Of a stretch of 64,000 nucleotides of DNA, positions 1 to 64,000 are shown in pieces. This DNA comes from Methanocorpusculum sp. (GTDB lineage: Archaea > Halobacteriota > Methanomicrobia > Methanomicrobiales > Methanocorpusculaceae): NCBI GenBank assembly GCA_017399555.1, contig JAFQBW010000014.1, positions 1 through 64,000 on the forward strand, read 5' to 3'. The position numbers and the translations under genes are program-made. The notes under the pieces were generated by a model. That model was not told the origin of the DNA, searched no databases, and saw nothing but the letters and a program-made list of their open reading frames with translations. Within the stretch, counting starts at the first letter, position 1, and each line of letters begins with the position of its first letter.

Positions 1-1
1 A

Positions 2-151
2 GCCGACCGGCTGAACAAAACAGCAGGAGCAGTACTCTTTCTCTTCCCCTTCATTTCCCTCTTTGCCGGAGTGGATATTACTGCGGGAATCTGCGGTATC
101 TTTGCCGCAGTTTCTGCTGTACATGAGTTATACTCGGTGAAGGTGTTGTAA
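2..151 (+). CDS. C-terminal fragment of a membrane protein, possibly a CDP-alcohol phosphatidyltransferase
   Basis: An open frame enters from the left edge and stops at a TAA ending at 151, giving 49 residues. It starts with ADRLNKTAGAVLFLF and continues with two short hydrophobic segments and a short polar tail. A charged K/R-x-N-K-T stretch leading into C-terminal membrane helices resembles the end of archaeal CDP-alcohol phosphatidyltransferases (archaetidylserine or archaetidylglycerol phosphate synthases). The catalytic motif would lie outside the window, so the family assignment is a guess. That this is a real gene end is supported by the open frame and by the noncoding, repeat-rich DNA directly after the stop. 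Confidence 0.35.
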   Translation, partial: ADRLNKTAGAVLFLFPFISLFAGVDITAGICGIFAAVSAVHELYSVKVL

Positions 152-486
152 AAAAGATGTGTCGGAACCGCAAAAGCAGTGCGACAGCACTGCGTAACAG
201 CGGAGGAACGATTAGTGACGAAGCGACTTGGGATTAGAAAGAGATTCTATTTTTTATTCGCGTAGATTCGCGTATTTATCGTATTCAAACTGCGGCTAGG
301 AAGAAAAAGCCGCGAATCTACGCGAATAAAAAAAATAAAACCTGAATCATACGATGTCGAAAGCTTCGCTAATCGCTTGCTTTCTGTTACACAACGCCAT
401 CGCGTTGCTTTATGGGGATTTACAGAGGGACGCCCTCTTAAAATAGATTAGAATAACTGACCAAAAAAAAAAGAAGTGAAAGTCGG
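152..486. repeat. Noncoding nested inverted-repeat element
   Basis: No gene is seen here. The stretch is a nested, largely symmetrical structure. An inner perfect 23-bp inverted repeat (250-272 with 311-333, core CGCGTAGATTCGCG) encloses 38 bp. Outside it lie imperfect arms at about 176-230 and 356-408, inverted relative to each other. Each outer arm holds its own 7-bp hairpin: left GCAGTGC/GCACTGC with loop GACA (176-193), right ACAACGC/GCGTTGC (391-408). The hairpin sequences differ but both still pair. This could be a MITE-like element or a structured RNA. No transposase or target duplication was recognised. Confidence 0.6.
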
Positions 487-1362
487 TTATAAGACTTTAT
501 CACCAATTCCTGCAGGAGATACTCTTTCCAGAACTTCTCCGTAGAATACATCCTGTAATGTGCCGTCTTCTAAGAGCTCAAGTTCGTAGATGTATGCCTC
601 TTTAAGGATTCCTCCAGAGGAATCGGTTGATGTGTAGTAATATGTGTGCACCCCAACAAGCTCCTCTGTTTCTCCGTCATATATTGAACGAACACAGATT
701 CCGTCATCTTGGAACTCATAGGTGGTTACCTCATCTCCAATCTGCGGAGTTTCTACCCAGATTCCGTCAACTTCTTCATAGACAGTTTTTGTTCCAAGAC
801 TGGTCTTCATCTTTCCGTCTTCAGTGAATGAATAGGTATCAAGATAGTAAATCTGAATCTGGTTTTCTCCAAACACTTCCCATGTGAAGGAATATACTTC
901 CGGCTCATCTCCGGTTACATAAATGGTCTCGACACCGGTTCCGTCTTCATTGAAGACATAAGTGTAGTAATAATCAACCTCAGCTCCTCCGGGGATGATT
1001 TCCGTCCAGACTCCTCCGAATTTCTCTTCGCCCTCTGCAAGGCTGTAGGAGTACTGAGCGTTATCAGTCATTGTTTTTCCGTCTTCAGAGAAGGTGAAGA
1101 CAGTAAGTGCTTCATACTGATAGATGCTGTCAGTCTTTTCCCAGAGAATCGGGTAGGTATAATCATTTACCTCATCTGAATAGGAATAAATTACTTCTCC
1201 TGTACCGTCTTCTTCGAAGGTAATCAGATATGATGTACTGAAGTCTTCATACTGAATCGGTTCTGGGGTTTGCCAGCTTCCGACAATGGGGTCTGCTGTG
1301 GTAACACAGCCTGCGGTCAGGATGACTGCTGCCAGAAGCAGGATACCTGCAAGTTTTTTCAT
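487..1362 (-). CDS. Secreted lipoprotein with internal repeats, function unknown
   Basis: I chose the ATG at 1362 rather than a start 13 codons upstream because it gives a classic lipoprotein signal: MKK, a hydrophobic stretch, then LTAGC with the lipidated Cys at residue 19. The mature part of about 270 residues is acidic, rich in Tyr, Glu, Asp and Thr, and consists of three or four related units. Each has a G-x-W motif followed by a strand-like segment with F-x-E/D-D-G-T-G (GSWQT...FEEDGTG, GVWTE...FNEDGTG, GIWVE...FQDDG). This points to a small all-beta repeat fold on the outer face of the membrane. I do not recognise a named family. It is transcribed away from the regulator gene upstream. 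Confidence 0.75.
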   Translation of the reverse strand: MKKLAGILLLAAVILTAGCVTTADPIVGSWQTPEPIQYEDFSTSYLITFEEDGTGEVIYSYSDEVNDYTYPILWEKTDSIYQYEALTVFTFSEDGKTMTDNAQYSYSLAEGEEKFGGVWTEIIPGGAEVDYYYTYVFNEDGTGVETIYVTGDEPEVYSFTWEVFGENQIQIYYLDTYSFTEDGKMKTSLGTKTVYEEVDGIWVETPQIGDEVTTYEFQDDGICVRSIYDGETEELVGVHTYYYTSTDSSGGILKEAYIYELELLEDGTLQDVFYGEVLERVSPAGIGDKVL

Positions 1363-1445
1363 AAGATAGTAATTGAGGGGAGAGCGGATAAACCTATCCA
1401 TAAACCAGCGCTTGCGAAATCAATCCGCGGGAACGAAGTTCGAAG

Positions 1446-2138
1446 CTATAGAATCCGATACCGCTTGATTTTCCCGTCCACCGTGCACTGAATGATACCA
1501 TCTGTTTCAAGTCTCTTCAGATGCCAACGGACGGTTTGCTCGGAGAGTCCGGAAAGTTTTGCGAGTTCTCTCTGGGTTATATTGGGCTTCTCTGATATCA
1601 GTCGATAAATTTCCGCAGGGCGAGTTCTGGAAAGTGCCGCCGCGAGTTTTGCCTGACTGAGGCTTTTGGAATTCTTTGGATAGTATCTTGGTGTTCCATG
1701 ATACTGTGTGCTGATGATGCGGTTTGTCTGCTCTAATTTGTGCAGATGATGTGTCACTGAACCGCGGGAGAATCCAAGGGCAGAGACAATCTGGCTTTCC
1801 TGACATCCGGAGTTTTCCGCAATGAAGTTGTAGATGGTGTCTCTCCGGGATGAGGTAACCGTTATTCCCCGCTGAATTATGCAGACGGTTAAGAGAACTG
1901 CCGCGGCAGAGAGGAAGATTAGGGGGAAGGGAAATGAGACGGAAGCCTGCGGAACTTGCGGAACAAACTGTGACTGAGTAAGATATATGAAGGTATTTGA
2001 GATCTCAGAAGTACTTGTACCAGAACATATTTGTCCGGTTATGTTTGCTGTTGGTATGATACCTGAGATCTCCGGTTTCATTCCACTAACCGGATGTATG
2101 AAGAACGGCAGTAAAAGCGGAATGAAACGGAGGTTCAT
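1446..2138 (-). CDS. Membrane-anchored tandem winged-helix transcriptional regulator
   Basis: The start at 2138 puts a signal-like hydrophobic segment (MNLRFIPLLLPFFIHPVSG) at the N terminus. A second membrane segment (FPLILSAAAVLLTVCII type) follows near residue 90. The C-terminal half carries two winged-helix domains, one beginning IYNFIAENSGCQESQIVSALGF and one with ITQRELAKLSGLSEQTVRWHLKRLE. The layout, an extracytoplasmic N-terminal part, one helix, then cytoplasmic DNA-binding domains, is common in methanogen regulators that sense surface conditions. It lies between lipoprotein genes on the same strand, so those are plausible targets (inference). The ligand is unknown. Confidence 0.8.
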   Translation of the reverse strand: MNLRFIPLLLPFFIHPVSGMKPEISGIIPTANITGQICSGTSTSEISNTFIYLTQSQFVPQVPQASVSFPFPLIFLSAAAVLLTVCIIQRGITVTSSRRDTIYNFIAENSGCQESQIVSALGFSRGSVTHHLHKLEQTNRIISTQYHGTPRYYPKNSKSLSQAKLAAALSRTRPAEIYRLISEKPNITQRELAKLSGLSEQTVRWHLKRLETDGIIQCTVDGKIKRYRIL

Positions 2139-2193
2139 ACCTCTATTTCTGTCTGCGAAATGATATAAATGAATTGAGCATCTCATCGCGGTA

Positions 2194-2679
2194 TTAGATT
2201 GCACCGTAGAAAAATCCTACAGGGACGTCTCCTTTATGGGACTTTCCTGCCTCTTCAGATATTCGGCGGTACAGTTCATCAAGCTGTACTTTCTCATAAT
2301 ATGTTAGTTCATACCGTGCACGAGACTGAACTTTGGGCGGATTTCCATCAATGAATTTTCCAAGAATGTGAATCTCAATGTAGTTGTGGACTACTTTTGG
2401 TTTACTGACGGCAGTATTTGTTTCGTCAGCCCACTGATAGATAATGTCGGTAATTTCCGGATGGAGAGAATACCACAATTCCAGATTATTATATGGTGTT
2501 TCCAAATTTCCATAATGCGTCCCTAATCCAATCGATAGATAATATTCATCATTTGCATAAGGCGGCATCACTCTCTCATATTTTTCATAATCTGGATACT
2601 CTTTATCAGTATCAGTCTGCACACACCCTGCAGAAAAGACGACTGCAAGGAACACCAGAAGGAGGAGTACTTTCTTCAT
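2194..2679 (-). CDS. Small lipoprotein, tandem paralogue A
   Basis: 161 residues beginning MKKVLLLLVFLAVVFSAGCVQ, a standard lipoprotein signal with Cys19 in the lipobox. The mature domain is soluble and probably alpha/beta. Blocks shared with the next gene upstream include LWYSLHPEITDIIYQWADET, KVVHNYIEI, GNPPKVQSRARYELT and FYGAI at the C terminus. No known family is recognised. The repeat GAGCATCT(C/A)ATCGCGG lies just beyond the stop of this gene, and a variant lies upstream of its start. This indicates that gene and flank were duplicated together. Confidence 0.75.
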   Translation of the reverse strand: MKKVLLLLVFLAVVFSAGCVQTDTDKEYPDYEKYERVMPPYANDEYYLSIGLGTHYGNLETPYNNLELWYSLHPEITDIIYQWADETNTAVSKPKVVHNYIEIHILGKFIDGNPPKVQSRARYELTYYEKVQLDELYRRISEEAGKSHKGDVPVGFFYGAI

Positions 2680-2731
2680 ACATACTCATTCGCGGAAAAA
2701 GAGAAAAAGGAATTGAGCATCTAATCGCGGG

Positions 2732-3208
2732 TTAGATTGCTCCATAGATAAATTCTACTGGAATATTTTTAATGCCGGATTCACTTGCAGCCTCATCAAT
2801 TCTCTCATAGAGGTCATCAAACTGAACTTTTTCCTCTTCAGTAAGCTCATATCTTGCGCGTGCATGGACAATGGGTGGATTTCCGTCAATGAATTCCCCA
2901 AGAATCCTAATCTCAAGATGATTGTGAATCACTTTCGGTTCACGAATAGCGGTCTCTGTTTCCTCAGCCCACTGATAGATGATATCCTTAATTTTCGGAT
3001 GCAGGGTATACCATAAATTGAGATTTTCCTCTGAAGGAGGCGAAATACCATACTGAGTTACGAAAGAAAAAGCTGAATAAGCATGCCCTTGAGCATGCGG
3101 AGGGAAAACTTTCTCGTATGCTTCATAATCAGGGTAAGGTCCATACTGAATACATCCTGCGGAAAAGACGACAGCAAGGAACACCAGGAGGAGAATTACT
3201 TTTTTCAT
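2732..3208 (-). CDS. Small lipoprotein, tandem paralogue B
   Basis: A close paralogue of the neighbouring gene. From the ATG at 3208 it starts MKKVILLLVFLAVVFSAGCIQ; a GTG two codons upstream is possible but unnecessary. It shares LWYTLHPKIKDIIYQWAEET, KVIHNHLEIRILGEFIDGNPP, RARYELTEEEKVQ and the FIYGAI end with paralogue A. The mature regions diverge mainly in the first 40 residues after the lipobox. The upstream DNA (ACTCATTCGCGGAAAA... GAGAAAAAGGAATTGAGCA) is also shared, so both genes probably have the same promoter type. Function unknown; secreted and membrane-anchored by prediction. Confidence 0.75.
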   Translation of the reverse strand: MKKVILLLVFLAVVFSAGCIQYGPYPDYEAYEKVFPPHAQGHAYSAFSFVTQYGISPPSEENLNLWYTLHPKIKDIIYQWAEETETAIREPKVIHNHLEIRILGEFIDGNPPIVHARARYELTEEEKVQFDDLYERIDEAASESGIKNIPVEFIYGAI

Positions 3209-3560
3209 ATACACTCATTCGCGGAAAATGAGAAAAAGGAATTGAGCATCTCATCGCGGTATCAGGATATTTGGGCTAAGGCGCTAGCCGCATGCCCATT
3301 AGGTGTCGCGTGCATACAGGCGTTGAGCAACTAATCGCGGTATCAAGATATTTGGGCTAAGGCGTCAGCCGCATGCCCATTAGGTGTCGCAAGGTATTCA
3401 CCTTGCTCATGGCTCGAGCAGGCTCTCGCCTGTCGCGGGCATACAGGCGTTTAGCAACTAATCGCGGTATCAGGATATTTGGGCTAAGGCGTCAGCCGCG
3501 ACTGAACGTTGCTTTATGAAGTTTTTTGAAAAATAGGGGTTGTTAGAATATCTCAAAGTG
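3209..3560. repeat. Hairpin-rich direct repeats upstream of the lipoprotein pair
   Basis: No gene is seen. Three partial direct copies of one unit begin at about 3243, 3324 and 3451: GAGCATCTCATCGCGGTATC or GCAACTAATCGCGGTATC, then ATATTTGGGCTAAGGCG, then (in the first two) GCATGCCCATTAGGTGTCGC. The first two copies fold as GGGC/GCCC outer stem, asymmetric internal loop TAA against GCAT, and GGC/GCC inner stem (3273-3297, 3354-3378). The third is cut short at 3498. Between copies two and three are two tetraloop hairpins: GCAAGGT/ACCTTGC (3389-3406) and CAGGC/GCCTG (3419-3432). The same hairpin design recurs at 62983-63014. Confidence 0.7.
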
Positions 3561-4442
3561 TTATTTTGGAATAACTACCGGCAGTTCATTGTGGAAAATC
3601 ACATCCACTTCAATGCCGTACACTTCCTGAATCAGCTCCGGAGTAACACCCCATTTGTCGCACGCCGCATAGATTTTTCCGCCCTTCATGAAAACGAAAC
3701 GGTCCGCAAACCGCAGAGCGAGATTTAAGTCGTGCATCGTCATAATCGTTGCACAGTTATGCTGGTCAACAACGTGGCGAATCAGATGCAGAATCTCCAT
3801 CTGGCGCGAGAGGTCAAGAGCGGATGTCGGCTCATCGAGCAGAAGAACCGACGGCTCCTGCACAATAGCGCGGCAGACACAGACTCTCTGCAGTTCTCCG
3901 CCGGAGATTTCATCAATGTAGCGAAGCTGCATCGAGGAAAGACCAAACTTGGCAAGGGCATCCTCGACCATCGCGTAGTCCTCTTTGGTCAGCTTCCAGC
4001 TGATGTGCGGCTTTCTGCCGAGCAGGACCGAATCGAAAACGGTCATGCGGGCCGCTTCGCTTCTCTGGGCAACGTAGCCGACATTCTTGGCAATATCATT
4101 TGCCGACATCTTCGAAAGGTCTGCATTGTCAACCAGAATCGCTCCTTTCTGCGGGCGGAGAATCATGTTCATACAGCGAAGAAGTGTGGACTTTCCAACA
4201 CCGTTCGGACCTAAGATTGCCAGAATTTCTCCGCGGGAAACACCGACCTCGATGTCCTCCAGAACCGAGTGCGATTTGTAGCTGAAGGCAACGCCGTCCA
4301 CTCTGAGAATCGCCTCTCCCGGACAGTCGCTGTGGTGCTCGTGGTTTTCCTCATGCGAATGCGGATGGGAGTGGATAACACCATCTCCGTGCATGTGCTC
4401 ATGGTCATGCATATGTCCGTGGTGTGAGTGATCGCCGGTCAC
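3561..4442 (-). CDS. FecE/BtuD-type ABC transporter ATPase with His-rich N terminus
   Basis: ATPase of a type II (FecBCD/BtuCDF-family) importer. Visible motifs are Walker A GPNGVGKST, signature ISGGELQRV, Walker B VLLLDEPTSALD and H-loop MTMHDLN. The first 40 residues are exceptional: 15 histidines in DHSH/HMHDHEH-type runs, ending DCPGE, before the ATPase domain starts at about residue 45. Such extensions bind Ni, Zn, Co or Cu in other proteins. The gene overlaps the permease by 4 nt (ATGA), so the two are co-translated. The substrate is probably a metal ion, metal chelate or corrinoid; the His-rich tail favours a metal. The tail would lie on the cytoplasmic side and could sense or buffer the imported metal (inference). 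Confidence 0.88.
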   Translation of the reverse strand: MTGDHSHHGHMHDHEHMHGDGVIHSHPHSHEENHEHHSDCPGEAILRVDGVAFSYKSHSVLEDIEVGVSRGEILAILGPNGVGKSTLLRCMNMILRPQKGAILVDNADLSKMSANDIAKNVGYVAQRSEAARMTVFDSVLLGRKPHISWKLTKEDYAMVEDALAKFGLSSMQLRYIDEISGGELQRVCVCRAIVQEPSVLLLDEPTSALDLSRQMEILHLIRHVVDQHNCATIMTMHDLNLALRFADRFVFMKGGKIYAACDKWGVTPELIQEVYGIEVDVIFHNELPVVIPK

Positions 4443-5500
4443 ATTCTCCTCCCTTTAATGATTAAGTAGATGAATATTGGCGCTCCAAGGAATGAGGTAA
4501 GAACGGCAACCGGGAGAACCTGCGGGGCGATGATAGTGCGGGCAACCGTGTCTGCCGCCAGAAGCAGGAGTGCTCCGCAGATGACACTTGCCGGAATTAA
4601 GAAGCGGTGGTCGTCGCCGACGATTCTGCGCATCATATGCGGGCAGACCAATCCCACAAAACCGATGACGCCAAGGAAGGCGACAACAATCGCACTGATA
4701 AGCGACGCGGCAATCATGCCGAGAAGGCGAGTGCGGCTAACGTTGACACCAAGCCCTTTTGCCGTCTCTTCTCCGGCATCTATTGCATTGAAATCCCAGC
4801 GTTTGATGAAGAGGTACAGCGAACATACCGCAACAACCGCCGTGATTAATCCAAGCTCGCTCCAGCTTGCACGTGATACATCACCGAACTGCCAGAAGAC
4901 GATGGATGCCAGCTGTGTGTCATCGACAAAGTACTGAATCGCCATCAGTCCTGCGGAGAACAGAGAACTGATAGCAACACCGGCTAAAACCATCGTCTCC
5001 GGGGTTGCCCCGCGGACTTTTGCAATGGCGAGGATGATAGCAGTCGTTGCAAGCGAGAAGACGAATGCGCAGATGGTCGTCAGATACGGGTTGTTGACAA
5101 CAACCGCGTCAGCGATACTGCTTCCGGTAGTTCCTGCTCCGAAGAGCAGGATGCCGACAGCGGCACCGAATGCGGCGGCGTTGGAAAGACCAAGCGTAAA
5201 GGGAGAAGCCAGGGGGTTTCTGAGAACCGACTGCATGGCAACACCGGCAATCGCAAGACCTGCTCCCGCAACAACTGCTGTCAGTGCCTGCGGGATTCTG
5301 ATGTTCCAAAGCGCCCGGTCAAACAATCCGGTGCCGCCAGGACCATGCAGAAGGGTTGCAATCACATCAGGGATGGGAATAGTGATTGCACCGACTGAGA
5401 TGGTAAGTAAGAACAGCACCACGCAGAGGATGATGCCGACAATGATGATGCCGGCTTTTTTCCCGACATAGGATTTGTAGTCTGCTGCGTCGTGCTTCAT
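4439..5500 (-). CDS. FecCD-family ABC transporter permease
   Basis: 353 residues with about ten hydrophobic segments and the characteristic FecCD blocks. These include RIPQALTAVVAGAGLAIAG, MQSVLRNPLASPFTLGLSNA, PETMVLAGVAIS and the C-terminal FLGVIGFVGLVCPHMMR, which forms the coupling contact with the ATPase. It is the membrane channel of the importer encoded by this three-gene set. It starts 29 nt downstream of the binding-protein gene and overlaps the ATPase gene by 4 nt. The family transports ferric siderophores, cobalamin, haem, and in the Haemophilus MolBC case molybdate. The sequence alone does not fix the substrate. Confidence 0.92.
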   Translation of the reverse strand: MKHDAADYKSYVGKKAGIIIVGIILCVVLFLLTISVGAITIPIPDVIATLLHGPGGTGLFDRALWNIRIPQALTAVVAGAGLAIAGVAMQSVLRNPLASPFTLGLSNAAAFGAAVGILLFGAGTTGSSIADAVVVNNPYLTTICAFVFSLATTAIILAIAKVRGATPETMVLAGVAISSLFSAGLMAIQYFVDDTQLASIVFWQFGDVSRASWSELGLITAVVAVCSLYLFIKRWDFNAIDAGEETAKGLGVNVSRTRLLGMIAASLISAIVVAFLGVIGFVGLVCPHMMRRIVGDDHRFLIPASVICGALLLLAADTVARTIIAPQVLPVAVLTSFLGAPIFIYLIIKGRRM

Positions 5501-5529
5501 GTATGTACTTGTTGGTTGTTCATAGATTA

Positions 5530-6669
5530 TTATCTGTTGAAGAGCACCCGCTGATAGGAGAGTCCCTCCACATTGGCGCTTAAGAGGTCAAAGACCGGTT
5601 CGCCGACGACGAAGGTATAGATTTCATCCGCCTTCTTTACCGGATCAATATCTTCGAACTGTTCCGGATAGAGGAGTTTTCCAATGAAGTATGCGTTGGC
5701 TAAGGCTGTCTCATGGTTGACGTTCATGGAAGTGTGCGGGTTTATGGTGTAGACCATGCTGTTCTTAACTGCCGTCAGTTCACGGTATGACGGGTCGTTT
5801 TTCAGTTCGACCAGTGCGCCTCCTTCTGCGGCAGTTAAGGTTGAAAGGTCAACGAGGATGAAATCCGGATCCCATTCCAGAAGTTTCTCCTTGGAAATCG
5901 GTGCGTATCCGGTCTGGGAAACCGAGGTGACCTCGGCTGCGGCATTCTTGATGTTCAGAACCGCAAACGGATAGTATGTGGGGTCTGTTCCGTCAAGTCC
6001 ATGGACGCCGTTGTAGGAGACGCCGCCGACATAGACTGTTTCCTCAGTAGAAAGTCCGGCAACTCTCTTCTTCAGGTCAGCCTCGACTGCATCGAAGTAG
6101 GCAATCAGGTCTTTTGCCCGCTGTTCCTTATCCAGAATGTCTCCCAGCATCAGGAGAGTATCCTGAATCTTTTCTGCATCGGTTACGTAGTTTCCGGTGT
6201 AGAACATCACTACAGGGATACCGGTCTTTTCCTGAATCTCGTTTGCAACCTCAGCGTTCGAGCTGGATGCTCCTCCCATAAAGAGAATGTCTGCGCCGGA
6301 CATGAGGAGTTTTTCGTTGTCAACAACACCTTTTGCCGCACCGACCTCCGGGATTTCGAGAATCTCCGGGTTGGCAAGGGCATACGGTCTGACGTTTACG
6401 GTTTCGATGTTGAGTTTACTGTCCTGATAGTCAACTGCGCAGACATCGTCTAAGTCAATTCCAAGATAGACAAAGTAGCGCATCGACCCGGAGCCGACAA
6501 CAGCGATTTTCTCCGGGTTTTCAGGGATGGAAACTTCGCGACCGAAGGCGTCGGTGATGGTTACCATTCCCTCACTGTCTCCGGGTGAGTCGGTTGTTAC
6601 ACAGCCTGCCGAGATGAGTACGGCAAATACGGCAAGCAGTGCGGTAAAGAGGAGAATGTGCTTTTTCAT
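5530..6669 (-). CDS. FecB/BtuF-type substrate-binding lipoprotein
   Basis: Signal MKKHILLFTALLAVFAVLISAGC gives a lipobox Cys at residue 23. The mature protein is a class III periplasmic-binding-protein fold with TITDAFGREVSIPENPEKIAVVG at its start and later KLLMSGADILFMGG and LLEWDPDFILVD, typical of FecB, BtuF and MolA proteins. It would capture substrate outside the cell and deliver it to the FecCD permease encoded next. It is first in the operon and divergent from the FmdE-domain gene. The intervening 119 bp hold two direct GGTGTTAC repeats spaced 20 bp. Ligand unknown. Confidence 0.88.
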   Translation of the reverse strand: MKKHILLFTALLAVFAVLISAGCVTTDSPGDSEGMVTITDAFGREVSIPENPEKIAVVGSGSMRYFVYLGIDLDDVCAVDYQDSKLNIETVNVRPYALANPEILEIPEVGAAKGVVDNEKLLMSGADILFMGGASSSNAEVANEIQEKTGIPVVMFYTGNYVTDAEKIQDTLLMLGDILDKEQRAKDLIAYFDAVEADLKKRVAGLSTEETVYVGGVSYNGVHGLDGTDPTYYPFAVLNIKNAAAEVTSVSQTGYAPISKEKLLEWDPDFILVDLSTLTAAEGGALVELKNDPSYRELTAVKNSMVYTINPHTSMNVNHETALANAYFIGKLLYPEQFEDIDPVKKADEIYTFVVGEPVFDLLSANVEGLSYQRVLFNR

Positions 6670-6788
6670 GGTGTTACGAATTGTAAATTGGTGTTACTGT
6701 GTATTAATGATTTCGCAAACGTATGTTTAAACCAGTTACAAACTCAGGAATCGTATGATTTATCTGCCCGCGGGTACTATTACTTGTT
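6670..6788. promoter_or_regulatory. Divergent regulatory region between importer operon and fmdE-like gene
   Basis: Two direct copies of GGTGTTAC (6670-6677 and 6690-6697), start to start 20 bp apart or two helical turns. The first overlaps a short palindrome TTAC-GAATT-GTAA (6674-6686). A further GTTAC lies near 6736. Direct repeats beside the importer start are consistent with an operator shared by the two transcription units; this is inference from position only. Confidence 0.35.
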
Positions 6789-7373
6789 ATGAAATCATTT
6801 GCGGATGCGGTTGCATTTCACGGACACTCCTGCGGTGGACTTGCGATGGGCTATAAGCTTGCGGAATATGTAACAGAACTGCTCGGACTTTCATTTTCCG
6901 AGGATGAAGAGCTGGTCTGTATTGCCGAGACTGATTCCTGTACGGTGGATGCTATCCAGGTGTTTCTGGGATGCACTGCCGGCAAAGGAAATCTGTTTGT
7001 AAACAAGTGGGGAAAGACGGCATTCTCTTTCTATAACAGAAAGACGGGAAAGTCAGTGCGCCTTGTTGCAATTCCTGATGCCGTTCCAAGACCGGCAGAG
7101 ATGACGGAGCTGCGAAAAGTGGTCTTCTCCGGCAAAGCAACCGAAGCCGAGCATGCCCGCTATGATGAGCTCTCAGACATTCATGTGGAAGAGATTCTGG
7201 CAACGCCTGCAGAGAAGCTCTTTGAGGTGAAGGAGACTACAGAACTTGTGCCGATGAAGGCGCGGATGTATGATAATGTTATCTGTTCGGTCTGCGGAGA
7301 GCAGACGGCAGATGGTCTCTGTGGAGTTATTGACGGGAAGTATGTGTGTATCCCGTGTATGAGGAGGTTGTGA
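6789..7373 (+). CDS. FmdE-domain protein with C-terminal zinc finger
   Basis: The N-terminal domain begins with the FmdE hallmark FHGHSCGG (residues 10-17) followed by LAMGYKLAEY, and has CIAETDSCTVDAIQ further on. The family is named for a protein co-purifying with molybdenum formylmethanofuran dehydrogenase; conserved Cys and His suggest metal or cofactor binding. The last 35 residues form a separate CxxC...CxxC treble-clef-type zinc site (CSVCG...CIPC). It is divergent from a FecBCD-type importer, which suggests a role in handling the imported metal, perhaps Mo, W or another metal for formylmethanofuran dehydrogenase (inference). It is probably not a core dehydrogenase subunit, since no fmd/fwd genes lie nearby. 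Confidence 0.85.
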   Translation: MKSFADAVAFHGHSCGGLAMGYKLAEYVTELLGLSFSEDEELVCIAETDSCTVDAIQVFLGCTAGKGNLFVNKWGKTAFSFYNRKTGKSVRLVAIPDAVPRPAEMTELRKVVFSGKATEAEHARYDELSDIHVEEILATPAEKLFEVKETTELVPMKARMYDNVICSVCGEQTADGLCGVIDGKYVCIPCMRRL

Positions 7374-7488
7374 GTTTTTCTCGCATAGCAACTGTGTTGT
7401 TTGGATGAATTATCTTATTTTTTGTAAGGGGTTTGGGACTGTTGAATTAATTTATTAATTACTGAGAGGAGATTAATTATAGAGAATT

Positions 7489-8715
7489 ATGCAAGTAGTT
7501 GTGCTTGATCATCATCCATTACATGACAGTCGTATTTCACGACATTTGCAGCATTGTATTTCCTCAGGCTATAATGTGTTTAGGCTTCGACTCGATGAAA
7601 AAAGTCCATTTTTCACTAAACAAATAATACAAGATGAAAACACTATTCCAACGATATCGTTGGGTTGCCATATTACAAGATATGGTTCTGTGAACTCCTA
7701 TATTTACACATTCTTATGGTCATTGGTGCGTTATTTTAATGTAGCGAAAGTTTGTAAGAATCTTGGTGTTTCGTTTCAAGAACCAACAATTTTGCATATT
7801 CATGACCCCATATTGCTTCCACTCGCATATAAATTATCAAAGAGTTTTAGTGACTGTAATATTATCTATGATCGACATGAAGTTTATGAAAAAACCCGTA
7901 TTCTGTCTGTAACATATCCACCATATGTTTATCACAGTACTGAGATGCGGATGAAAGATAAACTCGATGGTGTCGTAACCATACTTGATGAATATATTCC
8001 TAACGTCTCAACTTTATTCCCAGGTAAAGCTGTTGTTTCTGTTCCCAATTATCCTCTTGATAAATATTCCAATATTGATGCTGTAATCCAGAAAATTGAG
8101 ACATTAGGGGATGATGTGAATTATAAATTTGTGTATGTCGGATCTCTTGACTGGAATAATGATAGGGATTTGCAAACTATATTATATATCGCTGAAAACC
8201 TCTTATCGAAGGATTATCCTGTAAACTTTTTAATAGGAGGGGCTTCTGATGATAAAGAATTGCTTTCAAAATTCTCGGATTTAACAACAACATATGGTTC
8301 TAAATTTATCTATGCAGGATACATGAACCATAATGATGTTGTTGTTGAAACCCTTTCCGCAACATTTGGTTTCAATATGATTAAACCTGATTCGGAGTAT
8401 TGGGTGCTTTGTTCTCCAAACAAAATATATGAATATTTACAGTCCGGGGTTATTCCCATAATCCGTGCGAACTGTGCAAATTCCACTGTACTTAAAAAAT
8501 GTTCATTATGGTTTAATCAATCAGATTCAGAGGAGAAAATTCTCTCTAAAATCGAAGCTCTTTTATCAGAGCCAATGACAATTAAGGAAATGATGGGTGA
8601 TGCATTGGAAATTAGCAGAGAGTTTACTTTTGAGAAAGTTGCATATAGATATAATACTATATATGAATCTGTATTTTACAAAAATCGATCAAACGAACAT
8701 TTTATTGACGGATAA
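7489..8715 (+). CDS. GT4-like glycosyltransferase
   Basis: 408 residues with GT-B glycosyltransferase features. The N-terminal domain has LHIHDPILLPLAYKL and IIYDRHEVYE. The C-terminal domain has FVYVGSLDWNNDRDL and CSPNKIYEYLQSGVIPI, the usual acceptor-loop and nucleotide-sugar-binding region of family 4 enzymes. No signal peptide or transmembrane segment is seen, so it should act at the cytoplasmic face on a lipid-linked glycan. It opens the glycan locus and lies 8 nt before the aminotransferase gene. An SD-like GAGGAGAT lies about 20 nt upstream. The codons are more AT-rich than in the following sugar-biosynthesis genes, suggesting separate acquisition. Donor and acceptor are unknown. Confidence 0.8.
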   Translation: MQVVVLDHHPLHDSRISRHLQHCISSGYNVFRLRLDEKSPFFTKQIIQDENTIPTISLGCHITRYGSVNSYIYTFLWSLVRYFNVAKVCKNLGVSFQEPTILHIHDPILLPLAYKLSKSFSDCNIIYDRHEVYEKTRILSVTYPPYVYHSTEMRMKDKLDGVVTILDEYIPNVSTLFPGKAVVSVPNYPLDKYSNIDAVIQKIETLGDDVNYKFVYVGSLDWNNDRDLQTILYIAENLLSKDYPVNFLIGGASDDKELLSKFSDLTTTYGSKFIYAGYMNHNDVVVETLSATFGFNMIKPDSEYWVLCSPNKIYEYLQSGVIPIIRANCANSTVLKKCSLWFNQSDSEEKILSKIEALLSEPMTIKEMMGDALEISREFTFEKVAYRYNTIYESVFYKNRSNEHFIDG

Positions 8716-8723
8716 AAGATATA

Positions 8724-9809
8724 ATGATTCCCATAGCAAAACCATTCGCATCTGATGAAGAGGTAGCACATGTCCGCGATGTTATCCTCTCTGGAATGAT
8801 GGCATCTGGAGATGTTGTCCATGAGTTTGAACAGAAATTTGCAGAGTACTGCGGAACAAACTTTGGTGTTGCAACAACCAATGGTACAACTGCTTTGCAT
8901 GCTGCACTTCTTGCCGCAGGAGTAAAACCGGGAGACGAAGTCATTGTTCCGGCATTCACCTTCTTTGCCTCTGCCAGCAGTGTATCTATGTGCGGAGCAA
9001 AACCGGTTTTTGCAGATATTCTTCCGGACACCTACAACATTGACCCAAAATCCATTGAGGAAAAAATCACTGACAAAACAAAAGCTGTGATTGGTGTGCA
9101 CATCTTCGGACAGTGCTGTAATGCTCCGGCAATCGCTGATATTTGTAAGAAACACAATCTCACCTTCATCGAGGATGCAGCACAGGCACATGGTGCTTCT
9201 TGGAATGGAGTAAAAGCAGGAGCATTAGGGGATATGGCAACATTCTCCTTCTACCCAACCAAGAATATGACAACCGGGGAAGGAGGGATGGTTGTAACCA
9301 ATGACAAAACATTGGCAGATGTAATACGTGTTCTCTGTAATCATGGTCAGACGGAAAAGTATCTCCACACCATGCTTGGATACAACTATCGTATGACGAA
9401 TGTACACGCAGCAATTGGTCTCGAACAGTTGATGCGTGTTGATGGATTTACTGCCACGCGTCAAAGGAATGCAAGAATATTCTCAGAAGGAATCACTGCA
9501 GAAGGATTGACTGTTCCTTATGTTGCACCGGAAGCAGTACATGTTTACCACCAGTATGTCCTGAGAGTCGAGGACTCATTCCCGATGACCCGTGATGAAC
9601 TGATGCAGTATCTGGCAGACAAAGGAATCGGTTCAGCAGTTCACTATCCAATCCCGCTGCACAAACAGCCGTACTATGCAGAAGAGAACAAAGATATGGT
9701 TCTTCCGGTTGCAGAGGATGCTGCAAAGAGAGTATTAAGCCTCCCGGTTCATCCGGCAGTGACCGAAGAAGAATGCCGCTACATTGTTGATGTGATTAAC
9801 AATATCTGA
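8724..9809 (+). CDS. wbpE: DegT/DnrJ/EryC1 sugar aminotransferase, WbpE-like
   Basis: PLP-dependent nucleotide-sugar aminotransferase. The fold-type I motifs are clear: ATTNGTTALHAAL, DEVIVPAFTFFA, IEDAAQAHGA and the PLP lysine K180 in FYPTKNMTTGEGG. The family fits a WbpE/WlbC role, amination at C3 of UDP-3-keto-GlcNAc-uronic acid to give UDP-GlcNAc(3NH2)A. The specific role comes from neighbours: genes for the 2-epimerase, 3-dehydrogenase, 6-dehydrogenase and N-acetyltransferase of the same pathway follow on the same strand. The gap to the epimerase gene is only 5 nt. DegT enzymes have many substrates, so the family is certain and the exact reaction probable. Confidence 0.88.
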   Translation: MIPIAKPFASDEEVAHVRDVILSGMMASGDVVHEFEQKFAEYCGTNFGVATTNGTTALHAALLAAGVKPGDEVIVPAFTFFASASSVSMCGAKPVFADILPDTYNIDPKSIEEKITDKTKAVIGVHIFGQCCNAPAIADICKKHNLTFIEDAAQAHGASWNGVKAGALGDMATFSFYPTKNMTTGEGGMVVTNDKTLADVIRVLCNHGQTEKYLHTMLGYNYRMTNVHAAIGLEQLMRVDGFTATRQRNARIFSEGITAEGLTVPYVAPEAVHVYHQYVLRVEDSFPMTRDELMQYLADKGIGSAVHYPIPLHKQPYYAEENKDMVLPVAEDAAKRVLSLPVHPAVTEEECRYIVDVINNI

Positions 9810-9814
9810 AAATT

Positions 9815-10876
9815 ATGAGAGTAGTAACTATTGTAGGGGCTCGCCCACAATTCATCAAATGTGCTCCCGTATCTCGTGAACTCAGAAAGAAGCATGAAGA
9901 GATTCTGGTTCACACCGGTCAGCACTATGATTATGGGATGTCTGATATCTTCTTTGAAGAGCTATCGATTCCAAAACCGGACTATAATCTGGGAATCGGG
10001 TCAGGAAATCATGGAGCACAGACAGGAGCTATGCTTGCGGCAATCGAAGAGGTTCTGCTGAAAGAAAAACCAGACTGGCTTTTGGTTTATGGAGATACAA
10101 ACTCAACCGTCGCTGGAGCTCTTGCTGCCGCAAAACTGCATATTCCAGTCATTCATGTAGAAGCTGGTCTTCGTTCATTTGACAAACGAATGCCGGAAGA
10201 GATTAACCGTATCATGACTGATCACCTCTCTGATTTACTTATCTGCCCAACAGAAACTGCTGTTGCAAATCTCAAGACAGAGGGAATTGTTAATGGTGTG
10301 TACCACGTGGGAGATGTGATGGCTGATGCAGTTCTTTATAATAAGAGGCGGGCATCTCTTCATTCGAAAATTTTAGAGAATGTTGGGGTCTCGAAGGGGC
10401 AGTATATTGCGGCAACCATTCACCGCCCGTCAAATACCGATTCCAAAGAGAATATGGAGTCAATATTCTCAGCGTTTGCAAAATCAGGAAAAATGATTGT
10501 ATTCCCGATTCACCCGAGAACACGAAAATACCTTGCAGAGTACCAGATTGCAGTTCCGGAAAATGTTCATCTCATTGAACCGCTCGGCTATCTAGACATG
10601 TTGCAACTGACAGCAAATGCAGAGAAGGTGGTCACAGATTCCGGCGGTGTTCAGAAAGAAGCATATATTCTGAAGGTGCCTTGTGTAACCCTGAGAGAGA
10701 ATACTGAGTGGGTTGAAACATTGAACAATGGATGGAACAAACTGATTAACTCGGCAGAATCTAATACTGTCTGGCAATCACTCTCTGAAACTATTACTCC
10801 GGGAGACTGGCTTCCTGTTTTTGGTGATGGACATGGTGCTGAGAGTATTGTTGATATTTTAGATAGGCATTCCTGA
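9815..10876 (+). CDS. wbpI: Non-hydrolysing UDP-sugar 2-epimerase, WecB/WbpI-like
   Basis: 353 residues of the UDP-GlcNAc 2-epimerase family. Seen: IVGARPQFIKCAP at the start, HTGQHYDYGMS, VYGDTNSTVAGALAA, HVEAGLRSFDKRMPEEINR and the C-terminal TDSGGVQKEAY with LRENTEWVET. These are the nucleotide- and sugar-binding signatures of the non-hydrolysing group. In this locus the likely substrate is UDP-2,3-diacetamido-glucuronic acid, converted to the manno form as in Pseudomonas WbpI. UDP-GlcNAc to UDP-ManNAc is the alternative. It follows wbpE by 5 nt. A 129-bp gap with a TATA-like box follows, so the next gene may have its own promoter. Confidence 0.85.
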   Translation: MRVVTIVGARPQFIKCAPVSRELRKKHEEILVHTGQHYDYGMSDIFFEELSIPKPDYNLGIGSGNHGAQTGAMLAAIEEVLLKEKPDWLLVYGDTNSTVAGALAAAKLHIPVIHVEAGLRSFDKRMPEEINRIMTDHLSDLLICPTETAVANLKTEGIVNGVYHVGDVMADAVLYNKRRASLHSKILENVGVSKGQYIAATIHRPSNTDSKENMESIFSAFAKSGKMIVFPIHPRTRKYLAEYQIAVPENVHLIEPLGYLDMLQLTANAEKVVTDSGGVQKEAYILKVPCVTLRENTEWVETLNNGWNKLINSAESNTVWQSLSETITPGDWLPVFGDGHGAESIVDILDRHS

Positions 10877-10924
10877 TAGCACTTCTCCACATAATTATTT
10901 ATCATTTTTTTGTATTCTTGTAAC

Positions 10925-10945
10925 ATAGCAATATATAATATTTAT
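10925..10945 (+). promoter_or_regulatory. TATA-like internal promoter of the glycan locus
   Basis: The 129-bp gap between the epimerase and dehydrogenase genes is AT-rich and contains ATATATAATATTTATG (from 10931), a good match to an archaeal TATA box, about 75 bp before the next start codon. No convincing terminator hairpin precedes it. It may drive the wbpB-wbpA-wbpD group separately. Confidence 0.4.
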
Positions 10946-11005
10946 GAGAGAGAATATATCAACAATTTACCCTCCTTACGAGATACAGCAATAGGATAAT
11001 CTATT

Positions 11006-11917
11006 ATGAAAGTCGGTGTTATTGGAACTGGGGTCATGGGTCAGAACCATGCACGAAATTATGCAGATATGAAAGGGATTGAAGAGGTTGTCCTCTTTGA
11101 CGTCTTCTCAGATGCAGCAGAAAAGACCGCAGATAGACTTGGTGTCGTGACCGCCTCCTCTCTTGACAAACTCCTGGATGCTGTTGATGCAGTAAGTATC
11201 TGTGTTCCTACACAATTCCATAAAGACACTGCTTTGCAGGTATTAGAATCTGGTGTTGCGGCCTTAATCGAAAAACCTGTTTGTTCCACAGTTTCAGAAG
11301 GGGAGTTCCTGATTGAGCATGTTCCAAAAGAGGCGGTTGTTGGAGTTGGACACATTGAACGGTTCAACCCAATTATCCCTGAGATTGCTAATATTGTAGA
11401 AAACCCGCATTATGTCTCTATTCACCGCCACAACCCAGCCTCATCCAGAATAACTGGAACTCCAGTTGTTGAGGATTTGATGATTCATGATATTGATATT
11501 GTTTTCAATACGTTCATCAATGGTTCATACAATATTTCCGCATGTGGGACAGAAGATGTGATGGCCACTCTCATCAACAATAATGGAACGCCAGTTTATC
11601 TCTCTGCAAGCCGTAAAGCATCTAAGAAGATTAGAAAGATTACTGTAGAAACTGAGGATTTAACGGTTGAAGGAAACTTCATGACTCAGGAAATTTATAT
11701 CTACCGCAAAGCAGGAGTCTATAAAGCAGAAGATATGCGTTATGTTCAGGAAAATGTGGTAGAGAAGGTCATGGTTCCCAAAGTAGAACCGCTCAAGCTG
11801 GAGCTCCAGACCTTCCTGCAGTGTGCAGAGAAAAAAACGCAGTTCCCGATTTCCCTGGAGCAGGGTGTCGAAAACTTAAGAATCTGCGAGAAGATTCACA
11901 AAGCCGCAGGAGTGTAA
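11006..11917 (+). CDS. wbpB: Gfo/Idh/MocA-family sugar dehydrogenase, WbpB-like
   Basis: NAD(P)-dependent oxidoreductase with the N-terminal Rossmann motif GVIGTGVMGQNHARNYADM, the EKPVCST loop typical of the Gfo/Idh/MocA family, and a catalytic-region HDIDIV. In this context it fits WbpB/WlbA, which oxidises C3 of UDP-GlcNAcA to the 3-keto intermediate used by the aminotransferase. It shares an operon with the 6-dehydrogenase (1-nt gap) and acetyltransferase. A TATA-like box lies in the upstream gap. At 303 residues it is slightly shorter than bacterial WbpB. Confidence 0.85.
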   Translation: MKVGVIGTGVMGQNHARNYADMKGIEEVVLFDVFSDAAEKTADRLGVVTASSLDKLLDAVDAVSICVPTQFHKDTALQVLESGVAALIEKPVCSTVSEGEFLIEHVPKEAVVGVGHIERFNPIIPEIANIVENPHYVSIHRHNPASSRITGTPVVEDLMIHDIDIVFNTFINGSYNISACGTEDVMATLINNNGTPVYLSASRKASKKIRKITVETEDLTVEGNFMTQEIYIYRKAGVYKAEDMRYVQENVVEKVMVPKVEPLKLELQTFLQCAEKKTQFPISLEQGVENLRICEKIHKAAGV

Positions 11918-11918
11918 A

Positions 11919-13334
11919 ATGACAAAACTTGCAGAGTTATTCAAAGCCCGTGGACCTATCAGAAAAGTGGGCTTTATTGGTATGGGATATGTGGGAATCC
12001 CGGCAGCCATGCTTCAGGCTGACGTTCCGGAGAGAGAGAAAGTTTACGGATTTGACATCTCCCCCTACAAGATAAACACGCTGAACGCCGGAGAAAACCC
12101 GTTGAAAGGGGAAGAACCAGGACTTGATGACCTCATCAAAAAAGTTGTGACTGAAGGTAAGTTCGAATGCCGCGGAGAGTATGATGTTATCTCGGAAGTG
12201 GATGCGGTATGTATTGCCGTACAGACACCCTTCAAAGACCCGAAAGACTTGATTCCTGACTTTGGTCCTTTGAAGAGTGCCATAGGAAGTGTCGGAAAAC
12301 ACCTGAAACCGGGAATGCTGGTCGTTCTGGAATCCACGATTACTCCGGGAACAACATCCATTATGGCACGCGAAATCCTGGAGGAAACATCCGGTCTGAA
12401 AGCAGGAGAGGACTTCGGGCTTGCTCACGCTCCGGAGCGGGTGATGGTCGGACGTCTCCTGCAGAACCTTCGCGAACATGACCGCTGTGTCGGCGGAATT
12501 GACGAGGCAAGTACACAGCGTGCGGTAGAACTCTACTCACCGATTCTCACCAAGGGAACCACCATCCCGATGAATGCAACGGAAGCTGAGGTTACCAAGA
12601 CTACGGAAAACACCATCCGTGACTTACAGATTGCAGCAGCAAACCAGCTCGCTCTCTACTGCGAAGCGATGGGAATTAACTTCTATAATGTACGGACAGG
12701 TGTTGACTCTCTGAAAGGTGAAGGAATTACTCGTGCAATGCTCTGGCCTGGTGCAGGTGTCGGTGGTCACTGTTTAACAAAAGATACCTATCACCTCGAA
12801 CGCGGAGTTCAGATGTTAGGTCCGGACAAACTGGATTATCCGGAAGGAGAATCCTCCATCTATGTCCTTGCCCGTCATGTGAATGACTTCATGCCGAAGC
12901 ACATGATTACTTTAACGAAGAATGCGCTTCACTGTGACTCGCTGAAGGGAAAGAAACTCGCACTGCTTGGCTGGTCATTCCTTGCAAACACCGATGACGC
13001 AAGAAATACCCCGTCTGAAGCATACTATCTCCTGGCAAAAGAGGAGGGAGCAGAGATTCGGATTCATGACACCTGGGTGCATGATTATGCTGAGCTCGAA
13101 GGAGTGGTAATCGAGAAAGATATCGCAACAACGCTTGACGGAGCTGATGCAGTAATTGTCCTCACCGCACACAATGAGTACAAGTTCCTGACTCCAGAAG
13201 AGATGAAGGTGATGACGAAGAATGTACATCCGGCAGTAATCGATGGAAGAAACATCATTAATCCAGATGCATTCCTCGACAATGGATGGATTTACCGCGG
13301 AATCGGACGTGGGGACAAGAACAATTTAAGCTGA
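11919..13334 (+). CDS. wbpA: UDP-N-acetylglucosamine/mannosamine 6-dehydrogenase, WbpA/WecC-like
   Basis: UDP-glucose/GDP-mannose dehydrogenase family, 471 residues. The NAD-binding motif is GMGYVGIP (residues 21-28). The central domain has ATEAEVTKTTENTIRD. The catalytic cysteine is C285 in GVGGHCLTKDTYHL. The C-terminal domain has LLGWSFLANTDDARNTPS. These enzymes oxidise C6 of the UDP-sugar to the uronic acid with two NAD+. With the wbpE/I/B/D homologues around it, this is probably the first step, UDP-GlcNAc to UDP-GlcNAcA; a WecC-type UDP-ManNAc dehydrogenase is the alternative. It lies 1 nt after wbpB and 7 nt before wbpD. Confidence 0.9.
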   Translation: MTKLAELFKARGPIRKVGFIGMGYVGIPAAMLQADVPEREKVYGFDISPYKINTLNAGENPLKGEEPGLDDLIKKVVTEGKFECRGEYDVISEVDAVCIAVQTPFKDPKDLIPDFGPLKSAIGSVGKHLKPGMLVVLESTITPGTTSIMAREILEETSGLKAGEDFGLAHAPERVMVGRLLQNLREHDRCVGGIDEASTQRAVELYSPILTKGTTIPMNATEAEVTKTTENTIRDLQIAAANQLALYCEAMGINFYNVRTGVDSLKGEGITRAMLWPGAGVGGHCLTKDTYHLERGVQMLGPDKLDYPEGESSIYVLARHVNDFMPKHMITLTKNALHCDSLKGKKLALLGWSFLANTDDARNTPSEAYYLLAKEEGAEIRIHDTWVHDYAELEGVVIEKDIATTLDGADAVIVLTAHNEYKFLTPEEMKVMTKNVHPAVIDGRNIINPDAFLDNGWIYRGIGRGDKNNLS

Positions 13335-13341
13335 GGTCAGA

Positions 13342-13929
13342 ATGCCTGCACAAAATACTATTGGAAAAAACGTCACCATCTTTGAACCAGTTCAACTGGG
13401 CTTCCCTTCTCGAGAACATTTAGGAAAAGAGGACTGGCCCGGTGTGGTTATCGGAGATGACTGTGTCATCCGCTCAGGATCGGTAATCTACAGTGATGTG
13501 GTTTTCGGGAACTCCTGCCAGACTGGACATAATGTGGTTATTCGTGAGAAGACCATCATTGGAAACCACACAGCTATTGGAACCAGTACCGTCATCGAAG
13601 GCAATGTAACAATCGGAGACAATGTCAGCATTCAGAGCCAGGCATTTATCCCGACCAACACGAAGATTGGAAACAATGTTTTCATCGGTCCGAATGTGGT
13701 AATCACCAATGACAAGTATCCGCCTACTGGAATCGGAGGGCTTGTCGGGGCAACCATCGAAGATGGGGCAGCAGTCGGGGCCAACTGCACGCTGATTCCT
13801 GGTATTGTGATTGGTAAAGGTGCGTTCGTTGCTGCAGGAAGCGTGGTGACAAAGGATGTGCCAGAAGACATGATGGCGGTTGGGAATCCGGCGAGAGTGA
13901 GAGAAAAACCGAAGATTATGATACAATAA
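13342..13929 (+). CDS. wbpD: Left-handed beta-helix sugar N-acetyltransferase, WbpD-like
   Basis: 195 residues with consecutive hexapeptide (I/V/L-G-x4) turns, for example VIGDDCVIRSGSVIYSD, IGNHTAIGTSTVIEGNVTIG and IGNNVFIGPNVVITND, and the closing VTKDVPEDMMAVGNPARV. This is the trimeric left-handed beta-helix acyltransferase fold using acetyl-CoA. Bacterial WbpD acetylates the 3-amino group of UDP-GlcNAc(3NH2)A; the neighbours give this gene the same probable role. It closes the five-gene nucleotide-sugar set and is followed by a convergent gene. Confidence 0.88.
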   Translation: MPAQNTIGKNVTIFEPVQLGFPSREHLGKEDWPGVVIGDDCVIRSGSVIYSDVVFGNSCQTGHNVVIREKTIIGNHTAIGTSTVIEGNVTIGDNVSIQSQAFIPTNTKIGNNVFIGPNVVITNDKYPPTGIGGLVGATIEDGAAVGANCTLIPGIVIGKGAFVAAGSVVTKDVPEDMMAVGNPARVREKPKIMIQ

Positions 13930-13972
13930 ATTGTTGAGGGTGATTAATGATGAATAATAACAATATTGAAAA

Positions 13973-14959
13973 TCAATAAAGTGAATTATAGAATTCCATT
14001 ATCGCAGTTTCAGAATGTTTCATTTCTACATATTTTCTCCCATTCTCACCTATCTTATTGAGATTTGTCTTTTTCTCCAGTATATTTTTCAGAGTGTCAT
14101 AAATCGTATCTTTGGTTGTATTAATTAGAGTGTCTGGTGGGATATACCTTGTTAAGGAGTCCTCAATATAAACACAAACAGGCTTTCCTAGAGTCATTGC
14201 TTCCATTGCAAACACACCATACCATCCTAGCATAAGTTGATCAATCACAAGGTCTGACTCTACTATTGCTTGGAGTACTTCTTCGTGTGATTTGTTTTTT
14301 AAACAAGTGAACTCAATATTGTATCCCTCTTCTTTAAGGGATTCTATCGCAGATTCTATGTAGTTTGTTCCTTTGATTTTTGGGTTAGAAGGCGCATGCA
14401 GAATTCGTAATGTTCCATCTCCCTCAACAAATGTATGTGGTGTATATATACTAATATTTTCTGTGTTTATTGGATTTGGTAGCCATTCTGTCCCCTTCGA
14501 TGCATACATTAACAAATCTGGTGTTGAAACAAATCTTCTATTGCATACTAATCTTGGAATCAACTGTTCTTTTTTTCCTCTCAAATCACTACCATGATAA
14601 TGATAATAGAGTTTTTTACCACATAATTTCCAGTAGATTAAATCTAATCTAAATGGTAACAGAGACCAACCATGTACATGTATTTTGTCTCCGAGTTTTG
14701 CTATATCAGCAATTGTCTTTAACCTTAGTCGTAGTGAATTGTATGAGTATCTACTTGTTGTAGCAGAGATATGAATATCACCGTGTAACGATTTATTGAT
14801 ATTATTTTCAGCAACCTTATTATTAAACCAAGTTGTAATGACATGTACAGTATGACCCTGTCTTTTTTGGAACTCTGCGGTTGTGGTAGCAACAAAGGCA
14901 AGATTATTTACATGAACAATTCTAATATTGGATTTATTGTATGATTTTTGTTTTGTCAT
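13973..14959 (-). CDS. GT4-like glycosyltransferase
   Basis: 328 residues with a GT-B fold pattern. The N-terminal half has NNLAFVATTTAEFQKRQGHTV, HVHGWSLLPFR and YYHYHGSDLRGKK. The C-terminal half has ILHAPSNPKIKGTNY and WYGVFAMEAMTLGKPVCVY, matching the E-x7-E-like donor region of family 4 enzymes. It lies on the opposite strand to the rest of the locus and is clearly AT-rich. With the divergent amidotransferase gene it frames a 377-bp AT-rich spacer containing a 17-bp inverted repeat. Donor unknown. It is probably part of a variable glycan-assembly block. Confidence 0.8.
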   Translation of the reverse strand: MTKQKSYNKSNIRIVHVNNLAFVATTTAEFQKRQGHTVHVITTWFNNKVAENNINKSLHGDIHISATTSRYSYNSLRLRLKTIADIAKLGDKIHVHGWSLLPFRLDLIYWKLCGKKLYYHYHGSDLRGKKEQLIPRLVCNRRFVSTPDLLMYASKGTEWLPNPINTENISIYTPHTFVEGDGTLRILHAPSNPKIKGTNYIESAIESLKEEGYNIEFTCLKNKSHEEVLQAIVESDLVIDQLMLGWYGVFAMEAMTLGKPVCVYIEDSLTRYIPPDTLINTTKDTIYDTLKNILEKKTNLNKIGENGRKYVEMKHSETAIMEFYNSLY

Positions 14960-15336
14960 TAATATTGAATCCTACTATAATAGGAAGTAAACAAGAAGGT
15001 AATCACTCTCGAAAATCAAGGAAAGTCATCAATTCTTTTTTTTGAAAAATAGATTTCAGTGTGGGATATCTCAAAATAGCTTTTCACTCCTACAAAAATA
15101 TGACAGAAATCCATGTTGAAGATGAGAGATATTTCGTGTATTTTCTGGGTGATGATTACTAAAACAAACAGGCCATGTTACTATTTTATCATCTATGCCA
15201 ACATATAATTCCTATTATAGTAGGATGATAATGATTCACTCAAATTCTATGTGGGAATGTAATGACAATTATTCCTCGTTGTTTTATTTTGGATATTGTT
15301 AGAAAATATGGTTGATTATTGAGTTACTGGGGTAAA
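14960..15336. repeat. AT-rich divergent spacer with 17-bp inverted repeat
   Basis: No gene is seen. A perfect 17-bp inverted repeat lies at 14970-14986 (TCCTACTATAATAGGAA) and 15209-15225 (its reverse complement). Each copy is itself nearly palindromic (TCCTA...TAGGA). The two sit near each end of the spacer between divergent genes. They could be paired operators for the two transcription units, or the ends of a degraded small mobile element of about 256 bp. No target-site duplication is obvious. Confidence 0.5.
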
Positions 15337-16464
15337 ATGACGGTTTTTCAAAGATGTACGCGTTGTGTGATGGATAATTCATCTGATGAAACCATTACAT
15401 TTGATGAACATGGTTATTGTAATTATTGTTCTGAAGCTTTGGCTAAAAAAGACAGATGTTACTTCCCAAATGAAGATGGAAAGAAACGTCTGGATGATAT
15501 TATCGACAAAATAAAAAAAGATGGGGTTGATAAAAAATATGATTGTATGATGGGTATTTCGGGAGGTCTTGACTCATCATATCTTGCATATTTAGGATAT
15601 ACGTGGGGTTTACGTATCCTTGCAATCCACGTTGATGATGGATTTGATACAGATATTTCAAAATCTAATATTAAAAAGTTAGTTGATACAGCAGGAATTG
15701 ATTTAATAATAATTAAGCCCGATCAGCAACAGTTTAATGCCTTAACCAAAGCATATATGAAAGCTGGTGTTCCTAATCTTGCAGTTCCGCAAGATAATGT
15801 ATTATTTGCAGCATTATATAGGTATGCTAGAGAAAATGGGATTAAATATTTTTTATCTGGAACAAATTATGCACTAGAATCAATATTACAAAGGGGAAAT
15901 ACTCACTCTGCATATGATGTTGTAAATATACTTGCTATTAATAAGATATTTGGAACTGAAAATATTGACAAACTGTCATTTATCAGTGAATATCGCAGAG
16001 TGTTAGATAAATTTATTCTTGGACTACAGACAATCTGCCCATTGGATTATATTGATTATAACAGAGACCGAGCATTCCAGGAGCTCAATGAATTCTGTGG
16101 TTTTGAATACTATGGGCGCAAGCATCTTGAGAATATGCTCACTGCTTTTATCCAATTAATTTGGTTCCCACAAAAATTTGGAGTGGACAAACGTACCTCC
16201 CATCTGTCAAGCATGATTGTATCTGGTCAAATGACACGTGATGAGGCTCTTGCCGAGTTAGAACATCCAATTGTTGATGATAATACACCATATATTAAGT
16301 TTATATTGGAGAGATTGGATCTTGATGAGAAAGAGTTGGCAAATTACCTTGCTTCAGAAGGGAGAGATCATAAATATTATCAGTATGATGTGTTTTATGA
16401 CACTGTATTTCGTATAATTAGATCGTTGAAATACACTATGCTCAAATTGCTTAATGCATTCTGA
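15337..16464 (+). CDS. N-acetyl sugar amidotransferase, WbpG/PseA family
   Basis: I place the start at the ATG at 15337; a TTG 18 nt upstream is less likely. The N terminus has two CxxC pairs (RCTRCVMDN and YCNYC) typical of the WbpG/PseA zinc-binding region, then the PP-loop GISGGLDSSY, which adenylates the substrate. WbpG converts an acetamido group at C3 of diNAcManA to an acetamidino group using ammonia channelled from a HisH/HisF-like glutaminase pair. No such pair is in the window, so ammonia must come from elsewhere. In Pseudomonas O5 the gene belongs to the wbp locus, which supports the pathway call. Sequence is AT-rich. Confidence 0.85.
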   Translation: MTVFQRCTRCVMDNSSDETITFDEHGYCNYCSEALAKKDRCYFPNEDGKKRLDDIIDKIKKDGVDKKYDCMMGISGGLDSSYLAYLGYTWGLRILAIHVDDGFDTDISKSNIKKLVDTAGIDLIIIKPDQQQFNALTKAYMKAGVPNLAVPQDNVLFAALYRYARENGIKYFLSGTNYALESILQRGNTHSAYDVVNILAINKIFGTENIDKLSFISEYRRVLDKFILGLQTICPLDYIDYNRDRAFQELNEFCGFEYYGRKHLENMLTAFIQLIWFPQKFGVDKRTSHLSSMIVSGQMTRDEALAELEHPIVDDNTPYIKFILERLDLDEKELANYLASEGRDHKYYQYDVFYDTVFRIIRSLKYTMLKLLNAF

Positions 16465-16489
16465 TTATAAATTATCATGGTGATTATGG

Positions 16490-18166
16490 ATGGATTCTGC
16501 GGGAAATATATTCTCTCAACAGTTTAGCGATGGGAAGACTATTATAGATAAATTAGAGTATAATTCAATATCCTATTGGTGGTTCATAGATAATGGAATA
16601 TACTTATCCAAATTTAATGGAAAAATTGGTGTTAAAAATATAATCGTCTCTCTTTTAGAGTTGATTCCATCAAATCCATTTATTGTAAGGGTGGGTATTT
16701 GTTTATTTGGATATCTAAATAAATTATTGTCATTAGTTATTACTAATAGAAAAACTAGCTATTTATCTACTTCAAGAGGTGGGTTGAATCACAAAATAGT
16801 ATATAGATTTGAATTAATTGAATGGGGCAAAAGAAATCAACTAGACAATAATAATGGATATTATAACTTATATAATGAATCAATTTGTGAAGAATTGTCT
16901 AAGTATGGGGCTGACATAGTCACCCCATATCAAGAATTGCCTATTGAGATTCTAATAAATTCGTTTGATAAATATAGGGATATACAAAAGACTAACACTA
17001 GTTTCATTTCTTGTAATGTTTGGGAGTATTTCTCATGTGGTTGTTGTTGCGCAAATGATGTAGATGTTATATTAAATTGTAAGAAACTTTGGAATGAGTT
17101 GAAACGAGAATCTGATTGGATTACAACTGTCTCCAACTTATTAAATGTAGATGAAAAGAGACTCAAAGTGGAGTTAAAAAAAGGGTTGATTCTCAGTATA
17201 CCTTACGAAATCATAAGAGGTGTTTGCATGGATAAGATTATTCGCGAAAATAACCCGGATGCTATTGTTTTAACAGATGAACAAACAACTTCCGGAAGAT
17301 ATATCTTATACTTAGCGAGAAAACATGGGATTCCAACAATAGGTATCCAGCATGGTGGTATTGCAAAACATCCTTCATATTTGAATCATGATTCATTATT
17401 GGTGTCCTCATCTAGAGATTGTGGGGTGTCATTTCCAGTTCCAGATATTACATGTGTGTGGGGGGATTTTGAGTATAATCTATTAGTAACTCACGCCGGA
17501 TATCCTGAGGGTCAGGTAGTTGTAACTGGAAATCCACGTTATGATTATCTAGGACAAGAACCTTTGCAGTACAATCGTGATGATTTTTGCAAAAGATATG
17601 GTATAAATTCAAAATCAACAATTGTTCTTTGGGTAACACAAAGTCATGGCTGGTCTAACTCTGAAAATCAAGCTTACTTTTCAGAAATATTTGATACATT
17701 CTATCATAGAAAAGATATAACGCTGATAATTAAACAACATCCTGGTGAAACAGAACAACATAAACAATTGATTGATACATACCTTAAGAAGTATGAATTG
17801 AAATGTAATGTGGTTGTTCCAGATAAAATGGGAAACACAACTGAGATGGTATATATTTCTGATATAATAATTCAGAAAAGTTCTACAACAGGGCAAGAAG
17901 CTGTTGCATTCCATAAACCATTAATCATTATGGATTTTTCAGATGAACCAGACTATGGTAAGTATGTGGAGGAGGGGGTTGGCTTGCCTGTTTTTGAAAA
18001 AGGAGGGCTTGGTAAAGTAGTTTCTAAAATTATAGATATTGGTATTGATATGAATGTTGCTCAAAATGAATATGTTAAGAATCACATGCACAAATTAGAT
18101 GGTAATGCACATAAGAGGATTGCTAGTGTAATTAGACAAACCATTTCTCAAAGAAATAGACTCTAA
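16490..18166 (+). CDS. Surface-glycan biosynthesis protein with C-terminal GT-B-like domain
   Basis: 558 residues, strongly AT-rich. The first 250 residues have no motif I recognise, apart from a Cys-rich SCGCCCAND stretch near residue 185. From about residue 260 the protein resembles the capsule-synthesis/CDP-glycerol glycerophosphotransferase-like GT-B group: IGIQHGGIAKHPSY, WGDFEYNLL, VVVTGNPRYDYL, LIIKQHPGE and SDIIIQKSSTTGQEAVAFHKPLI. That pattern (QHG, GNPR-D, K-HP-E, SSTT-EA) suits enzymes adding an acidic sugar such as a nonulosonic acid. It sits directly before the CMP-sugar synthetase gene (8-nt gap), so transfer of the nonulosonate is a reasonable hypothesis. Confidence 0.6.
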   Translation: MDSAGNIFSQQFSDGKTIIDKLEYNSISYWWFIDNGIYLSKFNGKIGVKNIIVSLLELIPSNPFIVRVGICLFGYLNKLLSLVITNRKTSYLSTSRGGLNHKIVYRFELIEWGKRNQLDNNNGYYNLYNESICEELSKYGADIVTPYQELPIEILINSFDKYRDIQKTNTSFISCNVWEYFSCGCCCANDVDVILNCKKLWNELKRESDWITTVSNLLNVDEKRLKVELKKGLILSIPYEIIRGVCMDKIIRENNPDAIVLTDEQTTSGRYILYLARKHGIPTIGIQHGGIAKHPSYLNHDSLLVSSSRDCGVSFPVPDITCVWGDFEYNLLVTHAGYPEGQVVVTGNPRYDYLGQEPLQYNRDDFCKRYGINSKSTIVLWVTQSHGWSNSENQAYFSEIFDTFYHRKDITLIIKQHPGETEQHKQLIDTYLKKYELKCNVVVPDKMGNTTEMVYISDIIIQKSSTTGQEAVAFHKPLIIMDFSDEPDYGKYVEEGVGLPVFEKGGLGKVVSKIIDIGIDMNVAQNEYVKNHMHKLDGNAHKRIASVIRQTISQRNRL

Positions 18167-18174
18167 AATCAAAT

Positions 18175-19806
18175 ATGAAAATCATTGTGATTATCCCAGC
18201 ACGTGGTGGTTCCAAAGGTATCCCTCGAAAGAATATCCGCCTTCTACATGGAAAACCACTTATTAGTTATGCAATTGAAAATGCGTTAAGATGTAGTAAT
18301 ATCATGGATGTCGTTGTCTCCAGTGATAATGATGAGATATTAAGCATAGCGGGAAAATATCCAATATCAGCAATCACCCGTAGCGCAGAGCTTTCCGGCG
18401 ATGCTGTAACTCTTGACCCAGTAATTCACGATGCTGTTCTCCAGATGGAAGCGCGGAAGAAACTCCGATATGATGTTGTCGTAACGATGCAGCCAACATC
18501 TCCGCTTCTGAAAAGTGAAACTCTCAATACAGCACTACTTCAATTCATTGCTGATGATAAAGACTCTTATATCAGTGTGGTAAACAAGGCGCATCTTACC
18601 TGGTCGAAATCTGAATCTGGTTACACTCCAAATTATGCAGAGCGGCTAAACCGCCAGAAACTTCCTCCTCTGTATTTTGAGACGGGAGCATTTTTTATCT
18701 CAAGACGCGAATGTGTAACCTCAACTGGAAGGCTGGGAACAAATGTTTCTGTGTTTGAAATTCCGGAAGATGAAGCTGCAGACATTGACTCTCCTGTTGA
18801 CTGGCAGATTTGTGATGCAGTCTTAAATAAGAAACGTATTGTATTCCGTTGTGATGGCCATAAAGAACTGGGTATGGGCCATATTTATCATTGTCTAACA
18901 CTGGCATACCATTTTATCGGACATGAGATTATGTTTGTTACACGCGAACAACATCGTGAAGGATTGGAGAAACTCCGGTCATCTTTCATGCCTGTGACAA
19001 CCATCCAAAATGACGAGGACTTTTACCACTTCCTTTCAGAATGGAATGCAGACGTTGTTGTAAATGATTGTCTGGATACTACAGTGGACTATATCCAGAA
19101 ATTAAAGTCATTGACAAAACGTGTCGTAACTATTGAAGATTTGGGCCCTGGAAGCAAGTATGCAGATGCAGTAATAAATGCATTGTATTCAAAAGATGAT
19201 GCAGATAAACAGTACTTCTTTGGTGAGAAGTATCACTGTCTCAGAGATGAATTTGTCACTGCTGAGCCAAAGGAGTTTTCACAAAAGGTACATGAAGTTC
19301 TTGTTCTTTTTGGAGGAACAGATCCATCTAATTTAACCAAAAGGGTTTACTCATCTCTTCCAAGACTTCATGCTCAGTTCTCGGAAACGCATTTTACAAT
19401 CATAACTGGTGCAGGTTATTCTGCTGAGGAAAACGGAATCCTGAGTTCAGATGAACTTAATGTCACTGTTGTGTCTGATGTAAAAAGAATAACTGATTAT
19501 ATGGAAAAGGCAGATTTGGCAATTACATCGCAAGGGAGAACAGTGTTTGAACTTGCCTGCCTTGGTGTTCCCTCTGTTGTGATGGCACAAAATGAACGAG
19601 AACAGTTACACACCTTTGCCGAAATGAAAAATGGTTTTGTCAACTTAGGGCTTGGTATTAACATTTCATCAGATACTATTGAAAGAACTGTCTCCTGGCT
19701 CATTGAAACACCGCAGGTCCGGAAAGAGATGCGCAGCCTGATGCTTCAGCATGATTTGAAGAAGGGAGTAAAGAGAATTGCAGATATTATTTTAAATGAG
19801 GACTAA
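18175..19806 (+). CDS. Fusion of CMP-nonulosonate cytidylyltransferase and PseG-like UDP-sugar hydrolase
   Basis: A two-domain protein of 543 residues. Residues 1 to about 218 are a NeuA/PseF-type acylneuraminate cytidylyltransferase, with PARGGSKGIPRKNI at 8-21, TMQPTSPLL, and FETGAFFISRR. Residues 221-543 are PseG-like, starting RIVFRCDGHKELGMGHIYHC, where H236 matches the catalytic His of PseG, followed by VLFGGTDPSNLT and ITSQGRTVFELACLGVP. PseG releases UDP from a UDP-2,4-diacetamido sugar; the synthase encoded next condenses the freed sugar with PEP; the first domain activates the product with CTP. The fusion thus joins the steps before and after the synthase. The usual GMGH-x-x-R is GMGHIYH here. 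Confidence 0.85.
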   Translation: MKIIVIIPARGGSKGIPRKNIRLLHGKPLISYAIENALRCSNIMDVVVSSDNDEILSIAGKYPISAITRSAELSGDAVTLDPVIHDAVLQMEARKKLRYDVVVTMQPTSPLLKSETLNTALLQFIADDKDSYISVVNKAHLTWSKSESGYTPNYAERLNRQKLPPLYFETGAFFISRRECVTSTGRLGTNVSVFEIPEDEAADIDSPVDWQICDAVLNKKRIVFRCDGHKELGMGHIYHCLTLAYHFIGHEIMFVTREQHREGLEKLRSSFMPVTTIQNDEDFYHFLSEWNADVVVNDCLDTTVDYIQKLKSLTKRVVTIEDLGPGSKYADAVINALYSKDDADKQYFFGEKYHCLRDEFVTAEPKEFSQKVHEVLVLFGGTDPSNLTKRVYSSLPRLHAQFSETHFTIITGAGYSAEENGILSSDELNVTVVSDVKRITDYMEKADLAITSQGRTVFELACLGVPSVVMAQNEREQLHTFAEMKNGFVNLGLGINISSDTIERTVSWLIETPQVRKEMRSLMLQHDLKKGVKRIADIILNED

Positions 19807-19809
19807 ACC

Positions 19810-20880
19810 ATGATTGATACAATTATTTCCCGTGCTTTGAACAACCAGTTTGTACTGATTGCAGAGATTGGGGTAAACTATTACGATATTGCAAAAAAAC
19901 TCTCGATATCGCCGATTGAGGCAGCAAAACTGATGATTCGAGAGGCAAAAAACTCTGGCATCCATGCAGTGAAATTCCAGACATACAAAGCAGAGACACT
20001 TGCCGCAAAGAACTCCCCTTCATATTGGGATACCTCAGAAGAGGCAACAACATCTCAATTTGCATTATTCAAGAAATTTGACTCATTCGGAAAAGATGAG
20101 TATGCTGAGCTCCGTCAGTACTCAGAAGAGATTGGTATTGAGTTTCTTTCGACGCCATTTGATATTGAATCTGCTGACTATCTCTATGATATGATGAATG
20201 TTTATAAGATATCCTCATCTGATTTGAATAATATCCCCTTTGTTGAATACATGGCAAAAAAAGGAAAGCCAATTCTTCTTTCAGTTGGTGCATCAAATGA
20301 GGATGAGATTGAGAGAACTGTTGATGTTATTAGAAAATATAATTCACAGCCGCTCTGCCTTCTCCACTGTGTGCTGGAATATCCGACACCATATGAACAT
20401 GCAAACCTAAATAAGATTGTCAGCCTGAAAGATAAATATCCTGATTTAATAATTGGATACTCTGACCATACAAAACCGGATATTTGTGCAGATGTTATTA
20501 AGACTGCATACAATCTTGGAGCTGTTGTTGTTGAGAAGCATTTCACTCTTGATAAAACGCTTGTCGGAAATGACCATTATCACGCAATGGATTCTGCGGA
20601 TGCAAAAAAGATTATTGATGGTATCTCATTTATCGATATGATTCGTGGTTCCTATCAATTATCCTGTCTGGAAAGCGAAAGTGCTGCAAGACAGAATGCC
20701 CGACGTTCTTTAGTTGCAGCTTGTGATATTCAAAAAGGTTCTGTTATCACTCGCGATATGATTACTTTTAAGCGACCTGGAGGAGGTTTATCACCTGTGT
20801 ATTTAGATGATATTATTGGGAAGAAAGCAGCAGTTGATATTGAAGATGATACTATTCTCCAAACAGATATGTTTGTCTAA
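19810..20880 (+). CDS. NeuB/PseI-type nonulosonic acid synthase
   Basis: 356 residues, the family's usual length. N-terminal TIM-barrel motifs are FVLIAEIGVNY, AVKFQTYKAETL, EFLSTPFDIESADYL, KISSSDLNN, LHCVLEYPTP and IGYSDHT. The C-terminal SAF (antifreeze-like) domain begins at about residue 288 with RRSLVAACDIQKGSVI and ends with GKKAAVDIEDDTIL. The enzyme condenses a six-carbon amino sugar with phosphoenolpyruvate to make a nine-carbon sialic-, pseudaminic- or legionaminic-type acid. It is 3 nt downstream of the cytidylyltransferase-hydrolase fusion gene. The PseG-like partner favours a pseudaminic-like product, but PseB/PseC/PseH homologues are not in the window. Confidence 0.9.
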   Translation: MIDTIISRALNNQFVLIAEIGVNYYDIAKKLSISPIEAAKLMIREAKNSGIHAVKFQTYKAETLAAKNSPSYWDTSEEATTSQFALFKKFDSFGKDEYAELRQYSEEIGIEFLSTPFDIESADYLYDMMNVYKISSSDLNNIPFVEYMAKKGKPILLSVGASNEDEIERTVDVIRKYNSQPLCLLHCVLEYPTPYEHANLNKIVSLKDKYPDLIIGYSDHTKPDICADVIKTAYNLGAVVVEKHFTLDKTLVGNDHYHAMDSADAKKIIDGISFIDMIRGSYQLSCLESESAARQNARRSLVAACDIQKGSVITRDMITFKRPGGGLSPVYLDDIIGKKAAVDIEDDTILQTDMFV

Positions 20881-21002
20881 AATATCTTTATCCTTTCTCC
20901 ATATTTTATCGTAACTGCTTAAGCATGATATATGCTCTATCTCGAACACCAGGAATGGCTTGATAAACTCCAAGCAAAACTATAAAAAAAGAAGAGGTTT
21001 CC
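20881..21002. other. Spacer with hairpin at the end of the displaced secD copy
   Basis: AT-rich spacer. A hairpin GAAGAGGT/ACCTCTTC (about 20991-21012) overlaps the stop of the secD fragment and could serve as a terminator for leftward transcription. No gene is seen. Confidence 0.3.
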
Positions 21003-21348
21003 TCACCTCTTCGCTAAAATCTCCATCACTATTCTTCCATACGCTGGTCTTGTAATCAGCACGCCAATCAGAATTCCCAGAATATTAATAATTGCAAATC
21101 CTTTCAGCGTGGATAAATCCATAATAATCAGCGGGAACATCGCAATAATCACCGTTGCCGCCGACGTCATAATAATCACCAGCGCACGCTTCAGCCGCTT
21201 TAGATACAAAACCTTTGAGGGCACACGACCTTCATGCATAACCTCGTCAGTGATAATGACAAGCTGGTCAATACCGGTTCCCAGAACTGCAATCAGTGCC
21301 GCAATAGCTGCTAAGTCAAGCTGCTGATAAAGACCGCAATACCTAACA
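21003..21348 (-). pseudogene. Displaced duplicate of the secD 3' end
   Basis: About 345 bp nearly identical (roughly 97 percent by eye) to the last part of the intact secD at 23979-24325. It encodes the same C-terminal residues from LDLAAIAALIAVLG to the stop. The ten or so substitutions I can find are all synonymous. A 1-bp deletion near 21325 (CTGCTGATAAAG against CTGCTGAATAAAG) breaks the frame at the upstream edge, and homology ends at about 21348 after CAATACCTAACAG. Without the upstream 390 residues it cannot make functional SecD. Same orientation as secD, so the two copies are direct repeats enclosing about 2.6 kb of accessory DNA. Confidence 0.9.
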
Positions 21349-21425
21349 GAGTAGAGCACTTGCTTTTTGTCTCTGTAACCCAGATGTTGGGAATGTTTCT
21401 CCTCCAATTCGGACCAACACATACA

Positions 21426-21660
21426 ACCAATCATCTGTCATCTGTCACCTATATTTTCCAAAAACAAAGACACCTCCATTCCAAAGCCCACTTCATCCTA
21501 CTCAAAAAATCGCCATTTCTTCCATTCATATTTATATAAAGAACAACTAAACTAAACAACAAGAAGACACCTCCGAACGGAAATGACGCAAAGCGGCGAA
21601 GAATTTCCGGCAAGCATACTTTTCTATTTTGAACCCGGTGACAGATGACAGATGATTGGT
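21426..21660. mobile_element. MITE-like element with perfect 24-bp terminal inverted repeats
   Basis: A 235-bp noncoding stretch bounded by a perfect 24-bp inverted repeat (21426-21449 with 21637-21660). The right arm begins GGTGACAGATGACAG, and each arm contains an internal doublet of ATCTGTC or GACAGAT. Inside is AT-rich DNA with two ACACCTCC copies and no credible gene. Size and perfect ends match a miniature inverted-repeat transposable element. I see no clear target-site duplication, and no matching transposase is in the window. It lies just inside the left secD duplicate. Confidence 0.65.
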
Positions 21661-21824
21661 CGTTCAACATCACATAGTACCTCTTGACAATGTTCTCCTC
21701 CGCAGTTTCATAAACACTATCATATTACATTTGCAGTTGCTATCCCCCCTCCCAAGTATTATACATATAGGTCTTAAAGACGACTTCATTTATTAAGTAC
21801 AGCACATAAAAATCGCTGTGGCAC

Positions 21825-21881
21825 ATATTTATATGAAATCAGACAAAATGATACATAATCTATCTCAGGAGGAGGGAGAAC
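21825..21881 (+). promoter_or_regulatory. Promoter and strong ribosome binding site of the AlbA_2 gene
   Basis: A TATA-like ATTTATATGA at about 21828 lies some 50 bp before the start. A strong Shine-Dalgarno AGGAGGAGGG (about 21867-21876) lies 5-8 nt before the ATG at 21882. The remaining 21661-21824 holds nothing recognisable. Confidence 0.5.
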
Positions 21882-23396
21882 ATGCTTGACATAGAACACC
21901 TCGAAAAATATCAGGAAAACAACCGTATTGAGGCCAAAAAAGCATTAGGAGGACTGCCTAAAAGCATCTGGGAAACATATTCTGCATTTGCCAACACACT
22001 TGGCGGAATCATCCTTCTTGGTGTTGAAGAAAATACCGATAAAACCCTCCGTCCAATCAACCTCCCAAATCCCGAACAGCTCATAAAAGAGTTCTGGGAC
22101 ACCATAAACAACCCCAAAAAAGTCAGTGTCAACATCCTCTCCGACAAAGATGTTCAAATCGCCGAAACAAACGGATGTCATATCATAGTCATTACTGTCC
22201 CAAGGGCAGAGAGAGCTGACAAACCAATCTTCATTGATGGAAACCCGCTTTCCGGAAGCTATCGGAGAAATGGCGAGGGAGACTACAAATGTACGCGGGA
22301 TGAAATCTCTGCAATGCTGCGCGATGCAGCGGTAAAAACGCAGGATTTGCGGGTTCTCGAAAATATGGATGCCGCCGTCTTTGATACAGACAGTATTCAC
22401 CGATATCGAAACAGAATGGCATCCCTGCGGCCGGGACACGTATGGGGGGAGCTGGATGACTGTGACTTCCTCTACAAACTCGGCGCCCTTGGAAGAAGTG
22501 AAGATGGAAAGCTTCATCCAACAGCAGCAGGTCTTCTCATGTTCGGACACGAATATGAAATCGTCCGCGAGTACCCCAACTACTTCCTTGACTATCGTGA
22601 GATCTCAGAGGAAAATGAGCGTTGGACAGACAGAATCGTATCAACCTCCGGAGATTGGAGCGGAAACCTCTATGACTTCTATTTCCGCGTATACCAGAAA
22701 CTCACCGAGGGACTAAAGATCCCCTTCAAAGTCGAGCGGGGAGATCGAATTGATGATACCAGAGTACACAGCGCCATACGGGAGGCATTGGCAAACTGTC
22801 TGGTGAATGCAGATTATCACGGAAGCCGTGGTGTTGTAATCATCAAAAAATCGAGCGGAATAACCCTGGAAAATCCCGGAGGATTCAGAATTAGTATTGC
22901 AGATGCAAAAAGCGGAGGGATTTCCGACCCGCGAAACACCACGCTTATCAAGATGTTTAATCTGATAAACATTGGAGAGCGTGCAGGAAGCGGCATTCCA
23001 AACATATACTCTGTTTGGGAAAAACAAGGATGGGGATGCCCGGATATCAAAGAAACATTCGAACCAGACAGGATTACAATATCATTAGGAACACCGTTCG
23101 ATAAAACCGCTAATCTGCAGAAAGCGCTGATAAATGCCGCTGACAATACAAAACCGCTGATAATAAGCGTTGATAAATCAAAACCGTCGATAAATACCGC
23201 TGACAAACCCAAGAGACAAAAAGAAATTATCATCGAATATCTAACAGATAACCCGTCAGCATCTTCAGCAATGCTCGCAGAACTGCTTGGACTCAAACTG
23301 ACACGAACACGGGAAATCCTGCGTGGGATGGTAAATGCAGGAATTATTGTCTCCGAGGGACAAAATAAAAACAGAATCTACCGATTAAAATCCTGA
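21882..23396 (+). CDS. AlbA_2 (Schlafen-like) / GHKL ATPase-domain / winged-helix protein
   Basis: 504 residues in three parts. Residues 1-130 are an AlbA_2 domain, with NRIEAKKALGGLPKSIWETYSAFANTLGG and ILLGVEE. The middle (about 270-390) is an HATPase_c_4 domain, with REALANCLVNADYHG, ITLENPGGFRI, GISDPRNTTLIKMFNLI and GERAGSGIPNIY. A Thr/Lys/Pro-rich linker with repeated DKSKPSINTADKPK-like units leads to a C-terminal winged helix (SSAMLAELLGLKLTRTREILRGMV). Such proteins are annotated as ATP-binding regulators or RecG-like putative helicases, are often strain-specific, and some relate to defence. It is the only intact gene in the secD-flanked island. Function in this organism is unknown. 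Confidence 0.85.
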   Translation: MLDIEHLEKYQENNRIEAKKALGGLPKSIWETYSAFANTLGGIILLGVEENTDKTLRPINLPNPEQLIKEFWDTINNPKKVSVNILSDKDVQIAETNGCHIIVITVPRAERADKPIFIDGNPLSGSYRRNGEGDYKCTRDEISAMLRDAAVKTQDLRVLENMDAAVFDTDSIHRYRNRMASLRPGHVWGELDDCDFLYKLGALGRSEDGKLHPTAAGLLMFGHEYEIVREYPNYFLDYREISEENERWTDRIVSTSGDWSGNLYDFYFRVYQKLTEGLKIPFKVERGDRIDDTRVHSAIREALANCLVNADYHGSRGVVIIKKSSGITLENPGGFRISIADAKSGGISDPRNTTLIKMFNLINIGERAGSGIPNIYSVWEKQGWGCPDIKETFEPDRITISLGTPFDKTANLQKALINAADNTKPLIISVDKSKPSINTADKPKRQKEIIIEYLTDNPSASSAMLAELLGLKLTRTREILRGMVNAGIIVSEGQNKNRIYRLKS

Positions 23397-23541
23397 CCAA
23401 AATCAATCCTCAGGTATTTTCAGCGTGTCCGGCGTTGCCCATAACCTCTCCCGCTAGACAGGTATGTGTAATATTTGCAGTTATTGTATGCAAAGTTGAC
23501 GTCAAAAACGCGAGATCAATTACATTAAACGACAGATAATA

Positions 23542-23859
23542 ATTTATGTTGCAGACGTGGGACTTCTTCGGAGAATGAGCTGTATTCCCGCATCATCATT
23601 ATTCACTCTTGGCCCGCAGACAGCCTTCATGCGGAGAATGCTCATCGAAAACTTTGTACTGACTGAACTCATGAGCATGAAAGAGATGCATCCATACTTC
23701 TGGCGTTCCAAACGCGGAGCAGATGTGGAATTCCTTGTTCAAAACGGACAGATTATCTTTCCGGTTGATGTTAAATCAGGAGGAAATACCCGCTCGAAAC
23801 GTCTTGCCGAATTCCGGAAAAATATCTTCCGAAAATATCTCTCAGAACAAGTATGGTAA
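23542..23859 (+). pseudogene. Truncated AAA ATPase, DUF4143 C-terminal remnant
   Basis: An in-frame open stretch from 23542 reads IYVADVGLLRRMS and continues with FMRRMLIENFVLTELM, FWRSKRGADVEFLVQNG, FPVDVKSGG and SKRLAEFRK. This is the conserved end of the DUF4143 domain of archaeal/bacterial AAA ATPases. Full-length members are about 400 residues with an N-terminal P-loop, none of which is present. A stop codon lies directly upstream (23539-23541) and no plausible start exists. It is therefore a remnant of an accessory gene in the island. Confidence 0.8.
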
Positions 23860-23978
23860 ATTTGGGAGAAAAAACGACGAGTATGGAACACAGTACTCCA
23901 TACCACTCTACTTATTATGGAACATCTGGAATTGTATCCGAAATACTAAAACAGAGAAAGAAGTGAGGTTCTCTCCCC

Positions 23979-25466
23979 TCACCTCTTCGCTAAAATCTCC
24001 ATCACTATTCTTCCATACGCTGGTCTTGTAATCAGCACGCCAATCAGAATTCCCAGAATATTAATAATTGCGAACCCTTTCAGCGTGGATAAATCCATAA
24101 TAATCAGCGGGAACATCGCGATAATCACCGTTGCCGCCGACGTCATAATTATCACCAGCGCACGCTTCAGCCGCTTCAGATACAACACCTTCGAGGGCAC
24201 ACGACCTTCATGCATCACCTCATCAGTGATAATGACAAGCTGGTCAATACCGGTTCCCAGAACCGCAATCAGTGCCGCAATAGCTGCTAAGTCAAGCTGC
24301 TGAATAAAGACTGCAATACCTAACAGGATAACAATCTCTGTGACATTTGTCAGAACCATTGGGAGAACAATAGCCGCCACACGGTATCGCAGATAGACTG
24401 TCAGCGCAACCGCGGCAAGGGCTGCAATTCCTGCGATGACACACACAATCTTGAAGTAATCACCAAGCGCCGCCGAAGTCGAACCAGAACCGGCAATCTC
24501 AACCTCTACTGGGAGTGCTCCGGCTCTCAGGTGAACCTCCAGCTCCTGCGCCTTCTGTTTTCCTTCTTCTCCCACTCCGGTCGATGCTGAGAGAGAGTTT
24601 ACCGGATGCAGTGCAATCTGTGCTGCCAGCTCATAGGAAAGCGGAGCACTGTAGACGACCTCGGAATCCAGGTACATATTGATATTGTGTGCCTGCGGAT
24701 TTCTGGTAGCTCCGGTCTCAATACACTCCTTCTGGAACGCCTTTGCTCCGGTATCATCGAGCGTGAAACCGACACCCCACACACCGGTTGCCGGATCTTT
24801 CTGCGGAGTCTGCACGGCAATAACCGAATCTCCGTAAAGCACATGCTCTGTCTCCTCTCCGGTTGTCTGGATTCTGATTTCAAACAGTCCCTGCTTTCCG
24901 ACAATCTCCTGTGCCTCCTGCATATCAACGCCGGCAAGCTCTACGCGGACATACTGCGCAACCCCGTTGATACTGGTTAATACATTCACCTTCACATCAC
25001 TGGTGCCGAGACTGTTTACCTTCGACTCTAAGATGCGTTTTACCGAATCTGCAGTGTCACTGCCGACCCCTGCTTCCGAGCTGATATACACTGCTCCTGC
25101 TTTTGCCGCAGCCGCTTTCAGTTCGGCTTCGGTAAACTTCTTGTCCACCTCAACCTTTCCGATATCTATCGGCTTTACGGTACAGTCAAGTGTATCAGAC
25201 ATCGACTTGGCAACTGCATAAATATCGACCGGCGTCTGGACTGTCACTACATCTGCCTGGAACTCAAGCTGAATCCAGGACCCTCCTTCCAGATCAAGAC
25301 CGAACTGCAGATTTGTAATGCCGTCTCTGTCCCCTACCGGAGCAAAAATTGCAATCAGGGAGGCAGCGACAAGAATTGCCGCGATAATTACGTATGGGTC
25401 GCGGATGAGGGCTGCTGCTCCGTGATACTCTTTCTTCTCACGTTTCTGCACTGGAGTTCGTTTCAT
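23979..25466 (-). CDS. secD: Preprotein translocase subunit SecD
   Basis: 495 residues, archaeal SecD. There is an N-terminal membrane segment, then the D1-type motif LQFGLDLEGGSWIQLEF, a large extracytoplasmic domain, and five C-terminal helices including LGTGIDQLVIITDEV and GFAIINILGILIGVLITRPAYG. With SecF it uses the ion gradient to aid late steps of Sec-dependent export. It overlaps secF by 4 nt (ATGA), with secF upstream as usual in archaea. Its last 345 bp are duplicated at 21003-21348. Because an island lies between the two copies, this gene's 3' end may be the one brought in or regenerated by the insertion. Confidence 0.95.
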   Translation of the reverse strand: MKRTPVQKREKKEYHGAAALIRDPYVIIAAILVAASLIAIFAPVGDRDGITNLQFGLDLEGGSWIQLEFQADVVTVQTPVDIYAVAKSMSDTLDCTVKPIDIGKVEVDKKFTEAELKAAAAKAGAVYISSEAGVGSDTADSVKRILESKVNSLGTSDVKVNVLTSINGVAQYVRVELAGVDMQEAQEIVGKQGLFEIRIQTTGEETEHVLYGDSVIAVQTPQKDPATGVWGVGFTLDDTGAKAFQKECIETGATRNPQAHNINMYLDSEVVYSAPLSYELAAQIALHPVNSLSASTGVGEEGKQKAQELEVHLRAGALPVEVEIAGSGSTSAALGDYFKIVCVIAGIAALAAVALTVYLRYRVAAIVLPMVLTNVTEIVILLGIAVFIQQLDLAAIAALIAVLGTGIDQLVIITDEVMHEGRVPSKVLYLKRLKRALVIIMTSAATVIIAMFPLIIMDLSTLKGFAIINILGILIGVLITRPAYGRIVMEILAKR

Positions 25467-26317
25467 CTTCCAACCCTCCGTGCGCAGTAAATGCGAAGCA
25501 TTCCTGCATTGAATCCCCAGGTGAAGATTAAATCACAAACCAGTCCGATCAGGAGAACGGCAGCAATAGAGTATAAGGTCGGTACGTTTGCAATGAGAGA
25601 GACGATAAACATTGCAAGAATCGCACAGAATGTGGTGGATGTCATGATAAATCCGGTGTGGAATGCTCCCTCCATCTTCTCTTCGAGTTTGCCCTGACGC
25701 TTGAGAACCTTTGTCGTCAGCAGAATGTTGCTGTCAACCGAGTATCCGATAAGCATGAGAAGGGCGGCGGTTGTAGCTAATGAGAGCTCGATTCCAAAGA
25801 TGTTCATTGCCGCAGCAGTGATGGTGATATCCGCGATTCCGGCAAACACCACGGTTACTGCCGGCAGGATTTTCCGGAATGCGATAAAGACGACAACCGC
25901 CATTCCAAGGAAGGCAAAGAGCAGAGCAAGCATTGCCTGTGACTGCAGGGTTGCACCGAAGTTTGCGCCGATCTGGTCAATTCCGGCATCAGGATATCCT
26001 GCTATGATATATTCGTTGAATTCCATCATCTCTTCGTTTGTCATCGGACCGAACTTGAGATAGTATCCGCCGGAGATTCCTTCTTCGATGGATTTCAGGT
26101 CATATCCGGCAAAGTATGCTTCAATCTCCTCTTTGGTGTCATCGGTGTGGAGAGTGACAGCAGTTCCTCCGGCAAAGTCAATTCCCGGAGTTACCGGCAT
26201 GCCGGTTATGATGAATGTAATGAGGACAATAACAGCCGCGACCGCAAAGAGAATTGCAGGGATTCCCATCATCAGTTTCGGGTCGTATTTGTTAATGTCG
26301 TATTTGAATTTCTTCAT
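25463..26317 (-). CDS. secF: Preprotein translocase subunit SecF
   Basis: 284 residues with the SecF hallmarks: GIDFAGGTAVTLHT after the first helix, then five helices including LMLIGYSVDSNILLTTKVLK and a final TWGFNAGMLRIY. It forms the SecDF complex with the product of the next gene, which overlaps by 4 nt. The start MKKFKYDINKYDPKLMMG is unambiguous. No SecYEG genes lie in the window. Confidence 0.95.
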   Translation of the reverse strand: MKKFKYDINKYDPKLMMGIPAILFAVAAVIVLITFIITGMPVTPGIDFAGGTAVTLHTDDTKEEIEAYFAGYDLKSIEEGISGGYYLKFGPMTNEEMMEFNEYIIAGYPDAGIDQIGANFGATLQSQAMLALLFAFLGMAVVVFIAFRKILPAVTVVFAGIADITITAAAMNIFGIELSLATTAALLMLIGYSVDSNILLTTKVLKRQGKLEEKMEGAFHTGFIMTSTTFCAILAMFIVSLIANVPTLYSIAAVLLIGLVCDLIFTWGFNAGMLRIYCARRVGR

Positions 26318-26391
26318 ACGCAGGTATAGTATTGATGTTCATAGGATAAATACAAATTCAAAAGATGAAAAAACAGTGGATAATTTGTGCC

Positions 26392-28161
26392 TTATTTCCG
26401 TCGGAAAAGACAGACTGCACAAATTCCTGCGATGATGCTGATAATTCCAAGCGGGCTTTTCGCAGATGAACTTTCCTCAAAGACAACCGCAAAGATACCT
26501 AAACTGTTTGTCTGTGCTTCAAAGACTGCGGTATCTCCTGTAACAGAGCAAGTGGTCGGCAGTGCTTTCCACTCCCCGTCTGCATAGGAGTAAAGGTGGA
26601 CGCTCTCTGCATCTGTTCCGGCAAGTTCAGTACTGCTCAGAGAAAAGCCGATTTCAGACGGCATGCCTGTTGGATATTCGGTGATATTTACTGAAAATAC
26701 TGAGAACACCTGCATATCCTCCGGCGTCGGGACATCTATGGAATCAGAGAGATATATGTCTCCGGAAGCTCCTGCCGGCAGGTCAACGTACTGCAGAGGA
26801 GGATGTCCGCTCACTTCCACATATCCTCCGTTGGTGATTGTGCGGAAATATCCGGATTCTGCATCTTTGTTTTCCCAGACTGCATAGAGCGTTGTCGGTT
26901 CGAGCAGCGTAATCGTTCCTGCGTTTTCGTACTGTGCAGGTCCGTTTGGTGTTTCTGCCCATCCGGCAAAGGTGTATCCCTCGCGGCTGTATGGGTTGAT
27001 TGGCAAATCTGTTCTGATAGCGCAGGGTAAATCTGTAAGGAGCGGTGTTCCAAAACCGCCGTTTGCATCAAAGTTTACATATGCTCTGAGTATGAGGTTC
27101 TTTCCGTTCTTTTCTGTGAGGAAGCCGTCCGGCAGGACAATGGTGAAGTATCCGACCACATCACTGATATTTCCGCGATCGATTTTCATGAGGTACGGAG
27201 ATACTGCAGTATCAGATACGAGCGTTACTGTTGCGTGGTCATAGATGGAAAATTCATCAACCAGATGGATAACGGATTTTTCCAGAGAGATTCCATGCAG
27301 CTGGTCCTGCGGACCATCGAGAGATACTATTGATGAAACTGCGCAGACACTGTTGCTGTCGCCAAATGCAGGTAAATCTGCAAAATCAACACCGGAGATT
27401 CTGATGTCTGATGCTGTTGCATAGATTCCAAAGCCGTTTTCCGCACCGCAGCTATTCACAGTGGTTGCAGAAATGGTCAGTTTTGTCTGCATTTTCTTTG
27501 GAATACTCAATTCAGGAATCTTTCCCTGGTAATCTGCATGGACAGCTCCGCCTGCTGATGCAGTACAGCTGTTGATGAATACTCCGGTAATCTCTCCCTC
27601 AACTGAACTTTTCTCATTTGATGTCAGGTACACTGCACCGCCAAGGTCAGCACTGCATCCGGTAATGGTACATCGTTCAAGGATGATTTTTCCGGAATCT
27701 GCATAGACAGCACCTCCGGCACTGCCGCTTTCTGTCAGGTGGTTTTCCTTCAGGTCAGTGTTTTTCAGGACCAGATTTCCGGAATGGATTGATATCAGGC
27801 TTGTGTCTTTGGAATTTTTACCGGTGATTGTAATTTTTCCGGATTTGTTTCCAATAACAGTAAGTTCCGCTCCTTTGCCGACCTGGATAAATCCTTTTTT
27901 GTCTGCAGGGCAGTCTGCAAATGATATCACGCAGTTTGCATTTTCTTCGGTGGTAAGGGTAATTTTACCCATCACGGGAATACTGCTTTCCGCAGTGATG
28001 TCTGCGGTGAGAATAACCGTATTTTCTCCGTTGGATGAGAGTCCGTTTCTGAGTTCTTCAAAGTTCTCGGCATAGATTGTTTCAGCGGCAGCTCCGCTTA
28101 CCAGAAGTGAGAGCAGCAGAACAAAGAAAACAAGATATTGATGCCGTATTCTTTGCACCAT
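26392..28161 (-). CDS. Parallel beta-helix surface protein with InlB-type repeat and C-terminal anchor
   Basis: The start at 28161 (MVQRIRHQYLVFF) gives a signal peptide ending near SGAAAE; a GTG seven codons upstream is less likely. Residues about 60-340 look like a right-handed parallel beta helix of the polymorphic outer-membrane/pectate-lyase type (SGSAGGAVYADSGKIILERCTITGC and similar). About residues 365-435 form an InlB/Listeria-Bacteroides repeat (NFDANGGFG, GYTFAGWAETPNG, TLYAVWE). A PGF-pre-PGF-like beta domain follows. The end, SAKSPLGIISIIAGICAVCLFRRK, is a short motif, one helix and basic residues, as in archaeosortase-processed proteins. It should be an S-layer-associated adhesin-like protein; the binding partner is unknown. 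Confidence 0.8.
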   Translation of the reverse strand: MVQRIRHQYLVFFVLLLSLLVSGAAAETIYAENFEELRNGLSSNGENTVILTADITAESSIPVMGKITLTTEENANCVISFADCPADKKGFIQVGKGAELTVIGNKSGKITITGKNSKDTSLISIHSGNLVLKNTDLKENHLTESGSAGGAVYADSGKIILERCTITGCSADLGGAVYLTSNEKSSVEGEITGVFINSCTASAGGAVHADYQGKIPELSIPKKMQTKLTISATTVNSCGAENGFGIYATASDIRISGVDFADLPAFGDSNSVCAVSSIVSLDGPQDQLHGISLEKSVIHLVDEFSIYDHATVTLVSDTAVSPYLMKIDRGNISDVVGYFTIVLPDGFLTEKNGKNLILRAYVNFDANGGFGTPLLTDLPCAIRTDLPINPYSREGYTFAGWAETPNGPAQYENAGTITLLEPTTLYAVWENKDAESGYFRTITNGGYVEVSGHPPLQYVDLPAGASGDIYLSDSIDVPTPEDMQVFSVFSVNITEYPTGMPSEIGFSLSSTELAGTDAESVHLYSYADGEWKALPTTCSVTGDTAVFEAQTNSLGIFAVVFEESSSAKSPLGIISIIAGICAVCLFRRK

Positions 28162-28256
28162 AGAATATAATGTAATTCTCACAGTTAATTATCTGCCGGT
28201 TCCGGAACATCTTCACGATGAATCTTTAATACTATTCCGTCCCATATAAACGAAAC

Positions 28257-28829
28257 ATGAGTTTCTTTGTATCCGTCTATAATCTGCTCTTTGACCAGCA
28301 GACATTCTTTGCACAGAATTCAGCCAGACTGACTGTTCCGGTGATTCTGACAATACTCTATTCGGTAATCTCTGCAGTATTTGCAATTCCGATTCTGCTG
28401 ACTGCGGCATCCGCAATCCCGGGAGATTTCACCGGACTGATGGTTGGTGTCGGAACGGTCTCCACTATTATCAGCGGTATTATCACCTGGGTTGCGGTTT
28501 CTGCGCTTTTCTTTGCCTGTCTGAAGTTTATCGGGTATGCGGAGTGTTCATTTTCCCAGATTCTTTCGGTCTGCGGATATGTTTCCGGACTCCTGATTGT
28601 TCAGGCAGTGCTGACCGGACTAGTCAGTTTTATCGGAACTCCTGCACCGGTTCTGCTTCTGCTTTTGAAGGGTGTTTTCCTGCTCTGGTCGATTCCTGTG
28701 TGGTACTTCGGATTTTCTTCTGTCTGCGATATTCCGGAAAAGAAACTCAGAACCGCTGTTGCAGTTCCGGTGATTGTGATGGCGGCATTCACCATTATTT
28801 CCTCTGCCGGAACGATTCTGGCATTCTGA
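28257..28829 (+). CDS. Yip1-domain membrane protein
   Basis: 190 residues beginning MSFFVSVYNLLFDQQTFF, the short cytosolic lead of Yip1-like proteins, followed by five hydrophobic segments (about 27-50, 60-90, 100-125, 130-155, 165-188). Archaeal Yip1-domain proteins are common and uncharacterised. The gene is divergent from the beta-helix protein gene and separated from DUF424 by 62 bp, so it probably stands alone. Confidence 0.7.
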   Translation: MSFFVSVYNLLFDQQTFFAQNSARLTVPVILTILYSVISAVFAIPILLTAASAIPGDFTGLMVGVGTVSTIISGIITWVAVSALFFACLKFIGYAECSFSQILSVCGYVSGLLIVQAVLTGLVSFIGTPAPVLLLLLKGVFLLWSIPVWYFGFSSVCDIPEKKLRTAVAVPVIVMAAFTIISSAGTILAF

Positions 28830-28891
28830 GGAAACAACCCTTTTTTGCCTAACAAATATACCCTCGAAAACCCCATACATATACCACAATT

Positions 28892-29185
28892 ATGCATCTC
28901 AAAATACACAAAATATCCGGCTGTGATACTATCGTTGCCGCATGTGATGCAGACTTAATCGGAAAAACCCTAACCTGCCCGCAATGCGATATCGTCGTTG
29001 ACGAATCCTTCTACGGAACAGAAACCGCTTCCGAAGAGGAAATCGTCTGCGCCCTACGGTCTGCCGCAAACGCAAACATCATCGGAGAAAAAGTCTGTGC
29101 AGCTGCTCTGAAAGCCGGCATCATCGACAAAGAGACCATCATCTTAATTGGAGACATCCCCCACGCACAAATATACGGAGTATAA
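28892..29185 (+). CDS. DUF424 family protein
   Basis: 97 residues matching archaeal DUF424: N-terminal MHLKIHKISGCDTIVAACDADLIGKTL, VDESFYG, and the end IIDKETIILIGDIPHAQIYG. The family is small, archaeal and found next to ribosome- or tRNA-related genes, with no proven function. It is the first gene of a tightly packed operon and lies 2 nt before nmd3, pointing to a role in ribosome biogenesis or translation (inference). The CPQC pair near residue 30 suggests possible metal binding. Confidence 0.8.
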   Translation: MHLKIHKISGCDTIVAACDADLIGKTLTCPQCDIVVDESFYGTETASEEEIVCALRSAANANIIGEKVCAAALKAGIIDKETIILIGDIPHAQIYGV

Positions 29186-29187
29186 GA

Positions 29188-30252
29188 ATGAGCCTCACCC
29201 AAGGATTCTGCCCCAAATGCGGAGCTCCAAGCGACAATGGAGAACTCTGCGGAAAATGCAAAGCCAAAGACCTCGTCTGGATAGAAATCCCGCCGCGGAT
29301 TGAATGCACCATATGCCCCTCCTGTGACTCGGTGAAAACCTCCGGCATGTGGTCTGACTCTGCAATCACCCGCGAAGACTTAAGCTACACCTTAGTCGAG
29401 ACTGCAATCAAAGTTCACCCGGATGTGAAAAACGTCCAGAAATCCATCAGCATCAGAGACACCAGCAGCAACCGCTCACTTGCGACCATCTTAGTGATTG
29501 GCGAACTCTATGGAGTTCCGGTTGAACACACCGCAAAAGTCAAGTTTGTCTGGATTCATGAGCAGTGCGACCGCTGCAGCAGAATCATGGGAAGCTACTA
29601 CGAAGGCGTCATCCAGGTCAGAGCCAACGGCAGAAAGCCGACCGCCTTCGAAATTCGCCGGGCAGGCGAGATTGCGTACCAGATTGAAGACCAGATGCAG
29701 AACGCAGGAGACCGCTTATCCTTCGTCTCCGATGTTGAGGAGACCAAGGACGGAGTGGACATCACCTACAGTTCGCAGGCTATCGGCACAGCCATTGCCC
29801 ACGATATCGTCGGCGCTCTCGGCGGAAGCTACACCACGCATCCGAAACTCATTGGAGAGAAGAACGGTATTCGTCTCTACCGTGTTACCTACTCGCTTCG
29901 CCTGCCGCACTTCGCCAAAGGCGATGTCATCTTCCGCGAGAAGGGATACTTCCAGATTCTCCGCCAGAACAAAGACACCGTCTTTGTCAAGGATTTAAAG
30001 ACCGGACTCAACCGCTCCTTCCGCGAGAATGATGAAGACCCGTTAATCGGAAACGCCCGCACACCGGAGTCCGGAACCATCATCTACCGCGACGCAGGAC
30101 TGATGGGAATCCTCGACCCGAACACAAATGAAGTCCTCGAAGCACCGGACAGAAACTGGATTGAGGCATACGAGGGACAGAACCTCCTCTTCCTCCGCCA
30201 CAAAGACACCATCATCCCCCTCGGTGTGGAAACACCTGAAGACGAGTCGTGA
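29188..30252 (+). CDS. nmd3: Archaeal Nmd3, 60S-export-adaptor homologue
   Basis: 354 residues. The N terminus carries the Nmd3 zinc ribbons, CPKCGAPSDNGELCGKC and then CTICPSCDSVKTSGMW. Further conserved parts are HEQCDRCSRIMGSYYEG and the beta-rich C-terminal half with LFLRHKDTIIPLG. Eukaryotic Nmd3 loads on the large ribosomal subunit for export; in archaea the core probably acts in large-subunit maturation or quality control. It sits between DUF424 and taw2 and overlaps the latter by 4 nt. Confidence 0.9.
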   Translation: MSLTQGFCPKCGAPSDNGELCGKCKAKDLVWIEIPPRIECTICPSCDSVKTSGMWSDSAITREDLSYTLVETAIKVHPDVKNVQKSISIRDTSSNRSLATILVIGELYGVPVEHTAKVKFVWIHEQCDRCSRIMGSYYEGVIQVRANGRKPTAFEIRRAGEIAYQIEDQMQNAGDRLSFVSDVEETKDGVDITYSSQAIGTAIAHDIVGALGGSYTTHPKLIGEKNGIRLYRVTYSLRLPHFAKGDVIFREKGYFQILRQNKDTVFVKDLKTGLNRSFRENDEDPLIGNARTPESGTIIYRDAGLMGILDPNTNEVLEAPDRNWIEAYEGQNLLFLRHKDTIIPLGVETPEDES

Positions 30253-31118
30253 ACGTCCGCACCTGCAGAAAAAGCGAAATCGCACAGCACCTTGAAGAAG
30301 ACTGGGTTGACAAAACCCGCAGGGTGTTTGTCGAAGGAGACATCGCCTACATTCCGGTGCGAGAGGGGTTTCCTTTCGATGAAGTCTTAGCGGAGCGGAC
30401 TCCGTATGTTGGCCGCGGGTATCAGAAGATGGGAGATACCATCCTCATCCACGGAGATGCACCGGATGATTCTGAACTTGCAGAGATTCTCACCTTCGAG
30501 CATCCTTCCTGCGTGCTTCACTCAACCGGTCAGACCGGTGTGATGCGGATTCCGGAAATCCGCGTGCTCTACGGCACGCCGCATGAGGTGACCTTCCGCG
30601 AGGCAGGAATCTCCTACACTCTTGACCCGTCGCGGGTTATGTTTTCGCAGGGTAACCGCGGTGAGAAGCTTCGCATCCGAAGCCTGGTGCAGCCCGGAGA
30701 GAAAATTGCGGATATGTTTGCCGGAATCGGCTACTTCACGCTCTCTGCCGCACTTGCGGGAGGGAATGTCCATGCGATGGAAATCAATCCCGAGTCGTTT
30801 GCCTTCCTGGAAAAAAATATCGCGGCAAACTATCTGGGACGAAATGTAACTGCAGAGTGCGGAGACTGCCGCGAGAAACTCCGCGGAACATACGACCGCA
30901 TCCTCATGGGACACTTCGATGCAATAGACTTCCTGCCTCATGCTCTCGCTCATGCGAAAGCAGGCACCATTCTCCATGTTCACGGTGTCGGCGAGCGGCA
31001 AAGCGAGGTAGAAGATGCTGTCTCATCCGCAGGTTTTAGGTATACTATAAGCGAATATAAAGTAAAGAAATATGCAAGCCGCACATGGCACTGCGTATGG
31101 GATGTGAAACTGGTATGA
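30249..31118 (+). CDS. taw2: Taw2/Trm5-family tRNA(Phe) wybutosine enzyme
   Basis: 289 residues with a class I SAM-binding fold. The region SFNR-like MFSQGNRGEKLRI precedes motif I DMFAGIGYFTLSAAL, then AMEINPESFAFLEKNI and DCREKL. The motif following, MGHFDAIDFLPHAL, resembles the aminocarboxypropyltransferase TYW2/Taw2 group rather than the NLP motif of Trm5 methyltransferases. Taw2 transfers the 3-amino-3-carboxypropyl group of SAM to 4-demethylwyosine at position 37 of tRNA-Phe. Trm5b/c is the alternative. It overlaps nmd3 and coaBC by 4 nt each. Confidence 0.8.
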   Translation: MNVRTCRKSEIAQHLEEDWVDKTRRVFVEGDIAYIPVREGFPFDEVLAERTPYVGRGYQKMGDTILIHGDAPDDSELAEILTFEHPSCVLHSTGQTGVMRIPEIRVLYGTPHEVTFREAGISYTLDPSRVMFSQGNRGEKLRIRSLVQPGEKIADMFAGIGYFTLSAALAGGNVHAMEINPESFAFLEKNIAANYLGRNVTAECGDCREKLRGTYDRILMGHFDAIDFLPHALAHAKAGTILHVHGVGERQSEVEDAVSSAGFRYTISEYKVKKYASRTWHCVWDVKLV

Positions 31119-32248
31119 AAACGCTGGAAAATAAACGAATCGTCTTAGCCGTCTGCGGCAGTATCGCCGCTGTAGAGACAATTAAGCTCGCACATGAGCT
31201 TCGAAGACGCGGAGCGGAAGTCATCCCGGTACTAACTGAAGCCGCCTGCGGCATCATCCATCCCGATGCGCTCACCTATGCCTGTGCAGTGCCGGCAATT
31301 ACCCGAATCTCAGGAATGGTGGAGCATGTGCTCTACTGCGGAGAAGGCGGCAATGCTGACCTGCTCTTAATCGCTCCGTCGACCGCCAATACCATATCCA
31401 AAATCGCCTGCGGTATCGACGATACAGTAATTACCACATTTGCCACCACAGCCATTGGCCGCGGGATGCCGATAGTATTAGCTCCTGCGATGCATGAGTC
31501 GATGTACCGCCATCCGGTTGTCCGAAAGAATCTGGAAAGCCTGCCGGCTCTTGGAATCGATGTGGTGCCGCCGAGAATTGAGGAGGAGAAGGCAAAGATT
31601 GCAGGCATTGAGGAAATCTGCCTCTACGCGGAAAAGGCGCTGACCAGACAGAGCCTGAAGGGCAAAAAAGTTCTCATCACGAGCGGTTCCTGTCGTGAGG
31701 CAGTGGACAGTGTCCGCGTGCTTACCACGCGTTCCAGCGGAAAGATGGGACGCGAAGCAGCCCTTGAAGCCTTCAGACGCGGAGCGGATGTGACCGTTGT
31801 CTCGAACACGGAGATTCACGGAAAAATCCCGTGTGTGAAAAACATCTCTGTTACCTCTGCAGGTGACATGGCAGAGGCTGTCTTAAGCCTTCCCGCACCG
31901 GATTATTATGTCAGTGCCGCCGCTATCTCTGACTTCTCCCCTGTTCGTTCTGCGGAGAAGATTCATTCCGGAAAACCGGTTTCCTTAGAACTTAAGCCGC
32001 TTCCAAAACTCATCACCCAGATGTCCGGCCGCGGTTCGAAGATTATCGGCTTCAAGATTGGCGAGGATGCAGAAGAGGCAGGCCGCAGACTTCTTGCAGA
32101 AGAAGATGTTATCCTTGTTGCCGCAAACTATCCGGAGACCATGGGAGCAAAGACCGGCGAGTACATCCTTCTCACGGAAGGCGCAGAGCACCGCGTTTCT
32201 GGGGAAAAGGATGCTGTTGCGAGGGAGATATGGGACGCCGTGTTGTAG
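31115..32248 (+). CDS. coaBC: Bifunctional phosphopantothenoylcysteine decarboxylase / phosphopantothenate-cysteine ligase
   Basis: The ATG at 31115 overlaps the previous stop (ATGA) and is preferred over a start 30 nt upstream. The N-terminal flavoprotein CoaC domain shows RIVLAVCGSIAAVETIKLA, IAPSTANTISKIACGIDDT and APAMHESMYRHP. The C-terminal CoaB domain starts GKKVLITSGSCREAVDSVR, with TTRSSGKMGREAALEA and YYVSAAAISDF. The enzyme condenses phosphopantothenate with cysteine, then decarboxylates to phosphopantetheine. The next two genes encode the archaeal route to phosphopantothenate, so this cluster covers pantoate to phosphopantetheine. Confidence 0.93.
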   Translation: MKTLENKRIVLAVCGSIAAVETIKLAHELRRRGAEVIPVLTEAACGIIHPDALTYACAVPAITRISGMVEHVLYCGEGGNADLLLIAPSTANTISKIACGIDDTVITTFATTAIGRGMPIVLAPAMHESMYRHPVVRKNLESLPALGIDVVPPRIEEEKAKIAGIEEICLYAEKALTRQSLKGKKVLITSGSCREAVDSVRVLTTRSSGKMGREAALEAFRRGADVTVVSNTEIHGKIPCVKNISVTSAGDMAEAVLSLPAPDYYVSAAAISDFSPVRSAEKIHSGKPVSLELKPLPKLITQMSGRGSKIIGFKIGEDAEEAGRRLLAEEDVILVAANYPETMGAKTGEYILLTEGAEHRVSGEKDAVAREIWDAVL

Positions 32249-33066
32249 CTTTCGCACCGGGACATATCTCCGGCTACTTCCAGAGAATTGACGGAACGAC
32301 AACCGGTTCAACGGGAAGTATCGGCGCTGGAATTGTCATCAACCGCGGAGTAACGCTTACCATGACGGAAGGCGACTCCTCCTGCATCAGCGTGAAGAAC
32401 AGCGATACCGACGGCTGGCTAATCAAAGAGGTTCTGCGGACCTTAGGCGTTTCTGCATCCGTTACCGTCGATGCCGCCATGCCGATAGGCGCAGGATTCG
32501 GCATGAGTGCCGCAGGGCTGCTTGCGGCATACCATGCGGCAAACCGTCTCTTTGACCTTGGATACTCGGAGACGGAGTTGACGGCTCTTGCGCATGACTT
32601 TGAGGTCCGTCACGGCACCGGATTAGGCGATGTTGCGGCAGCTTCCGGCGGCGGAATTGTTGTTAGGACCTCTGCCGGAATTGACGGCGTCTCCCGCAGG
32701 ATTTTTACTGATGAGCCCATCTGTGCCGTCTCCTTCGGCGCAATTCCGACGCCTGATATTATCACGTCTCCGGAGAAGATGGAAAAGGTCCGCGCTGCCT
32801 TCCCGAAAACCGAACCGGATGACCTCGCAGGTCTGATGAAAAACTCCCGCTCCTTTGCGGAAAAGAGCGGACTGCTTTCGCCGCGGCTGAAGGAAATTCT
32901 TGCCGTCTGCGATGTTTCAGGTGTCCCCGCATCCATGACTATGCTTGGAGACGGCATTTTTGCCTGCGGACCTGATGCAGAAACCGTTCTTTCCCGTTTT
33001 GGTGAAGTATATACGCTCTCGGTCTCGAAAACAGGACCGGTAATTCTTGAGGATTCCTATGTCTGA
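32230..33066 (+). CDS. Pantoate kinase (archaeal GHMP kinase)
   Basis: 278 residues of the GHMP kinase superfamily: FAPGHISGYFQ at the N terminus, the phosphate-binding motif PIGAGFGMSAAG (about residues 87-98), and HGTGLGDVAAASGGGIVVRT. The archaeal pantoate kinase makes 4-phosphopantoate from pantoate and ATP, replacing the bacterial pantothenate synthetase/kinase route. Adjacency to phosphopantoate-beta-alanine ligase and CoaBC confirms the role. It overlaps coaBC by 19 nt and the ligase gene by 8 nt. Confidence 0.92.
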   Translation: MGRRVVAFAPGHISGYFQRIDGTTTGSTGSIGAGIVINRGVTLTMTEGDSSCISVKNSDTDGWLIKEVLRTLGVSASVTVDAAMPIGAGFGMSAAGLLAAYHAANRLFDLGYSETELTALAHDFEVRHGTGLGDVAAASGGGIVVRTSAGIDGVSRRIFTDEPICAVSFGAIPTPDIITSPEKMEKVRAAFPKTEPDDLAGLMKNSRSFAEKSGLLSPRLKEILAVCDVSGVPASMTMLGDGIFACGPDAETVLSRFGEVYTLSVSKTGPVILEDSYV

Positions 33067-33796
33067 TATTCCAGAAAGCCACCCCCGCTACCAATCGCTC
33101 AAAACCCGTGAAAACCTTGTAGCCGCAGCCCATGCAGGCGTTGTCTCTTACGAAGGACTGACCTCGCACGGCAGAGGAGAGGCATTTGACTATCTCTTCG
33201 GTGAAAAAACATCCGCATCTGCCCTCGCCGCAGAAAAACTTGCGGCCGCTGTTCTTCTCGCGGCAAAGCATCCGGTCCTTTCCATCAACGGAAACACTGC
33301 AGCCCTTGCGGCCGCCGAGATTGCGGACCTGCAGAAGGCATCCGGAGCACAGGTTGAGGTGAATCTCTTCCACCGGACCGAAGAGCGTCTGAAAAAGGTA
33401 AACGCGGTTCTCGAAGAGGCAGGCTGTGTTGTCAACCGCGGAGAGGTCGAGCGCTGTGTGCCGCTTCCGCATGACAGAGGACTCTGCTGTCCGGACGGCA
33501 TCGGCTCTGCAGACGTTGTCCTTGTTCCTTTAGAGGATGGAGACCGCTGTGAGGCGCTGGTTCAGATGGGCAAGATTGTCATCACCGTTGACTTAAATCC
33601 GATTGACCGCACCTCGAAGACGGCAACGCTTCCGATTATTGATGAAGTCCGTCGCGCTCTCCCGAACATCGCAGAGGAATGCCGCCGTCTCAAAGCCGCA
33701 GGCGGCGTCTCTCAGATGCCGGAGATTGACAGCCGTGCAATTCTGCAGGCGGCAGTCAATGACATCAAGGAGTTCTTAGACCATGCTCTGGATTGA
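33059..33796 (+). CDS. 4-phosphopantoate-beta-alanine ligase (DUF137)
   Basis: The ATG at 33059 (MSDIPESHPRYQSL) is chosen over an upstream TTG; it overlaps the pantoate kinase gene by 8 nt. Conserved blocks of the archaeal phosphopantothenate synthetase family are SHPRYQSLKTREN, GLTSHGRGEAFDYL, LSINGNTAAL, FHRTEERLKKV, SADVVLVPLEDGDR and DLNPIDRTSKTATLPIIDE. It couples 4-phosphopantoate to beta-alanine with ATP. It is followed, with 14 nt overlap, by the clamp-loader-like gene. Confidence 0.93.
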   Translation: MSDIPESHPRYQSLKTRENLVAAAHAGVVSYEGLTSHGRGEAFDYLFGEKTSASALAAEKLAAAVLLAAKHPVLSINGNTAALAAAEIADLQKASGAQVEVNLFHRTEERLKKVNAVLEEAGCVVNRGEVERCVPLPHDRGLCCPDGIGSADVVLVPLEDGDRCEALVQMGKIVITVDLNPIDRTSKTATLPIIDEVRRALPNIAEECRRLKAAGGVSQMPEIDSRAILQAAVNDIKEFLDHALD

Positions 33797-34769
33797 AAAG
33801 TATCGTCCGCAGAACTTCGAGGAACTTTTAGGTCAGCCTTCCGCGGCAAAACAGCTGCAGGCATATGCGGAAGCAGGAAACCTTCCGCACTTAATGGTTA
33901 TCGGCAGAAGCGGTGTTGGAAAAACCGCGGCTCTGGAGATATTTTCGCAGAACTTCTACACGGAGTCCCCCGCAGAAAACACCACCGTTCTTCCGGTGAG
34001 TGTGATGTTCTCGCAGGGACATACGTACTTTGCAGAGAACGAACGCTTTGCCCATCTGTATCAGAAGGGCAAGTCTGTTCTTGCAAACTTCAAGTACATT
34101 GTAAAGTGGCACGCCTCCTTAAAGCCGCTTTCCGCACCCTTCCGGCTGATTATCTTTGACGGCGCAGGCGATTTGCCGAAGGATGCACAGGCAGCCCTTC
34201 GCCGGATTATGGAGCGGTACAGCCAGACCTGCCGTTTCATCTTCGTGACCAACAGCATTGCTTCCTTAATTGACCCAATCCGCTCCCGCTGTGTGCCGCT
34301 CTACTTCCTTCCGATTGACGATGAGATGATGCTCGCTCACCTCACCCGCATCTTAGAGGCGGAAGGATGCAGCGAACGCGTATCTTCGGATATGTTGGAG
34401 ATGATTGTGCTCGGTGCAAAAGGTGATGTGCGAAAGGCGGTAATGTGGCTTGAACTTGCCGCCTGCTATGGAGTGGATGACCCGCTCGCCCTTTCGCAGA
34501 CAGAAACCGGCTGTATGGCTGATGCCTGTATTCGTGCAATGGCTTCAGGAGATGCAGACAAGGGACGGCAGATTTGCGAGAACCTGCTAATCGAATACGG
34601 GCTTACTGCCGCTGACGTTCTCTCGCTTCTGAGAAAAAGTGTCCGTCCTTATGTGACGCCTGATATCGCCCTTCTGTTCTCGCGGGCTGACATTGCTGTT
34701 CGTGCCGGACAGAATGAGTACCTGCAGATGAATGCCTTTGCGGCAGAACTTTCCGAGATGCTGAGATAA
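33783..34769 (+). CDS. Divergent RFC small-subunit-like AAA+ ATPase
   Basis: 328 residues, full length for an archaeal replication factor C small subunit. It opens WIEKYRPQNFEELLGQ. Walker A GRSGVGKT is at 41-48, the sensor 1 region is RFIFVTNS, and the IRSRC arginine-finger motif is at 166-170. The Walker B box is degenerate: FDGAGDL near residue 125 instead of LDEAD(A/S)L, so the catalytic Glu is missing. Many methanogens carry a second small-subunit paralogue beside RfcS. This one is probably such a subunit, ATP-binding but weakly hydrolysing, within the DNA clamp loader. Its place at the end of a CoA operon with 14 nt overlap is unusual. Confidence 0.82.
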   Translation: MLWIEKYRPQNFEELLGQPSAAKQLQAYAEAGNLPHLMVIGRSGVGKTAALEIFSQNFYTESPAENTTVLPVSVMFSQGHTYFAENERFAHLYQKGKSVLANFKYIVKWHASLKPLSAPFRLIIFDGAGDLPKDAQAALRRIMERYSQTCRFIFVTNSIASLIDPIRSRCVPLYFLPIDDEMMLAHLTRILEAEGCSERVSSDMLEMIVLGAKGDVRKAVMWLELAACYGVDDPLALSQTETGCMADACIRAMASGDADKGRQICENLLIEYGLTAADVLSLLRKSVRPYVTPDIALLFSRADIAVRAGQNEYLQMNAFAAELSEMLR

Positions 34770-34779
34770 GCATCTCACG

Positions 34780-34813
34780 CTTCTTTATATTTTTCAAAAG
34801 CCTACATGTAGGT
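34780..34813 (+). promoter_or_regulatory. TATA box and 12-bp palindrome at a leaderless start
   Basis: TTTATATTTTT (from about 34784) lies roughly 25 bp before the ATG at 34814, so transcription should start at or next to the codon. A perfect palindrome CCTACATGTAGG (34801-34812) sits between them, a position where a bound repressor would block initiation. Confidence 0.5.
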
Positions 34814-35176
34814 ATGACATTAACTCCCAAACAGGCACTTTTACAGTATCATTTAGCCGAGAGATTAAAGCTCGATATCATGATGATTGCTCACCAGTTA
34901 ACGACGATTCCTACCTTAAAGAAGGAGGACAAGCCGGGAGCAAAATATATGCTGGTAACGCTCCTTGACACGTTAAACGCTGAGGTCAAATCCGCGGCTG
35001 CTGCAACCGGCTGTGAGGAGTTCTTAACCGCATCCAAAGGCCTTGACGAGGTAATCGGTCTGGTTGAGACGAACCAGTTCGGTCTTGCATCCGACAACTC
35101 CGGTGCAGCCATGATTCCGATTACGACTGCCGCTGTTGAGGCCTTCGAGGTTCTTGCAGCTGAAGGTCTGCTCTAA
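34814..35176 (+). CDS. Conserved-looking small protein of unknown function
   Basis: 120 residues, soluble, largely helical by composition: LTPKQALLQYHLAERLKLDIMMIAHQLTTIP at the N terminus, and repeated Ala-rich helices ending TTAAVEAFEVLAAEGLL. I recognise no family or catalytic motif. It has its own TATA box and an operator-like palindrome, and its stop is followed directly by the nitroreductase ATG, so the pair is likely co-transcribed. Confidence 0.6.
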   Translation: MTLTPKQALLQYHLAERLKLDIMMIAHQLTTIPTLKKEDKPGAKYMLVTLLDTLNAEVKSAAAATGCEEFLTASKGLDEVIGLVETNQFGLASDNSGAAMIPITTAAVEAFEVLAAEGLL

Positions 35177-35704
35177 ATGGATCCGTCGGAGTTTCAGTCC
35201 TTCCTTGCATCCCGCCGGTCTGTCCGCGAATATGAGGCAGGCGGGATTACTGAGGAGGAGAAGGATTACCTGCTTGCTGCTGCTAGGACTGCACCGTCTG
35301 CAGGAAATCTGGAATCATGGGATGTTGTTATCGTAACGGATGACGGTCAGTTAGAGGAACTGACTGATGCTTCCGGCGGTCAGCATCAGATTTTTGATTC
35401 CGGCTGTGCGTTTGTGGTCTGTGCAAACTATGTCCGCTCGATGTCCCGCTACGGTGACCGCGGAATTTTATACGCACTGCAGGACGCAACGATTGCTGCG
35501 ACCTACATGATGCTTGCTGCCCACGCAATCCGTCTGCATACCTGCTGGGTCGGGCAGTTTGATGATGAGGCAGTAAAAGAAATCCTTGACCTGCCAACCC
35601 ATCTGCGCCCTGCTGTTATCCTGACGGTTGGAATCGGCATGCCGCCGCATGCATCCCCTGAGCGGATGGATGCAGAAGAGCATGCACACTATGATATCTG
35701 GTGA
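35177..35704 (+). CDS. Nitroreductase-family FMN oxidoreductase
   Basis: 175 residues with the nitroreductase N-terminal signature ASRRSVREYEAGGITEEE and RTAPSAGNLESWDVV (FMN contact), YALQDATIAATYMMLAAHAIRLHTCWVG in the middle, and VGIGMPPHASPER near the end. It is somewhat short, as is typical of the archaeal subgroup. Members use FMN and NAD(P)H or reduced F420; the substrate here is unknown. It immediately follows the small unknown gene with no gap. Confidence 0.88.
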   Translation: MDPSEFQSFLASRRSVREYEAGGITEEEKDYLLAAARTAPSAGNLESWDVVIVTDDGQLEELTDASGGQHQIFDSGCAFVVCANYVRSMSRYGDRGILYALQDATIAATYMMLAAHAIRLHTCWVGQFDDEAVKEILDLPTHLRPAVILTVGIGMPPHASPERMDAEEHAHYDIW

Positions 35705-35752
35705 GATTTTCTCACTTCCTTTTTTGCAGACTCTGTCTCAAGAGTTTTTTTG
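35701..35752 (+). terminator. Hairpins and T-tracts after the nitroreductase gene
   Basis: Two short hairpins in series: GTGAG-ATTTT-CTCAC (35701-35715), followed by TTCCTTTTTT, and ACTCT/AGAGT (35730-35745), followed by a run of seven T. Both fit archaeal T-rich termination for the upstream operon. Confidence 0.55.
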
Positions 35753-35869
35753 ACACTGTATCTTTTAAAACAGATGTCTCTGATACGAATTTGCCAAAAC
35801 ACCTGTTTTCCTTTCGTAGAATCTGCCGGAAATCCTGCGTCAGATTAAGGATTAATATTATTATCTTTG

Positions 35870-35925
35870 CCGTCCATTAATATAAGGAGAAGCCGTCAAT
35901 ATAATTTGATGGAGGTTTTCGACAT
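35870..35925 (+). promoter_or_regulatory. Promoter and ribosome binding site of hppA
   Basis: ATTAATATAAGG (about 35876-35887) is TATA-like. A good Shine-Dalgarno GGAGGT (about 35911-35916) lies 9 nt before the ATG at 35926. Confidence 0.5.
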
Positions 35926-38010
35926 ATGGACTTAGTATATCTTGTTCCAGTTTGTGCCGTAATCGGCCTTCTCTTCGCCCTTTACTCCTTCTCTGTTGTA
36001 AAGAAGGAGAAAGTGGAAGATCAGAAAATGATCAAGATTGCAGACGCTATTCACCTTGGCGCCCGCGTCTTCCTGAAGAGCCAGTACAAAGCTATCGCAG
36101 CTTTTGCAATTGTCGTCGCCATTATCCTCGCAGTGCTTATTGCACCAATTAACGCACTCTGCTACCTCATTGGTGCAGCACTCTCTATGTGCGCAGGATA
36201 CATTGGAATGACCAGTGCAACCAAAGCAAACGTTAGAACCACCAACGCAGCAAAACGCGGTATCGCAGCAGCAGTTAAGGTCTCCTTCGCATCCGGATCC
36301 GTCATGGGTATGTCCGTCGTCGGTCTTGGATTACTCGGTCTTTCTGCACTCTTCATCATCCTCGTCATCGTCTTCGGCGGATTTGGTGACTTAACCGCAG
36401 TCAATGCAGTCGTTTCCGCAATGGCATCATTTGGTTTTGGTGCATCCTCTGTCGCACTCTTTGCACGTGTCGGCGGCGGTATCTTCACCAAGGCAGCAGA
36501 TGTCGGTGCTGACCTCGTCGGTAAAGTCGAGGCAGGTATTCCGGAAGATGACCCGAGAAACCCAGCTGTTATCGCAGACAATGTCGGTGACAACGTCGGT
36601 GATGTCGCAGGAATGGGCGCAGACTTATTCGAGTCCTACGTCGGTTCCATCATTGCAGCAATGGCACTCGGAGGAGCAGCAGCATTATTCGCAGCAACCA
36701 CCTACGGTGAGACTCTCGATGCACTCGCACTCATCCTCCTTCCGATGTTCATCTCTGCATTCGGTATCATTGCAGCAATCATTGGAACTCTGTTCGTCAG
36801 AACCTCCAAGAACGAATCCTCTGCAATTCACAAGGCATTCAACACCGGAACCATCATTGCAATCATCGTTTCCCTCCTTGGAACCTATGCATTCACCAGC
36901 TTCCTCCTCTACGGCAACTTCACCATGATCACCATGGGTGCAGGATGCCTTGGTATGGGTATCTGGTTCGCAACCATCGCAGGTCTTGTCGGCGGATTCG
37001 CAATTGGTCTCATCACTGAGTACTACACCTCCTTCGACTACAAGCCGACCAAGAAGATCGCAGAGTCCTGTCAGACCGGAGCTGCAACCGACATTATCAG
37101 CGGTTTCGCAAAGGGAATGGAATCTACCATCTGGCCAGTCTTAATCATCTCTGTTGCAATCTTCATCGCATACAACTTCGCAGGTATGTACGGTATCGGT
37201 ATCGCAGCAGTCGGTATGCTCTCTACTCTTGGTATCTCCCTTGCAGTTGATGCATACGGTCCGGTCGCAGACAATGCAGGCGGTATTGCTGAGATGTCCC
37301 ACCAGGACCCGAAGGTTCGTGAGATCACTGACACCCTTGACGCAGTCGGAAACACCACTGCAGCAATCGGTAAGGGATTCGCAATCGGATCTGCAGCACT
37401 CACTGGTCTTGCACTCTTCAGTGCATACTCTCTTGCAGTCGGTATCGAAGCAATCGATATCTTAAACACCAGCGTCTTTATCGGTATTCTCATCGGCGGT
37501 ATGCTTCCGTTCCTCTTCTCTGCACTCACTATGACCGCAGTCGGTTCCGCAGCAGAGAAGGTTGTCGTTGAAGTCCGCAACCAGTTCAAGAACATTAAGG
37601 GATTAATGGAAGGAACTGCAGATCCGGACTACGAGTCCACCATTAAGATCTGTACTACCTCTGCAATCAAGAAGATGATTGCACCGGGTGTCCTTGCAAT
37701 CGTTGCACCAATCGCAGTCGGTCTTATCTTAGGCCCGCTCGCACTCGGCGGTCTCTTAGTCGGTTCCCTTGTATCCGGTTTCCTCCTTGCTATCACTATG
37801 GCAAACGCAGGCGGAGCATGGGACAATGCAAAGAAGTTTGTTGAACTCGGTAACTACGGTGGAAAGGGCTCTGAGGCTCACAAGGCAGCAGTTGTAGGTG
37901 ACACTGTTGGAGATCCGTTCAAGGATACCTCCGGTCCGTCCATCAACATTCTGATTAAGCTTATGTCTATGATTGCACTGGTTTTCGTTCCAGTCATTCT
38001 GATGTTATAA
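35926..38010 (+). CDS. hppA: Membrane-bound ion-pumping pyrophosphatase
   Basis: 694 residues with about 16 hydrophobic segments. The pyrophosphate/Mg site DDPRNPAVIADNVGDNVGD and the second acidic cluster near the C terminus (GDTVGDPFKDTSGPS) are intact. The motif GNTTAAIGKGFAIGSA, with Ala where K+-independent enzymes have Lys, places it in the K+-dependent group, which in methanogens such as Methanosarcina includes Na+ pumps. It would hydrolyse PPi from biosynthesis while exporting Na+ (or H+). Monocistronic, with its own promoter and terminator. Confidence 0.95.
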   Translation: MDLVYLVPVCAVIGLLFALYSFSVVKKEKVEDQKMIKIADAIHLGARVFLKSQYKAIAAFAIVVAIILAVLIAPINALCYLIGAALSMCAGYIGMTSATKANVRTTNAAKRGIAAAVKVSFASGSVMGMSVVGLGLLGLSALFIILVIVFGGFGDLTAVNAVVSAMASFGFGASSVALFARVGGGIFTKAADVGADLVGKVEAGIPEDDPRNPAVIADNVGDNVGDVAGMGADLFESYVGSIIAAMALGGAAALFAATTYGETLDALALILLPMFISAFGIIAAIIGTLFVRTSKNESSAIHKAFNTGTIIAIIVSLLGTYAFTSFLLYGNFTMITMGAGCLGMGIWFATIAGLVGGFAIGLITEYYTSFDYKPTKKIAESCQTGAATDIISGFAKGMESTIWPVLIISVAIFIAYNFAGMYGIGIAAVGMLSTLGISLAVDAYGPVADNAGGIAEMSHQDPKVREITDTLDAVGNTTAAIGKGFAIGSAALTGLALFSAYSLAVGIEAIDILNTSVFIGILIGGMLPFLFSALTMTAVGSAAEKVVVEVRNQFKNIKGLMEGTADPDYESTIKICTTSAIKKMIAPGVLAIVAPIAVGLILGPLALGGLLVGSLVSGFLLAITMANAGGAWDNAKKFVELGNYGGKGSEAHKAAVVGDTVGDPFKDTSGPSINILIKLMSMIALVFVPVILML

Positions 38011-38414
38011 GCTGATACTTCAGAATAAACCCAATTTATTTTTTGAGGATTTCTTAAAACCTCAATTTCTTCCTGTAAGTTATTTTCGCGTTTCTCTTCG
38101 TGCAGCTTTCGCGGGAAAATACACCCCTACACATGAGATGGACAAACTGCTGGAAAAATCACTAACTCAAAACAGACATCAACCATTCTAAAGAAGGAAG
38201 TTTGCATTCTTTCTGACTGGTGCTTTCAATGCATATCATGGATTCTCTCATAGAGAGGAGTTATCCAGTGTTTCCTTCTTTTCTTCTTCATTTCTTTCAG
38301 GTTTTTCTTTCACCTCCAAACAAATAATATGTTGTTCGGTATTGTTAAACTATGTCCTGAAAAATTAAGGAAACTTCTAAAAAACCGAAAATAAAAGGAG
38401 GAGAGATGCCCTGT
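38011..38414. other. Intergenic region, no gene seen
   Basis: AT-rich spacer between convergent genes. A hairpin TGAGG/CCTCA (about 38044-38066) followed by pyrimidine-rich DNA is a probable terminator for hppA. A CTCTC-ATA-GAGAG mini-hairpin lies near 38246. I see no open frame, tRNA or clear repeat in the rest. Confidence 0.5.
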
Positions 38415-39641
38415 TTACGGCATCTGCTTGACTGCTTTTGCAATCTCCTGACCAAGCTTGAAGAACATCTCCTTGTCCTCAGCCTGCGGGCGGTAGGTGA
38501 ACTCAACCGGCTCATGCCAGATTTCGATTCCTGCCTTCTGCATCAGCTCAGTGATGACCTTCGGTGCACCTCCCTTACCGCCGTTGGAGCCGAATGCGAA
38601 ACCAATCTTCTTCTGTGCCTGCTTGCCTGGTCTGATACCTGCAAGGTAGTACAGGAATCCTGCAACGGTCGGCAGCGGATAGTCCTCAAGAGTTGGGGAA
38701 CCGACGATGACTGCTTTGGAGTCTAAGATGTCGCGGACAACATCAGAGCGGTGGACACCTTCGTATCTGCCGTCTTTGAGTAAATCGAACTTAACCTCGA
38801 CACCCTCGGAGATTGCTCCCTCTGCGATGTACTGTGCGGCAGTACCGGTGGAGTAGTGCATGGTGTCGTAGACGATGGTAATCTTGTTCTTGGAAACACC
38901 GTTTGCCCATGCAACATATGCGTTGATGATGTCTGCTGCGTGGCTTCTCCAGATAATACCGTGGGATGGTGCAATCATCTCGATTGGGACACCAAGTTCA
39001 GTGACCTCACCGAGTTTCTTTAAGACCTTCGGGGAAAGCGGGACAATTAAGTTTGCAACGAACTTTGCTGCGTGCTCCATTGCCTCGTCGATACCAAGCT
39101 CATCATCGAAGCGTGCACTGGATGCAATGTGCTGTCCGAACGCATCATTCGGGAAGAGCACTTTGTCTTCTCCAAGGTAGGTGAACATGGAATCCGGCCA
39201 GTGGAGGAACGGTGCCTCGAGGAAAGTTAAGGTCTTGCCGCCGAGCTCAAGGGCTTCTAAGTTCTTGATGGTGTGGATGTTCCAGTCCTTGGTGTCATAG
39301 TGGCGTGCAAATCCTTTCTTTGCAATCTCGGTCATATAGATCGGCACATTCGGGAGCTTCTTTGCCAGCATCGGCAGAGATCCGGAGTGGTCGATTTCGA
39401 TGTGGTTTGCAACGATATAGTCAATCTTCTCGAGCGGGATAACAGACTCGATACGCTCAATCATCTGCCACTCGTGTCCCGGATAGGTACCGTCGATTAA
39501 GGCAACCTTCTCTCCTAAAACAAGGTATGCGTTATAGGTGGTTCCAGGGAGTGTGTATCCGTGGTAGTCTCTGATATTCCAGTCGATAGCGCCTACCCAG
39601 TAAACGCCTTCTTTAATCTTTACTGCCTGTAACATACTCAT
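38415..39641 (-). CDS. fprA: Flavodiiron protein, F420H2 oxidase type
   Basis: The start at 39641 (MSMLQAVKIKEGVYWVG) is preferred over one 21 codons upstream. A TATA box TATATAAC at about 39660 lies 20-25 nt away, which fits a leaderless transcript. The N-terminal metallo-beta-lactamase domain has the di-iron ligands HIEIDHSGS. The C-terminal flavodoxin domain begins TIVYDTMHYSTGTAAQYI. Methanogen FprA reduces O2 to water with reduced F420, protecting the cell from oxygen. At 408 residues the length is right for the two-domain form without extra rubredoxin. Divergent from ileS. Confidence 0.92.
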   Translation of the reverse strand: MSMLQAVKIKEGVYWVGAIDWNIRDYHGYTLPGTTYNAYLVLGEKVALIDGTYPGHEWQMIERIESVIPLEKIDYIVANHIEIDHSGSLPMLAKKLPNVPIYMTEIAKKGFARHYDTKDWNIHTIKNLEALELGGKTLTFLEAPFLHWPDSMFTYLGEDKVLFPNDAFGQHIASSARFDDELGIDEAMEHAAKFVANLIVPLSPKVLKKLGEVTELGVPIEMIAPSHGIIWRSHAADIINAYVAWANGVSKNKITIVYDTMHYSTGTAAQYIAEGAISEGVEVKFDLLKDGRYEGVHRSDVVRDILDSKAVIVGSPTLEDYPLPTVAGFLYYLAGIRPGKQAQKKIGFAFGSNGGKGGAPKVITELMQKAGIEIWHEPVEFTYRPQAEDKEMFFKLGQEIAKAVKQMP

Positions 39642-39766
39642 TTTGTTTGTTGTAACAGTGTTATATATTCTTCTGTCGCGGCACAGCACTAAATGAGCGT
39701 TCAACCCTAAGGCAATTACTTTCTATAAGTAACACCAATATATAGAGACATATTCGTGGGGAATAC
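39642..39766. promoter_or_regulatory. Divergent promoter region of fprA and ileS
   Basis: A TATA box for each direction is visible: TATATAAC on the minus strand at about 39660, and AATATATAGAG on the plus strand at about 39738. Between them lies a palindrome TTACTT-TCTAT-AAGTAA (39716-39732), a possible regulator site. Confidence 0.45.
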
Positions 39767-42700
39767 ATGAAAGAAGTATCAGAAAGCTATGTCCCGAAAA
39801 ACGTCGAGGCGGAAGTCCGTGCGTACTGGGAAGAAAATAACACTTATCGCGAAACCAGAAAACTCCGTGAGGCAGGAAAGCCGTGGCTCTTCGTCGACGG
39901 TCCGCCGTACACCACCGGTTACATCCACTTAGGAACTGCCTGGAACAAAATCTTAAAGGATGCCATCATCCGCTACCGCTCCATGACCGGCAGAAACATC
40001 ATTGAGCGTGCCGGATATGACATGCACGGTCTCCCGATTGAGGTCAAGGTCGAAGAGAAACTCGGCTTCAAGAACAAGGCTGATATCGAAGAGTACGGTG
40101 TTGCCAAATTCATCGAAGAGTGCCGCGAGTTCGCCTTAACCCACAAAGACTTGATGAGCGACCAGTTCAAGGAAATCGGTACCTGGATGGATTTCGACGA
40201 TCCGTATCAGACCGTTGACAAAGGATACATCGAGGCCGCCTGGTACACCTTAAAGAAGTGTGCCGACAAGGGATACCTGGAACGCGGAAGCCGTGTTGTC
40301 AACTGGTGTCCGAGATGCGGAACAGCAATTGCCGACGCTGAAGTCGAGTACGCTGATGAAACCGATCCGTCCATCTTCGTCAAGTTCCCGATTGAGGGAG
40401 CAGAAAACGAGTACCTTGTTATCTGGACCACTACCCCGTGGACACTTCCTGCCAACGTCGCTGTTGCAGTTGGTGAGGAGTTCGTCTATGCAAAGTGCCG
40501 TGCAGAAAAGGACGGAAAAACAGAAGACCTCTGGATTGCCAAAGACTTAGCAGAACAGATCTTAAAGTATGGTAAATACCAGAAGTTCGACATCATTGAG
40601 ACCAAGACCGGAGCAGAACTTGCGGGCACCAAATACGTATCCCCACTCGCATCCCAGGTTCCGCTGCAGGCAGGCATCGAGCACAAAGTTGTCGTTGCAG
40701 ACTATGTCGCCCTCGAAAACACCGGTATGGTCCACATCGCACCGGGACACGGATGGGATGACTACCTCGTCGGTCAGAAGTACGGTCTCCCGATTATCTG
40801 CCCGGTTGACGGAAACGGAAACTTTACTGCAGAAGCCGGTATCTTCGAAGGAAAATACGTCAAAGACCCGGCAACCAATGATGAGGTCATCAAAGAGCTT
40901 GGTGACTATATGCTTGCGGTCCGCAAGATTACCCACCGCTACGGACACTGCTGGAGATGTAAGACGCCGATTATTTACCGTGCAACCTCCCAGTGGTTCT
41001 TAAAGGTTAAGGAAGTCAAAGACCAGATGCTCAAAGAGATTGCAGAAGAGGTCACCTGGATGCCGGACTGGGCAGGTTCGGCCCGCTTCCACGACTGGAT
41101 TGCCGAAGCACGCGACTGGTGTATTTCCCGCCAGAGATACTGGGGTATTCCAATCCCGGTCTGGGTGTGCCCGAAGTGTAACAAATATCATGTTGTCGGA
41201 AGCTACGAAGAGCTCGAGACCTTATCCGGTCAGAAGATGTTTGACCCGCACAGACCGTATGTTGATGAGATTACGCTCCCGTGCGAATGCGGCGGTCAGA
41301 TGCAGAGAGTGCCGGATATCTTTGATGTCTGGTATGACTCCGGTGTCGCCTCCTGGGCAACCTTACGCTTCCCGGAGAAGACCGAGGACTTCGAGAAGTA
41401 CTGGCCGGCAGACATGATTCTGGAAGGTCAGGACCAGACCCGCGGATGGTTCTACTCGATGCTTGCGCTCTCTACAATGGCATTTGGAAAGTCTCCGTAC
41501 AAGTCTGTCTTGATGCACGGTTTCGCTCTTGATGCAAACGGCAAGAAGATGAGCAAGAGTTTAGGAAACGTCGTAACTCCGGAGGATGTTATCGCAAACT
41601 ACGGTGTTGATGTTATGCGTCAGTACATCTTCTCCGCATCCGCACCATGGGATGACCTGCGTTTCTCCTACGAGGGTATCAAGACGACTCTTCGTATGTT
41701 CAACGTCTTATGGAACGTTTACAAGTTCCCGCTGCCATACATGGCGCTCGACGGCTTTGTTCCAAAGGAAGTTGACGGCAAGTGGGACCCGAGTGTTGTC
41801 GAGGACCACATTGCAGAGTTCGGCCGCGAGGACAGATGGCTTATCTCCCGCGTGAACTCCCTTGCAGAGCAGGTTACCAAAGAGATGGAAGCAGGAAACC
41901 TTCACCGTGCAACCAGACCAATCTCCACCTTCGTTCTCGACGAGCTTTCCCGCTGGTATGTGCAGCTGGTCAGACCAAGAATGTGGCTCGAGGAGGATTC
42001 TGTCTCCAAGGTTCAGGCATATGAGACGATGTACTATGTGCTTCGCAGACTCATTACCATCATGGCTCCGTTCGCACCGTTCGTCTGCGAGAAGATGTAC
42101 CAGAACCTGAAATGTGCAGGCGAAGTTCCGTCCGTTCACATGCAGGACTGGTTCGCCGGACGCGAAGAGCTCCGTGATGCTGTTCTTGAAAAGGAGATGG
42201 AGCTTATCCAGTCCTTCGATGAGGCTGTGGCAAACGCCCGCCAGAACGGTAAGAGAAAGGGACGCTGGCCGGTCTTAGAGGTTGTCGTGGCAACCGAGTC
42301 CGATGAAGTTCTTGATGCAGTAGCCGCCATGAATGATATGGCATGCGAGCGTGCAAATGCACGCGCTGTCTCTGCTGTCAAGGGTGTCTGGGACAAATTA
42401 GAGTGGACTGCAGTTCCGACCATGAAGGCAATCGGTAAGCAGTTCGGCCGCGACGGTCCGAAGGTGAAGGCATTCATCGAAAACAGCAACGGCAGTGAAC
42501 TGAAGGCAGCTCTTGTCCGCGACGGAAAGATTGCTTTCTCCGAAGGCGAGTTCTCCTGTGAACTGACCGAAGAGCACATGACCTTTACCGAGCGTATGCC
42601 GGAGAACATCTTCTCTTCCCCGATGCAGGACGCAACGGTTTACGTCAACGTCACCTTAACGCCGGAGCTTGAGTCCGACGGATACTCCAGAGAAGTTATC

Positions 42701-42940
42701 CGCCGTATTCAGGAGATGAGAAAGCAGGCAGGTCTTGCGGTCGATGCAAAGATTGTGGCGTCCGTTGTTCTTGCTGATGAGCGGATTGCCGGTCTTGTTG
42801 AGCAGAAGAATGCGGAAATTGCCGGTGAAGTCAGAGCTGAGGTTCTGACGGTGCGCTTTGGCACTTCCTCTGATGCAGAGGATACCGAGTGGGATATCGA
42901 CGGTCTGAAGGCATTCATCAGCATCGTCCCGCTCAACTAA
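39767..42940 (+). CDS. ileS: Isoleucyl-tRNA synthetase
   Basis: 1057 residues, class Ia synthetase. The HIGH-like motif is GPPYTTGYIHLGTAWNK and the KMSKS motif is KKMSKSLGNVVTP. The catalytic core has RAGYDMHGLPIEVKVE, and the editing (CP1) domain has WTTTPWTLPANVAVAV. Zn-binding NWCPRCGTAI and CWRCKTPI sites are present. The C-terminal anticodon-binding region has VDAKIVASVVL. It charges tRNA-Ile with isoleucine in the cytoplasm. The stop is followed by a T-rich tract that probably ends transcription. Confidence 0.97.
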   Translation: MKEVSESYVPKNVEAEVRAYWEENNTYRETRKLREAGKPWLFVDGPPYTTGYIHLGTAWNKILKDAIIRYRSMTGRNIIERAGYDMHGLPIEVKVEEKLGFKNKADIEEYGVAKFIEECREFALTHKDLMSDQFKEIGTWMDFDDPYQTVDKGYIEAAWYTLKKCADKGYLERGSRVVNWCPRCGTAIADAEVEYADETDPSIFVKFPIEGAENEYLVIWTTTPWTLPANVAVAVGEEFVYAKCRAEKDGKTEDLWIAKDLAEQILKYGKYQKFDIIETKTGAELAGTKYVSPLASQVPLQAGIEHKVVVADYVALENTGMVHIAPGHGWDDYLVGQKYGLPIICPVDGNGNFTAEAGIFEGKYVKDPATNDEVIKELGDYMLAVRKITHRYGHCWRCKTPIIYRATSQWFLKVKEVKDQMLKEIAEEVTWMPDWAGSARFHDWIAEARDWCISRQRYWGIPIPVWVCPKCNKYHVVGSYEELETLSGQKMFDPHRPYVDEITLPCECGGQMQRVPDIFDVWYDSGVASWATLRFPEKTEDFEKYWPADMILEGQDQTRGWFYSMLALSTMAFGKSPYKSVLMHGFALDANGKKMSKSLGNVVTPEDVIANYGVDVMRQYIFSASAPWDDLRFSYEGIKTTLRMFNVLWNVYKFPLPYMALDGFVPKEVDGKWDPSVVEDHIAEFGREDRWLISRVNSLAEQVTKEMEAGNLHRATRPISTFVLDELSRWYVQLVRPRMWLEEDSVSKVQAYETMYYVLRRLITIMAPFAPFVCEKMYQNLKCAGEVPSVHMQDWFAGREELRDAVLEKEMELIQSFDEAVANARQNGKRKGRWPVLEVVVATESDEVLDAVAAMNDMACERANARAVSAVKGVWDKLEWTAVPTMKAIGKQFGRDGPKVKAFIENSNGSELKAALVRDGKIAFSEGEFSCELTEEHMTFTERMPENIFSSPMQDATVYVNVTLTPELESDGYSREVIRRIQEMRKQAGLAVDAKIVASVVLADERIAGLVEQKNAEIAGEVRAEVLTVRFGTSSDAEDTEWDIDGLKAFISIVPLN

Positions 42941-43053
42941 CATTTTTCTTTTTTTGTCTGGGTTGTATTATCGGACTTTGTAAGAGTGTTTTCCCTACGC
43001 GAAAAAACTATTCGCGTTCAAAAGCCTTCGCAACGAAGAAAACTAAAAAAAGA

Positions 43054-43572
43054 TTATTTTACAATCCCGACAAAGGGAAGGTTGCGGTATTTCTGGTCAA
43101 CATCAAGACCATATCCTACCACGAAGTCATTTCCGATAGTAAAACCGATGTAGTCTCCATCAAACGGTACAACGCGGCACTCGTGTTTATCTAAGAGAGA
43201 ACAGACCTTCAGCGATGCCGGCTTTCTCTTCAGCATCATCTCTTTTACCACAGACAGCGTTCTTCCGGTATCAATCACATCCTCGATGATAATGATGTGT
43301 TTTCCTTCAATTGCTTCGTCTGGAACATCCAGTTTCATGGAGACAGTACCGGTGGACTGTGTTCCCTCATAGCTTGCTGTCTGGATGAAGTCCATGAAAA
43401 CCGGAATCGTAATCCGCTTTGCAAGCTCGCAGGCGAAGAACACCGCGCCTTTTAAGGTGCAGAGAAGAGTGATACTCTCTCCTGCGTAATCAGCGTCAAT
43501 CTGTGCCGCAAGCTCTCTAATTCGTGCATCAATGACTTCTTCGGAAAGTAAGACGTCGATGGTATCCATCAT
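43054..43572 (-). CDS. hpt: Hypoxanthine phosphoribosyltransferase
   Basis: 172 residues. The PRPP-binding loop IIIIEDVIDTGRTLS is clear. LCTLKGAVFFACELA and SYEGTQSTGTV, the flexible loop, are of the type found in bacterial Hpt. The end GNDFVVGYGLDVDQKYRNLPFVG contacts the purine in bacterial enzymes. It salvages hypoxanthine and guanine to IMP and GMP. Most archaea use a different Hpt subfamily, so this gene may come from bacteria. It is convergent with ileS. Confidence 0.92.
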   Translation of the reverse strand: MMDTIDVLLSEEVIDARIRELAAQIDADYAGESITLLCTLKGAVFFACELAKRITIPVFMDFIQTASYEGTQSTGTVSMKLDVPDEAIEGKHIIIIEDVIDTGRTLSVVKEMMLKRKPASLKVCSLLDKHECRVVPFDGDYIGFTIGNDFVVGYGLDVDQKYRNLPFVGIVK

Positions 43573-43603
43573 AGATACTCATACAACGCAGAATAAAATA
43601 TGA

Positions 43604-45745
43604 TTATCGGAATGCCAGAACGTCTGCGGCTGATTCTGCATTCCATGCGGATGCCGCATCTTTGCCGGAAGATTCCGCATAGAGTACTGCTGCGTATGCA
43701 GTGTTTTCTGCTCCGGGCAGGCAGAAGAGTTTGTCTGCGGCCTCATCCTTCGGCTCGGCACAGACGACCTCGAGCGCTTCTTTCATCTGGCGGTAGGATG
43801 CATCTGCCGGATTCAGCAGGCATGCTTCCTTTGCGGCCGCAAGAGCTTCGGTAAATTCGCCAAGCCGGATGGATGCCTTTGCAATTCCTGCCCATGCCGC
43901 CGGGAAGCGTTCGTTCTGCTTCAGGGCAAGACGGTATGTTTCAACCGCCTGCTTATAGTCTCCCTCCTCTGCTTCCATCCAGGCAAGCTCGATTAAGATG
44001 CGGGAGCGAATCTCGCTTCCCGGATTTGCCCGAAGCGCCGCTCTCAGCATCGAGCGGGCGGCATCGACCATACCTAAATCAAGATAGACTGAACCGAATG
44101 CAAGCGATACACGGGCACGCTCGTCATCTCTGGTCGAGCGGGACGCGAGAATCTGCTCGGCTGCTTCGCGGCGCTTTTCGCGGGAAAGGAACAGGAATGC
44201 CGGATAGATAACTGCCGCCGCAGACTCGATGCTCTTCGAAAGGCTTGCGGTAACCGCATTGTTTAATGTTGAGACTGCCTGCGCAAACTCATCGACGTCC
44301 ATTGCATGAACAACCGCTTCCAGTGCGGGAATGCCGCGGGCATATCCGGCCGCCTCCGGAATCAGTCCTGCGGCAACTGCGGCAGAGAACTGCTTTGGAA
44401 GTATTCTGTCTTTGAGTTCCGGCATCAGTTCTGCGGCACGGCTGTACCAGAAGAGTGCACACACCGGATCGAAACCGAAGTAGGCGAAGTCTCCTTTCTC
44501 AACAGCCCGTGCAGCATCCAGCGCATCATCAGCCGCAGAAAGGGCTGCCGCATCCGGATTTCCGGCATAATCAAGATGCATGTTCATCTCGGTTAAGCGG
44601 TTCAGTGCGGCAGAAAAGATTGCTTCCGGACAGTCCGGAGTTGCTACAACCTCCTCAATCCAGCGGTACTCATCCGCATAGTTTTTGCGTTTTCCGGCTT
44701 CAGCGGCAAAGGAGAAGCGAAGGGCACTGCGTTCATCTGCCGGAAGCTCTTCGATGAGTTTTGCGATGCGGGAGTAGTACTCCTGCATGTCCTCGCCTAA
44801 ATCCTCTCCTGCGAAGCAGAGGTTCTTGAGGCCGTCTGCGATTGAGTATTTCCCTTCTTCGCGGCTTAACAGGAAGGCATTCTTATACGATTCAAAGGCA
44901 TTGTCGAAGTCTTTGAACTCGGTAAGAATTTTGCCCATCATCTCGAATGCCGGTTTTTCCACAGGAGTTCCGGCGTATGCAAGAGTGATGTTTGCATATA
45001 AATCCAGTGCCGAATCATAGTTTCCGGTAGTGTAGAGCCAGTCTGCGGCAGAAACTGCCGGACGGCTGTCGCTGAGGTCTAAGAGCGGGCGGACAATACT
45101 TCCCCACTCCTCGTAGGATACCCGCGGCATGTTGAGCCAGACGGTCATCTCGTCTTCGGAAAGCGTGGAAAACCATGCACCGGCAACGCAGACAACTGCA
45201 TCATAGACGATATCAGCAGAAAGTTCCGGCACACCGGCAAGAACTGCCGCGGCAGTGTCTAACGGGAACACATGCCAGAAGGGGCGGCGTCCGGAACCGA
45301 AGTACATGTCGGAGTTTCTGATTCTGTCGATTACCGCACTGCGGCTTTTGATTCTCCAGAATGATTCCGGCGTATTTGTCTCTGATTCAGCGAAGAGTTC
45401 AGCGGTTTTATTGGTGCCGGAGATATGGGAGCGAAGGAAGCATGCAAGGACTTCTTTTCTTTTGCCGGAAGCATCTCTGTAGGCGGAGATGAGCCATTCT
45501 TTGAGTGTGGTTTCCGGCTTTTCTGCTTCTCCGCAGTCTGCAAGAAGCGAGAGAAGGAGTCCTCTGTCCTCTTCATGATTCAGGATAGAGGAGACGACGC
45601 GGGCATGGAATCCTCCGTCAACACTCATGCGGTACAGAAACATGTTCTGTAATACGAGGAGTTCGTAGGATTCTTCTGCCCCGTCAAAGACGGTTAGATA
45701 ATCGCAGAGATACTGCTGTGTGAGATGCCCTTCGCTGACATTCAT
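43604..45745 (-). CDS. TPR-repeat protein of unknown role
   Basis: 713 residues, no signal peptide, made largely of helix pairs of TPR type. Clear units include SALDLYANITLAYAGTPVEKPAF with DFDNAFESYKNAFLLSREEG, GDYKQAVETYRLALKQNERFPAAWAGIAKA, and FTEALAAAKEACLLNPADASY at about residues 595-660. It starts MNVSEGHLTQQYLCDYL and ends without a recognised enzyme domain. It probably acts as a cytoplasmic scaffold. TATA-like ACATATAAGG (minus strand, about 45765) precedes it. It stands 31 nt from hpt, so the two may be co-transcribed. Confidence 0.75.
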   Translation of the reverse strand: MNVSEGHLTQQYLCDYLTVFDGAEESYELLVLQNMFLYRMSVDGGFHARVVSSILNHEEDRGLLLSLLADCGEAEKPETTLKEWLISAYRDASGKRKEVLACFLRSHISGTNKTAELFAESETNTPESFWRIKSRSAVIDRIRNSDMYFGSGRRPFWHVFPLDTAAAVLAGVPELSADIVYDAVVCVAGAWFSTLSEDEMTVWLNMPRVSYEEWGSIVRPLLDLSDSRPAVSAADWLYTTGNYDSALDLYANITLAYAGTPVEKPAFEMMGKILTEFKDFDNAFESYKNAFLLSREEGKYSIADGLKNLCFAGEDLGEDMQEYYSRIAKLIEELPADERSALRFSFAAEAGKRKNYADEYRWIEEVVATPDCPEAIFSAALNRLTEMNMHLDYAGNPDAAALSAADDALDAARAVEKGDFAYFGFDPVCALFWYSRAAELMPELKDRILPKQFSAAVAAGLIPEAAGYARGIPALEAVVHAMDVDEFAQAVSTLNNAVTASLSKSIESAAAVIYPAFLFLSREKRREAAEQILASRSTRDDERARVSLAFGSVYLDLGMVDAARSMLRAALRANPGSEIRSRILIELAWMEAEEGDYKQAVETYRLALKQNERFPAAWAGIAKASIRLGEFTEALAAAKEACLLNPADASYRQMKEALEVVCAEPKDEAADKLFCLPGAENTAYAAVLYAESSGKDAASAWNAESAADVLAFR

Positions 45746-45887
45746 AATACGTTATTCTATGCGGTCCTTATATGTAAGAGTTCCCTTTTGGAGTGGGGGA
45801 TATACGTTTGAGATTGAGGGAGAATATTTCGTATAGGTAAAACGCTCTTACAAACTATGGAAAACCAAACAAATAAAAAAGTAAAAG

Positions 45888-47018
45888 TTACAGAACCTTC
45901 CCGATTCTGTCAAGAGCTTCTGCGAGCCGCTCCATGGATGCCGCGTAGGACATGCGAATCCATCCCGGAGACCCGAAGGCAAATCCCGGAGTGCAGGCAA
46001 CGTGTGCCTCTTCGAGCCATTTGTTTGCAATTGCGTTGTCGTCGCCGCCGACGTTGACGAATGCATAGAATGCTCCCTCTGCCGGAGCAGTGGAAAGTCC
46101 CATGCCGGCGAGTCTTCCGATGACATACTTTCTGCGCTTTTCGAACTCCTGCCGCATGGATTCAACGCAAGACTGGTCTCCGGTAAGAGCGGCAACGCCT
46201 CCCCACTGGGAGAAGGTGGTAACATTTCCAACGGAGTGCTGCATGACTTTATCCATGTAGGGGATAACAGATGTTGGAGCGGCCAGATATCCGAGACGCC
46301 ATCCGGTCATGGCGAATGCTTTGGAGAATCCGTTAATGGTAATAGTCCGCTCGGCCATATCCGGAAGCGAGCCGATGGAGACATGCTCTTTTCCATAGAC
46401 CAGCTTCTCGTAAATCTCATCGGACATACAGTAGAGGTCGTGGTCAATGCAGGCATCCGCAATTAAGCGAAGCGAAGAGCGTGCGAGAACTGAACCTGTC
46501 GGGTTGGACGGGGAGTTGACGATAATCATCTTCGTCTTGTCGGTGATTGCCTCAAAGAGGCTTTCGTCAACCTGGAAGTTCTCGTTTAAGTGGTGGTGAA
46601 CCGGTGTTCCACGGGCAATTTTGACAGCCGGGTCATAGGATACCCAGGCAGGGTCAAGGATAATAACCTCATCTCCCGGGTTTAAGCAGGCGGTCATGGT
46701 GATGCGGATGGCATCCTTTGCTCCGCTGGTGACTAAAATCTGTTTTGCGTCAACCGGGATGTTGTTTTCGCGTCTGAGTTTTTCGGCAACGGCGTTTGTG
46801 AGTTCCGGAATTCCGCGAGACGGTGCATAGTGGGTTTCTCCGCGGTTTAAGGCGTCGATTGCCGCCTGGGTGATGTGGGCAGGCGTTGCAAAGTCCGGCT
46901 CGCCGACAGCCAGACTGATGACGTCAATTCCTGCGGCGGACATTTCTTTGGACTTGTTATTCATGGCCATCGTTGCAGACGGCGGTACAGAAGCAATGTT
47001 TTCGGAAAGCGGCAACAT
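45888..47018 (-). CDS. Class I pyridoxal-phosphate aminotransferase, aspartate aminotransferase-like
   Basis: 376 residues of fold type I. Motifs are AVGEPDFATPAHI, VTSGAKDAI, NSPSNPTG, DEIYEKLVYG and the PLP lysine in NGFSKAFAMTGWRLGY. The arginine near the end, GWIRMSYA, binds the substrate alpha-carboxylate. The subgroup (AspC/archaeal Ib) includes aspartate, aromatic and broad-range enzymes, so the substrate is uncertain. Its start is divergent from the repeat pair at 47.1-47.65 kb. Confidence 0.9.
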   Translation of the reverse strand: MLPLSENIASVPPSATMAMNNKSKEMSAAGIDVISLAVGEPDFATPAHITQAAIDALNRGETHYAPSRGIPELTNAVAEKLRRENNIPVDAKQILVTSGAKDAIRITMTACLNPGDEVIILDPAWVSYDPAVKIARGTPVHHHLNENFQVDESLFEAITDKTKMIIVNSPSNPTGSVLARSSLRLIADACIDHDLYCMSDEIYEKLVYGKEHVSIGSLPDMAERTITINGFSKAFAMTGWRLGYLAAPTSVIPYMDKVMQHSVGNVTTFSQWGGVAALTGDQSCVESMRQEFEKRRKYVIGRLAGMGLSTAPAEGAFYAFVNVGGDDNAIANKWLEEAHVACTPGFAFGSPGWIRMSYAASMERLAEALDRIGKVL

Positions 47019-47667
47019 TACTATTATGTCTGCTGTTAAAATATAAGAAGCCGCGGAGTAGGTGTCGAAATCACTGCGTGATTTTTCGGAAGCAGGGTGT
47101 TTTCCCGAAAACAGTTTCGGCTTTTTTGCGCCATCCGAATCTTTTCAGGCGTGTGTTTATCTCAACCGAACGACACAGAGATATAGTGAGGTGAGATGAA
47201 ACGATAGGAATTCGGTAATCCGGTAGAAGGAAACATGGATTAAACCCTCTCAAACCATGCAGTTTAAGGACGATGTACCAGCAAAATCAAGTCACTTTTC
47301 CTTCTTTTGTTTTTGAAATTTTGTTCAGTTTTTTGTTTTGTTATTTTGCTTTCTGTTTTATCCAAGGTGATTTGTTCTCAGCCCTGAAAGAGAATTGAGA
47401 TGCAAAGCCATGCGTGAATTTTCGGCTTCCCTGCTTTTTTCCGGAAACTGTTTCGGAATTTTCGGCCTACCCGAAATATTTTGGGATACAGTTTATCAGA
47501 ACCGAACAACACAGAGATATAGTGAGGTGAGTTACTACGACTTGGATTCGTTAACCGGACAGGAAGGAAACATGGATTAAGCCTCTCAGCACCCATGCAT
47601 TACAACGACAATGTACCAGCAAATTACAGTCTTTTCCTTCTTTTGTTTTTCAAAAAATAGTTGTGTT
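47019..47667. repeat. Two colinear 244-bp noncoding repeats
   Basis: No credible gene is seen. Copy 1 (47075-47318) and copy 2 (47411-47654) align end to end with equal spacing of conserved blocks. Blocks: TGCGTGA start; a hairpin CCGAAA/TTTCGG (CCGGAA/TTTCGG in copy 2); a 30-bp block with one mismatch (47166-47195 and 47502-47531, core CACAGAGATATAGTGAGG); GGAAACATGGATTAA; GATGTACCAGCAAA or its A variant; and CTTTTCCTTCTTTTGTTTTT, a T-rich terminator-like end. Sequence between blocks varies. The pattern fits tandem small RNA genes or a duplicated regulatory element. Confidence 0.7.
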
Positions 47668-48273
47668 TTAGAACTCTTTTTTCGCGTATATTCTCTGACT
47701 TACCAGATACGATACTGCACAGCAGACAATTCCTGCCGCGAGCAGTCCGTCTCCCGGCATGAGCAGTGATTCGCTGTGTGCTGCAAACAGCCAGATTGAA
47801 CCGATAAGAATTCCCATCTGGAAGATTCCAAGGATGGTTATTCCGATAATCGCCGGTCTTGACATGCCGGAATCAAGCAGACAGCAGATTGGAATGGATA
47901 CCGAGCCGTAGAGAATACTGCAGGCAAGGGCTGGAATCAGCAGGGGTGCGAATCCGTCTATGACCAGACATAAGATGATTCCAATCAGGGTTATGACGGC
48001 AAAGGACAGCGCAAAGAGCAGATAGCGTCCCCGCACAACATCTTTTCGGGAATAGCGGGTGGTGAGGAGGAAGTCCTCAAAGTTCTCCGAGACACTGCCT
48101 CCTGCGGCAAGCTCGACCACCTTCGGGGCGAAGCAGAGGATTCCAAGAAAGGCAACTATCGAAACACCGGAAAGTCCGAAGCATACCATCAGGAAAACCA
48201 GTCCGGCAAAGAGGGCAAGGAAGCGGTTTTTCTGTGCCAGGAAATCTGCGTACAGCAGACTTGCATATTTCAT
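47668..48273 (-). CDS. ABC-2-type exporter permease, paralogue 1
   Basis: 201 residues with six hydrophobic segments. It begins MKYASLLYADFLAQKNRF, a short cytosolic lead, and ends VSYLVSQRIYAKKEF, almost the same as the neighbouring permease. Shared features, such as a TTRYSRKDVVRGRYLLFALSF block matching TAPVSRKEVIRSKYLLQILF, show tandem duplication. With the ATPase and GntR genes upstream it forms a YtrABCD-like exporter, 4 nt after its paralogue. Substrate unknown. Confidence 0.82.
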   Translation of the reverse strand: MKYASLLYADFLAQKNRFLALFAGLVFLMVCFGLSGVSIVAFLGILCFAPKVVELAAGGSVSENFEDFLLTTRYSRKDVVRGRYLLFALSFAVITLIGIILCLVIDGFAPLLIPALACSILYGSVSIPICCLLDSGMSRPAIIGITILGIFQMGILIGSIWLFAAHSESLLMPGDGLLAAGIVCCAVSYLVSQRIYAKKEF

Positions 48274-48277
48274 GGTC

Positions 48278-48928
48278 TTAGAACTCTCTTTTCGCGTATA
48301 TTCTCTGGGAAATCCGGTATGATGCTCCGTATGCGGCGAGACTTACTGCGAGTATGCCAATCAGAAGCGGGATTGTCGATGCCGCAAACTCCATAAACAT
48401 CGAGAATCCGAATGTAACTCCGAACAGTCCGGCAACGACTATCAGAATCACAAAGGCGACGTAGCGGGATGTATGCTGTCCAAACTTCAGATAGACAGGA
48501 ATCACCACTGCCCCGTATACAAGCGCGTAGCAGAATCCGACAATCAGCATGATATACAGCCATTCCTCTCCGTCAAACTGCGGTATCAGGGATATCAGCA
48601 GAAGAATCACCGCGGAAATCAGAAATGCTCCGGCCAGGAAAAGTATCTGTAAAAGATACTTTGAGCGGATAACCTCTTTTCGGGAAACAGGAGCCGTCAG
48701 GACAAACGAATCCCATCCATCAGTTTCATCATAGATGAGTGTTGACTCAACCACCTTTACCGCAAACACCAGAAGCATAATGCACAGTGCAAGAAACCCT
48801 CCGGTAAATCCAAGCGTGATGCTGAAAAGCAGGAACAGTACTGCGAGGGCTACGATTGGGAATGCTTCTTTTAAGAGAAACAAATCCTTGTAAATCAGCC
48901 CCTTATACACCGTCTTTCCGGAGTTCAT
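48278..48928 (-). CDS. ABC-2-type exporter permease, paralogue 2
   Basis: 216 residues, six predicted helices, from MNSGKTVYKGLIYKDLFLLKEAFP to ASYRISQRIYAKREF. It carries ETDGWDSFVLTAPVSRKEV, the cytosolic loop typical of ABC-2 permeases annotated in bacitracin- or lantibiotic-resistance-type exporters. The start overlaps the ATPase stop by 4 nt (ATGA). The two permeases probably form a heterodimeric channel for the ATPase encoded just upstream. Confidence 0.83.
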   Translation of the reverse strand: MNSGKTVYKGLIYKDLFLLKEAFPIVALAVLFLLFSITLGFTGGFLALCIMLLVFAVKVVESTLIYDETDGWDSFVLTAPVSRKEVIRSKYLLQILFLAGAFLISAVILLLISLIPQFDGEEWLYIMLIVGFCYALVYGAVVIPVYLKFGQHTSRYVAFVILIVVAGLFGVTFGFSMFMEFAASTIPLLIGILAVSLAAYGASYRISQRIYAKREF

Positions 48929-49785
48929 GCCTCCTCTCCTCGTGCATAGAACAGCATCAGTGATTCCGTGGTCACCGGGTCGATAACTGCGTCGGGATGG
49001 CTCATGCGGAACTGTTCTTTACTCCGTACCAGAATCTCACAGCCGAACTGATTCTTTCTCACGCGAAGAAGTCCCTCGCGTTCTGCATCAAGAGTCTCTG
49101 CCTCTTCAACGCTGCATTTCAGAATACCTGCCTCGCCTAAGAGTTCATCGGTCGGCACAGAGAAGAGAATCTCTCCGTCGTGAATGAAGGTTAAGTAGTC
49201 TGCAATCTTGTCGATGTCGCTTGTGATATGCGAAGAGAACAGGATTGCGTGATTTTCATCCTGCATAAAATCCTGGAAGATTTCCAGCACTTCATCGCGA
49301 ACCACCGGGTCAAGACCTGCGGTCGGCTCATCCAGAATCAGTAAATCCGGATGGTGGGAGAGCGCGACCGAGATGGATAACTTCATCCGCATACCGCGGG
49401 ACAAGTCTTTGATTTTCTTTTCTGCGTCGAGGTTAAAGCGGTTTATGTATTCAGCGAAAAGTTCTGCATCCCAGTCCTCATAGAGGTGCGGAAAAATCTT
49501 TGCCGCCTGACGGATGCGCAGTGTCTTGTGCAGGTGTAAATCGTCGAAGACCACACCAATCTTTGCCCGGACTGCCGCATCTTCAATGCTTCCGCCGAGA
49601 ACGGAAATCTCTCCCGCATCTTTTCTGACAAGTCCTAAAACAGACTTTATCGTTGTCGTCTTTCCTGCGCCGTTTTCTCCGACAAATCCCATAACCGCTC
49701 CTTTCGGAAGCATAAAGGACACATTTCTGAGTGCGAATCCTTCGTAGGATTTGCAGAGTTTTTGTACTTCTAAAGCATTCTGCAT
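48925..49785 (-). CDS. ABC exporter ATPase
   Basis: The start is set at the ATG at 49785 (MQNALEVQKLCKSYEG); the 36 codons upstream run into the regulator gene's end. Motifs are Walker A GENGAGKTTT, signature LSRGMRMKLSI, Walker B LLILDEPTAGLD and H-loop FSSHITSDI. The C-terminal 80 residues form a beta-rich accessory region common in this exporter family. It energises the two ABC-2 permeases that follow and lies 4 nt after the GntR gene. Confidence 0.9.
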   Translation of the reverse strand: MQNALEVQKLCKSYEGFALRNVSFMLPKGAVMGFVGENGAGKTTTIKSVLGLVRKDAGEISVLGGSIEDAAVRAKIGVVFDDLHLHKTLRIRQAAKIFPHLYEDWDAELFAEYINRFNLDAEKKIKDLSRGMRMKLSISVALSHHPDLLILDEPTAGLDPVVRDEVLEIFQDFMQDENHAILFSSHITSDIDKIADYLTFIHDGEILFSVPTDELLGEAGILKCSVEEAETLDAEREGLLRVRKNQFGCEILVRSKEQFRMSHPDAVIDPVTTESLMLFYARGEEA

Positions 49786-49789
49786 TGTT

Positions 49790-50164
49790 TTACTCCAAAT
49801 CGAAGAGTGTATCCAACATCTCCTGAAGTTCTTCTTTGGTAATTCCGTAGGTTTTTGCGGTATCAGCCGCCTTCTGCAGATATTCCTCGGCAATTTTCAA
49901 CTGCTGTTCGCGGATGATATCCGGATTTTTCCGCGAAACAAAGCTTCCTTTGCCGACCACCGTCTCAATAAATCCGTCGCGCTCCAAATCGGTGTATGCC
50001 CGTTTGGTGGTAATCACGCTGATGCGAAGTTCCTTGGCAAGCAGACGCATGCTCGGCAGTGCCGCGCCGTCCTCCAGCTCACCGGAGAGAATCATCCGCT
50101 TTATCTGAGCGGTTATCTGCTCGTAAATCGGCTTCCCGCTTGAGTTGCTGATTATGATGTTCAC
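49790..50164 (-). CDS. GntR/YtrA-family transcriptional repressor
   Basis: A GTG at 50164 (VNIIISNSSGKPIYEQITAQI) gives the right N terminus for the YtrA subfamily of about 124 residues. A start 19 codons upstream would extend through the operator, so it is unlikely. The winged helix spans about residues 11-75 (SGELEDGAALPSMRLLAKELRISVITTKRAYTDLERDGFIETVVGKGSFVS), and the short C-terminal helices mediate dimerisation. It is first in the operon with the ABC exporter and probably represses it. A GAGG lies 6 nt before the GTG. Confidence 0.85.
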   Translation of the reverse strand: MNIIISNSSGKPIYEQITAQIKRMILSGELEDGAALPSMRLLAKELRISVITTKRAYTDLERDGFIETVVGKGSFVSRKNPDIIREQQLKIAEEYLQKAADTAKTYGITKEELQEMLDTLFDLE

Positions 50165-50185
50165 ATGAGGCCTCGTGCAATATTG

Positions 50186-50204
50186 TGTATATTGATTATA
50201 TACA
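50186..50204. promoter_or_regulatory. Putative GntR operator overlapping the promoter
   Basis: Perfect palindrome TGTATAT-TGATT-ATATACA, 22 bp before the GTG of the GntR gene and overlapping its TATA-like ATATAAT on the minus strand. The position and symmetry suit autorepression. The plus-strand TraX gene begins at 50245 and could share it. Confidence 0.6.
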
Positions 50205-50244
50205 TTAATACTTTCGGTCACCGGAAAAACACAAATCTCTTGTA

Positions 50245-51030
50245 GTGTGCAGACCTATAGTAAAGAAAAGGGGTTTATTTACGGGAAATCTACGGAATTT
50301 TGAGATAACATCCGCATCACTGCACATCATCGCGATGTTTTGTATGCTCTGCGACCACCTCTGGGGTACAATAATTCCCGGAAACGACTGGCTCACCTGC
50401 ATAGGACGCTTAGCGCTTCCCATCTTCGCATTTCTCCTGGTCGAAGGATACTTCCACACCAAAAGCCTGAAAAAATATGCCGGCAGGCTGTTTGTCTTCG
50501 CTCTTCTTGCAGAAATTCCCTTCAACCTCATGATGGGAAGCAGTCTTTTCTACCCGATTCACCAGAATATTCTCTGGAGTTTCTTAATCGCTCTGGGGCT
50601 GATTCACCTAAACGAAAAGGCAAAAGCATCAGGGAAAATCATCCTGCGGATTTTTACCGGATGTGGAACGGTTCTGCTCGGCGCAGTGCTTGGCCTGCTT
50701 ACCATGGTGGACTTCTATCATGCAGGAATCCTGACGGTTCTGGTCTTCTACTTCTTCCGCGGACGGAAGTGGTGGTGTCTTGCAGGACAGGTCATCTTCC
50801 TTGCCTACATCAACTTTGAACTCTTAGGCGGACTTGTCTATGAGTTCTCGGTGTTTGGATTCCCGGTCTCCTTCGCACAGCAGGGCTTTGCTCTCCTTGC
50901 TCTCATTCCCCTCTGGCTCTACCGCGGAAAGCAGGGATACCACAGCAAAGCGTTTCAGTACTTCTGCTATGCGTTCTATCCGCTCCATATGCTCCTGCTC
51001 TATTTCCTCAGAATACTGCTGTTCTCATAG
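50245..51030 (+). CDS. TraX family membrane protein
   Basis: 261 residues from a GTG start, eight or so hydrophobic segments. The TraX pattern is clear: TSASLHIIAMFCMLCDHL, GRLALPIFAFLLVEGYFHTKSLKKYAGRLFVFALLAEIPFNL and the C-terminal QYFCYAFYPLHMLLLY. Bacterial TraX acetylates F-pilin; chromosomal homologues, including methanogen ones, are uncharacterised membrane acyltransferase-like proteins. It is divergent from the GntR gene. An internal start nearer TSASLH cannot be excluded. Confidence 0.82.
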   Translation: MCRPIVKKRGLFTGNLRNFEITSASLHIIAMFCMLCDHLWGTIIPGNDWLTCIGRLALPIFAFLLVEGYFHTKSLKKYAGRLFVFALLAEIPFNLMMGSSLFYPIHQNILWSFLIALGLIHLNEKAKASGKIILRIFTGCGTVLLGAVLGLLTMVDFYHAGILTVLVFYFFRGRKWWCLAGQVIFLAYINFELLGGLVYEFSVFGFPVSFAQQGFALLALIPLWLYRGKQGYHSKAFQYFCYAFYPLHMLLLYFLRILLFS

Positions 51031-51065
51031 AGGTTGTTAAACCCTAAGAAAACCAATACTACTAT

Positions 51066-51917
51066 ATGGTTAAAGTAGCAGCATTCGGTATGGGCCGCAT
51101 TGGAGGAGAAGCGGCCTACATCTCCGCGGTCAACGGATTTGCCGACGAGCTTGTAATATACGACATCATGCCGGAATTTCTGCATGCACAGAAACTCGAC
51201 CTGATGCACGGCGCAGACATTCCCATCTCCACCAATATTGCAGATATGAAGGATGCGGACTACTGCATCTTCTCTGCCGGATACTCGCGTTCGCCAAACG
51301 TCAAAACCCGCGCAGACTTATTCGACAAAAACCTCCCGATTGCCCGCGAGGCGGCAGAACAGCTCAAGGGATTTTCCGGAAAACTGATTGTCATCACCAA
51401 CCCGATGGATGTCTTTACCTGGTACTTCGCAAAGCACGCAGGCCTTGACGAAGGACAGGTTGTCGGATTCGGCGGACTCTTAGACAGCCGCAGATTTACC
51501 GTTGCGCTTTCCTCTATGGGAATCAAAGAGGAAGGAATGGTCCTTGGAGAACACGGAGAAAACCAGGTCCCGGTTTTCTCCAAGCTTTCCGTCGATGTTC
51601 CGGAAGCTGTCCGCGAGGAAGTTCTCTTAGGCCTTCGCGGCTCTTCCATGCCGGTCATCAAAGGAAAGGGCGGCACTGTCTTCGGCCCGGCATACCACAT
51701 CGCAAACATGATGCAGAAGATTGAGAAAGGGGAAGAGTTCATCTGCTCGCTTCCGGCAAACGGTGCATATGGAATTGACGGATGTTCCATCGGCCTTCCG
51801 GCCCGCGTAACTCGCGATGGGGCAAAGATTAACGAGAACTTAAAACTTGACGACTGGGAAACCGCAAAACTCAACGCTGCAGCAGAGTTCCTCACTGGCC
51901 TTTGCCGGAGAGTCTAA
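51066..51917 (+). CDS. mdh: Malate dehydrogenase, LDH/MDH superfamily
   Basis: 283 residues, slightly short for the family. The NAD-binding start is VKVAAFGMGRIGGEAAY. The loop AGYSRSPNVKTRADL has Arg at the position that marks malate rather than lactate specificity. ITNPMDVFTWY and the catalytic His in LGEHGENQVPVFS are present. It interconverts malate and oxaloacetate, a step in the partial reductive TCA path of methanogens. It ends directly before polB (ATG one base after the stop), an unusual pairing. Confidence 0.88.
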   Translation: MVKVAAFGMGRIGGEAAYISAVNGFADELVIYDIMPEFLHAQKLDLMHGADIPISTNIADMKDADYCIFSAGYSRSPNVKTRADLFDKNLPIAREAAEQLKGFSGKLIVITNPMDVFTWYFAKHAGLDEGQVVGFGGLLDSRRFTVALSSMGIKEEGMVLGEHGENQVPVFSKLSVDVPEAVREEVLLGLRGSSMPVIKGKGGTVFGPAYHIANMMQKIEKGEEFICSLPANGAYGIDGCSIGLPARVTRDGAKINENLKLDDWETAKLNAAAEFLTGLCRRV

Positions 51918-54305
51918 ATGGAAATCGCCATCAATCAGGCTGAATACTCAAACACTCCGGCAGGTCCTGTAGTCCACATCTTCGGACGCGAAGCAGACGG
52001 CACTGCACACGAGGTCAAGGTCACCGGATTTCGTCCCTACTTCTGGGTTCGGGAAAGCGAAGCGCATCGCCCGCACCAGAAAAATGTGACCGTCACAGAC
52101 GACAAAGCATTCTCTATCAAAGGCGAGCCGCTCATTCGCCTTTACACCGAAAAACCGGGAGATGTGCGTGCGGCCCGCGAGAACTATCACCACTTCGAAG
52201 CAGATATCCCCTTCGCCACCCGTTTCCTGATTGACTTAGGTCTTACAGGAGGCGTCTCCTTCCCGGCAGAAACCTGCAGTTACACCGAACTCTCCCCCGC
52301 ACATGTTCTCTCGAAGGCAAGAGTCTGCATGTGCGATATCGAGTGTGACGACCGATACGGATTCCCGGAGGCGGAACGCGATGCGATTAACTGCATTACC
52401 TGCCATGACTCCTTTGACGACTGTTACACCACTTTCTTCCTCAACGGAGAGACTCCGCTTACCGTAGCAGAGCCGCTTCCAAACGGCTGTTTTGACGAAA
52501 GCCGCCACAAAATTCTTGCCTTCGACTCCGAGCGGGAACTCTTCAAGGCATTTATCGCATACATTCAGGAAAAAAATCCTGACATCTTATCCGGCTGGAA
52601 CTTTGCAGATTTCGATGCCGCCTATATCTTAAAGCGGGCAGAAGTCCTCGGCTTCAAGCCGGATGTGTTCGCACGGCTTCCGGGCGTTGTTGACCGAAAC
52701 GCCATGCGCGGAAGAGTCATCTTCGATTTGCTTACCGCATACAAGAAGATGCAGAGCGGACAGAAAGAATCCTACCGCCTGGATGCTATTGCAGAAGAGG
52801 AACTTGGAGAGCGCAAGGTTCGCTATACCGGAACACTCGGAGACCTCTGGAACAACGATCCCTTGAAGATGATTGAGTACAACTTCAAGGATGTGGAGCT
52901 GTGTGTCGGCATCAACCGCAAAAACAGCATCGTTGAGTTCTTCCAGGAGGTCTCGCGCTATGTGGGATGCCCGCTTGACAAGACACTCAACTCCTCCAAC
53001 GTGGTTGACATCTTCATCCTCCGCCGGGCATTCGGGAAGTTTGTGCTCCCGTCCAAAGGAAACGGAGTCGGTGAAGAGTTCGAGGGAGCGACCGTCTTTG
53101 CTCCATCCAAAGGCGTCTGCGAAAACGTCATCGTCCTCGACTTAAAGTCGCTCTACCCGATGGCCATGATGACCTTAAACGCCTCGCAGGAGACCAAGTC
53201 TCCGGACGGCGAAATCCATGCGCCAAACGGTATCCGCTTCAAAAAATCGCCGGACGGACTGACCAGAAGTATCATCAGCGAACTGCTGACGGAAAGGGAC
53301 AACAAGAAAAAACTCAGAAACACCTTCCCCTACGGCTCTGATGAGTACAACCTCTACGACATGCAGCAGAATGTCTTAAAGGTCATCATGAACTCGTACT
53401 ACGGTGTTTCCGGCTTTGCCCGCTTCCGCCTCTACGACAGAGACATTGGATCAGCGGTTACTTCCGTTGGCCGCGCCATTATCCAGCACACCAGAAAAAT
53501 CATCAACGACAACGGATACGAAGTAATCTATGGAGATACCGATTCCTGCTTTGTCCAGCTCCCGATGGTGTCTCAGGAAGAGACTATTCAGATTGCTCGA
53601 AAGCTCGAGGAGGAACTGAATGCAAGCTATCCTTCCTTCTCCAGGGAAACGCTCGGTGCAGATGTCAGTTACTTCTCGATTAAGTTCGAGAAGATTTACC
53701 GCCGGTTCTTCCAGGGAGGAGCAAAGAAGCGGTACGCAGGTCATCTGACCTGGAAGGAAGGGCAGGAGATTGACAAAATCGACATCGCCGGATTTGAGAT
53801 GAAACGCTCCGACTCCGCCCACATTACCCGCGAGGCGCAGGGAACGGTTCTGGAGATGATTCTGAAGGGCAACGGAAAGTCCGACATCAAAGGATACCTC
53901 CCGCAGATTCTCAAGGACTACCGTGCAGGACGCTATCCGCTGGAAAAAGCCGGTATTCCTGGCGGCATCAACAAAGCGCTGGATGATTATGAGCGCCTGG
54001 ATGCTCACGGACGCGGAGCAAAATACGCCAATCAGTATCTTGGAACCGACTTCAAACGCGGAAGCAAGCCGAAGCGGGTGTACATCAAACGCATCCTAAA
54101 TCCGGATAAGTATCCGGAGACCGATGTCATCTGCTTTGAGTATCCGGATCAGATTCCGGAAGACGCCTTTGAAATCGACTGGGATTTAATGCTCGAGAAA
54201 ACCATTCAGGCCCCGCTGAACCGGATTTTCGATGCGCTCGGCTGGGACTGGGATGAGTTTGACCCGAAGGTCGCAAAAAAGACAACTCTGGATATGTTCT
54301 TCTAA
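51918..54305 (+). CDS. polB: Family B replicative DNA polymerase
   Basis: 795 residues, usual for euryarchaeal PolB. The 3'-5' exonuclease motifs are CDIECDDRYG (Exo I), SGWNFADFDAAYI (Exo II) and YNFKDVELC (Exo III). Polymerase motifs are DLKSLYPMAM (A), KVIMNSYYGVSG (B) and YGDTDSC (C), with KRYAGH further on. It lacks an evident PIP box at the very end, though DMFF near the C terminus may serve. It copies the genome with proofreading, together with the clamp and RFC clamp loader. Translationally linked to mdh. Confidence 0.95.
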   Translation: MEIAINQAEYSNTPAGPVVHIFGREADGTAHEVKVTGFRPYFWVRESEAHRPHQKNVTVTDDKAFSIKGEPLIRLYTEKPGDVRAARENYHHFEADIPFATRFLIDLGLTGGVSFPAETCSYTELSPAHVLSKARVCMCDIECDDRYGFPEAERDAINCITCHDSFDDCYTTFFLNGETPLTVAEPLPNGCFDESRHKILAFDSERELFKAFIAYIQEKNPDILSGWNFADFDAAYILKRAEVLGFKPDVFARLPGVVDRNAMRGRVIFDLLTAYKKMQSGQKESYRLDAIAEEELGERKVRYTGTLGDLWNNDPLKMIEYNFKDVELCVGINRKNSIVEFFQEVSRYVGCPLDKTLNSSNVVDIFILRRAFGKFVLPSKGNGVGEEFEGATVFAPSKGVCENVIVLDLKSLYPMAMMTLNASQETKSPDGEIHAPNGIRFKKSPDGLTRSIISELLTERDNKKKLRNTFPYGSDEYNLYDMQQNVLKVIMNSYYGVSGFARFRLYDRDIGSAVTSVGRAIIQHTRKIINDNGYEVIYGDTDSCFVQLPMVSQEETIQIARKLEEELNASYPSFSRETLGADVSYFSIKFEKIYRRFFQGGAKKRYAGHLTWKEGQEIDKIDIAGFEMKRSDSAHITREAQGTVLEMILKGNGKSDIKGYLPQILKDYRAGRYPLEKAGIPGGINKALDDYERLDAHGRGAKYANQYLGTDFKRGSKPKRVYIKRILNPDKYPETDVICFEYPDQIPEDAFEIDWDLMLEKTIQAPLNRIFDALGWDWDEFDPKVAKKTTLDMFF

Positions 54306-54316
54306 CCCCTCATCCT

Positions 54317-54877
54317 TTAACCGTAATACTTGTCTATCCCGCCAAAACCAGCAATCAGCTTTCCATTACGAGTCTTGTTAATAAAACTAGTAAGTCGTTT
54401 TTTGAATTCGTCAGGACGTTTTCTTGCCGCATCTATATAGGCAATACGAATACGCTTATATGGCTCTGATAATTTCTTGTAGTTTTCCCACGCAAGCGTA
54501 TCTGCTTTTATGGTATCAAGTATGTCGCTGGGAAATATGTATGGCGCACGAATAATAGGTAATACCTCATCTCTCACCTTCGGGTGAATCATCCCTTGTT
54601 CCTCGAGCCAAATCAGTCGTTCTATATTCGGGCGTGAATATGAACTTCCTCTTTTCCTTGGTGTAAACCGCTGTGCACGATGTGTCGGGTCTATGTGTTT
54701 AATTGTGCTGTCTATCCAGCCAAAGCAAAGTGCTTCTTCTACTGCATCATTATATGAAAGTGATTTGTCTCCGGATTCCTTCATTGGAAACACAAACCAT
54801 ATTTCATTTTCTGTTTCAAAGTGCTCTGCAAGCCAGTTTCGCCATATGCCCCGCTCACTTGTATAAAATATGTTCAC
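54317..54877 (-). CDS. YdeI/OmpD-associated (bacteriocin-protection-like) family protein
   Basis: 186 residues: RNWLAEHFETENEIWFVF, YNDAVEEALCFGWIDSTIK, RAQRFTPRKRGSSYSRPN and the C-terminal YKRIRIAYIDAARKRPDEFKKRL. This is the pattern of the widespread YdeI family, whose name comes from a role in resistance to colicin-like agents in Enterobacteria. Its biochemical activity is unknown. It is convergent with polB with a 11-nt gap. Codon use looks more AT-rich than in polB, which hints at transfer. Confidence 0.8.
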   Translation of the reverse strand: MNIFYTSERGIWRNWLAEHFETENEIWFVFPMKESGDKSLSYNDAVEEALCFGWIDSTIKHIDPTHRAQRFTPRKRGSSYSRPNIERLIWLEEQGMIHPKVRDEVLPIIRAPYIFPSDILDTIKADTLAWENYKKLSEPYKRIRIAYIDAARKRPDEFKKRLTSFINKTRNGKLIAGFGGIDKYYG

Positions 54878-54979
54878 TCTCTCATTCCCGACAAATTTAG
54901 CTTCTTAAAAATAAAATGAAGAGAGAGGGACAGCTGAAAATCGAGCTGTTCCTCTTCCCTGCAGTACGTCTTTTCATCT

Positions 54980-55612
54980 TTAAATCTTCAGCCGGTTCTT
55001 TTTGATTTTTCTATAGCGCATATATGCAAGAGCCAGCACAACAAGCCAGCCTGCAAGGAATGCATAGAGAATCATCTCGCGGTTTTCTTCATAGAAGGTC
55101 AGCGAGACAGCTTTCGTCTGGGTAAAGGTGACAACGGTCTGCTCCGCATCCGCGGAAATTACACCGCCTCCTGACACAGTTCCAAGAATCAGGTGTCCGG
55201 TGGTGTAGGGTTTGGGAAGGGTTACCGTCACATTATATGCGGTCGGGAACTTCGCATATACAAATCCGCCGGCAATCGGAAGCGAATAGGTCAGCGTATA
55301 GTTTCCTTCGGGAAACGTCAGTGTCCCTTTCGTATTCTTCGGTTCAACAACCGTTCCGTTTTCATTCGTCAGCGTCAGATTGCGGACATCTTCCAGTGCC
55401 ACATCCTCACCTAAGAGGCCGGGCATTACCAGAAGGTATGATGAACCGGAAAACTTCGCCTCGGCATACAGCACCGAGCCGTTTTCCGAAACCGTAAAGT
55501 CCGCGGTGTTGGCAGCCGCAGGGACTGCCAGCAGAAGGACTGCGAGAGCCAGACTTACAGCACAGAGAGCAGTGCTTCGATAGTTGGGTCGATTTCGATT
55601 GGGGCTGCGCAT
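54980..55612 (-). CDS. DUF5803-like membrane-anchored secreted protein
   Basis: 210 residues: a signal peptide (about 15-33, ending VPAAANT), a beta-rich extracytoplasmic domain (TADFTVSENGSVLYAEAKFSGSSYLLVMPGL, NYTLTYSLP), a C-terminal helix (EMILYAFLAGWLVVLALAYM) and a basic tail. The architecture matches DUF5803 of methanogens and haloarchaea, with no known function. The ATG at 55612 lies inside thrC and gives a 58-nt overlap; no other start is available before the signal peptide. The overlap suggests coupling to thrC. Confidence 0.7.
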   Translation of the reverse strand: MRSPNRNRPNYRSTALCAVSLALAVLLLAVPAAANTADFTVSENGSVLYAEAKFSGSSYLLVMPGLLGEDVALEDVRNLTLTNENGTVVEPKNTKGTLTFPEGNYTLTYSLPIAGGFVYAKFPTAYNVTVTLPKPYTTGHLILGTVSGGGVISADAEQTVVTFTQTKAVSLTFYEENREMILYAFLAGWLVVLALAYMRYRKIKKNRLKI

Positions 55613-56754
55613 TGCTTAATAACAGTTTCCGGATCTTTTAACAGGTGACCGGTGACAACACAGACAATCTTCTCGTCTGCATCAAGGAGTCCCTGCTCTG
55701 CCATCTTCTTGATACCTGCAACAGATGCAGCAGATGCCGGCTCAACGCCGATACCTTCAAGGCGTGCTAAGTCGCGCTGCATGGCAAGGATTTCCTCGTC
55801 GGTGACGAACTCTGCAGTACCGTTTGTCTCGCGGATTGCGCGGAGAGCTTTTTCTGCATTGACCGGGGCGCCGATACGGATTGCGGATGCAACAGTCTCC
55901 GGGTTCTTTTCGACAACAACTTCCGGCAGGTTGCCCTTAATTGCGTTAACAACCGGCATGGCACCTTCTGCCTGAATTGCGGTCATCTTTGGAAGAGAGT
56001 CGATGAAGCCAATTTCCTTCCACTCAGTCAGTCCCTTGTAGACAGCAGAGATGTTTCCTGCGTTTCCAACCGGTAAGACGAAGCGGTCCGGAACACAGCC
56101 GAGCTGGTCAACAGCCTCGAAACCGATGGTCTTCTGACCTTCAAGGCGGTATGGGTTGATGGAGTTTAAGAGATAAATGCCGTGGGAGACACAAAGCTCG
56201 TGAACCATCTCTAATGCACGGTCGAAGTTTCCGCGAATGGAGATGACCTTTGCGCCGTGCATTAATGCCTGGGCAACTTTACCAAGAGCAACATGTCCTG
56301 CGGGGAGAAGGACAACGCCCGGCATTCCTGCCTTTGCGGCATAGACAGCCATGGATGCAGAGGTGTTTCCGGTGGATGCGCAGGCGACAATGTTCTTGCC
56401 GAGCTGCTTTGCCATGGAAACACCAAGGGTCATTCCTCTGTCCTTGAAGGAACCTGACGGGTTCATACCCTCGTGCTTGACGTAGAGGTTCTTTAATCCA
56501 AGCTCTTCACCAAGGCGCTTTGCGTGATAGAGCGGAGTTCCGCCTTCCTGTAAAGTGACCGGCTCAATCTTGACCGGCAGGAACTCTTTGTATCTCCATA
56601 CACCAATCTTTCTGCTCTGCAGTTCCTCGCGGGTAACAGTAATTTTGTCGAGGTCGTATTTTACTGCGAGCAGGTGTCCGCATTTTTCACAGTTATACAC
56701 AATTGCGTCGGGGGAGTACTCCGCACCGCAGTGTACACAGACGAGTTTATACAT
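55555..56754 (-). CDS. thrC: Threonine synthase
   Basis: 399 residues. An N-terminal zinc ribbon (CVHCGAEYSPD...CEKCG) precedes the PLP fold type II core with the lysine in NPSGSFKDRGMTLG, ACASTGNTSAS and LPVGNAGNISAVYKG. Converts O-phosphohomoserine to threonine. The N-terminal zinc ribbon is common in the archaeal subgroup. It overlaps the DUF5803-like gene by 58 nt. Cysteate synthase of the coenzyme M pathway is a close relative and cannot be fully ruled out from sequence alone. Confidence 0.88.
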   Translation of the reverse strand: MYKLVCVHCGAEYSPDAIVYNCEKCGHLLAVKYDLDKITVTREELQSRKIGVWRYKEFLPVKIEPVTLQEGGTPLYHAKRLGEELGLKNLYVKHEGMNPSGSFKDRGMTLGVSMAKQLGKNIVACASTGNTSASMAVYAAKAGMPGVVLLPAGHVALGKVAQALMHGAKVISIRGNFDRALEMVHELCVSHGIYLLNSINPYRLEGQKTIGFEAVDQLGCVPDRFVLPVGNAGNISAVYKGLTEWKEIGFIDSLPKMTAIQAEGAMPVVNAIKGNLPEVVVEKNPETVASAIRIGAPVNAEKALRAIRETNGTAEFVTDEEILAMQRDLARLEGIGVEPASAASVAGIKKMAEQGLLDADEKIVCVVTGHLLKDPETVIKQCAAPIEIDPTIEALLSVL

Positions 56755-56837
56755 GCCTATGTATTGGCGTGCTTACATTAGAAGGGTTTCGCTCAGAGGA
56801 GGGAAAGATGCGGGTTGAAAAAAAGGAGGGTGTTATC

Positions 56838-57602
56838 TCAGCTCAAATCACGGTTCTGTTTCTTTGCCGGAACACCGGATGCGGGAAGGAAAATAATCCA
56901 GAGGATGACCGCAGCAGGGATTCCAACGAATGCCGGAAGGCTGAAGATAAAGGATGCCGCGCAGAGGATTACCGCGGCAATCAGAAGAATGACAGTGTAC
57001 ACACGCGGGCGTACATCGGTTCCGTCTCCAAGGATTTTCCCGCGGAGTCTGCGGAAGGAGAAGGGATAGAGGTAGTGGATGCCTGCGATATCACAGGTGT
57101 CTTCGACTAAGTGCATGAAGCATCCGAAGAGGAAGGAGCCGCCGAAGAGGAAGATGAACGGATTGTTTGCGAGGAATGCAAGTCCCGGGATGAAGGAGAG
57201 AGCAAAGCAGACAAGCCAGATGTAGAACGTGAGAAGAGCGGACATGCAGAGGATGCCGATTGGAGAGTGCGGAAGTTCGCGGTGTCCCTGCTTTGCGTAA
57301 ATCTTGTCGCCGAAGATCAGGTGGAAGACGAAGCGCACCGGTTTGTAGCAGAGGATGTTAATGGTATGCCCGAAGACAGGGGTTAAGAAGAACTTCTTTC
57401 CCTTCGCTCCGGGAATTTCTGCGTGGAAAATGGCTGAGCCTTTGCCCATGTCAACATCAGGGGTGATGGAGCCAAGAAAAGCACCAAGAATGAAGAGGAC
57501 AGCGCCAAGGATGGCGGTCGGAGTGGTAAGCGTTGGGATTGTTGGGGCAAGGATTAGGATGGCTGTTGCCAGCGTAAGGATGATGTGGGTTACTCCTTTC
57601 AT
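56838..57602 (-). CDS. YdjM-type membrane-bound metal-dependent hydrolase
   Basis: 254 residues, MKGVTHIILTLATAILI at the N terminus followed by about five more hydrophobic segments. The family's His/Asp residues are visible in GVTH, SITPDVDMGKGSAIFH, GHTINILC, QGHRELPHSPIG and CFMHLVEDTCD. YdjM/YvfT-like proteins are membrane enzymes with a predicted zinc site and unknown substrate. It lies between the flippase and threonine synthase genes on the same strand. Confidence 0.78.
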   Translation of the reverse strand: MKGVTHIILTLATAILILAPTIPTLTTPTAILGAVLFILGAFLGSITPDVDMGKGSAIFHAEIPGAKGKKFFLTPVFGHTINILCYKPVRFVFHLIFGDKIYAKQGHRELPHSPIGILCMSALLTFYIWLVCFALSFIPGLAFLANNPFIFLFGGSFLFGCFMHLVEDTCDIAGIHYLYPFSFRRLRGKILGDGTDVRPRVYTVILLIAAVILCAASFIFSLPAFVGIPAAVILWIIFLPASGVPAKKQNRDLS

Positions 57603-57644
57603 GAGGTAATATGGGAAGCGCGGAGGGATAAAAGGTGCGGGAGG

Positions 57645-59117
57645 TCAGAGCCATTTCGGCCAGGGGATGCCGAAGGTTTTGACCATTCCTGCGATTTCAT
57701 CGCGAATGCCGCGGTCAATCTTAAAGAGGAGGAAGAAATAAATGAATGCTCCGACTGCCACCGGAATCAGGGTGAGAATAACGTTGTCTAACGGAACGAA
57801 GAGGGTATAGATAAAGACAAAGATTCCCATGACTGCCGCAGAGATTATGATGTGGAAAATGGGGCGTATCTCAATTCTAATGGAGATATACAGTCTGAGG
57901 AAATACACGATTAAGACTGCATTCAGGCTGTAGCTGATAAGGGTGGAAATGGCCGCGCCGTTGATTCCGAGGATTGGAATTAAGATGCAGTTTAAGATGA
58001 TGTTTACGACCGCAGCAGTAGCTGTTGCATAGAAGGACTGTTTTGCATGGTCGGATGCGGAAAGTGCGGTTCCAAGGAAGGTAGTAAAGACAGATACTAT
58101 CTGCACTGCGAAGAGAATACAGCAGGCAGCAGCTCCTGCGGCAAAGTCTGCTCCGTAGAAATAATAGAGGAGTTTGTCTGCGAGGAAAATTCCGCCGAAG
58201 AGAACCGGCACTGCCAGGATAAGACCGAAGGTAATTCCGCGGGATACTGGATAGACAATCTTTTCCCACTCGTTATCTTTGCTCCAGCGGCTGATTTTCG
58301 GCGTCAGTGTTGGAGCAATAGCTGCGGTGATAAAGGCGGCGGCTGAGGTGAACTGGAATGCTGTGCGGTACACACCCACATCTCCGTTGGTCATAAAGTA
58401 TCCAATGAATATAGTGTCAGTGTAAGAGAATGCAAGCGATCCGGTACTGATTAAGAAAATCCAGAATCCGTAGGCAAAGAGACTTTTGATGTGACGGAAA
58501 CCGAACTTTGCCGGTCTGAAGGTGAAGTATTTGAGGCAGAGAATTCCGGAGACAATAATACCTGCAATGTATCCGCCAATCAGTCCGTAAACAGAATATC
58601 CCAGAAGTACTGTTCCAATCTGGACAATGATGCGGGAAAGTTCACCAATCCCTACTCCGACATTTTTGACGCCGACATGCCCTAATCCATAGACACCCAT
58701 AGTGATGGTGTTGCCGAATGCGGCTGCGGCTATGGTGAGGATGATGCAGAGGACGATATTGTATTCCTGCAAATCAATAAAGAGCGGACTTAATGTCAGC
58801 AGGATAACAGTTGAGACGACGATAAGAAGTCCCCTGAGGCAGGCATATGCGGTCAGATATTCATTCTGCTCTTTTCCTTCCGAGATTCGTTTGACGGCTG
58901 CCTGTCCAAAACCGCCGTCACCTATCATATTGAAGATTCCATAATAGGCAACGAAGAGGTAGTAAACTCCCATCAGGTCTTTTCCAAGGATATGGGAAAA
59001 GAGCATGGTGGAGAAGAATCCAATGAGGGTAATAAGAACGGTGAAAAATAACGAGAGCGTACTCTGCCGCTGGATTGCCGAAAGCGACATGATACGGGAA
59101 AAGAACGGTATTTTCAT
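57645..59117 (-). CDS. Wzx-like polysaccharide flippase
   Basis: 490 residues with 12-14 hydrophobic segments, typical of the MATE-like polysaccharide transporter superfamily. MSLSAIQRQSTLSLFFTVLITLIGF leads the N terminus, with YLTAYACLRGLLIV and VGVYRTAFQFTSAAAF further on. It should flip lipid-linked oligosaccharide across the membrane. It could serve the glycan locus at 7.5-20.9 kb, which has no flippase of its own in the window (inference). Confidence 0.85.
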   Translation of the reverse strand: MKIPFFSRIMSLSAIQRQSTLSLFFTVLITLIGFFSTMLFSHILGKDLMGVYYLFVAYYGIFNMIGDGGFGQAAVKRISEGKEQNEYLTAYACLRGLLIVVSTVILLTLSPLFIDLQEYNIVLCIILTIAAAAFGNTITMGVYGLGHVGVKNVGVGIGELSRIIVQIGTVLLGYSVYGLIGGYIAGIIVSGILCLKYFTFRPAKFGFRHIKSLFAYGFWIFLISTGSLAFSYTDTIFIGYFMTNGDVGVYRTAFQFTSAAAFITAAIAPTLTPKISRWSKDNEWEKIVYPVSRGITFGLILAVPVLFGGIFLADKLLYYFYGADFAAGAAACCILFAVQIVSVFTTFLGTALSASDHAKQSFYATATAAVVNIILNCILIPILGINGAAISTLISYSLNAVLIVYFLRLYISIRIEIRPIFHIIISAAVMGIFVFIYTLFVPLDNVILTLIPVAVGAFIYFFLLFKIDRGIRDEIAGMVKTFGIPWPKWL

Positions 59118-59180
59118 GATTTCTGGTTCGTATCCATATGTTTCAACGGGAGATGTTATGAAGATGTTGGAGGCCTGGGT

Positions 59181-59552
59181 TTATTCTCCTCGCATCCCCA
59201 CGTGAATCGGGCAGCCTTCTTCCTCATGCCCGCCGTTTTTCTGCACCCATTCCAGAAGCGGGATTAACAGTTCGCGAAGCTCCCATCCGGAAACTGTCAG
59301 ATAGTACTGCACCGTCGGCGGCATGGTATCAGATACTTTTCGCTCGACTAAATTCTGCGCCTCCAAATCCTTGAGGGTGTTTGAAAGGGTTTTCGAGCTC
59401 ACGTTGCAGAGTGCCCGCTTGAGTTCATTAAATCCCGCAGAACCGGAATTTCCGATTACGGCGATTACCATCAACGCCCATTTTTTGCTTATCGTATCCA
59501 GAATCCCGTGCAGCGGGCAGAAACAGATTTGTGTGTGTGCTGGTTTCTCCAA
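59181..59552 (-). CDS. HxlR-family transcriptional regulator
   Basis: 123 residues from a TTG start at 59552, supported by AGGAG about 10 nt upstream and no other start in frame. HxlR pattern: CPLHGILDTISKKWALMVIAVIG, FNELKRALCNVSSKTLSNTLKDLEAQNLVERKV and PPTVQYYLTVSGWELRELLIPLLEWV. The paired cysteines near the N terminus (CFCP) and a third in the recognition helix region (ALCNVSS) could bind metal. It is divergent from a metallochaperone/P-type ATPase pair, with a perfect palindrome between them, so it probably senses the exported metal (inference). Confidence 0.85.
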   Translation of the reverse strand: MEKPAHTQICFCPLHGILDTISKKWALMVIAVIGNSGSAGFNELKRALCNVSSKTLSNTLKDLEAQNLVERKVSDTMPPTVQYYLTVSGWELRELLIPLLEWVQKNGGHEEEGCPIHVGMRGE

Positions 59553-59580
59553 GGAAATCTTATCTCCTGAGAGTAACTTT

Positions 59581-59604
59581 TTGCTTTATATCGATATAAA
59601 GCAA
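59581..59604. promoter_or_regulatory. Perfect 24-bp palindrome, probable HxlR operator over divergent promoters
   Basis: The half-site TTGCTTTATATC is followed at once by its exact reverse complement. It contains a TATA-like GATATAAAG on each strand, so it should control both the HxlR gene (start at 59552) and the chaperone-ATPase operon (start at 59632). Distances of about 28 bp to each start codon fit this. Confidence 0.75.
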
Positions 59605-59631
59605 ACACTAAGTAACCAAAGGAAACTAACT

Positions 59632-59853
59632 ATGCAGAAATCCTACAAACTTGAAAACCTCTGCTGTGCACACTGCGCGGCAAACATGGAGCACGCAATC
59701 AAAAAAATCTCCGGCGTTCATTCTGCAACTGTTGCCTTCATGACACAGAAACTCATTCTGGAAGCAGAGGAAGCTGACTTCCCGGCAATTCTTGAGGAAG
59801 TAAAGAAAGCAATCCGCAAAGTTGAGCCGGATTGCCACATCATTGAGCCATGA
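59632..59853 (+). CDS. HMA-domain metallochaperone, CopZ-like
   Basis: 73 residues beginning MQKSYKLENLCCAHCAANMEHAI. The CxxC metal site is in CAHC, and the extra Cys before it (CCAHC) is common in Zn/Cd-type domains. It then runs GVHSATVAFMTQKLILEAEEADFPAILEEVKKAIRKVEP, a complete beta-alpha-beta-beta-alpha-beta HMA fold. A GGAAAC lies 7 nt before the ATG. It overlaps the ATPase gene by 4 nt and presumably delivers metal to it; the ATPase lacks its own HMA domain. Confidence 0.9.
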   Translation: MQKSYKLENLCCAHCAANMEHAIKKISGVHSATVAFMTQKLILEAEEADFPAILEEVKKAIRKVEPDCHIIEP

Positions 59854-61673
59854 AAATCCGGTTCACCAAATCCCAGAAGCGTACCATTCTCCGGATTGCG
59901 GCGTCTGCTGTTCTCTTAGGAGTAGCCGCGGCGCTCCCGCTTGAGGGAGTCCTGAAGCTTACTGCTTTTCTGATTCCATATCTGGTAATCGGATGGGACG
60001 TTCTCTACCGGGCAATTATGAACATTGCCCGCGGAAGAGTCTTTGATGAAAACTTCCTCATGGGACTTGCTACAATAGGAGCACTCGCTATTGGGCAGTA
60101 TCCGGAAGCGGTTTTTGTCATGCTCTTCTATCAGACCGGAGAACTCTTCCAGGATGTTGCGGTTGCCCGCTCGCGGCAGTCGATTGCAGACCTGATGAGT
60201 ATTGCCCCTGACACGGCAAACCTGCTTTCCGGAGGGGTGTATGTTACTGTTTCCCCGGAGGAGGTTCCAATCGGTTCGACGATTCTGATTCGTCCCGGTG
60301 AGCGGATTCCGCTGGACGGCGTTGTGCTTGACGGAACGTCAGAGCTGGATACGGCGGCGCTTACGGGAGAGTCTGTTCCAAGACCGGTCTCAGTCGGCGA
60401 TGCGGTTATCTCCGGCTGTATCAACCTGCGGGGAGTCTTAACAGTAAAAACGGAAAAGACCTTCGGTGACTCTGCAGTATCGCGCATCCTGGAACTCGTG
60501 GAAAATGCCGCCGCGAAAAAAGCAAAGGCGGAGAACTTCATCAGCGTCTTTGCACGGTATTATACACCGGCTGTTGTGGTTGCCGCACTTGCCGCAGCGT
60601 TCATCCCGCCGCTGTTCTTCAACGGTGTCTGGGAGGAATGGATTTTCCGTGCGCTCATCTTCCTCGTCGTCTCCTGCCCGTGTGCACTGGTAATCTCCAT
60701 CCCGCTTGGATTCTTCGGCGGAATCGGTGCGGCTTCTAGGCATGGAATTCTGGTAAAAGGCGGCAACTATCTCGAAGCGCTTGCCAAAGCGGACACCTTT
60801 GTCTTCGATAAGACAGGGACAATCACTACCGGAACCTTCTCGGTTGTTTCTGCGGATGCAGAGGCACTGTACTATGCGGCTCACGCAGGCGCGGAAAGTA
60901 CTCATCCGCTTTCGGTTTCCATCCGCGAATCGTTCGGTGAGATTGACCGTTCCCGCGTTCGAAACATCACGGAAATTGGCGGGCGCGGCATCTCGGCAGA
61001 GGTTGACGGACACTTTGTACTTTCCGGAAATGCAAACCTCCTCAGAGAGCACGGAGTCGCGTTTACTCCTTCTGCCGCGGATGCCACAGCGGTTTATGTC
61101 TCGGTGGACGGGCAGTATGTTGGCTGTGTGTCTCTGGAAGATATCGTCAAGCCGGAAGCGGCACAGGCATTCGCGGAACTTCGCTCGCTTGGTATTTCCC
61201 GCACGGTAATGCTTACCGGCGACCGTGAGGAAGCGGCAGAGCGTGTTGCGGAGGCGGTCGGAGTTTCCGCATTCCAGGCAAACCTTCTCCCGCAGGATAA
61301 GGTTTCCGCTGTCGAAGAACTGCTGGGCGGCAAAGGACATCTGGTCTTTGTCGGAGACGGCATCAACGATGCGCCGGTTCTCGCGCGGGCTGATATCGGC
61401 GTTGCTATGGGGGCTCTTGGAAGCGACGCTGCGATAGAAGCGGCGGATGTTGTCTTAATGGACGATTCCTTAACGCGTCTTCCGGAAGCAGTCCGCATTG
61501 CCCGCAAGACTCGTCGTATCGTCTGGCAGAATATTATCTTCGCGCTCGGCATCAAGTTCGGCGTCATTATCCTTGCGGTGTTCGGGTATGCCAATATGTG
61601 GGAAGCAATCTTTGCGGATGTCGGGGTTGCAGTAATAGCCATCCTCAACGCTATGCGGATGCTTCGGGTGTAA
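59850..61673 (+). CDS. Heavy-metal P1B-type ATPase, CadA/ZntA-like
   Basis: 607 residues with all P-type motifs: TGES in the actuator domain, the CPC metal site in SCPCALVISIPLG, the phosphorylation site DKTGTITTG, and GDGINDAPVLARADIGVAMG. The FFGGIGAASRHGILVKGGNYLEAL stretch and NMWEAIFADVGVAVIAILNAMRML end are those of P1B-2 (Zn, Cd, Pb) pumps. It has no N-terminal HMA domain; the preceding 73-residue gene supplies one. Exports the metal at the expense of ATP. Controlled by the HxlR palindrome. Confidence 0.93.
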   Translation: MKIRFTKSQKRTILRIAASAVLLGVAAALPLEGVLKLTAFLIPYLVIGWDVLYRAIMNIARGRVFDENFLMGLATIGALAIGQYPEAVFVMLFYQTGELFQDVAVARSRQSIADLMSIAPDTANLLSGGVYVTVSPEEVPIGSTILIRPGERIPLDGVVLDGTSELDTAALTGESVPRPVSVGDAVISGCINLRGVLTVKTEKTFGDSAVSRILELVENAAAKKAKAENFISVFARYYTPAVVVAALAAAFIPPLFFNGVWEEWIFRALIFLVVSCPCALVISIPLGFFGGIGAASRHGILVKGGNYLEALAKADTFVFDKTGTITTGTFSVVSADAEALYYAAHAGAESTHPLSVSIRESFGEIDRSRVRNITEIGGRGISAEVDGHFVLSGNANLLREHGVAFTPSAADATAVYVSVDGQYVGCVSLEDIVKPEAAQAFAELRSLGISRTVMLTGDREEAAERVAEAVGVSAFQANLLPQDKVSAVEELLGGKGHLVFVGDGINDAPVLARADIGVAMGALGSDAAIEAADVVLMDDSLTRLPEAVRIARKTRRIVWQNIIFALGIKFGVIILAVFGYANMWEAIFADVGVAVIAILNAMRMLRV

Positions 61674-61730
61674 TATACATTACATCATATTTTTTAGTAA
61701 TGAACGTTATACATAATCCATACTTGCCGT

Positions 61731-62216
61731 ATGTTTGAACAAAGAATTTTTGAAACCGATTTTCGCATCGCTTTTCAGGAAGAGCTTGACCGCCGCGGGA
61801 TGTCTATTCGCCAGTTATCAGAACTTACCGGAATTCCTGCGGTAACTTTGTATAAAATCGCTTCCGGAGAACGCGACCCGCGTCTATCCACGGTGAAGAA
61901 GATTGTTGCGGTATTTTCCCCGAACCATGGAAAATTTATCGCGGTGATTGCCGCGAAGTTCCTGCTTGACGAGGTCGAGGGAACAAAAATTCAGGCTGAC
62001 GGCGTTGAGTACCGGCTGAAAGGATACACCGCAAACTCTCTGGAGGACTGTCTCGTTGCGGCGATTCATGCACGAAATGAAGGGGCTGCCGGAATTATCT
62101 GTGCGCCGATTTTATCCGGTCTCGTTGAGCGGGTTGTCGATGTTCCGGTTGCTATCATGAAGCCGGAGATGAAGGCTGCAACGTCTGCCGCGCACTCCAT
62201 CATCCAGCGTCTCTGA
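61731..62216 (+). CDS. XRE-type helix-turn-helix protein with sensor-like C-terminal domain
   Basis: 161 residues. The XRE-type HTH is at about 18-58 (EELDRRGMSIRQLSELTGIPAVTLYKIASGERDPRLSTVKKIV). The remaining 90 residues form an alpha/beta domain: FIAVIAAKFLLDEVEGTKIQADGVEY, LEDCLVAAIHARNEGAAGIICAPI and VDVPVAIMKPE. This is reminiscent of PrpR-N-like phosphosugar or effector-sensing domains. Such proteins occur in methanogens and have no proven ligand. It follows the ATPase by 57 bp with its own TATA-like region. Confidence 0.72.
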   Translation: MFEQRIFETDFRIAFQEELDRRGMSIRQLSELTGIPAVTLYKIASGERDPRLSTVKKIVAVFSPNHGKFIAVIAAKFLLDEVEGTKIQADGVEYRLKGYTANSLEDCLVAAIHARNEGAAGIICAPILSGLVERVVDVPVAIMKPEMKAATSAAHSIIQRL

Positions 62217-62263
62217 ACTCACAGATACCTTATTTACCTGTCAGGACAATATTCAAAGAAGAG

Positions 62264-62533
62264 ATGAGCAGCTACTGGGTTGTCCGCTGTCCGAACTGCC
62301 GTGAGTTCACGTATACTGATAAATACGGAAAGTGGAAGCTCTGCCCGGTCTGCGGCGAGGTAATTTCGCTCTCGGAAGTGCCGGTGTATCTGGAAGTAAA
62401 TGATTTCTCAGAAGCAGAGGAGTTAATCGGAGCAGTGCATCGGTATCTTTCGCATACCGGAAGAATTGACCTGCATCCTGAAGAGGTAAAACTGATTCGG
62501 GAAAAATATATGGAATGGCTTTCTTCTGCCTGA
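62264..62533 (+). CDS. DUF1922 zinc-ribbon protein
   Basis: 89 residues: WVVRCPNCREFTYTDKYGKWKLCPVCGEVI is a zinc ribbon of four Cys (CPNC and CPVC). The rest (EVPVYLEVNDFSEAEELIGAVHRYL, LIREKYMEWL) is helical. This is the archaeal DUF1922 family, function unknown. It is tail to tail with a second, very short zinc-ribbon gene on the other strand, 1 nt apart. Confidence 0.82.
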   Translation: MSSYWVVRCPNCREFTYTDKYGKWKLCPVCGEVISLSEVPVYLEVNDFSEAEELIGAVHRYLSHTGRIDLHPEEVKLIREKYMEWLSSA

Positions 62534-62534
62534 G

Positions 62535-62687
62535 TTACCAGAGTTTTCCGCAGTGGGGACAGAGGATTGCCGGTCTTCTTCCGCATTTCGGGCAGAGGAG
62601 TTCTCCGCGCGGGTTTTGGATGAGTTCAGTGCCGCACTCACGGCAGTAAATGTCGCGTTTGAATCCGCAGGTGTGTTCTACGACCAT
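62535..62687 (-). CDS. 50-residue double zinc-ribbon protein
   Basis: A short open frame from the ATG at 62687 to the TAA at 62535. The product begins MVVEHTCGFKRDIYCRECG and continues LLCPKCGRR, LCPHCGKLW. There are four Cys pairs or singles: C7, CREC (15-18), CPKC (32-35) and CPHC (43-46). Seven cysteines and a His in 50 residues make chance unlikely, and CxxC-G knuckles are typical of rubredoxin-like ribbons. The frame is convergent with the DUF1922 gene with a 1-nt gap. Function unknown. Confidence 0.75.
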   Translation of the reverse strand: MVVEHTCGFKRDIYCRECGTELIQNPRGELLCPKCGRRPAILCPHCGKLW

Positions 62688-62844
62688 ATGTTATTATTCT
62701 ATTCTCCCTAAGAGAAGATAGAGTTTGCCTGCCGTCCCTCTTCCCATGATTCCATGAGGGAGTTGCAGCATGAGTTTTTTTTGAACAATAGATTGTATTG
62801 TGAATTATTTTTTCGTGGATTTTATAGAAGAGTATTTAGTGTTT

Positions 62845-62870
62845 TCTCTCCTATATAATAAGACAATTAG
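62845..62870 (+). promoter_or_regulatory. TATA box of the tRNA-Leu gene
   Basis: CTATATAATA (62851-62860) lies just before the mature tRNA start at 62871. This is a good archaeal TATA box placed for a short leader. Confidence 0.55.
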
Positions 62871-62953
62871 GCGAGGGTTGCCAAGTCGGTCAACGGCGCT
62901 GCGTTTAGGGCGCAGTCTCTAGGAGTTCAAGGGTTCGAATCCCTTCCCTCGCA
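62871..62953 (+). tRNA. tRNA-Leu (UAG)
   Basis: 83 nt that fold into a full cloverleaf. The acceptor stem is GCGAGGG/CCCTCGC with discriminator A. The anticodon stem is CTGCG/CGCAG with loop TTTAGGG, giving anticodon TAG. A variable arm of about 14 nt follows, making this a class II tRNA. The T arm is AAGGG/CCCTT with loop TTCGAAT. The class II variable arm together with TAG fixes leucine (codons CUN). CCA is not encoded. No intron is seen. Confidence 0.95.
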
Positions 62954-63083
62954 CTTCGCCCGTATCCGCCCCGGGAGCCTAAGGGGCATGCGGCAACTTT
63001 GTTGCCTTAGCCCCACGGTCATTTTCTTATCTTGTTTTCAACCTTGATGATTATTAGTCAGAAACGCGTATAGTATACCTAGT
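62954..63083. repeat. Copy of the dispersed internal-loop hairpin family
   Basis: A hairpin at 62983-63014: outer stem GGGGC/GCCCC, internal loop ATGC on one side and TTA on the other, inner stem GGCAAC/GTTGCC with loop TTT. On the reverse strand it reads with the same TAA/GCAT internal loop as the copies at 3273 and 3354. An 11-bp palindrome GTATA-G-TATAC (63068-63078) lies 5 bp before the fbp start. Confidence 0.65.
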
Positions 63084-63968
63084 ATGACCACACTGCCTGA
63101 ATATCTCAAAAACTGCGGTGTCGATGAAGACCTTTCTGCCATCATCTCTCTGATTGGCGCACAGGCCGCTCCAATCCGCGATGCATTTATCTCTAACCAG
63201 AACTATGCAGAATCCACCAACTCCTCCGGGGAAACCCAGGCGGAGATGGATACCTGGTCCGACAACCACATTACTAATGTCCTTGCCGAGAGCGGGCTTG
63301 TCCGTGAAGTCGCATCCGAGGAACGCGATGACATTGTAAAACTCAATGAATCTGCAAAATACTCCGTTGTCATGGACCCGCTGGATGGTTCTTCCTTAAT
63401 CAAAGTCAACCTCTGCGTGGGAACCATTGTCGGAATCTACGAGGGAAGCTGCATGAAGGCAGGAAAGGACCTCAAGGCTGCATTCTATGTACTCTATGGT
63501 CCGATGACTACCCTTACCGTCTCTGTTGGAAAAGGAGTTGCCATCTTCGCACAGGACAAAGACGGCGTTTATCAGATGCTGAAAAACAACGTCAAGATTC
63601 CGGAAGGAAACCTCTACGGAAGCGGCGGCGTCAGAACTGAATGGCTCGGCAAACACGCCAAGTTCGTCAACCGCATCGAAAACGAGGGAGCAAAGAACCG
63701 CTACTCCGGATCATTCGTTGCAGACTTCCACCAGATTCTCCAGTACGGCGGTGTTTATGCCTATCCGCCAAGCGAAAAACAGCCGAACGGCAAACTCCGC
63801 TTAGTCTTCGAGGTCAACCCGATTGGCTACCTCGCAGTCCAGGCCGGAGGTGCAGTCTCCAACGGAACCAAGACCACACTTGACATCGTACCGGAGGATG
63901 TCCACCAGAGAACCATCGTCTATGTCGGAAGCCACGGCATGATTGCCAAGATTGAAGCAATCGAGTAA
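63084..63968 (+). CDS. fbp: Class I fructose-1,6-bisphosphatase
   Basis: 294 residues of the class I family: SNQNYAESTNSSGETQAEMD near the N terminus, VMDPLDGSS (metal-binding DPLDGSS), SVGKGVAIFAQDKDG and RYSGSFVADFHQIL (the phosphate-binding end). It hydrolyses fructose-1,6-bisphosphate in gluconeogenesis. Most archaea use the bifunctional FBP aldolase/phosphatase; a class I enzyme is known in some Methanomicrobia. It lies just before a partial gene whose ATG overlaps its stop. Confidence 0.92.
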   Translation: MTTLPEYLKNCGVDEDLSAIISLIGAQAAPIRDAFISNQNYAESTNSSGETQAEMDTWSDNHITNVLAESGLVREVASEERDDIVKLNESAKYSVVMDPLDGSSLIKVNLCVGTIVGIYEGSCMKAGKDLKAAFYVLYGPMTTLTVSVGKGVAIFAQDKDGVYQMLKNNVKIPEGNLYGSGGVRTEWLGKHAKFVNRIENEGAKNRYSGSFVADFHQILQYGGVYAYPPSEKQPNGKLRLVFEVNPIGYLAVQAGGAVSNGTKTTLDIVPEDVHQRTIVYVGSHGMIAKIEAIE

Positions 63969-64000
63969 TGTACACAGTCACGGTTTACGCAAAACCCCTC
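63968..64000 (+). CDS. Start of a further gene, truncated by the window edge
   Basis: An ATG overlaps the fbp stop (TAATG), and 11 codons (MYTVTVYAKPL) are visible before the edge. The overlap suggests co-transcription with fbp. Too short to assign a family. Confidence 0.5.
   Translation, partial: MYTVTVYAKPL

Follow-up and report, generated by a model that had tools for sequence, protein, structure and literature searches.

Introduction

How does a housekeeping gene come to have its 3' end twice, in the same orientation, with accessory genes in between? The question is raised by secD in the genome of a gut methanogen, Methanocorpusculum sp. (GCA_017399555.1, contig JAFQBW010000014.1), within the 64,000-nt stretch of DNA analysed here and called the window. 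The original prediction offered two readings, namely an unrecognised class of integrative element that uses the secD end as its attachment site, or a product of homologous recombination. Here, we compare the locus with 24 other genomes of the genus, one per species (25 with this one), and use profile searches, DNA alignment, shuffle tests and a codon-level comparison of the two gene ends to weigh these readings against an assembly chimera and a local duplication.

Results

The secD 3' end is duplicated in direct orientation

The prediction of a repeat of about 345 bp of the secD 3' end, in the same orientation, holds in the alignment. The features of the repeat and its surroundings are:

19810–20880, forward strand: NeuB-type nonulosonate synthase (profile match), the left neighbour
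20984–21012, reverse strand: terminator hairpin of the left copy by folding, stem GAAGAGGT/ACCTCTTC followed by seven T in the sense of secD
21003–21349, reverse strand: truncated second secD 3' end, the left-hand repeat (remnant), 97% identical, with one 1-nt deletion
23957–23988, reverse strand: terminator hairpin of the intact secD by folding, 5' arm the same as in the left copy, 3' arm different
23979–25466, reverse strand: intact secD, 495 aa (SecD_SecF_C; NCBIfam SecD equivalog NF006217, E 3.1e-202), whose last 348 bp (23979–24326) form the right-hand repeat

The starts of the two copies lie 2976 bp apart, and 336 of the 348 alignment columns are identical, with runs of 93 and 44 identical nucleotides; the rest are 11 substitutions and the deletion, which is the sole indel and lies 23 nt from the truncated end of the left copy. 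The match (BLAST E = 3.9e-163) is far beyond chance. It extends from 2 bases past the TGA stop (21001 and 23977) up to 21349 and 24326, where homology ends abruptly; the best local alignment score beyond this 5' edge was reached in 102 of 500 shuffles, and we rejected a longer, diverged repeat on this result. On the other side, downstream of the stop codons, the two copies give no significant local alignment when it is left free (123 of 500 shuffles) and a significant one when the stop serves as its anchor (11 of 2000), so that the two terminators may have a weak common ancestry. The 5' arm common to both hairpins is in the last codons of the gene, and each copy has a separate 3' arm.

Among those listed, all other families of direct repeats of 60 bp or more in the window lie at about 2.6–3.5 kb. 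There, a 73-nt sequence is present in three tandem-like copies at 3237–3517 (spacing 81 and 127), with a 150-nt pair adjoining at 2581/3110.

The DNA between the copies is accessory and contains no recombinase match

The 2.6 kb between the two ends contain the following features:

21350–21422, no strand: distal end of the putatively foreign stretch, where it meets the cut-off secD end; a search of 41 genomes gave no match
21423–21663, no strand: MITE-like element of 241 bp, bounded by terminal inverted repeats of 27 nt (21423–21449/21637–21663)
21882–23396, forward strand: intact AlbA_2/HATPase_c_4 gene, 504 aa (Pfam), with an HTH_24 match just below the cut-off
23440–23511, no strand: sequence of about 72 bp (TGTAATATTTGCAGT...TTGACGTCAAAAA), also found in three relatives beside the homologue of the gene at 57645–59117
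23467–23859, forward strand: decayed DUF4143 ATPase gene, C-terminal part only, in tail-to-tail arrangement with secD (Pfam fragment 23557–23859)

Inverted repeats and Pfam matches thus bear out the predicted contents, a MITE-like element, an AlbA_2/ATPase gene and a truncated DUF4143 gene, and the predicted absence of a recombinase gene also held: Pfam gave no recombinase match in the two island genes or in 9 further ORFs, the latter being without any match. The AlbA_2 protein matches pAgo-type profiles in PADLOC (E 1.3e-9 and 2.3e-6) as well as a PHROG labelled DNA helicase, and has no relative in the viral contigs searched; a 78% identical homologue is present in G009, elsewhere in that genome and on another contig than its secD. 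The DUF4143 fragment matches PADLOC PDC-S01 profiles, and the wider DUF4143 match at 23467–23781 has one in-frame TGA inside. We also considered a conserved AlbA_2-DUF4143 cassette. The AlbA_2 homologue in G009 stands beside a full-length gene that we take, by reading its sequence, to be of the DUF4143 type; this pair is convergent and its DUF4143-type gene has no DNA match to the fragment, and therefore no common cassette is shown.

One further, diverged copy of the MITE-like element is found in the same genome (G000:C22, about 9515–9754, G000 being this genome). Its repeat end, with at most 2 mismatches, is present in 2 of the 25 genus genomes, once in G006, and its inner 58 bp match G018:C12 at 78%. 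The sequence of about 72 bp lies inside the island in the window and at L072 5070–5118, L074 4935–5005 and L075 5053–5123 in the relatives (49 bp in G006), a distribution that suggests a shared promoter/operator or a small repeat.

Relatives have a single secD end and different genes beside it

A search with the SecD protein found nine loci, eight of them in Methanocorpusculum records and the ninth, a 27% match, in a different organism. The secD end is present in a single copy in all 21 relatives with a secD match; the three genomes that have none, G001, G005 and G012, are 61–73% complete. This count covers every first-look candidate, except in G007, where 28 of 30 were scored. The same two-copy layout in all relatives, which the original prediction named as a sign of an old tandem duplication, was not seen: a second end is present in 0 of 21. 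The other arrangement that it put forward, an empty site in which secD runs directly into the nonulosonate synthase, was not found either, as the homologue of this synthase is absent downstream of secD in the 21 relatives, over compared stretches of 431 to 10000 bp that are short in G023 (431 bp), G010 (512), G009 (2742) and G015 (4567). This comparison of neighbours excluded ORFs that overlap longer ones and so left out the DUF4143 fragment, the DNA of which was searched separately; the neighbourhood was compared at the DNA level in 8 of the 21 relatives. A putative donor locus, in which secD adjoins island DNA, was not seen in the 25 genus genomes, at one genome per species.

What stands beside secD in the nearest species varies. 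In both G006 and G018, secD borders on a homologue of the window's 1057-aa gene (39767–42940), which we take from its sequence to be an isoleucyl-tRNA synthetase; in G009 the adjoining DNA is homologous to the genes at 43054–45745. Judged by gene order, the 3' side of secD is a synteny breakpoint among the nearest species, because the closest relatives carry different genes there. A core gene in such a position, next to DNA that changes, lends itself to anchoring recombination.

In the window, the genes at 39767–42940 and 43054–45745 adjoin each other. Their convergent junction at about 42940–43054 (window 39767–43572) is another synteny breakpoint between close Methanocorpusculum species, and both of its genes, the second (43054–43572) presumably a phosphoribosyltransferase by its sequence, adjoin secD in different relatives.

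Does the locus derive from an integrative element?

The layout equals that of site-specific elements that rebuild the gene end into which they insert, such as e14 in icd, an integrative element that rebuilds the 3' end of a protein gene: a direct repeat of 348/347 bp with 97% identity restores the secD end, and the gene end is duplicated on both sides of inserted DNA. The 93- and 44-nt identical runs could hold a core site, the island genes are typical accessory cargo, and the genome has recombinases elsewhere, with five PF00589 matches. It also contains the only PF00239 serine-recombinase match among the 25 genus genomes (G000:C22:36819–37241), a coincidence that favours an integrative origin a little. 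Nonetheless, the locus appears unlikely to be the remnant of an element that used the secD 3' end as its attachment site, restored it and later lost its recombinase gene. Apart from the island lacking a recombinase match, no second instance at secD was seen in the 21 relatives, and the secD end is absent from the viral, phage and plasmid collections searched. PF00589 matches occur in 23 of the 25 genus genomes, but none lies within 60 kb of secD on the same contig, a comparison in which only 5 secD contigs hold such a match and many contigs are short; on the contigs examined, many of them likewise short, no PF00239 match lies within 60 kb of secD. The serine recombinase itself is on another contig, among surface-glycan-type genes. 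Finally, the known integrative elements that rebuild gene ends tend to have shorter identity blocks than the 348 bp seen here, and the divergence of this block, unlike that expected in e14-type elements, resembles the divergence between alleles (see below). We found no report in the literature that links secD to an integration site, an integrative element and an integrase.

Two recombinases of this genome were considered as partners of the island and rejected. The tyrosine recombinase at G000:C6:89861 shares a contig with the island; of the 25-nt inverted repeats beside it, the first 14 nt are absent from the window and from the other loci compared. For the serine recombinase on G000:C22, the surrounding 8 kb have no match to the secD repeat or to the island.

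Both have surroundings of their own, outside the window. At L099 9447–12902 (G000:C6, about 89447–92902) the tyrosine recombinase gene is followed by perfect 25-nt inverted repeats (L099 10423–10447 and 12878–12902) that flank a 320-aa ORF, which reads like a glycosyltransferase, and a 449-aa ORF; this segment looks like an invertible, phase-variable one. At L106 2893–5648 (G000:C22, about 35892–38647) the PF00239 gene (L106 3817–4419) lies between two opposite-strand ORFs that share EKIRSLFHANILYLEY...GGDIYRKWADAV; it perhaps encodes an invertase by which a surface-glycan gene exchanges its 3' parts.

Could the two ends have been joined by the assembler?

One contig could have been assembled from two strains living together, of which one has NeuB beside secD and the other the accessory DNA. 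A divergence of 3% is exactly what one would expect between two strains, the single indel is close to the odd junction, and the assembly (92.66% complete) is in 67 contigs. Both flanks are single-copy in the assembly, however, the right one over 8.7 kb and the left one over 7.7 kb (one flank search scored 40 of its 52 first-look candidates, the other all 36), which counts against a mixture of strains. The contamination estimate is 0.98%, and no shared sequence that could mislead an assembler was found past the 5' edge of the repeat. We regard such a chimera as quite unlikely.

The copies differ in the manner of alleles

All 11 substitutions between the copies are at third positions and synonymous, against a chance expectation of 26–33% for the synonymous share; the 4 or 5 changes borne by the remnant would alone all be synonymous by chance with a probability of about 0.001–0.012. 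Working orthologues of near species differ in this manner too, the ratio of synonymous-codon to nonsynonymous-codon differences being 59:3 for G006, 55:7 for G018 and 68:12 for G023. In a FastTree phylogeny the copies are sisters (support 1.00), the remnant on a branch of 0.011 and the working gene on one of 0.024. With polarity read by eye, the derived state appears to be in the remnant at 4 columns and in the working gene at 5, while 2 columns are ambiguous; at one substitution column all 21 relatives agree with the remnant.

Given the synonymous-only changes, the shorter branch of the remnant and a terminator hairpin of its own at each copy, the remnant probably still functioned as a gene end not long ago. 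In this test, made on 11 substitutions, the two ends are best read as alleles from two close strains, with selection acting on both alleles until a short time ago. An alternative route to the same pattern is gene conversion between the copies, which could erase nonsynonymous changes.

These data bear directly on a local segmental duplication, in which a chromosomal rearrangement at secD would have copied the gene end and accessory DNA would have been inserted between the copies later. The synteny breakpoint on the 3' side of secD, with its different neighbours in G006/G018 and in G009, speaks for a rearrangement. However, the decaying by-product of a local duplication should change faster, and at all codon positions, so the shorter branch of the remnant counts against it; a freely decaying copy should not show synonymous-only changes either, and a local origin needs conversion between the copies to fit the data. 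We consider it very unlikely, and an old local duplication followed by decay is disfavoured on the same grounds. Highly improbable is the most specific integrative reading, that the secD 3' end is the attachment site of a small archaeal element with perhaps defence-related cargo (the AlbA_2 ATPase and the DUF4143/PDC-S01 ATPase), a recombinase supplied from elsewhere and a 348-bp block that rebuilds secD.

Discussion

What, then, produced the second secD end? We consider it probable, from the arrangement and the divergence of the two copies, that sister-strain DNA entered the resident secD by homologous recombination, most likely as a circle of about 2.98 kb with one crossover. Of the two readings in the original prediction, the homologous-recombination product is thus the one favoured, by the 11 of 11 synonymous differences, while an integrative class loses ground for want of a recombinase, of a second case at secD and of a secD end in viral, phage or plasmid collections.

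The donor fragment would have contained the last ~348 bp of the sister strain's secD together with downstream accessory DNA, that is, the DUF4143 remnant, the AlbA_2 gene and the inverted-repeat element. After putative uptake, this fragment would have been trimmed and circularised to about 2.98 kb, and the circle would have integrated by one crossover inside the 348 bp. The expected product is a full-length secD, with a 3' end that is partly or wholly the donor's, followed by the donor's downstream DNA, the displaced resident end with its own terminator and the NeuB operon; the NeuB-type gene is presumed to be the former downstream neighbour of secD in the recipient. In a variant route, the fragment would have recombined homologously within secD at one end and been joined illegitimately at the opposite end.

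Both routes have experimental counterparts in Escherichia coli lacZ. Of 60 Lac- clones initially regarded as candidate illegitimate recombinants, 56 yielded a PCR product that pointed to a duplicated gene end, and 14 sequenced duplications measured 109–950 bp (PMC3240628). The explanation given is a single crossover of DNA that had been trimmed and recircularised, and the remaining 4 of the 60 clones apparently arose by homology-facilitated illegitimate recombination (PMC3240628). As in our case, part of the gene end is directly duplicated beside inserted DNA; unlike the lacZ clones, the event proposed here is a natural one in an archaeon, read from sequence alone, between alleles 3% apart. 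The usual laboratory product of the illegitimate route is a deletion (PMC3240628), whereas a duplication is seen here, and we therefore favour the circle over an illegitimate join. Both routes were rare in those experiments (PMC3240628). Also weighing against our reading, neither a donor locus nor an empty site turned up in the relatives compared, and the AlbA_2 homologue of G009 is on a different contig from its secD.

A related process has been proposed for Vibrio T6SS loci, where one-sided homology is thought to push old 3' modules downstream, although plain homologous replacement was considered commoner (PMC5361080). In the T6SS immunity arrays and in Rhs genes, as at secD, a conserved gene anchors the incoming DNA and the old 3' part becomes a downstream orphan (PMC5361080). 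In contrast to those systems, the locus described here is without toxin-immunity modules; the gene that serves as its anchor has a housekeeping role in export, and no use is evident for the orphan end. Transformation has been described in Methanococcus maripaludis, a methanogen other than Methanocorpusculum (PMC10133366).

In conclusion, these comparisons suggest an ordinary if seldom caught event that known recombination explains well enough. The duplication of secD is by itself no pointer to a new mobile class, and its interest is modest. The synonymous-only test tells allele-type duplications from local ones and could be run genome-wide to count such cases. In Methanocorpusculum, the locus would represent a frozen archaeal case of strain-to-strain recombination, in which a core gene served as the anchor and its old end was left behind.
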